Program-made: the position numbers and the translations under genes
NCBI GenBank assembly: GCA_934394545.1
Contig: CAKRRG010000051.1
Span: 1 to 20,976 of the forward strand
DNA from: an uncultured Blautia sp.
Lineage (GTDB): Bacteria; Bacillota; Clostridia; Lachnospirales; Lachnospiraceae
Reading direction: 5' to 3'
DNA: 20,976 nt
Notes under the pieces: model-generated
Seen by the model: the letters and a program-made list of their open reading frames with translations, nothing else
Databases searched by the model: none
What the model was told of the DNA's origin: nothing
Shown here: piece after piece, positions 1-20,976 of the stretch
Position numbering within the stretch: the stretch's first letter is position 1
Layout: each line of letters opens with the position of its first letter

Positions 1-497
1 ATGTTACGGAACCATCCGTTTACCGGATCAGAACTCTGTGGCCAGCTGACTGACTGAGTCTTGGTAAATACGGAAGCAATTCCTTTTGCAATGTTCATGG
101 AAGCCATGGACACAATAAATGGCGGAACTGACATATAGGAAACCAGCCATCCATTAAATATACCAAATGCAAGACCGATGAGTACGCAAAGCACCATGGC
201 AGCTGCACAAGGAACTCCATAAGAATTCATGCAGTAACCGGATACCAGTGCACAGCAGAACATAACCGGTCCGATGGAGAAATCAATTCCTCCTGTTGCG
301 ATTACGAATGTTACTCCAAGTGATAAGAAGCCCAGGAAGTATACATAGTTTAAAGTGGATTTAATGCTGTCGCCTACAGGGAATTTACTTCCGAGTACCA
401 CCTTGAAAACTACGAACATGAGAACCAGAATACATGCAAGCAGGATTCTGTTCAGGCCGAGCTTTTTCACAATTGGATTTTGTTTTAACTTTTCCAA
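1..497 (-). CDS. Sugar ABC transporter permease, RbsC/XylH type (3' end beyond window)
   Basis: This is the first ~165 codons of an inner-membrane permease of the BPD_transp_2 family (ribose/xylose/galactose ABC importers). It would form the channel for sugar delivered by a binding protein and powered by an RbsA-like ATPase. Seen: a basic start (MEKLKQNPIVKK), several hydrophobic segments, and the family signature ATGGIDFSIG, close to the usual GGIDLSVG loop. The frame stays open to the left edge. The start is TTG at 497, chosen because AAGGAGG lies 8 nt upstream; a GTG directly after that site is out of frame and too close. It lies 172 nt downstream of a sugar-sensing operon on the same strand, so it is probably the transporter that system controls. 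No ATPase gene is visible beside it. Family confident; substrate unknown. Confidence 0.88.
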   Translation of the reverse strand, partial: MEKLKQNPIVKKLGLNRILLACILVLMFVVFKVVLGSKFPVGDSIKSTLNYVYFLGFLSLGVTFVIATGGIDFSIGPVMFCCALVSGYCMNSYGVPCAAAMVLCVLIGLAFGIFNGWLVSYMSVPPFIVSMASMNIAKGIASVFTKTQSVSWPQSSDPVNGWFRN

Positions 498-622
498 CTT
501 TTCACCCTCCTTAATTTTTTGTTACTGTTCAGTTCCCTCATCAGCCTGCATTCGCAAGCTTATGCTGAGCAGTAACCTTTGCACTCTCTGCGTTTTCTAT
601 ATAATACCTTGAATTTCGCATA

Positions 623-665
623 ATTGTAATAGAATATTTTACAGAAAAAGGTTAAAAATTTACAG
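623..665 (-). promoter_or_regulatory. Candidate activator-dependent promoter with direct repeats, upstream of the permease
   Basis: On the minus strand CTGTAAA occurs twice (plus-strand TTTACAG at 638-644 and 659-665), 21 bp apart, which is two helical turns. A -10-like TACAAT lies at 623-628 without a good -35, and an alternative pair TTACAA-17-TATTAT lies at 601-629. Direct repeats spaced by two turns beside a weak -35 are typical of AraC-type activator sites. The response regulator at 4491-6113 has such a DNA-binding domain. The assignment to that regulator is inference. Confidence 0.4.
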
Positions 666-669
666 TATG

Positions 670-1656
670 TCATTTTAAAGTATTAAATGGGAAAATCAAT
701 TTTTCGATCTCGCTGGAATACATGTTCTCTGGAGTTACAAGCTGGCATCCGGAATTTACATTCTCATCGTATGGCTTGCCCTGAAGCATACGGACAGTTT
801 CCGTTACCCCAAGATATCCCATCTTAAATGCTTTCTGAACAACAATTCCCTTAAAAACGCCCTTCTCCATAAGCTGCACGGCCTCCTGGGAACTGTCCAC
901 TCCCACTACCTGGATCTTGTTCTCCTTTTCTTGCCTTTGAACTGCACGTGCTGCACCTACAGCGGAATATTCATTCATTCCTGCGATCATTTCCAGATCC
1001 GGATACCTCTTCATCAGCTCTTCTGCAAGCTGAGATGCCTTATCAAACAAAGAATTGCAATAAACTACATCTACTACATTTTTATTATAGTCTCCCAACC
1101 CCTCGCGGAAGCCTTTCTCTCTCTCAATTGCTGTGGATACTCCCTTCACATGGCTAACAATAGCAATCTTGGAATCCTCGTTCAGAAGAGTTCTTGCATA
1201 TTCTCCCAGCATCTTTCCTGCCTCAAGATTGTCTGTGGCAACTGTCATATCCTGAATGTTATTTTCTGTATAGGAATCAATGAAAGTGATCTTAATTCCT
1301 TTTTCTTTTGCCTCCTGCAGCAATTCATCTGAAGCATCAAAGCTGGATGGAGAAAATAAGATTGCATCAGGATTTTTTTCAATTGCTTTTTGCAAAAGTC
1401 TGTTCTGTACTTCTACATCCTGTTCTCTTTCAGGGGCCATCACTTCCAGATCAGCACCGCATTCCTGCGCTGCCATTCTGGTACCTGAGATCAGAGAAGT
1501 CCAAAAGTCATTGGTTCCGTCTTCTGTTTTTGGAATATAAATTAATGACCACTTTTTACTAAAATTTTTTTGGCGAATATACAGCATCCCTCCAAAGATC
1601 AGGCACACGGCCAATGTTATACCCACCAACATAAACCATTGTTTACGCTTTTTCAT
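670..1656 (-). CDS. Membrane-anchored periplasmic sugar-binding protein, probable sensor (Peripla_BP_4)
   Basis: A 328-aa RbsB/XylF-like binding protein of the LacI-fold family. Residues about 8-26 form one hydrophobic segment after a basic start. The cysteine in it (LAVC) does not fit a lipobox, so an uncleaved membrane anchor is more likely than a lipoprotein. The two-lobed domain follows from about residue 37 (WSLIYIPKTEDG), with family elements such as PDAILFSPSS, VATDNLEAG and VVGVDSS. The start at 1656 has AGGAGG 6 nt upstream and overlaps the kinase gene by 14 nt. Being last in a regulator/kinase operon and TM-anchored, it most resembles the clostridial sensor XylFII, which binds sugar outside the cell and controls a partner LytS kinase. 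A transport role is possible but less likely. The ligand is unknown. Confidence 0.85.
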   Translation of the reverse strand: MKKRKQWFMLVGITLAVCLIFGGMLYIRQKNFSKKWSLIYIPKTEDGTNDFWTSLISGTRMAAQECGADLEVMAPEREQDVEVQNRLLQKAIEKNPDAILFSPSSFDASDELLQEAKEKGIKITFIDSYTENNIQDMTVATDNLEAGKMLGEYARTLLNEDSKIAIVSHVKGVSTAIEREKGFREGLGDYNKNVVDVVYCNSLFDKASQLAEELMKRYPDLEMIAGMNEYSAVGAARAVQRQEKENKIQVVGVDSSQEAVQLMEKGVFKGIVVQKAFKMGYLGVTETVRMLQGKPYDENVNSGCQLVTPENMYSSEIEKLIFPFNTLK

Positions 1657-3457
1657 GATGTTCCTCCTGATCTATAGGAATCACTACTGTGACCGTAGTA
1701 CCAATTCCTAATTTGCTCTCATAACGCAGGCCATATTCCTTTCCATAGTACATAGAAAGCCTCCGCTGAACATTATATACGCCAACACCATTAGACCGAT
1801 AATTGACCTTATGCTTCTCAAAAATACGTCCTAAAGTCTCCTCATCCATTCCAACTCCATCATCCGTTATCTCAATTACTGCATTTTTGTTTTTCTGATA
1901 TCCGTTTATGATCAGCATTCCCTTAGATTCTTTATATTTCAGGCCATGATAAATTGCATTTTCCACAATAGGCTGAAGCACAAGCTTTACAATATGCACA
2001 CTGTTAATTACAGGATCCACATTAATTTCGAATTCCAGTTTATCCTTATAACGCATTTTCTGAATCGTAAGATAGCTTTTTACATACTGAATCTCCTGAC
2101 CAATAAGAACCGTCTCATCCTCATTACTGATACTCTGACGTAAAAGCCTGGCCAGAGAAGCTGTCATCACCACTACATCTTCATATTTCTTTCCCTCAGC
2201 CATCCAGATAATAGAATCCAGCGTATTATACAGAAAGTGAGGATTGATCTGGGACTGTAAAGCCTTCAGTTCGCTCTTGCGCTTCAGCTCCTGTTCCCGA
2301 ACATTCTGTGCCATCAGATCTTCGATTTTATGGGTCATTACATGAAAAGATGTTGTGAGGCTTCCAATCTCATTCTGAGAGGGAACAACCAGATCATCCG
2401 CTGCCTTAAAATCCCCCTCCTGTACACGCTCCATGGAATCTCGCAGTTTCTGAATCGGAAGGGTAATACTGCGGGCAATAAAGCTGGAAATAGCCATAGC
2501 AATGGCAACCAGCACAATTGCAGTCATAACATAAATATTATTTGCCTCCCTGCTGTTCTTTAAAAGCTCTGCCATGTTCATACAGCCCACAATGGTCCAT
2601 CCTGTAGTCTCCGACCGGGAAAGCGTATATATTTTTTCATCTGCTCCCTCGCCTGTTACCACCGTATCTGAATCCGCATTCATTACAATGTCAATATTTT
2701 CCGTCTGAAGTTCATTGTATAACTGCTGCTGGCTTGGATGATAAACAATATTTCCATTTTCATCCAGAATAAATACATAGCCCTTATCTCCGATACTATT
2801 CTGATCACAAAGTTCACTTATAGCACTATAATTCAGGTCAATAAATACAACTCCATCACTGTTCCCGGTTCCGTAAAAATTATGTACTTCACGGCTTAAA
2901 GTAATCACCCAGGGACGCTGACCCTTGATCACATGTTGTACATGGGAAGAACTAAGACAATACTTGTTATAATTATCAACTGCATTGGTATACCATTCCT
3001 GAGTGGAAAGATCCAAATCCGGATTAATTGCCTGATATCCGCTGTTAATAAGCATAATGCCATCCTTTTGTACAATTCCGATATTACAGATATCTTCACG
3101 CCCCTTCAGAATTGTACTAAATTGCTCCAGGAGACGTTTTCTGTGTCCTTCCTTTGCTGCCTCATCTTCCCCGATCTGCTGATATAAAAGCTGATAAGCA
3201 TCCTGGCTTTTGGCAATAACGGAAGCAATGTTATCCATATAAGTGATATACGAATCTATATTCTGATTCAGCTGCTTTATGATCGTCTGCGTATAAATAG
3301 TGGAATTCTCATAAATTGTAGAAGTAGTATAGCGCACCGATATTACAGTTGCCACAAGAACCGCACAGAGAACCAGAGCAGAAATAGCTGCAAATATGGT
3401 ACTTTGAATACTTTTAAAGCCTTTCAGAAGTTTTCGTTCTCTGCTCTTTTCATTCAT
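1643..3457 (-). CDS. Sensor histidine kinase, Cache-HAMP-His_kinase-HATPase (YesM/LytS-like)
   Basis: A 604-aa membrane sensor kinase. Visible order: TM1 about 20-42; extracellular double-Cache-like region about 45-300 (GYVFILDENGNIVYHP is typical); TM2 about 308-328; HAMP about 329-382; His_kinase motif QSQINPHFLYN with the probable phospho-acceptor His407; ATPase domain with N-box QPIVEN (Asn500), G1 box DDGVGM, and a second glycine box NGVGVYNV. It should phosphorylate the response regulator at 4491-6113. The start at 3457 forms an ATGA overlap with the end of apbE, with GGAGG about 10 nt upstream. Having both its own Cache input domain and a co-encoded sugar-binding protein suggests two inputs. 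The family is certain; the stimulus is not. Confidence 0.93.
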   Translation of the reverse strand: MNEKSRERKLLKGFKSIQSTIFAAISALVLCAVLVATVISVRYTTSTIYENSTIYTQTIIKQLNQNIDSYITYMDNIASVIAKSQDAYQLLYQQIGEDEAAKEGHRKRLLEQFSTILKGREDICNIGIVQKDGIMLINSGYQAINPDLDLSTQEWYTNAVDNYNKYCLSSSHVQHVIKGQRPWVITLSREVHNFYGTGNSDGVVFIDLNYSAISELCDQNSIGDKGYVFILDENGNIVYHPSQQQLYNELQTENIDIVMNADSDTVVTGEGADEKIYTLSRSETTGWTIVGCMNMAELLKNSREANNIYVMTAIVLVAIAMAISSFIARSITLPIQKLRDSMERVQEGDFKAADDLVVPSQNEIGSLTTSFHVMTHKIEDLMAQNVREQELKRKSELKALQSQINPHFLYNTLDSIIWMAEGKKYEDVVVMTASLARLLRQSISNEDETVLIGQEIQYVKSYLTIQKMRYKDKLEFEINVDPVINSVHIVKLVLQPIVENAIYHGLKYKESKGMLIINGYQKNKNAVIEITDDGVGMDEETLGRIFEKHKVNYRSNGVGVYNVQRRLSMYYGKEYGLRYESKLGIGTTVTVVIPIDQEEHHEKA

Positions 3458-4494
3458 TGAATGTTTTCCTCCAAAACCTCCCAGTCCTGCTCTGACTGAA
3501 AATTCTCTTTAAGATTATCCGAAATATAAATTTTATTATCTGTAGTAATCAGAATTATATCAAATTCATCCCTATGCATTCTCCAGAACTGACAGGCCTT
3601 CTCAAAGCCCATGATATAAAGTGCCGTAGACATTCCGTCAGCAAGGGTTCCATCCTTTGCTACAATGGTAACTGACAATAAATCTCCGACAACCGGATAT
3701 CCCGTTCTCGGATCCACAATATGGATATAAGTCTGCCCATTTTCTTCAAAGTACCGTTCATAACCACCAGAAGTAACCACTGCCTGGTCTTTCACTGATA
3801 AAATGCCAACAAAATCCTGCTGTCCACCTTTTGGATCTCGAATTCCAACCTTCCAACTGCTGCCGTTGGGCTTTGCGCCAATAGCCTGAATATTTCCCCC
3901 AAGGGAAACCAAAGCAGAAGCAACACCATATTCCTGAAAAATTTCAGTAAGGTTCTGACCTGTATAGCCCTTGGCAATTCCACCAAGGTCAATCTGCTGA
4001 TTCAGGCCTAAAGTTACCTGATTTTGTAATCCCTGGTTCTGAATTTCAACTTTTTCTCCATCTACTAATGCCAGTGCATCTTTGATCCTGGAAGCTGACG
4101 GAACATGATAGTCCCCGGTTGGAAAGCCCCATAATTTCATCACCGGATAAATCGTATCATCAAAAAGACCTTCTGTTTCCTGAAAGATTTCTTTTCCTCT
4201 CTTTATAATAGAAAACAGCTCATCTGACACCACAAGACTTCCTTGCTCATTTAACGCGTAAACTTCACTATTCCCATTCTGGGCTGATAACATTTCATCT
4301 AATCTCTGGACTTCTTTCATGGCTGCATCTACTGCTTTCTCGCTATTTCTTCCGTAAGCAGTAAATTCCATATACGTGTCCATTGCAAACAACTGCTTCT
4401 GACACTTTTTATTCTGGTTCATATACAGGTATCCTATGACTGTCAAAAGTAAAATTCCTATAAATATACCTGTTACCAGTGTATTTCTTTTCAT
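3454..4494 (-). CDS. apbE: ApbE-family FAD:protein FMN transferase, membrane-anchored
   Basis: ApbE proteins act outside the membrane and link FMN from FAD, Mg-dependently, to a Ser/Thr of target flavoproteins. At 346 aa the length is normal. Seen: one N-terminal hydrophobic segment (about 8-26) with no lipobox, then family motifs in order: FAMDTYM, DLGGIAKGY, VSLGGNI, TSGGYERYF, HIVDPRTGYP and ADGMSTALYIMG. It overlaps both neighbours by 4 nt (regulator upstream, kinase downstream), so it is firmly part of the signalling operon; its own ribosome site (AAGGG) is weak and suggests translational coupling. No typical acceptor sequence (around SGA[ST]) was noticed in the neighbouring proteins, so its substrate is probably encoded elsewhere. 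Family secure; the role in this operon is unknown. Confidence 0.92.
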   Translation of the reverse strand: MKRNTLVTGIFIGILLLTVIGYLYMNQNKKCQKQLFAMDTYMEFTAYGRNSEKAVDAAMKEVQRLDEMLSAQNGNSEVYALNEQGSLVVSDELFSIIKRGKEIFQETEGLFDDTIYPVMKLWGFPTGDYHVPSASRIKDALALVDGEKVEIQNQGLQNQVTLGLNQQIDLGGIAKGYTGQNLTEIFQEYGVASALVSLGGNIQAIGAKPNGSSWKVGIRDPKGGQQDFVGILSVKDQAVVTSGGYERYFEENGQTYIHIVDPRTGYPVVGDLLSVTIVAKDGTLADGMSTALYIMGFEKACQFWRMHRDEFDIILITTDNKIYISDNLKENFQSEQDWEVLEENIQ

Positions 4495-6113
4495 ATGGTT
4501 CTTTTTTCCCTTGCATATTCTGTCGGGGTTTTCCCTGTCATTTTCTTAAAAGAAATTCCAAAATAATGAGGATCTGAAAAGCCTACCATTTCTGCAATTT
4601 CATAATTCTTGAAGGTTGTCTGCTCCAAAAGTTCCTTAGCTTTCTCCATGCGGATCTTACTGAGAAATTCCAGGAACGTTCCTCCTGTAGCCTCCTTAAA
4701 AACCGTGCTGAAATAGCTGGTACCTATATTTAGATAAGAACAGATATCGTTTAATCCAAATTCCGGCTCCGCATAATGCTCACGGATATATTCCATAGCA
4801 AGTACCGCCTGCTTCTGACCGCTGGAACTGTTCAGGGAAGAACAACGTTCGAATACCTCATGAACATACTCTTCTGCCATTTTGAAAGCCTCCCTGAAGG
4901 TTTTCTTTTCTGTTAACTTTCCTATGAGGATTTCCCGCTTATGGAATAAATCTTCATCCTCGGTTGAAAGAGATTCCCAACAACTGCCTGCATGACGAAG
5001 GATCATCTGCAAGCAAACACAAGCCTGACTCTTATCCACTCTTGCTTTCTTAATTTCAGACTTCATAACTGCAAGAGCCTGATTCATCTTCTCTTCATCG
5101 CCCTTCTTGATTCCATCTATCATATCACTTAAAGGCTTCTGTAAAGAAAGGTTTCTCTTAGGGTTCAGAGTCTCTGTATCAATAAGCAAATTTCCTCCAA
5201 GTAAATAACGAAGCTCTATAGCCTTTTCAGCCTGCTGATGTGATTGGATTGTTTCTCCAGGACTTCTTACCCAGCCTCCTATTCCGGTAGAAACCTCAAT
5301 ACCGATTACTTCTTTAACTTTATCCTGGATCTCCCTGCAGATTTCCTGGATTTCAGAAGAAAACTCCCTGCTGTGATTTCCCATAAAGAGAATACACACC
5401 CTGTTATTTCCTTCCTGATAAGCAATTCCTGCCTTCCGGTTAGTTACGATTTCATCTGCCACATTAAACAGAACAAACGCCATTAATGCACTTTCCTGGC
5501 GTTTTTCCATATCAATCTGATGAATATCAGAAAAAAGATCCATATCAAAAACTGCAACGCGATAGGATGCTGCATCCAAGTGGATTCCCATCTCTTCAAG
5601 CTCGGACAGACTCTCCTTCACATCTCTTGTACAGCTTACCAGTGACTCAATTGCCTTGGAACGAATCACCAGGGCATTCTTGTGATAATCCTGAGAAGTC
5701 TTTGTAAGAGATTCTATTTTCTTTTTTTCTTTACGCTGCTGATCAACCTTCTCCTTCATTTTTCCTATTACTTCACGAAGTTCCATGGCAGTTACGGGCT
5801 TCAGCATGTATTCGCTCACATTGTACTGGATTGCCTTCTTGGCATATTCAAACTCTCCGAATCCACTGAAGATTACAATTACGATTTCCGGATAATTATC
5901 ATGCAGGAAATGACTCAGTTCCATTCCATCCATGTATGGCATAAGGATATCCGTGAGAACAATATCTACCGGGTGATTCTGCACAAAATCTACTGCCTGC
6001 TTTCCATTCTCGCAGTCTCCTACAAGCTCGCAATCCATAGACTTCCAGTCAATGTTCTCCTTAATAGCATCACGCACCAGGATTTCATCATCTACAAGTA
6101 AAATTCGATACAT
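4491..6113 (-). CDS. YesN-type response regulator (REC + AraC DNA-binding domain)
   Basis: A 540-aa cytoplasmic transcription regulator. The N-terminal receiver domain (1-~120) has the acidic pair Asp8/Asp9, phosphorylation site Asp55 in VLTDILMPYMDG, switch Ser83 and Lys105 in YMLKPV. The middle (about 120-430) is a helical and GGDEF-like linker region common in long YesN proteins. The last ~100 residues form two AraC-type helix-turn-helix motifs (LNDICSYLNIGTSYFSTVFK; EIAEMVGFSDPHYFGISFKK). It is the first gene of the apbE-kinase-binding-protein operon and overlaps apbE by 4 nt. It probably activates the adjacent ABC transporter genes; the repeats at 638-665 are a candidate site. Family very sure, target inferred. 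Confidence 0.94.
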   Translation of the reverse strand: MYRILLVDDEILVRDAIKENIDWKSMDCELVGDCENGKQAVDFVQNHPVDIVLTDILMPYMDGMELSHFLHDNYPEIVIVIFSGFGEFEYAKKAIQYNVSEYMLKPVTAMELREVIGKMKEKVDQQRKEKKKIESLTKTSQDYHKNALVIRSKAIESLVSCTRDVKESLSELEEMGIHLDAASYRVAVFDMDLFSDIHQIDMEKRQESALMAFVLFNVADEIVTNRKAGIAYQEGNNRVCILFMGNHSREFSSEIQEICREIQDKVKEVIGIEVSTGIGGWVRSPGETIQSHQQAEKAIELRYLLGGNLLIDTETLNPKRNLSLQKPLSDMIDGIKKGDEEKMNQALAVMKSEIKKARVDKSQACVCLQMILRHAGSCWESLSTEDEDLFHKREILIGKLTEKKTFREAFKMAEEYVHEVFERCSSLNSSSGQKQAVLAMEYIREHYAEPEFGLNDICSYLNIGTSYFSTVFKEATGGTFLEFLSKIRMEKAKELLEQTTFKNYEIAEMVGFSDPHYFGISFKKMTGKTPTEYAREKRTI

Positions 6114-6204
6114 AGTTTTTGCTTTTCCTTTCTATAACATAGCACGTGTATATTGACCTCCCCATGCCCATTAACACATGCCTTTCTATCAATTTAGTCT
6201 AAAT

Positions 6205-6236
6205 ATTATATTATCACAGCCCGTAGCTTTAAGCAA
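6205..6236 (-). promoter_or_regulatory. Candidate promoter of the regulator-apbE-kinase-sensor operon
   Basis: On the minus strand TTGCTT (6231-6236), a 17-bp spacer and TAATAT (6208-6213) precede the regulator start at 6113; an overlapping perfect TATAAT sits at 6205-6210 but lacks a good -35. A short palindrome TTTAGTCTAAA (6193-6203) lies just downstream and could be an operator. The promoter lies past the terminator of the upstream operon, so this is a separate transcription unit. Confidence 0.45.
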
Positions 6237-6257
6237 ACTAAACAAACTCTCCTGTAG

Positions 6258-6304
6258 AAAAAAAAGCTGCAAAGTTATAATTTCTTATATACTCTGCAGC
6301 TTTT
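6258..6304 (-). terminator. Rho-independent terminator of the hexitol-type operon
   Basis: Read on the minus strand, AAAAGCTGCA pairs with TGCAGCTTTT across an AT-rich loop, and the 3' arm runs into a stretch of eight T residues. It starts 18 nt after the aldo/keto reductase stop codon. With only four T on the plus strand it should act mainly on minus-strand transcripts. Confidence 0.85.
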
Positions 6305-6321
6305 GTACCAATTTGCACTTA

Positions 6322-7332
6322 TTATTTTACAATTACACCATCCTCATCCCAGAGATCGTGCCAGTCCTTTGCACCTTCCCATAGAAATACATGTCCCTTA
6401 ATCAGACGATTATTCTTATCCAAAGAACGGATGATTTCCATTTCTTCTTTTGTCAGAGGATCCTCTGTAACACATTTCAGATTCATGGTGTAATTTTTCT
6501 CTTTTAATGAAAACGGAATTGGAGACGCCCCTCTCTGTACAGCCCATTTAATGCAGATAACTGCCGGATGAACCCCATGCGCTGATGCAATTGCTTTCAG
6601 TTCCGGTAACTCAATGTCTGCAATATCCTCCGGCATTTTATCACGCTCCGGACGCTCAGGGGAACCAATTGGGCAGAAGCCAACTACTTCAATTCCATGT
6701 TTCTTACAATAATCAAACAACTCCGGCTGCTGAAAACAAGGATGAAGTTCCATCTCAATTGCTGCCGGTTTGATTCTGCAAAGAGGAAGAACTGCTTCCA
6801 GTTTCGGAATTGTCATATTCGACATACCAATATGTCTGGTAAGTCCCATATCCACCAGCCGCTCCATCTGGCGCCATGTCTTCATAAAACGTTCTACTGT
6901 GAACGGCTTAGAATCAGGATTTCTGGAATCTACATCACAATGTGGTGCATGATAATTCGGAAATGGCCAGTGAACATAGTACATATCCAGATAATCAAGT
7001 TTCAGATCCTTTAAAGTCTTCGCACAAGCAATCAGAACATCTCCATCACCATGCATATCATTCCATACTTTAGACGCAATAAAAAGCTCTTCTCTTTTCA
7101 CTTCGCCCTGGGCAAACGCATCTGCAAAAATTCTTCCGATCATATCTTCGTTTCCATAGCATGCAGCGCAGTCAAAGGAACGGTATCCCACACGAATAGC
7201 ACCTGCTACAGAAGCAGCGACTGCTTCTGCGTCCGCATGATCACTTCCGAAGGTTCCCATACCTACAGCCGGCATCTTAGCACCAGTATAAAGAATTCTC
7301 TGGGGAACAATTGCTGGATCAATCATTGTCAT
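6322..7332 (-). CDS. Aldo/keto reductase
   Basis: A 336-aa NAD(P)H-dependent oxidoreductase of the AKR (TIM-barrel) superfamily that interconverts carbonyls and alcohols. The catalytic tetrad is visible as Asp54 and Tyr59 (SFDCAACYGNE), Lys88 (IASKVWND) and His121 (YYVHWPFP); HIGMSN and CPIGSP match usual strand/loop motifs. The start at 7332 was chosen because AAGGAGG lies 8 nt upstream; a second Met is two codons further in. It is the last gene of the operon, 19 nt after the PfkB gene and just before a terminator. In this context it may interconvert an aldose and its alditol, or clear a reactive aldehyde from the pathway; neither can be shown here. Confidence 0.92.
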   Translation of the reverse strand: MTMIDPAIVPQRILYTGAKMPAVGMGTFGSDHADAEAVAASVAGAIRVGYRSFDCAACYGNEDMIGRIFADAFAQGEVKREELFIASKVWNDMHGDGDVLIACAKTLKDLKLDYLDMYYVHWPFPNYHAPHCDVDSRNPDSKPFTVERFMKTWRQMERLVDMGLTRHIGMSNMTIPKLEAVLPLCRIKPAAIEMELHPCFQQPELFDYCKKHGIEVVGFCPIGSPERPERDKMPEDIADIELPELKAIASAHGVHPAVICIKWAVQRGASPIPFSLKEKNYTMNLKCVTEDPLTKEEMEIIRSLDKNNRLIKGHVFLWEGAKDWHDLWDEDGVIVK

Positions 7333-7351
7333 TATTTTATCCTCCTTGGCA

Positions 7352-8281
7352 TTATAATTTCTTAATTTTAATCTGTGGAAGCAGTTTCTCCATATCCTCC
7401 ATTACAAAGAAGCCTGTCTCCTCGCGCATTGCCGCAGCTGCTGAAATAGCACTTGCCAGCCTTAATGTCTCTGCAAGAGAAAGACCCTTAGCAAGTCCCA
7501 GGGCAAAACCAGCAATCATGGAATCTCCACAACCAACTGTATTTACTGCCTTTATTTTCGGCACATGCGCACGATAAATTCCTTCGTTTCCTACTACAAG
7601 AGAACCATCCGCGCCAAGAGAAACTGCCACTATTTCTACACCTTTAGCATGTATATCCTTCGCAGCCTTTATAATATCCTGAATGTCCTCACAATTCTTC
7701 CCTGTAAGCATTCGAATCTCATCAATATTGGGCTTGATCATAGTCGGCGCCTCTTCAATTCCCATTTCCAGAAGCTTACCACTTGTATCCAAAATAACTG
7801 GAATTCCTGCATCCTTCACAATCTTCACAAGACGTTGGTATGCAGTTCCGTTAAGTCCCTTAGGAACACTTCCTGACATAGCTACTACCTTGGCATCTTT
7901 TACAAGGCTGCAAAATTTCTCTTCAAATCCTGCAAAATCCTCTTCTGTAAGAGTAAAACCTGGCTCCAGAAATTCAGTCTGTACCTGATTTACTTCATCC
8001 CATATATTAATACAGGATCTGCTCTCCCCATGAACATGATAAAAGGCACTCTTAATTCCAAATGGCTTCAAAGCTTCCTCAATATAATTTCCTGCATGGC
8101 CACCTACAAAGCCTGTAGCAACAACCTCAGCTCCATAAATTGAAGCTGGTTTTGAAACATTCAATCCTTTACCACCAGGCACATATGTACATTCCTTAAC
8201 ACGATTTACTTCACCAGTCTTAAACTCATCTACCACATAACGCTTATCAATGGCTGCATTTAATGTCACCGTCAGTATCAT
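7352..8281 (-). CDS. PfkB-family sugar-phosphate kinase (1-phosphofructokinase / tagatose-6-phosphate kinase type)
   Basis: An ATP-dependent kinase of the FruK/LacC branch of PfkB, which makes a ketohexose 1,6-bisphosphate from a 1- or 6-phosphate. Seen: the N-terminal start MILTVTLNAAIDKRY, signature 1 VPGGKGLNVSK, an SGSVPKG loop, and signature 2 NTVGCGDSMIAGF with the catalytic Asp253. I place the start at 8281, not the in-frame ATG at 8296, because GAGGAG lies about 7 nt upstream, the family begins at MILTVTLN, and the upstream ATG lies inside the preceding gene. The gene is 309 codons, normal for the family, and starts 4 nt after the dehydrogenase gene. Next to a GatD-like dehydrogenase and GatY-like aldolase, tagatose-6-phosphate kinase activity fits best; 1-phosphofructokinase is the alternative. 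Confidence 0.92.
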   Translation of the reverse strand: MILTVTLNAAIDKRYVVDEFKTGEVNRVKECTYVPGGKGLNVSKPASIYGAEVVATGFVGGHAGNYIEEALKPFGIKSAFYHVHGESRSCINIWDEVNQVQTEFLEPGFTLTEEDFAGFEEKFCSLVKDAKVVAMSGSVPKGLNGTAYQRLVKIVKDAGIPVILDTSGKLLEMGIEEAPTMIKPNIDEIRMLTGKNCEDIQDIIKAAKDIHAKGVEIVAVSLGADGSLVVGNEGIYRAHVPKIKAVNTVGCGDSMIAGFALGLAKGLSLAETLRLASAISAAAAMREETGFFVMEDMEKLLPQIKIKKL

Positions 8282-8285
8282 GTTC

Positions 8286-9335
8286 TCACTCCTCATTCAT
8301 TAAAAGGATCTTACCTTTTACAAGGCCGGGAGTCTTATAAAGCTGAAAAGCATCCTGAGCCTGGCTCATTGGCATCTTGCAATAAATAAAGCCTGGATCA
8401 AATTTCAACTGACCAGTTGCAAAATAGTGGGCTGTAAGCTCCCATTCCTTACCTGGAAACGGAGAACTATAAGACATCCAGGAGCCTGTAAGCTTAAACT
8501 CTTTACGATTCATATTCTCCCACTGCTGTGGAGTAAAAGTAAGATCTTTATGTGGAGTTCCAATAAAGCATACATGTGCCTTATTTGCAGCAAGAGTGAA
8601 CGCCATATGCATTGTGGGTACCTGTCCTGCTGTCTCAAATACATATTCATAGCCCTTACCCCCGGTAATTGCCATGGCTTCTTCTATATAGTTCTCTTTC
8701 GTTGTATTGATAACTGCATCTGCTCCCATTCTCATTGCAAGTTCCAGACGCTCATCACTGATATCAAATACTACAACTTTCTTTGCCCCGAAAATTTTTG
8801 CCCACTGCATGGTGAAAATGCCAATCGTTCCACAGCCAAGAATAGCCACACATCTGCCGCCTTGATACTCATTCTGAAGAAGTCCATGAAGAGCGACGGT
8901 AGACGGCTCAAACATAGCACCTTGCTCATAGGAAATAGATGGATCAAACGGAATGGCATTCTGTTCTGGAATTACTACATAATCAGCATTGCTTCCCTGC
9001 TGTCTGGAACCAATAAAGCTGTAGTGCTTACATAATGAAAAATTCCCATTCTGACAGTCATCACACTTCATACAAGGCAGAAGAGGCGCCCCTGAAACAC
9101 GATCTCCAACCTTTACTTTCGTAACGCCCTCTCCGATTTCTACCACATCACCGGAAAACTCATGTCCCAAAACAATAGGATAAAAATGAACACCATGATT
9201 TAATACTCGCGGAACGTCAGATCCACAGATACCGGAAGCTTTCACCTTGATCTTTACCCATCCCGGTTTTACCTGTGGCTCTTCAATTTCCTGATACTGT
9301 ACATTCTCATTTGCAATTACAACTGCTGCTTTCAT
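8286..9335 (-). CDS. Zinc-dependent polyol dehydrogenase, GatD-like (galactitol-1-phosphate 5-dehydrogenase family)
   Basis: A 349-aa medium-chain dehydrogenase (MDR). Zinc and structural residues are complete: catalytic Cys37 (GICGSD), His58-Glu59 (GHEF), Glu143 (FEP), and structural cysteines 88, 91, 94 and 102. The NAD-binding glycine motif is LGCGTIG (167-172). From memory it aligns with E. coli GatD nearly end to end, including CGSDVPRV, FYPIVLGHEFSG, PLLPC, FIGSR and especially GSWMSYSSPFPGKEWE near residue 284; this match was not computed. GatD oxidises galactitol-1-phosphate to tagatose-6-phosphate. AAGGAGG lies 9 nt before the ATG. It sits between an FGGY kinase (14 nt) and a PfkB kinase (4 nt). 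Action on a free polyol (sorbitol dehydrogenase type) is the alternative. Confidence 0.92.
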   Translation of the reverse strand: MKAAVVIANENVQYQEIEEPQVKPGWVKIKVKASGICGSDVPRVLNHGVHFYPIVLGHEFSGDVVEIGEGVTKVKVGDRVSGAPLLPCMKCDDCQNGNFSLCKHYSFIGSRQQGSNADYVVIPEQNAIPFDPSISYEQGAMFEPSTVALHGLLQNEYQGGRCVAILGCGTIGIFTMQWAKIFGAKKVVVFDISDERLELAMRMGADAVINTTKENYIEEAMAITGGKGYEYVFETAGQVPTMHMAFTLAANKAHVCFIGTPHKDLTFTPQQWENMNRKEFKLTGSWMSYSSPFPGKEWELTAHYFATGQLKFDPGFIYCKMPMSQAQDAFQLYKTPGLVKGKILLMNEE

Positions 9336-9349
9336 CTAAAAATTCCTCC

Positions 9350-10864
9350 TTACTGCCGCACCATCATACCTTTAAGTGCTTCATATAGTTCCCTGTAGGT
9401 ATGATATGTCTTATCATATATTTCTTCATTCATAAGATTAGGTTCCTGGCGTCTTGTTTCCCTCACTGTCATGGAAACAGCTTCCTCATAATCTTTATAA
9501 AATCCAACACCTACCCCTGCAAGAATTGCAGCACCTAATGTAGTCGCTGTATCAGAAGCAGGTACAACCACTGTCTTGCCAGTCACATCTGCCTTAATCT
9601 GTGTCCAGAGAATGGAATTGGCAGAACCGCCCATAGCACGAAGTACCTCTGCCTTGACGCCTGCTGATTCCGCAACTTCCAGGTTATGACGCAGGGAAAA
9701 TGCTACCCCTTCCATACAGGCCCGCACCATATGCCCTTTTGTCTTAGCAAAATCAAGGCCATAGAAAACGCCTTTCGCATAAGGATTCCATATCGGAGAC
9801 CTCTCACCAGACATATATGGAAGAAATACAACTCCTTCACTTCCGGCAGGCACTTCCTGGGCAAGTTCATTTAACTGATCAAAAGACGATTTCCCAGTTT
9901 CAATCTTCTGGCTTCTTTCGTAATCTGCAAATTCTTTCTCAAACCAGCGCATAACACCACCGCCACCTGTAGTTCCTCCTTGCAGAAGCCACTTTCCAGG
10001 TACGACATGGTATCCCAGGATCAGGCTTGGATCTGCCTTATAGGTATCTGTACAGATACTCATACCACCAGCTTGTCCTCCCTGTTCCTGTGTCTCTCCG
10101 GAATGTATTACTCCGGCACCAAGTGTACCACAAGCTGCGTCCAGACCGCCTGCTACTACTGGTGTTCCTGCTGCTAATCCGCTCTGGACTGCTGCCTCTT
10201 CCGTCACAGTTCCCACTACTTTATCACAAGGTACGATCTCCGGCAGAAAATCCATAGGAATTCCAAGACGCCGACACATCCTCTCATCCCATCTTCCCGT
10301 ACGCATATTAAAACAATGCAGTCCATATCCCTGTGAAAGATCCTGTGTAATAGCACCAGTCAATCTATAAGCAATAAAACTGTTCGATTGAAGAACCTTA
10401 TAAATCTTCTTATACACTTCAGGCATATTCTCCTTGTACCACAGAATCTTCGCTGTCGTATAAGAAGGCTGAAGGGAATTTCCGGCAACATCAAAAATAT
10501 CCCTGCTGCCAATTTCATTATTGAGTCTGTCACAAATCTCCTGAGCTCTGGTATCCATCCAGATGGGGGTGTCAGTCAGTACATTACCCTCTTGATCAAT
10601 GGCGATAGCAGACCAACTCTGTCCGTCTATTCCAACACCGGCAATCCTGTCACCGGAAATCTGTCCCCTTTTCAGGCACTTCTGAATAGCAAAACACACT
10701 GCGCTCCACCACTCATCCGGTTTCTGCTGCGCCCATCCCTGGTGTAAATAATAAACAGGATAATCTCCGCTGGCAGAAGACACCACCGTCCCATTTTTAT
10801 CAAATATGGCAACCTTACAGGCACTGGTCCCAATGTCAATACCTATTAAATAATCTTTGCTCAT
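9350..10864 (-). CDS. FGGY-family carbohydrate kinase (xylulokinase-like)
   Basis: A 504-aa ATP-dependent sugar or polyol kinase with the two-domain FGGY fold. Seen: phosphate-binding start YLIGIDIGTSACK (Asp10), sugar-contact loop GIDGQSWSA (78-86), WMDTRA (102-106), catalytic Asp242 in AGGLDAACGTLGAG, glycine loop GGTTGGGG, and a C-terminal ATP site AMGGSANS followed by ATTLGAAILAG. Overall it resembles XylB most, but XylB has GQMHG where this protein has GQSWS, so the substrate is probably not xylulose. It overlaps the lacI stop by 4 nt (ATGA) with AAGGAG 6 nt upstream. By context it may phosphorylate a hexitol or ketohexose before the GatD-like step. It is not clearly FucK. Confidence 0.92.
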   Translation of the reverse strand: MSKDYLIGIDIGTSACKVAIFDKNGTVVSSASGDYPVYYLHQGWAQQKPDEWWSAVCFAIQKCLKRGQISGDRIAGVGIDGQSWSAIAIDQEGNVLTDTPIWMDTRAQEICDRLNNEIGSRDIFDVAGNSLQPSYTTAKILWYKENMPEVYKKIYKVLQSNSFIAYRLTGAITQDLSQGYGLHCFNMRTGRWDERMCRRLGIPMDFLPEIVPCDKVVGTVTEEAAVQSGLAAGTPVVAGGLDAACGTLGAGVIHSGETQEQGGQAGGMSICTDTYKADPSLILGYHVVPGKWLLQGGTTGGGGVMRWFEKEFADYERSQKIETGKSSFDQLNELAQEVPAGSEGVVFLPYMSGERSPIWNPYAKGVFYGLDFAKTKGHMVRACMEGVAFSLRHNLEVAESAGVKAEVLRAMGGSANSILWTQIKADVTGKTVVVPASDTATTLGAAILAGVGVGFYKDYEEAVSMTVRETRRQEPNLMNEEIYDKTYHTYRELYEALKGMMVRQ

Positions 10865-11868
10865 TCTTGTCTCCTTATGGATCTTCCCATAAAAATATCC
10901 GTCTGAAGTTTCCGTATGATCTGCTTTGGAAGCTCTTCTTTTCCTTCCAGACGCTCCAACATGATCATTGCAGTTTCTCTGGCAATTTTCTCCGTAGGCT
11001 GGGAAATAATCGTAAGCGCTGGTCTGCAGGCACGGGCAAAAGGCAAATTATCAAACCCAACCATGGAAATCTTCTCTGGCATAGATACTCCCATCTCATT
11101 CAGACCAATCACTGCCCCCATAGTCATTTCATAATTCGTTACAAAAATGGCTGTCATGTCAGGATTTTCCTTCACTAAATTCTCTACAGCCTGAACTCCC
11201 CCCTGGATCGTATAATCACCATGACAGATCAGTTTCTCATCTACCGGAATCCCATGCGCCTTAAGCGCCTTAAGGTATCCAAGCATACGCTGTCTTGCTG
11301 TATATACCTCATCAGGTCCACCGATCAGGCCAATTCTATGATGTTCCTGCTCTACTAACAATGCCACTGCCTTCTCAGCTGCATTCTCATTGTCTACAAG
11401 TATACAGTCACAGGAAATTCCCTGAATCATACGGTCAATAAGGACGATCGGCTTGCCTGTTCTCTGAAATGCTTTTAAATGAGAACCTGTCATATCTACC
11501 GGCATATTGATAATACCGTCAACTCGCTTACGAGTTAAGAAATCTATAGCCTCCTTCTCAAGCCCTTTATCTGTTCTGCAGTCACACACTATAGCAGCAT
11601 ATCCATGGCTTCGAAGGATATCCTCCATTCCACTGATAACCTCTGCACAGAATACATTATTCAATTCCGGAATCACAACTCCCACAGTCTTCGTGGCATT
11701 CGTCTTAAGACCACGGGCAACTTCATTCACTTCATAATGCAGTTCTTCAATAGCCTCTTCAATCTTGATACGATTCTTCTCTCTTACATTCCCACCGTTA
11801 AAATAAGAGGAGATCGTTGCCAGTCCAAGACCTGTCCTCCTGGCAATATCTTTCATTGTTGCTGCCAT
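10861..11868 (-). CDS. LacI-family transcriptional repressor
   Basis: A 335-aa repressor. The N-terminal helix-turn-helix and hinge helix are clear (MKDIARRTGLGLATISSYFN, then VNEVARGLKTNATKTVGVVIP). A periplasmic-binding-like effector domain follows (FCAEVISGMED, DGIINMP, RIGLIGGP, SMVGFDNLPFA). It is the second gene of the operon, 11 nt after the aldolase, with AGAGG 7 nt before the ATG at 11868. A LacI-type palindrome with central CG lies on the start site of the operon promoter (12785-12794), so autoregulated repression lifted by a pathway sugar or sugar phosphate is likely. The effector is not identifiable. Confidence 0.95.
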   Translation of the reverse strand: MAATMKDIARRTGLGLATISSYFNGGNVREKNRIKIEEAIEELHYEVNEVARGLKTNATKTVGVVIPELNNVFCAEVISGMEDILRSHGYAAIVCDCRTDKGLEKEAIDFLTRKRVDGIINMPVDMTGSHLKAFQRTGKPIVLIDRMIQGISCDCILVDNENAAEKAVALLVEQEHHRIGLIGGPDEVYTARQRMLGYLKALKAHGIPVDEKLICHGDYTIQGGVQAVENLVKENPDMTAIFVTNYEMTMGAVIGLNEMGVSMPEKISMVGFDNLPFARACRPALTIISQPTEKIARETAMIMLERLEGKEELPKQIIRKLQTDIFMGRSIRRQE

Positions 11869-11879
11869 AAAAGTGCCTC

Positions 11880-12728
11880 TTATTCAGCTTTTCCGTCACA
11901 TCCACATACCTTCATACGCGCCATTACAAGCTCCTTCACAGCAGCAATGCCGGCCTTACCATATGCCTTGGGATCAAAGACCTTCTCATCCTCAAGAGTC
12001 TTTCTTACAGCATCCGAATATGCCACACGAAGCTCTGTAGCAAAATTCACCTTGCAGATTCCCCTCTTCACACAATCCATAACATCCTCATCACTAAGTC
12101 CTGATGCCCCATGAAGAACCAACGGAATATCTACAACATCGCGTATCTCGCTTAAGCGCTCCTTATCAAGGACAGGTGTTCCCACATAGAATCCATGGGC
12201 AGTACCGATTGCAACAGCAAGAGATGTAACACCGGTGCGCTCTACAAACGCCTTCGCTTCCTGCGGATCAGTATTGGTATCTGCAACAGCAACCAGATCA
12301 TCCTCCTTGCCACCAACTTTACCTAGCTCAGCCTCGCACGGAATTCCCATAGATGCTGCCACATCAGCAACTTTCTTACTTACCTGAATATTCTCCTCAT
12401 ACTCCAGCTTAGAACCATCAATCATAATAGAGGTATATCCTGCCTTCAACGCCTTCATTGCAAGATCAAAACTGCTGCCATGATCCAGATGCAGACACAC
12501 AGGAACAGAAGCCTTCGCCGCTTCTGCTGCAACAATAGCCTGATAAGTTTCCAGAGTACCGTATTTAATTGTTGAAGGGGTAGTCTGGATCATTACAGGT
12601 GCCTTCAGTTCCTCTGCCGCTTGAATGATAGCTTTCACCATCTCCATATTCTCTGCATTAAATGCACCTACTGCGTAACCGCCCTGCTGAGCCTTCCATA
12701 ACATTTCCTTAGATGTAACAAGTGGCAT
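11880..12728 (-). CDS. Class II ketose-bisphosphate aldolase, GatY/KbaY-like
   Basis: A 282-aa zinc aldolase that cleaves a ketohexose 1,6-bisphosphate to DHAP and glyceraldehyde-3-phosphate. Zinc and catalytic residues are visible: Asp82/His83 (HLDHG), Glu134 (CEAELGKVGGKEDD), His178 (IGTAHGFY), His206 (LVLHGASGLS), and Asn228 (KVNFATEL). From memory its wording tracks E. coli GatY/KbaY (QQGGYAVGAFN, LAVAIGTAHG, RGICKVNFATEL, CGCDG at the end), so tagatose-1,6-bisphosphate aldolase is favoured over fructose-bisphosphate aldolase. The start is set at 12728, not the in-frame ATG at 12761, because AGGAGG lies just upstream and the family begins MPLVTSKEML. It is the first gene of the operon. 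No GatZ/KbaZ partner is seen. Confidence 0.93.
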   Translation of the reverse strand: MPLVTSKEMLWKAQQGGYAVGAFNAENMEMVKAIIQAAEELKAPVMIQTTPSTIKYGTLETYQAIVAAEAAKASVPVCLHLDHGSSFDLAMKALKAGYTSIMIDGSKLEYEENIQVSKKVADVAASMGIPCEAELGKVGGKEDDLVAVADTNTDPQEAKAFVERTGVTSLAVAIGTAHGFYVGTPVLDKERLSEIRDVVDIPLVLHGASGLSDEDVMDCVKRGICKVNFATELRVAYSDAVRKTLEDEKVFDPKAYGKAGIAAVKELVMARMKVCGCDGKAE

Positions 12729-12780
12729 ATTCTCCTCCTTCTGCCTGCTTATGCAGACCAAAAAATTTTCGCTCTACAGA

Positions 12781-12798
12781 AACCGAAACGTTTCCGTT
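12781..12798. promoter_or_regulatory. LacI-family operator on the operon start site
   Basis: The core GAAACGTTTC (12785-12794) is a perfect palindrome with the central CG typical of LacI-family sites; flanking bases extend the symmetry with one mismatch per side. It covers the predicted transcription start of the minus-strand operon that encodes a LacI repressor, and lies about 75 bp upstream of the fucU promoter. A CcpA cre site is a weaker alternative because the outer TG...CA bases are missing. Confidence 0.75.
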
Positions 12799-12805
12799 TA
12801 AGTTC

Positions 12806-12834
12806 ATATTACCTCTTTTACCAGTTTCTGTCAA
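12806..12834 (-). promoter_or_regulatory. Strong sigma-70 promoter of the aldolase-lacI-kinase operon
   Basis: On the minus strand a perfect -35 TTGACA (12829-12834), an optimal 17-bp spacer and -10 TAATAT (12806-12811) are followed at once by the LacI-type palindrome. The predicted start near 12799 leaves a leader of about 70 nt before the aldolase ATG at 12728. Confidence 0.85.
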
Positions 12835-12870
12835 CAGTAAATATTTCATCATTTTGAGTAAAATTTTGCC

Positions 12871-12899
12871 TTGAAAAATTCGTGAAAGAAAGGTAATTT
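12871..12899 (+). promoter_or_regulatory. fucU promoter
   Basis: TTGAAA (12871-12876), a 17-bp spacer and TAATTT (12894-12899) lie 35 nt before the fucU ATG. The ribosome site AAGGGAG precedes the ATG by about 8 nt. The promoter is divergent from the aldolase operon promoter. Confidence 0.6.
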
Positions 12900-12933
12900 A
12901 TAGAGTAGAATACTTTCGAAGGGAGAATCTATT

Positions 12934-13377
12934 ATGTTAAAAGGAATTCCAGAAATACTTTCACCACAGCTTTTAAAGGTTTTATGCGAAATGGGACACA
13001 GTGATCGAATCGTCATTGCAGATGGCAACTTCCCAGTAGAATCCATGGGCAAAGATGCAGTTGTTGTACGCTGCGACGGACATGGCGTTCCAGAGCTTCT
13101 GGATGCTATTCTTACCGTTATTCCTCTTGACGCTTATGTTGAGAAGCCAGTAACTTTAATGGAAGTTATGCCTGGTGATCCTGTCAAAACACCAATCTGG
13201 GATACTTATAAGGAAATCGTTTCTAAGCATGATGAACGTGGTGCAGAAGCAGTTGGAAACATTGAGCGCTTCGCATTCTACGAAGAAGCAAAGAAAGCAT
13301 ATTGTATTATTGCAACAGGTGAGAAAGCTGTTTATGCAAATGTTATGCTTCAGAAGGGTGTTGTTATCAACAACTAA
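12934..13377 (+). CDS. fucU: L-fucose mutarotase (RbsD/FucU family)
   Basis: A 147-aa cytosolic enzyme that interconverts alpha- and beta-L-fucose and speeds supply of the form used by fucose isomerase. The protein is collinear with E. coli FucU from memory: start MLKGIPEILSPQLLKVL, catalytic-site GHSDRIVIADGNFP (His22, Asp30), and C-terminal RFAFYEEAKKAY with ATGEKAVYANVMLQKGV. The length is normal. It is monocistronic on the plus strand with its own promoter and a strong terminator 17 nt after the stop. fucI lies about 1.6 kb away on the other strand. The related RbsD (ribose pyranase) is less likely given the FucU-like C-terminus and fucI nearby. Confidence 0.92.
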   Translation: MLKGIPEILSPQLLKVLCEMGHSDRIVIADGNFPVESMGKDAVVVRCDGHGVPELLDAILTVIPLDAYVEKPVTLMEVMPGDPVKTPIWDTYKEIVSKHDERGAEAVGNIERFAFYEEAKKAYCIIATGEKAVYANVMLQKGVVINN

Positions 13378-13393
13378 ACTTTTTATTAAGTGG

Positions 13394-13430
13394 AAAAGCT
13401 CCGCCGGACTAATTCTTCGGCGGAGCTTTT
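13394..13430. terminator. Bidirectional rho-independent terminator shared by fucU and the surface-protein gene
   Basis: A perfect 13-bp stem (AAAAGCTCCGCCG at 13394-13406 with its complement at 13418-13430) closes an 11-nt loop. The GC-rich core is flanked by A on one side and T on the other, so it works for both converging transcripts: fucU stops at 13377 and the minus-strand gene at 13434. Confidence 0.93.
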
Positions 13431-13433
13431 GTT

Positions 13434-14708
13434 TTATTTCGATTCGTTATTTTTATCTTTTTTCTTAAGAAGCCATACCACTATTACTACACCGATGATA
13501 ATGACTATAATTAAAATCCAGATTGCCGAATGCATTCCTTTAGAAGTGCTTTCTACATTCTCACTGGACGTTTCCTGCTGAGCATCATCTGCTGGTGCTT
13601 CTGTTGCTGCTGGCTCCTCTGTAGGTGTGAGAGTCTCCACCGGCTCTGGAGTTGCAGTTGCTGCCTCTGTCGGTTCCGGAGTTGCGGTTGCTGCTTCTGT
13701 CGGTTCCAGAGTTGCGGTTGCTGCTTCTGTCGGTTCCGGAGTTGCGGTTGCTGCTTCTGTCGGTTCCGGAGTTGCAGTTGCTGCCTTAGTTGGTTCCGGA
13801 GTCGCAGTTGCTGCTTTAGTTGGCTTAGGAGTTGCAGTTGCTGCCTTAGTTGGTTCCGGAGTCGCAGTTGCTGCCTTAGTTGGCTCCGGAGTCGCAGTTG
13901 CTGCTTTAGTTGGTTCCGGAGTCGCAGTTGCTGCTTTAGTTGGCTCTGGAGTCAGGGTACTTGTCTTATCGTCCTTCGGAGCTGGCGTATTTGTAGCCTG
14001 TAACTTTCCAGAAGCTTCTGCAGCACTTGATTTACCAACCTTGGACTGATTTCCGTCTTCACCAGATTCGGAACTCTCTTCTTTCGTTTCCGGAACAAGT
14101 TCCACTGTACTTTCTTCTGTATTCGTAGCTTCGGCAATATTTACCCATCCAGAAACATCGCCTGCCGCTGTCAATCCCCACACACCATCTTTACCGGTAT
14201 CAACTTCTGAATCAATATGTAATTTCTCTCCATTGGCTATATTACAGCCACCGGAAACTGTACCATATTTTTTTCCGGGACCTTTGTAAAGAGAGAGAGA
14301 ACCGTCTTTCTTGGCATTTACAGTAATATCATAATTTGCATCCTGGCTTCCATATAAACTAAGCTCTGATGCAACTGCTTCTGCAAGAGTAACCGGCTTT
14401 AGATAATTTTCCTCAAGGAAGCCAAATACATTGTGAAGCTGTGCATATACCCAAATCTTCCCTGCATCGTCCTTGGTCTCGCCTTCTACATGAATGGCAG
14501 TTCCATTGGGAATCAGCTCATCGTTCAGCTTCGGACTAGAGAGATCCGCTTCTGAATACATATCTATCCCACCATCCGGAGACTCTACAATCATATAGTA
14601 ATCTGTTTTATAATCTACCTGCTGCGTCTTTCCGGCATCTGCAAAAGTCCCCACGGACATGCCAAAAGTTAGAAGCACTGCTAGCAGTATACCCAGCTTT
14701 CTCTTCAT
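13434..14708 (-). CDS. Secreted SH3-like surface protein with PEPTKAATAT repeats and C-terminal membrane anchor
   Basis: A 424-aa protein of unknown function. Seen: a signal peptide (about 1-25, KLGILLAVLLTFGMSVGTFADA); two SH3b-like segments, about 35-110 (ending FGFLEENYLKPV) and about 125-200 (LYKGPGKKYGTV, then VSGWVNIAEA); an acidic Ser/Glu-rich linker; ten tandem 10-residue Pro/Thr/Ala repeats; an acidic Thr/Ser-rich stretch; a transmembrane helix (SAIWILIIVIIIGVVIVVWLL); and a short basic tail KKKDKNNESK. The architecture suggests a bacterial SH3 module held away from the membrane by a stalk, possibly binding cell-wall peptides. GAGG lies 6 nt before the ATG, and a good promoter lies upstream. 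It is a single-gene unit with no visible link to sugar use. Confidence 0.85.
   Translation of the reverse strand: MKRKLGILLAVLLTFGMSVGTFADAGKTQQVDYKTDYYMIVESPDGGIDMYSEADLSSPKLNDELIPNGTAIHVEGETKDDAGKIWVYAQLHNVFGFLEENYLKPVTLAEAVASELSLYGSQDANYDITVNAKKDGSLSLYKGPGKKYGTVSGGCNIANGEKLHIDSEVDTGKDGVWGLTAAGDVSGWVNIAEATNTEESTVELVPETKEESSESGEDGNQSKVGKSSAAEASGKLQATNTPAPKDDKTSTLTPEPTKAATATPEPTKAATATPEPTKAATATPEPTKAATATPKPTKAATATPEPTKAATATPEPTEAATATPEPTEAATATLEPTEAATATPEPTEAATATPEPVETLTPTEEPAATEAPADDAQQETSSENVESTSKGMHSAIWILIIVIIIGVVIVVWLLKKKDKNNESK
13651..13950. repeat. Ten tandem 30-bp repeats encoding P-E-P-T-[KE]-A-A-T-A-T
   Basis: Exactly ten in-frame copies of a 30-bp unit fill these 300 bp. In protein order the first six units carry Lys at position 5 and the last four carry Glu; one unit has PKPT and one has LEPT. 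The 30-bp period keeps the open frames seen on the other strand open too, so those are artefacts. Such arrays change copy number easily by slippage or recombination. Confidence 0.97.
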
Positions 14709-14748
14709 ATATATCCTCTTTTCCTATTATGTACATTTTATGTGTTTT

Positions 14749-14776
14749 ATTGTAACACACCAGGAAAAACTTGCAA
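14749..14776 (-). promoter_or_regulatory. Promoter of the surface-protein gene
   Basis: On the minus strand TTGCAA (14771-14776), a 16-bp spacer and TACAAT (14749-14754) with an extended TGT before the -10 lie about 40 nt before the ATG at 14708. Further upstream, ACCAGTAT is repeated directly at 14806-14813 and 14817-14824. Confidence 0.65.
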
Positions 14777-14867
14777 CCTTTTTCTCATATTTTCCAACAC
14801 ATTTTACCAGTATTTCACCAGTATGATTCATTGTCCTATTAAGATATGAATACAACTATTTCCAAGC

Positions 14868-14898
14868 ATAAAAGGAGCAGGATAGAAATCCTGCTCCC
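14868..14898 (-). terminator. Rho-independent terminator of fucI
   Basis: Read on the minus strand, GGAGCAGGAT pairs perfectly with ATCCTGCTCC across a 4-nt loop (14874-14897) and is followed by TTTTAT. It lies about 60 nt after the fucI stop at 14957. Confidence 0.85.
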
Positions 14899-14956
14899 TT
14901 ACAGTCCTCTCTTTAAGACTAATCATTTTGTTATGAGAAGACACTTGTAATACTAA

Positions 14957-16753
14957 TTATTTATAGAGAGGTCCATAGTTCTTGCAAGCTCTGAAGTCTG
15001 CACCCTCTTTATCCATTCCGAATGCATTCCATGCTGCCGGACGATAGATATCTTTTTCCGGAACATTGTGCATGGATACCGGAATACGAAGCATAGAGCA
15101 CATTGTGATCAGGTCAGCTCCGATGTGTCCGTAGGAAATAGCACCGTGGTTAGCTCCCCAGTTGTTCATTACATCATAAGCAGTCTTGAACGGTCCCTCT
15201 TTGCCATCGCATCTTGGAGCGAACCATGTACATGGCCATGTATAGTCTGTACGTTTCCAGAGTTTGTCAGATACTTCTGCCGGAAGAGCAACTGTCCATC
15301 CTTCCGCAATCTGCAGAACCGGTCCAAGTCCTTTAACAAGGTTCAGACGAATCATAGTTGCAGGCATCTGAGCTTTTGTTTCATAACGGCTGGAGTATCC
15401 GCCTCCACGGAAATATCCGTTGTCAGCCATACACCATTCTGTGTTGTCCATGATTGCTTTCTGGTCTTCTTCTGTAATATCCCACCACTGTTTCATAACA
15501 GCATTGCCGTTTTCGTCTTTCGCTTCGCCGTTAGCATCAAGGCAAGCAGCACCAGAGTTGATCAGGTGAAGGAATCCGCCAGCTTCTTTCGCTACACCTT
15601 CAAGGTCATATCCTGTAGCTTTCTTAACTGCCTCTGGGCTCCAGTATGTACGAACGTCAGCGAAAATCTGAGCTCTGTTTGTAAGGAGTTTCATGAACAT
15701 CATTCCAAGTCCGTTGAGAACGTCATTCTCTGTAGCGAGGATGTATGGCTCACGAGCTCCGTTCCAGTCGAAGGATGTGTTCAGCATAGCTTCTGCGAAG
15801 TCACCGTTTGGATAGAAGTCTGTCCACTGTCTCTGTCCCTGGAAACCAGCTGCCAGAGCATTGTGTCCGATTGCTTCTTCGGAGAATGCAGGATCAAGGT
15901 TATCGCAGCCGTTCATCAGCTCTTTGATGATAACTGCCATCTTAACTACGAATTCAAACTGCTCTTCTTTCTTTTCTGGAGAGAACTGCAGTTCTTCTGG
16001 ATTCTTATCCCAACCGATCTTACATGTTTCTTTAGCCCATTTGAGAGCTTTTTCGAATTCTTCGTGATCGTAGATACCTTCTGTCATACGACGGATGATT
16101 TCTACCTCATCAACGGATTCAACACGCATTCCAAGATAGGATTCGATGAAATCGGAATCAATGATAGATCCGCCGATACCCATTGTAACGGAACCGATCT
16201 GCAGATAAGATTTTCCTCTCATGGAAGCTGCTGCAACTGCTGCACGTCCGAATCTGAGTAATTTTTCTTCAACGTCTGCCGGGATAGATGTGTCATCAGC
16301 TTCCTGAACATCATGTCCATAGATACCGAATGCCGGAAGACCTTTCTGTGCATGTGTAGCAAGAACGGATGCAAGGTAAACTGCTCCTGGTCTTTCTGTT
16401 CCATTGAAGCCCCATACAGCTTTAATTGTCTGAGGATCCATATCCATTGTTTCTGCGCCATAGCACCAACATGGTGTAACTGTAAGTGTGATGTCAACGC
16501 CTTCTTTACGGAATTTGTCAGCACATGCAGCACTCTCACCTACACGTCCGATCGTTGTATCAGCGATAACAACTTTAACAGGCTCACCATTAGAATATCT
16601 AAGGTTTTCCTCAAAAAGTTTCGCAGCGGATTTAGCCATGTTCATGGTCTGCTCTTCAAGAGATCCTCTGACATCGAGTGCTCCTCTACGTCCGTCGATT
16701 GTTGGTCTGATACCGATAACCGGATAGCTGCCTACTAATCTGCTCTTTGCCAT
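14957..16753 (-). CDS. fucI: L-fucose isomerase
   Basis: A 598-aa cytosolic Mn-dependent isomerase that converts L-fucose to L-fuculose (and D-arabinose to D-ribulose). The length matches the family. Seen: N-terminal [53 protein letters not shown], and metal ligands Glu342 ([11 protein letters not shown]), Asp366 (IFADVRTYW) and His536 ([17 protein letters not shown]), which agree closely with the E. coli positions. GGAGG lies 9 nt before the ATG at 16753. It is a single-gene unit divergent from an AraC regulator, with its own terminator. The kinase and aldolase that usually follow in the pathway are not next to it; its likely fate is lactaldehyde and then 1,2-propanediol for the pdu genes to the right. 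Confidence 0.97.
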
Positions 16754-16774
16754 GATTCATTACCTCCATAATAA

Positions 16775-16812
16775 ATTATATTGTTTTTTAAGAGGTTTCA
16801 CCAAAAAACCTC
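16775..16812 (-). promoter_or_regulatory. Candidate fucI promoter with inverted repeat over the -35
   Basis: On the minus strand TTGGTG (16799-16804), an 18-bp spacer and a perfect TATAAT (16775-16780) lie just before the fucI ribosome site. A 7-bp inverted repeat, GAGGTTT at 16792-16798 and AAACCTC at 16806-16812, brackets the -35. It is followed by no T-run, so it is more likely an operator than a terminator. The implied leader is very short, so a start further upstream (TTTGGC-17-TATAGG, near 16819-16847) is an alternative. Confidence 0.45.
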
Positions 16813-16840
16813 CCTGTTTCCTATAGTGTATAGTATACAA

Positions 16841-16870
16841 TTGCCAAACCGTAATTACTTGTGATATAAT
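16841..16870 (+). promoter_or_regulatory. Promoter of the AraC-type regulator
   Basis: TTGCCA (16841-16846), an 18-bp spacer and a perfect TATAAT (16865-16870) with extended TGA lie about 80 nt before the TTG start at 16949. The palindrome GTATAGTATAC (16828-16838) lies just upstream in the shared intergenic region. Confidence 0.7.
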
Positions 16871-16948
16871 AGCAAAAAATAGTACAATATTCACTTTTTT
16901 GATTATTTTACAAAAAATCCATACATTTGTCCTAAGGAGGAACTTATT

Positions 16949-17797
16949 TTGCAGGATCTGGACCATAATGAAGATCGTTTACGGGGAACTTATGATTTTC
17001 CTTTTGAATTTCATCATATTGATAAAACCCATCCACGCTATGTGATGTCCTATCACTGGCATGTAGAATACGAAATTATCCGTATACTTGAAGGTTCTCT
17101 TACTGTCACTTTAGACGAAAAAAGTTTTATTGCAGCAGCCGGAGACATCATTTTTGTACATAGCGGAATACTTCACAGTGGAATTCCTGACAATTGTATC
17201 TATCAATGCATTGTTTTTGATGGGAATGTTTTTCTCAAAAATAATTCCGTATGCGCAGGATATATGCAGAAGATCATTCATCAGGAAATTTTGATCTACC
17301 ATCATTTTACGCCAAAACATAAGGAGGTTTGCAATACCATAAACAACCTTTTTAATGCACTTTGGAAAAGAGCCCCTGGATATGAGCTTTCTGTAATTGG
17401 ACAATTTTACCACTTTTTTGGTATTGTTTTTAGTAATCATTACTATCTTGAAAGCGTTACACGTGCACGACGCGATTATAAAAGAATTTTGCAGCTGAAA
17501 CAGGTCCTGGATTTCATTGAACACAATTATGCGGCACCCATAACGCTAAAACAGCTTTCCGCCTCTGTATCCATGTCACCAAAGTATTTTTGTCGTTTTT
17601 TCTCCGAAATGACCCATCAGACTCCTATGGATTATCTGAATCGACAGCGTATTGAAAGGGCCTGCTACGAAATTTCGACAACCGATGATTCCATAACCGA
17701 TATTGCCTACCGAAATGGTTTTAACGACCTGAGTTATTTTATCCGGACTTTTAAAAAATACAAAGGGACTACCCCTGGAAAATATAAGAAAAGCTGA
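16949..17797 (+). CDS. AraC-family transcriptional regulator with cupin sensor domain
   Basis: A 282-aa regulator. The N-terminal half is an AraC-type cupin sugar-sensing domain (SYHWHVEYEIIRILEGSLTV, then AAGDIIFVHSGILHSG). The C-terminal ~100 residues carry two helix-turn-helix motifs (ITLKQLSASVSMSPKYFCRF; ITDIAYRNGFNDLSYFIRTF) and end PGKYKKS. The start is TTG at 16949, supported by AAGGAGG 8 nt upstream; no better ATG is nearby. It diverges from fucI across a 195-bp region holding two promoters and several palindromes, so it is probably the fucose or lactaldehyde-responsive activator of fucI and perhaps of the pdu genes. Family certain; ligand and targets inferred. Confidence 0.93.
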   Translation: MQDLDHNEDRLRGTYDFPFEFHHIDKTHPRYVMSYHWHVEYEIIRILEGSLTVTLDEKSFIAAAGDIIFVHSGILHSGIPDNCIYQCIVFDGNVFLKNNSVCAGYMQKIIHQEILIYHHFTPKHKEVCNTINNLFNALWKRAPGYELSVIGQFYHFFGIVFSNHYYLESVTRARRDYKRILQLKQVLDFIEHNYAAPITLKQLSASVSMSPKYFCRFFSEMTHQTPMDYLNRQRIERACYEISTTDDSITDIAYRNGFNDLSYFIRTFKKYKGTTPGKYKKS

Positions 17798-17802
17798 TTC
17801 AG

Positions 17803-17829
17803 GGGCGAGCATTGGCCGAATGCCCGCCC
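17803..17829. other. GC-rich hairpin just after the AraC gene
   Basis: GGGCG and GCATT pair with AATGC and CGCCC around the loop GGCCG, with one internal A-C mismatch. It begins 5 nt after the regulator stop codon. A run of A follows on the plus strand, so it is not an intrinsic terminator by itself; it may protect the 3' end or help the terminator that follows. Confidence 0.6.
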
Positions 17830-17831
17830 AT

Positions 17832-17892
17832 AAAAAAAGAATAGACATCTTTTTCTCTTAGTTCTCAGATATGCAGAAGATGTGATTTTTTT
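17832..17892. terminator. Probable bidirectional terminator after the AraC gene
   Basis: ACATCTT (17845-17851) pairs with AAGATGT (17877-17883) across a long loop. Seven T follow on the plus strand (17886-17892), and seven T follow on the minus strand after a short gap (A-run at 17832-17838). It could end the AraC transcript and a minus-strand transcript from the promoter at 18126-18154. The loop is long and the stem only 7 bp. Confidence 0.45.
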
Positions 17893-18119
17893 CGTCGCAA
17901 GAAAAACGACAGAGAATCATTCCTGTATTTCTTACAGGCTACGTTGACGCATTTTTTGCGTTTTCTTTTGCTGTTCAGACGCGAATTATGTAACAGGTTT
18001 TCAAGTAACTGGATGATGGAATTGCTGCTGATCAGGCAGATTGGCCCATGGCAGAAAACTGTCCGCACATACTGCTGCAGAACGCCGCAGAAAATCAGAA
18101 ATTGTTTTTCTCTTTCGTT
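17839..18119 (-). ncRNA. Candidate small noncoding RNA
   Basis: The 523-bp stretch 17798-18320 has no convincing coding frame, but a good minus-strand promoter at 18126-18154 points into it and a terminator-like hairpin ends it, giving a transcript of about 280 nt. Short perfect hairpins lie within: GTCG/CGAC (17894-17910), CCTGTA/TACAGG (17922-17938) and ACGCA/TGCGT (17947-17961). The only minus frame of note (17865-18068, 67 codons) is rich in Arg/Lys/Ser and lacks a ribosome site. I could not match it to 6S RNA, tmRNA, SRP RNA or a cobalamin riboswitch. Confidence 0.3.
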
Positions 18120-18125
18120 TCTTCT

Positions 18126-18154
18126 ATTCTAACAAAAGCATTCTTTTATTACAA
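18126..18154 (-). promoter_or_regulatory. Orphan minus-strand promoter
   Basis: On the minus strand TTGTAA (18149-18154), a 17-bp spacer and TAGAAT (18126-18131) with extended TGT form a good sigma-70 promoter. No protein gene follows on that strand for the next ~1.2 kb until fucI, which has its own promoter. Confidence 0.5.
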
Positions 18155-18243
18155 CGCAATTCGGTCGTAAAATTCTCCCATAATCCGACATTGAAATGAT
18201 AAATTTTATCAGTTCCCGGAGTTTTCTTTTTCTTTAAACGTGC

Positions 18244-18271
18244 TATAATATTTTTAGTTAGAAGTAACTAA
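18244..18271 (+). promoter_or_regulatory. Extended -10 promoter with palindromic operator for the HMA gene
   Basis: TGC-TATAAT (-10 at 18244-18249) is an extended -10 without a clear -35. Directly on the expected start site lies a perfect inverted repeat, TTAGTTA at 18254-18260 and TAACTAA at 18265-18271, with a 4-bp centre. It looks like sites of DtxR-type metal repressors (TTAGGTTAG...CTAACCTAA), from memory. The ribosome site GGAG is 8 nt before the ATG. Confidence 0.6.
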
Positions 18272-18320
18272 TACAATTAAAAGCCATATGGCAAATCTAT
18301 TATGAAATGGAGAATAAATT

Positions 18321-18581
18321 ATGCAGCAGATCACATTAAAAATAGACGGAATGATGTGCGGAATGTGTGAATCCCACATTAACGAAAGCATTCGAAATAA
18401 CTTTTCTGTAAATAAAGTCACCTCGTCCCACACAAAGGGAGAGACTGTTATTCTCACAGAAAATGCTCTTGATGAAACAAGGCTGAAAGAAACCATTGAT
18501 AAAACAGGTTATAAGCTGCTTTCTATCTCAAAAGCTCCTTACGAAAAAAAGAAAGGCTTTTTCTCTTTTCTGAAAAAATAA
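18321..18581 (+). CDS. Small heavy-metal-associated (HMA) domain protein, CopZ-like
   Basis: An 86-aa soluble protein. Residues 1-~68 form an HMA ferredoxin-like fold with the metal site GMMCGMCESH (Cys13 and Cys16). Copper chaperones of the CopZ/Atx1 type use this Cys-x-x-Cys pair to carry Cu(I). A basic, aromatic tail (KKKGFFSFLKK) extends past the domain and might touch membranes or a partner. It is monocistronic with a palindromic operator at its promoter. No P-type ATPase or copper repressor gene is adjacent. Its 3' end overlaps the terminator of pduO on the other strand. The domain is certain; the metal and partner are unknown. Confidence 0.88.
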   Translation: MQQITLKIDGMMCGMCESHINESIRNNFSVNKVTSSHTKGETVILTENALDETRLKETIDKTGYKLLSISKAPYEKKKGFFSFLKK

Positions 18582-18587
18582 CCTTTC
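18544..18587 (-). terminator. Rho-independent terminator of pduO, inside the HMA gene's 3' end
   Basis: Read on the minus strand, GAAAGG (complement of 18582-18587) pairs with CCTTTC (18551-18556), the inner part also pairing imperfectly (A/T-rich), and is followed by seven T (18544-18550). It starts 21 nt after the pduO stop at 18608 and lies almost wholly in the last codons of the convergent HMA gene. Confidence 0.65.
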
Positions 18588-18607
18588 TTCGCAATGGGAG
18601 CGTTCAA

Positions 18608-19666
18608 CTACAATATCTCCGGTAATACGGACAATGCGTATTCTGCAAGACTATGATCTTCCTCACCGGTGCCACCGCTTATACCAAGCCCACCTATAAT
18701 GTTATCACCGGACTTCAGCGGTACACCGCCGCCAAAAATCACGATCTTTCCACCGTCCATCTTATCTACACCGTAGAAGGTTCCACCTGGCTGGGCTAGT
18801 CCGGCCAATTCCATAGTGGACATTTTTACCGCAACGGAAGTATAGGCTTTTTTCAAAGCTACGTCAAAACTTACCAGAAATGCTCCGTCCATTACATGCA
18901 CTGCAATTGGATTTCCATCTGGTCCACAGACTGCAATGACAGCCTTTTTACCACGGCGGAGCGCCTCCTGCTCAATTTTCTCGATCAGCTTCTTCGCAAT
19001 CTCCAGTGTAATCCTATTCTGCATCCCCATACGGCGCAACACAGCCTGGATCACAGCTTCGTCCACAGAATCTAAGGTGCCGGATATAGAAGAATTCTCA
19101 GTTTTCGTATCCACGCTCACGCTTCCCCCTGCCATTTTCTCAGCTTCACCTGTATGTACAGCTGTATTTTTCGCTTCTTCATAGCGGGCAAGCACATACA
19201 GATAATCTGCCAGACGGTTCATGTATTTCTTACTTCCTGTATCAGAGCCAAACTTTACACTTACAGTAGCAAGATCCCGCTCCGCCCTTCTGGCCACAGC
19301 CCGAGTTACATCAATCTCTGCAGACAAACGGCAGGTACCGGGTAAAGAAGCCTCCTTTGGCAAATTAAACAATCCTTCCAGGCGGTCGATTTCTTCCTCC
19401 AGAAGTTCTGTCCTGTCATCATTTATCTTATAATCTCTGTTATAAGGATCCGCCACTCCATCGGCAATTTTCATCAGATTTTCCTGGATTTTTTCCAGAA
19501 AACGAAGGATTTCTCCGTCTTCGATCATTGTCTTCAGAACACCGATATGACTGGAAAGTTCATCTATAGTTCCTTCAAGCTGAATTCTGTCATCAGATTT
19601 AGAAACATTTTTCGTATGGACAAGATTGGTAGTTCCCTTGTCACCATTTTTCGTATAAATACTCAT
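18608..19666 (-). CDS. pduO: PduO: corrinoid adenosyltransferase with C-terminal GlcG/HbpS-like domain
   Basis: A 352-aa two-domain protein that transfers adenosyl from ATP to cob(I)alamin, making the coenzyme of B12-dependent diol dehydratase. Domain 1 (1-~165) shows TKNGDKGTTNL, GTIDELSSHIG, the RAVARRAERDL active-site helix and RLADYLYVLARYE. An acidic/Ser linker (~170-200) leads to domain 2 (~203-350), GlcG/HbpS-like, with ALKKAYTSVAVK, PGGTFYGV and GGLGISGGTGEED. The order matches Salmonella PduO. The start is set at 19666, not the in-frame ATG at 19747, because AGGAG lies 8 nt upstream and MSIYTKNGDKG is the usual start. It lies 197 nt downstream of pduQ on the same strand. Confidence 0.95.
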   Translation of the reverse strand: MSIYTKNGDKGTTNLVHTKNVSKSDDRIQLEGTIDELSSHIGVLKTMIEDGEILRFLEKIQENLMKIADGVADPYNRDYKINDDRTELLEEEIDRLEGLFNLPKEASLPGTCRLSAEIDVTRAVARRAERDLATVSVKFGSDTGSKKYMNRLADYLYVLARYEEAKNTAVHTGEAEKMAGGSVSVDTKTENSSISGTLDSVDEAVIQAVLRRMGMQNRITLEIAKKLIEKIEQEALRRGKKAVIAVCGPDGNPIAVHVMDGAFLVSFDVALKKAYTSVAVKMSTMELAGLAQPGGTFYGVDKMDGGKIVIFGGGVPLKSGDNIIGGLGISGGTGEEDHSLAEYALSVLPEIL

Positions 19667-19696
19667 ATGGCTCTCTCCTGACATTTCACCTGTCCG

Positions 19697-19717
19697 GCAA
19701 AATAAAATTTGTTTTGC
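19697..19717. promoter_or_regulatory. Imperfect palindrome upstream of pduO
   Basis: A 21-bp A/T-rich imperfect inverted repeat has outer arms GCAAAA and TTTTGC. It lies 31 nt before the pduO start, in the 197-nt gap after pduQ, and could be an operator or an mRNA hairpin. No clear minus-strand promoter was found in this gap. Confidence 0.3.
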
Positions 19718-19809
19718 ACTAACACACTGAATATCTGACAATATCATCTTTTACATAAATAATAAACATTGCTCCATATTATCCTACATTCACTATATTA
19801 GTTATAAAC

Positions 19810-19848
19810 AGACTTTGGACAAATAACTATCTTATCTGCCCAAAGTCT
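19810..19848 (-). terminator. Hairpin after pduQ, possible weak terminator
   Basis: AGACTTTGG (19810-19818) pairs perfectly with CCAAAGTCT (19840-19848) across a 21-nt loop, 16 nt after the pduQ stop. On the minus strand only GTTTATAAC follows, so termination would be partial, and some transcription may continue into pduO. Confidence 0.5.
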
Positions 19849-19863
19849 CTAAGCTTGATTCCA

Positions 19864-20976
19864 TTAAAAGGACCATAATTTCTTATAAATCTTCACAATA
19901 TCTTCCTTGGTTGGAACTCTTGGATTTGCCGTTGTGCAGGCATCTGCAAGAGCAAGATCTGCCATTTTGTCAATTGCACCAAAATATTCATCCGGTGAAA
20001 TTGTTCCGATTTCCTGAATGGTAAGCGGAATATTCATCTCTTTTTGCATAAACTGGATCCAGTTTACAAGAGATCTTACAGACATAACTTTATTGTAATT
20101 GCTAAGTCCAAGAATATGGGCAATATTGGCGTATCTCTTTACAGCCGGAAGATATTCTTTCTGGCTCTTGCTGTGCTTATTGATGTTCGCATTAAATTCC
20201 ACAATGTGTGGAAGAAGCATAGCGTTGGCACGTCCATGAGGAATATGGAAAATAGCACCAAGCTGATGCGCCATACTATGTGTAATTCCAAGTCCTGCTG
20301 TGTTAAACGAAAGTCCGGCAAGACAGGACGCTACATGCATTTTCTGACGGGCATGCATATCATTACCATCAAGGTACGCTCTTAACAGGAAAACTCCGCA
20401 GATTTCAATTGACTTTTCTGCAAGAGCAGATGAAAATTCATTGTGATTGATACTTACATATGACTCAATAGCATGAGTCAGTACATCCATACCTGTATCT
20501 GCTGTAATGGAAGGCGGAACACTTTTTACAAGTTCTGCGTCCAAAATTGCCTCATCCGCTGTAAGGCTGTCTGAGATAAGCGGATACTTCACATGATTAT
20601 CTGTATCATTTACTACCGCAAAAGAAGTAACTTCTGATCCGGTACCACTTGTAGTAGGAATGGCAATAAGACCTACTTTTCCGTAATTATTGATCTTTAA
20701 AGCAAACTCACGGATTGCCTTAGAAGAATCAATTGCAGAACCACCTCCGACGGCAACTACAACTTCCGGCTGGTACTCAAGAAACTTCTTCACACCTTCT
20801 GCGATTTTTCCTACCGGCGCATCCGGTACAACATCACTGAATACTTCAAACTCCTTGCCACCGCGTTTCAGGGGATCTGTGATCAAATTAATCATACTTC
20901 CCTTTGCGATGAATGGATCTGTGATCACCAGAACTTTTTTGTATGGCAGTTCTGCCAGTCTATCCAGGGCATTGTC
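19864..20976 (-). CDS. pduQ: PduQ-like iron-containing 1-propanol dehydrogenase (5' end beyond window)
   Basis: The visible 370 residues of a group III iron alcohol dehydrogenase; the frame is open at the right edge, so about 10-15 N-terminal residues are missing. It reduces propionaldehyde to 1-propanol and regenerates NAD+, usually inside pdu microcompartments. Seen: GGGSAIDSSKA and PTTSGTGSEVT (nucleotide site) and iron ligands in TGMDVLTHAIESY (Asp, His), GITHSMAHQLG (His) and IPHGRANA (His). From memory it follows Salmonella PduQ better than FucO (SSALAEKS, AGLGITHSMAHQLG, ANPRVP near the end). Being directly upstream of pduO supports PduQ; FucO-type lactaldehyde reductase is the alternative. 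Confidence 0.9.
   Translation of the reverse strand, partial: DNALDRLAELPYKKVLVITDPFIAKGSMINLITDPLKRGGKEFEVFSDVVPDAPVGKIAEGVKKFLEYQPEVVVAVGGGSAIDSSKAIREFALKINNYGKVGLIAIPTTSGTGSEVTSFAVVNDTDNHVKYPLISDSLTADEAILDAELVKSVPPSITADTGMDVLTHAIESYVSINHNEFSSALAEKSIEICGVFLLRAYLDGNDMHARQKMHVASCLAGLSFNTAGLGITHSMAHQLGAIFHIPHGRANAMLLPHIVEFNANINKHSKSQKEYLPAVKRYANIAHILGLSNYNKVMSVRSLVNWIQFMQKEMNIPLTIQEIGTISPDEYFGAIDKMADLALADACTTANPRVPTKEDIVKIYKKLWSF

Follow-up and report, generated by a model that had tools for sequence, protein, structure and literature searches.

A recurring operon of gut bacteria probably turns a galactose-type sugar or galactitol into tagatose-6-phosphate by means of a predicted kinase and two redox enzymes. 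In the window analysed here, a stretch of 20,976 nucleotides from an uncultured Blautia sp., six open frames occupy positions 6322-12728, all on the minus strand and with gaps of −4 to 19 bp between them, and a mutarotase gene diverges from them across a conserved near-palindrome:

12934..13377, plus strand: RbsD/FucU mutarotase, divergent from the operator region (PF05025; 125 bits against the L-fucose mutarotase model, below its cut-off of 141)
12806..12834, minus strand: promoter-like TTGACA-17-TAATAT, just upstream of the operator
12782..12797, no strand assigned: proposed LacI operator ACGGAAACGTTTCGGT, a near-palindrome conserved among relatives
11880..12728, minus strand: GatY-like class II ketose-bisphosphate aldolase (best PDB match 1gvf, AgaY)
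10861..11868, minus strand: LacI-family regulator, proposed operon repressor (Pfam PF00356, PF00532), with a conserved palindrome at the operon promoter
9350..10864, minus strand: FGGY kinase, proposed galactitol (or tagatose) kinase (PF00370 and PF02782; signature DGQ[SG]W[SA]A)
8286..9335, minus strand: GatD-like Zn dehydrogenase (motifs CGSDxPR, FIGSR, GSWMxYSSP)
7352..8281, minus strand: PfkB kinase (LacC/FruK-like), proposed tagatose-6-P kinase
6322..7332, minus strand: aldo-keto reductase (AKR), proposed aldose reductase (PF00248; best PDB match an AKR1A-type aldehyde reductase, then mannose-6-P reductase)

Open frames and family models confirmed that the six-gene set, with its GatY- and GatD-like enzymes, PfkB kinase and FGGY kinase, is real, and the ATP-dependent, non-PTS entry into the tagatose-6-phosphate pathway put forward in a preliminary description of this DNA is still our best reading. 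In its full form, the LacI-controlled set would be a PTS-independent route into that pathway for a galactose-type aldose via galactitol, with the kinase acting first; we propose this tentatively, at somewhat less than even chances. The tagatose-6-phosphate node alone is fairly likely, galactitol as the substrate is an evenly balanced proposition, and, given both, the kinase-first order is slightly favoured. The gene set, its recurrence, the common operator and the swap described below are observations; we infer both the order of kinase and dehydrogenase and the substrate (galactitol, D- or L-galactose). In the proposed scheme, a galactose-configured aldose, its anomers balanced by FucU, would be reduced by AKR to galactitol, from which the FGGY kinase would form galactitol-1-phosphate with ATP. 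The GatD-like enzyme, judging from homology and shared motifs, may convert this to D-tagatose-6-phosphate; the PfkB kinase would then phosphorylate that product to the 1,6-bisphosphate, which the GatY-like aldolase would split into DHAP and glyceraldehyde-3-phosphate, two steps suggested by homology at a node backed by the GatZ swap described below. In relatives that lack AKR and mutarotase, galactitol might be imported as such, either by a galactitol PTS or by an ABC transporter.

Close relatives of the kinase were found at 72 loci, most of them in Lachnospiraceae; three loci at 23-25% identity (L073-L075) are excluded from these counts, and all six genes are present in 40 of the 72, many contigs being cut. 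Near the kinase in these 72 close loci lie GatD (68), GatY (64), LacI and AKR (53 each), PfkB (52) and FucU (41), an association that exceeds chance. FGGY and GatD form the core pair, found in 66 of the 67 testable loci (those with at least 1.3 kb downstream); in the sole exception, G004, FGGY lies with AKR and FucU, and GatD elsewhere with GatY and PfkB. Relatives do carry the set without PTS genes. The description of the operon as PTS-free holds for the window, where no PTS gene was seen among open frames of at least 100 aa, but not for every relative: a galactitol-type PTS (EIIA, EIIB, EIIC) precedes FGGY-GatD-PfkB-GatY in 3 of the 72 loci (L027, L033, L034); in the GatD tree these three fall within a clade that includes the AKR locus L022. 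That the PTS loci retain FGGY, although a galactitol kinase seems superfluous there, counts against the best explanation. The EIIC and GatZ proteins scanned scored below equivalog cut-offs.

The tagatose-6-phosphate node is supported by the finding that PfkB and GatZ swap and never share a locus. GatZ, a tagatose-6-P/fructose-6-P 4-epimerase according to the accessible part of PMC11907403, occurs in 7 of the 72 close loci, each time in place of PfkB, and the two occur together in none of the 72; over 49 loci, 37 had PfkB only, 7 GatZ only, 5 neither and 0 both. A search of 25 genomes (E <= 1e-50) found a PfkB homologue in none of the 7 with an operon GatZ and in 15 of the 18 others. The associations between genes given here ignore shared ancestry, and independent pairs were too few for significance, which weighs against the best explanation. 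The window itself contains no GatZ-type epimerase. As to the LacC-like label given earlier, membership of the PfkB family stands, but the protein scores 254 bits against LacC (TIGR01231, cut-off 410) and passes the 1-phosphofructokinase model TIGR03828 (317 bits, cut-off 292); each of the 6 PfkB proteins scanned likewise passes FruK but not LacC, and this counts against the best explanation. The best NCBIfam model of the aldolase, the GatY subfamily model NF009374 (cut-off 383), gave 374 bits for the window, 375 for L053 and 418 for the PTS locus L034. The best NCBIfam model of the GatD-like enzyme is galactitol-1-phosphate 5-dehydrogenase (NF007642), at 309 bits against a cut-off of 550, and its best solved relative is E. 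coli GatD (4a2c), with which it shares motifs, including two arginines, that are absent from the aligned xylitol and threonine dehydrogenases. The window GatD and GatY both lie below every equivalog cut-off, and this too counts against the best explanation.

The proposed operator sits between GatY and the divergent FucU. Its strict consensus was found at 29 places in 28 of 45 whole genomes and was absent from the other 17, an absence that counts against the best explanation; all 29 sites precede GatY (GatZ in one) and/or FucU, and none in the 45 genomes lies at FucI or a microcompartment. With two mismatches allowed, one site appeared before FucI in G060. The relaxed search gave 73 sites including repeats, because loci from L076 onwards overlap with preceding ones; once repeats are removed, 49 of the 73 sequences carry 62 sites, and 60 of these sites precede genes of the set. 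In G063, a stand-alone AKR (61% identity) and the FGGY locus each carry an operator with one mismatch. The promoter scan overall returned sites no more numerous than in shuffles. Of the 42 loci with AKR, 34 have the mutarotase gene (32 if L031 and L032 are discounted, where RhaM is probably part of an adjacent group of rhamnose genes), against 0 of the 7 loci without AKR. Since strict operator sites precede only GatY or GatZ and/or FucU, AKR and FucU appear to go with the pathway, which suggests that an aldose is first reduced to galactitol. A polyol had been taken as the entering substrate; the co-regulation of AKR and FucU with the kinase suggests instead that an aldose enters first.

Missing from the preliminary description were FucU, divergent from the operon across a common operator region, and the neighbouring fucose genes:

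3..6113, minus strand: two-component system (response regulator, ApbE, histidine kinase, sensor-type sugar-binding protein) and the start of an ABC permease, with relatives beside fucose genes
14957..16753, minus strand: L-fucose isomerase FucI (NCBIfam NF008220, 1040 bits, cut-off 775)
16949..20976: AraC regulator (plus strand), PduO-HbpS (minus strand) and iron alcohol dehydrogenase (minus strand), assigned by family models

FucI is placed in the L-fucose pathway by passing its model, and FucU by Pfam family only. A microcompartment-type region comes next in two Blautia relatives, beyond the AraC/PduO-HbpS/alcohol dehydrogenase stretch, and no RNA families or tRNAs were found in the window. 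Cut by the left edge of the window, the ABC permease shares 71% identity with a Faecalicatena permease encoded next to FucU-FucI-FucK; in C. phytofermentans, according to the accessible text of PMC3557285, fucose induces a CUT2 ABC system. This transporter therefore looks more like a fucose-type importer and is a poor witness for the hexitol import tentatively ascribed to it earlier.

FGGY kinases mostly act on ketoses, and we know of no galactitol kinase. The present enzyme passes the xylulokinase model TIGR01312 (400 bits, cut-off 380), but its S83-W84 aligns to the M-H of E. coli XylB (2itm), which we take to be the XylB pair at the substrate-specificity positions, and the XylB residues are not found there; W84 is kept in all 71 alignment rows with that column filled, the window included. 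The weight of these positions follows PMC3245297, as far as the accessible part of that paper goes. A pentose route, with AKR as xylose reductase, the GatD-like enzyme as xylitol dehydrogenase and FGGY as xylulokinase, would suit the model score and the names of the homologues (5 are named among the 120 matches listed, of 4823 that passed, all "xylulokinase" from gut Blautia). It is hardly credible, however, with a kinase that has S-W in place of M-H, the W kept throughout, with an aldolase, PfkB and GatZ left without a role, and with 25 of 26 genomes encoding one or more additional FGGY kinases (28-36% identity); a xylose route was rejected on account of the S-W pair and the surplus enzymes. 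Unlikely, but much less so, is the alternative order in which galactitol, imported or made by AKR, would be oxidised unphosphorylated to D-tagatose, FGGY phosphorylating C6 before PfkB and GatY act. The ketose habit of the family, a kinase that scores best as xylulokinase and the presence of GatZ among relatives favour this order, whereas the GatD-like enzyme keeps the motifs of E. coli galactitol-1-phosphate dehydrogenase, arginines included, and is also present in the PTS loci, in which import should already have phosphorylated the polyol. The same order is known in rhizobia: S. meliloti uses galactitol through SmoS, found by screening short-chain dehydrogenases, and a tagatose operon (PMC10433430, accessible part).

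The fucose surroundings allow two other readings. A composite operon, in which FucU and AKR would serve L-fucose (AKR as a lactaldehyde reductase supplying 1,2-propanediol for a microcompartment) and FGGY-GatD-PfkB-GatY imported galactitol, co-expressed only as the sugars arrive together, is a strong rival, though less likely than the preferred route. The operon lies within an L-fucose island, and AKR does track FucI: over 71 loci (AKR scored as present when it lay in the FGGY locus or when a copy elsewhere reached 65% identity; L069, with a cut kinase, omitted; L006 and L027 one genome), both were present in 57, neither in 9, AKR only in 3 and FucI only in 2, figures that became 58, 6, 6 and 1 with the 59-62% copies of G023, G059, G063 and G064 added. 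Moreover, AKR copies of 65-67% identity lie outside the FGGY stretch by FucI, FucK or a microcompartment region, 190 kb from FGGY in G010 and on other contigs in G047, G048 and G060 (the contigs of G060 may join; G034 was set aside, a contig break explaining its AKR-FGGY distance), so that a lactaldehyde reductase role fits. The window also contains FucI, PduO and the iron alcohol dehydrogenase, and the C. phytofermentans route, in the accessible part of PMC3557285, names no lactaldehyde reductase beyond a PduS-like guess. Against the composite operon, with AKR as lactaldehyde reductase only, stand the operator results, with strict sites before GatY and FucU and nowhere else, and G004, which keeps FGGY with AKR and FucU while GatD, PfkB and GatY lie elsewhere. 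That same locus, FGGY beside AKR and FucU without GatD, would suit an L-fuculokinase replacing FucK in Blautia in an operon for L-fucose use, as would FucI in 58 of 71 genomes and the 17 of 22 FucI genomes without a kinase at least 60% identical to Faecalicatena FucK. We consider this very improbable, since, of the 13 genomes in which FucI was not found, 11 have GatD next to FGGY (drafts, in which absence is soft); Faecalicatena has FucK plus an FGGY kinase of the operon type, a kinase of the FucK/RhaB kind (best match at least 39%) is present in 26 of 26 genomes searched, and GatD, PfkB, GatZ and GatY would be jobless in fucose chemistry.

The aldose entering the preferred galactitol route might itself be an L-sugar. 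L-galactose, the 6-hydroxy twin of L-fucose, is a component of certain pectins and xyloglucans of plants and of certain algal galactans; passing through FucU and AKR it would give galactitol, which has no handedness, and the kinase and the GatD-like enzyme, working from its other end, would yield D-tagatose-6-phosphate. Though quite improbable as the substrate, it would explain an operon among L-fucose and L-rhamnose genes and a fucose-type mutarotase, D-galactose having other routes. A Leloir gap as support for D-galactose was considered and dropped, the galactokinase pattern being too mixed (of 26 genomes, 15 pass the galactokinase model and 11 have nothing more than a homologue scoring under its cut-off).

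The operon is a variant of known pathways, and no paper describing it was recognised in a literature search whose coverage excluded most subscription journals. With the E. coli gat pathway it shares a GatD-like dehydrogenase and a GatY-like aldolase, and in some relatives GatZ or a PTS, but FGGY replaces or accompanies the PTS, AKR and a mutarotase are added, and control is by LacI. The fungal oxidoreductive galactose pathway, in which an aldose reductase and then a polyol dehydrogenase replace the isomerase, and the galactose-galactitol-tagatose route reportedly built in engineered yeast have the same redox logic; the present operon differs in being bacterial and LacI-controlled, with proposed phosphorylated intermediates. 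Rhizobial galactitol use (S. meliloti with SmoS and its tagatose operon, A. tumefaciens with a galactitol/altritol route) resembles the proposed route in lacking a PTS and in using a dehydrogenase and a tagatose kinase, with tagatose-6-P as its node, but the dehydrogenase family differs, PfkB and the aldolase here usually replace the GatZ epimerase, and AKR is present. The propanediol microcompartment loci for L-fucose and L-rhamnose in Lachnospiraceae resemble the window in having FucI, FucU, an ABC transporter and a microcompartment region as neighbours, whereas the fucose-induced genes of C. phytofermentans include no FGGY-GatD-PfkB-GatY module in the accessible part of PMC3557285.

If our reading holds, the operon would supply a candidate kinase for galactitol (or tagatose) and a bacterial way into tagatose-6-phosphate by aldose reductase, and its small LacI regulon would offer an experimental handle on the pathway. 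Were L-galactose the substrate, an L-sugar would enter the D-series through a meso alcohol. Because the named kinase homologues are called xylulokinase, metabolic models probably assign gut Blautia the wrong sugar, and the finding bears on which gut bacteria take galactitol, galactose or rare L-sugars.

The six minus-strand genes form a real, recurrent operon, with gaps of 11, −4, 14, 4 and 19 bases between successive genes from the aldolase to the aldo-keto reductase (AKR). The features of the region are as follows.

12728 down to 6322, minus strand: six-gene operon (GatY-like aldolase, LacI, FGGY kinase, GatD-like Zn dehydrogenase, PfkB kinase, AKR)
12934-13377, divergent from the operon: mutarotase FucU
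13434-14708, minus strand: repeat-rich protein, about ten 30-base repeats (ATATPEPTKA-like), apparent signal and C-terminal membrane segment
3454-4494, minus strand: ApbE gene, between a response regulator and a histidine kinase

Beyond FucU lie, in order, the repeat-rich protein, L-fucose isomerase (FucI), AraC, PduO-HbpS and an iron alcohol dehydrogenase. On the operon's left side are the response regulator, ApbE, the histidine kinase, a sugar-binding protein of the sensor type and, truncated by the window edge, an ABC permease. The repeat-rich protein gave zero matches in a Pfam search; Blautia relatives retain it in this place, flanked by FucI and FucU, at 32-63% identity. In two genomes (G003 and G020; loci L098 and L104), the response regulator and histidine kinase genes overlap by a few bases, with no ApbE between them.

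One scan of GTDB species genomes yielded 75 loci, 72 of them close (57-88% identity), the latter in Blautia, Faecalicatena, Robinsoniella, Bilifractor, Anaerocolumna and further Clostridia. Among these 72, GatD was present in 68, GatY in 64, LacI and AKR in 53 each, PfkB in 52, FucU in 41, FucI in 15 and GatZ in 7, and all six operon genes occurred together in 40, many contigs being cut. Of 67 FGGY loci whose sequence extends 1.3 kb or more downstream, 66 have GatD; in the sole exception, Robinsoniella G004, GatY-GatD-PfkB lie elsewhere near an MFS transporter, and FGGY is accompanied by AKR, a KdgT-family permease and FucU. A second group of FGGY kinases (54-64% identity; L086:8512-10008, L087:9422-10930, L088:10255-11508) lies, without GatD, within operons of DeoR and a MalFG-like ABC transporter; in L087 and L088 two URO-D-like genes adjoin the kinase (PF01208 for the single one scanned).

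NCBIfam, Pfam and PDB searches assigned the enzymes as GatY-like, GatD-like, 1-phosphofructokinase/LacC-like, FGGY and aldehyde-reductase-type AKR. The GatY- and GatD-like enzymes of the preliminary description were thus upheld, but its LacC-like kinase passed the FruK model and failed the LacC model, as did all six PfkB proteins scanned, the window's included. The FGGY kinase scored above the xylulokinase cut-off; its S83-W84 aligned to M-H of E. coli XylB. Counting the window, W84 was conserved in 71/71 rows having that column and D242 in 72/72, and position 83 was S in 62 rows and G in 9. The kinase is probably mis-named in databases. The dehydrogenase retains CGSDxPR (R43 in 67/67 rows), FIGSR (R111 in 66/67) and GSWMSY (66/66 rows), which are all matched in E. 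coli GatD, with N replacing the second S, and are absent from the aligned xylitol and threonine dehydrogenases. R43 and R111 may bind phosphate.

The operon had been proposed as PTS-free, and the six-gene set does recur; however, the family as a whole is not PTS-free, because three relatives (L027, L033, L034) carry a galactitol-type PTS. In these loci, a PRD-type regulator, EIIA, EIIB and EIIC precede FGGY-GatD-PfkB-GatY, and neither AKR nor FucU was found. Against the galactitol EIIC model (cut-off 542), L034 scored 459 bits and L027 510 bits; the L034 EIIA scored best with the galactitol model (83 against a cut-off of 139), its EIIB is PF02302, and the remaining PTS proteins were assigned by likeness. 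In the GatD tree, the PTS loci fall inside a supported clade that also includes L022, a locus with AKR, and L053 and L057, which are of the ABC type. The dehydrogenase of the PTS loci probably encounters galactitol-1-phosphate, and it is chiefly on this ground that the kinase is placed first in the proposed order. The FGGY gene is retained alongside the PTS in all three. For galactitol as the entry compound of the pathway, we see about an even chance.

The operon's pathway is likely to run through tagatose-6-phosphate as its node. Seven loci hold a GatZ/KbaZ-type gene and lack PfkB; the two such proteins scanned scored 494 and 530 bits, both below the cut-off of 569. Interconversion of tagatose-6-phosphate and fructose-6-phosphate is reported for GatZ (PMC11907403). 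Among the 49 loci with 4 kb on either side, 37 had PfkB only, 7 GatZ only, 5 neither and none both (Fisher p 9e-6, ancestry ignored, the independent pairs being too few for a test). The presence of GatZ changed four times on the kinase tree, and the PfkB slot is occupied by at least two old lineages. Genome-wide, GatZ occurred in 7/26 genomes, inside the operon in 6 of these. In a comparison of 25 genomes, PfkB of the operon kind was found in 0/7 with GatZ in the operon versus 15/18 others; G018 has PfkB within the operon and GatZ elsewhere.

A strong alternative, though less likely than a single pathway, is that FucU and AKR serve L-fucose, and FGGY-GatD-PfkB-GatY serve imported galactitol, the two parts being merely co-expressed. 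What keeps it alive is a set of links to fucose. AKR tracks FucI (of 71 loci, 57 with both, 9 with neither, 3 with AKR only, 2 with FucI only), and three or four of six independent pairs agreed and none opposed, although the sign test was not significant. FucI itself occurred in 22/26 and 36/45 genomes of two sets. Four genomes have an AKR of 65-67% identity beyond the examined FGGY stretch, always by fucose or microcompartment genes, and in G010 it is accompanied by PfkB. Two Blautia genomes carry a glycerol-dehydratase-family glycyl-radical enzyme and a class II aldolase upstream of FucI, and the corresponding Faecalicatena region was confirmed to contain a BMC shell protein. In Faecalicatena G005, a separate fucose operon with FucK, about 20 kb from the FGGY operon, has an ABC transporter and two-component set akin to the systems at the left edge of the window. 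The fucose response of C. phytofermentans comprises FucU, FucK, FucI, a CUT2 transporter and a glycyl-radical-type microcompartment; unlike the operon here, it includes no FGGY-GatD module in the relevant part of that account (PMC3557285).

Lachnospiraceae bacterium 3-2 holds an operon-family AKR and PfkB inside a fucose/microcompartment region (L106:15186-17145), separate from FGGY-GatD-GatY (L041). G047 has microcompartment-type regions (L111, L117) with a glycyl-radical enzyme, aldolase and AKR; a search for FucI in this genome found none. L-galactose and L-fucose have the same configuration. This, together with the fucose link, makes L-galactose the boldest candidate for the starting sugar, and a long shot. 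Related AKR genes (59-60%) lie with transaldolase and DeoR-like genes in L113:299-6261 and L102:4288-6789 (PF00923 in L102), and in L113 a dehydrogenase of the MDR type and a further FGGY kinase are also present; these sets are maybe a cousin polyol operon.

Returning to the reading of FucU and the six genes as one pathway, mutarotase genes occurred in 34/42 loci with AKR versus 0/7 without (ancestry left in). The presence of a mutarotase and an aldose-type reductase, with no isomerase alongside, suggests that AKR and the dehydrogenase together do an isomerase's job. An aldose 1-epimerase (PF01263 in L066), an extra mutarotase, lies upstream of GatY in L048, L064 and L066, in the latter two between FucU and GatY.

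A candidate LacI operator, the near-palindrome ACmGAAACGTTTCGGT, lies at 12782-12797, directly past the −10 box of the putative GatY promoter. Across the 72 loci plus the window, a search allowing up to two mismatches found 62 sites, spread over 49 of these 73 sequences; 60 precede GatY, FucU, LacI, FGGY or GatZ, and two fall within an ABC gene. In further stretches, G063 has a site ahead of a solitary AKR gene (61%), besides the one at its FGGY locus, where AKR is missing; in G060 a site precedes FucI, with a different LacI nearby. In whole genomes, the strict pattern occurred in 28/45 (29 places) and a reversed control in 1/45; the other 17, G063 included, had zero strict matches. Since all 29 places precede GatY (GatZ once) and/or FucU, FucU and the operon look like a single LacI regulon, with FucI and the microcompartment outside it by the strict search. 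The operon, apparently one regulon, is a variation on known galactitol/tagatose pathways rather than a separate kind.
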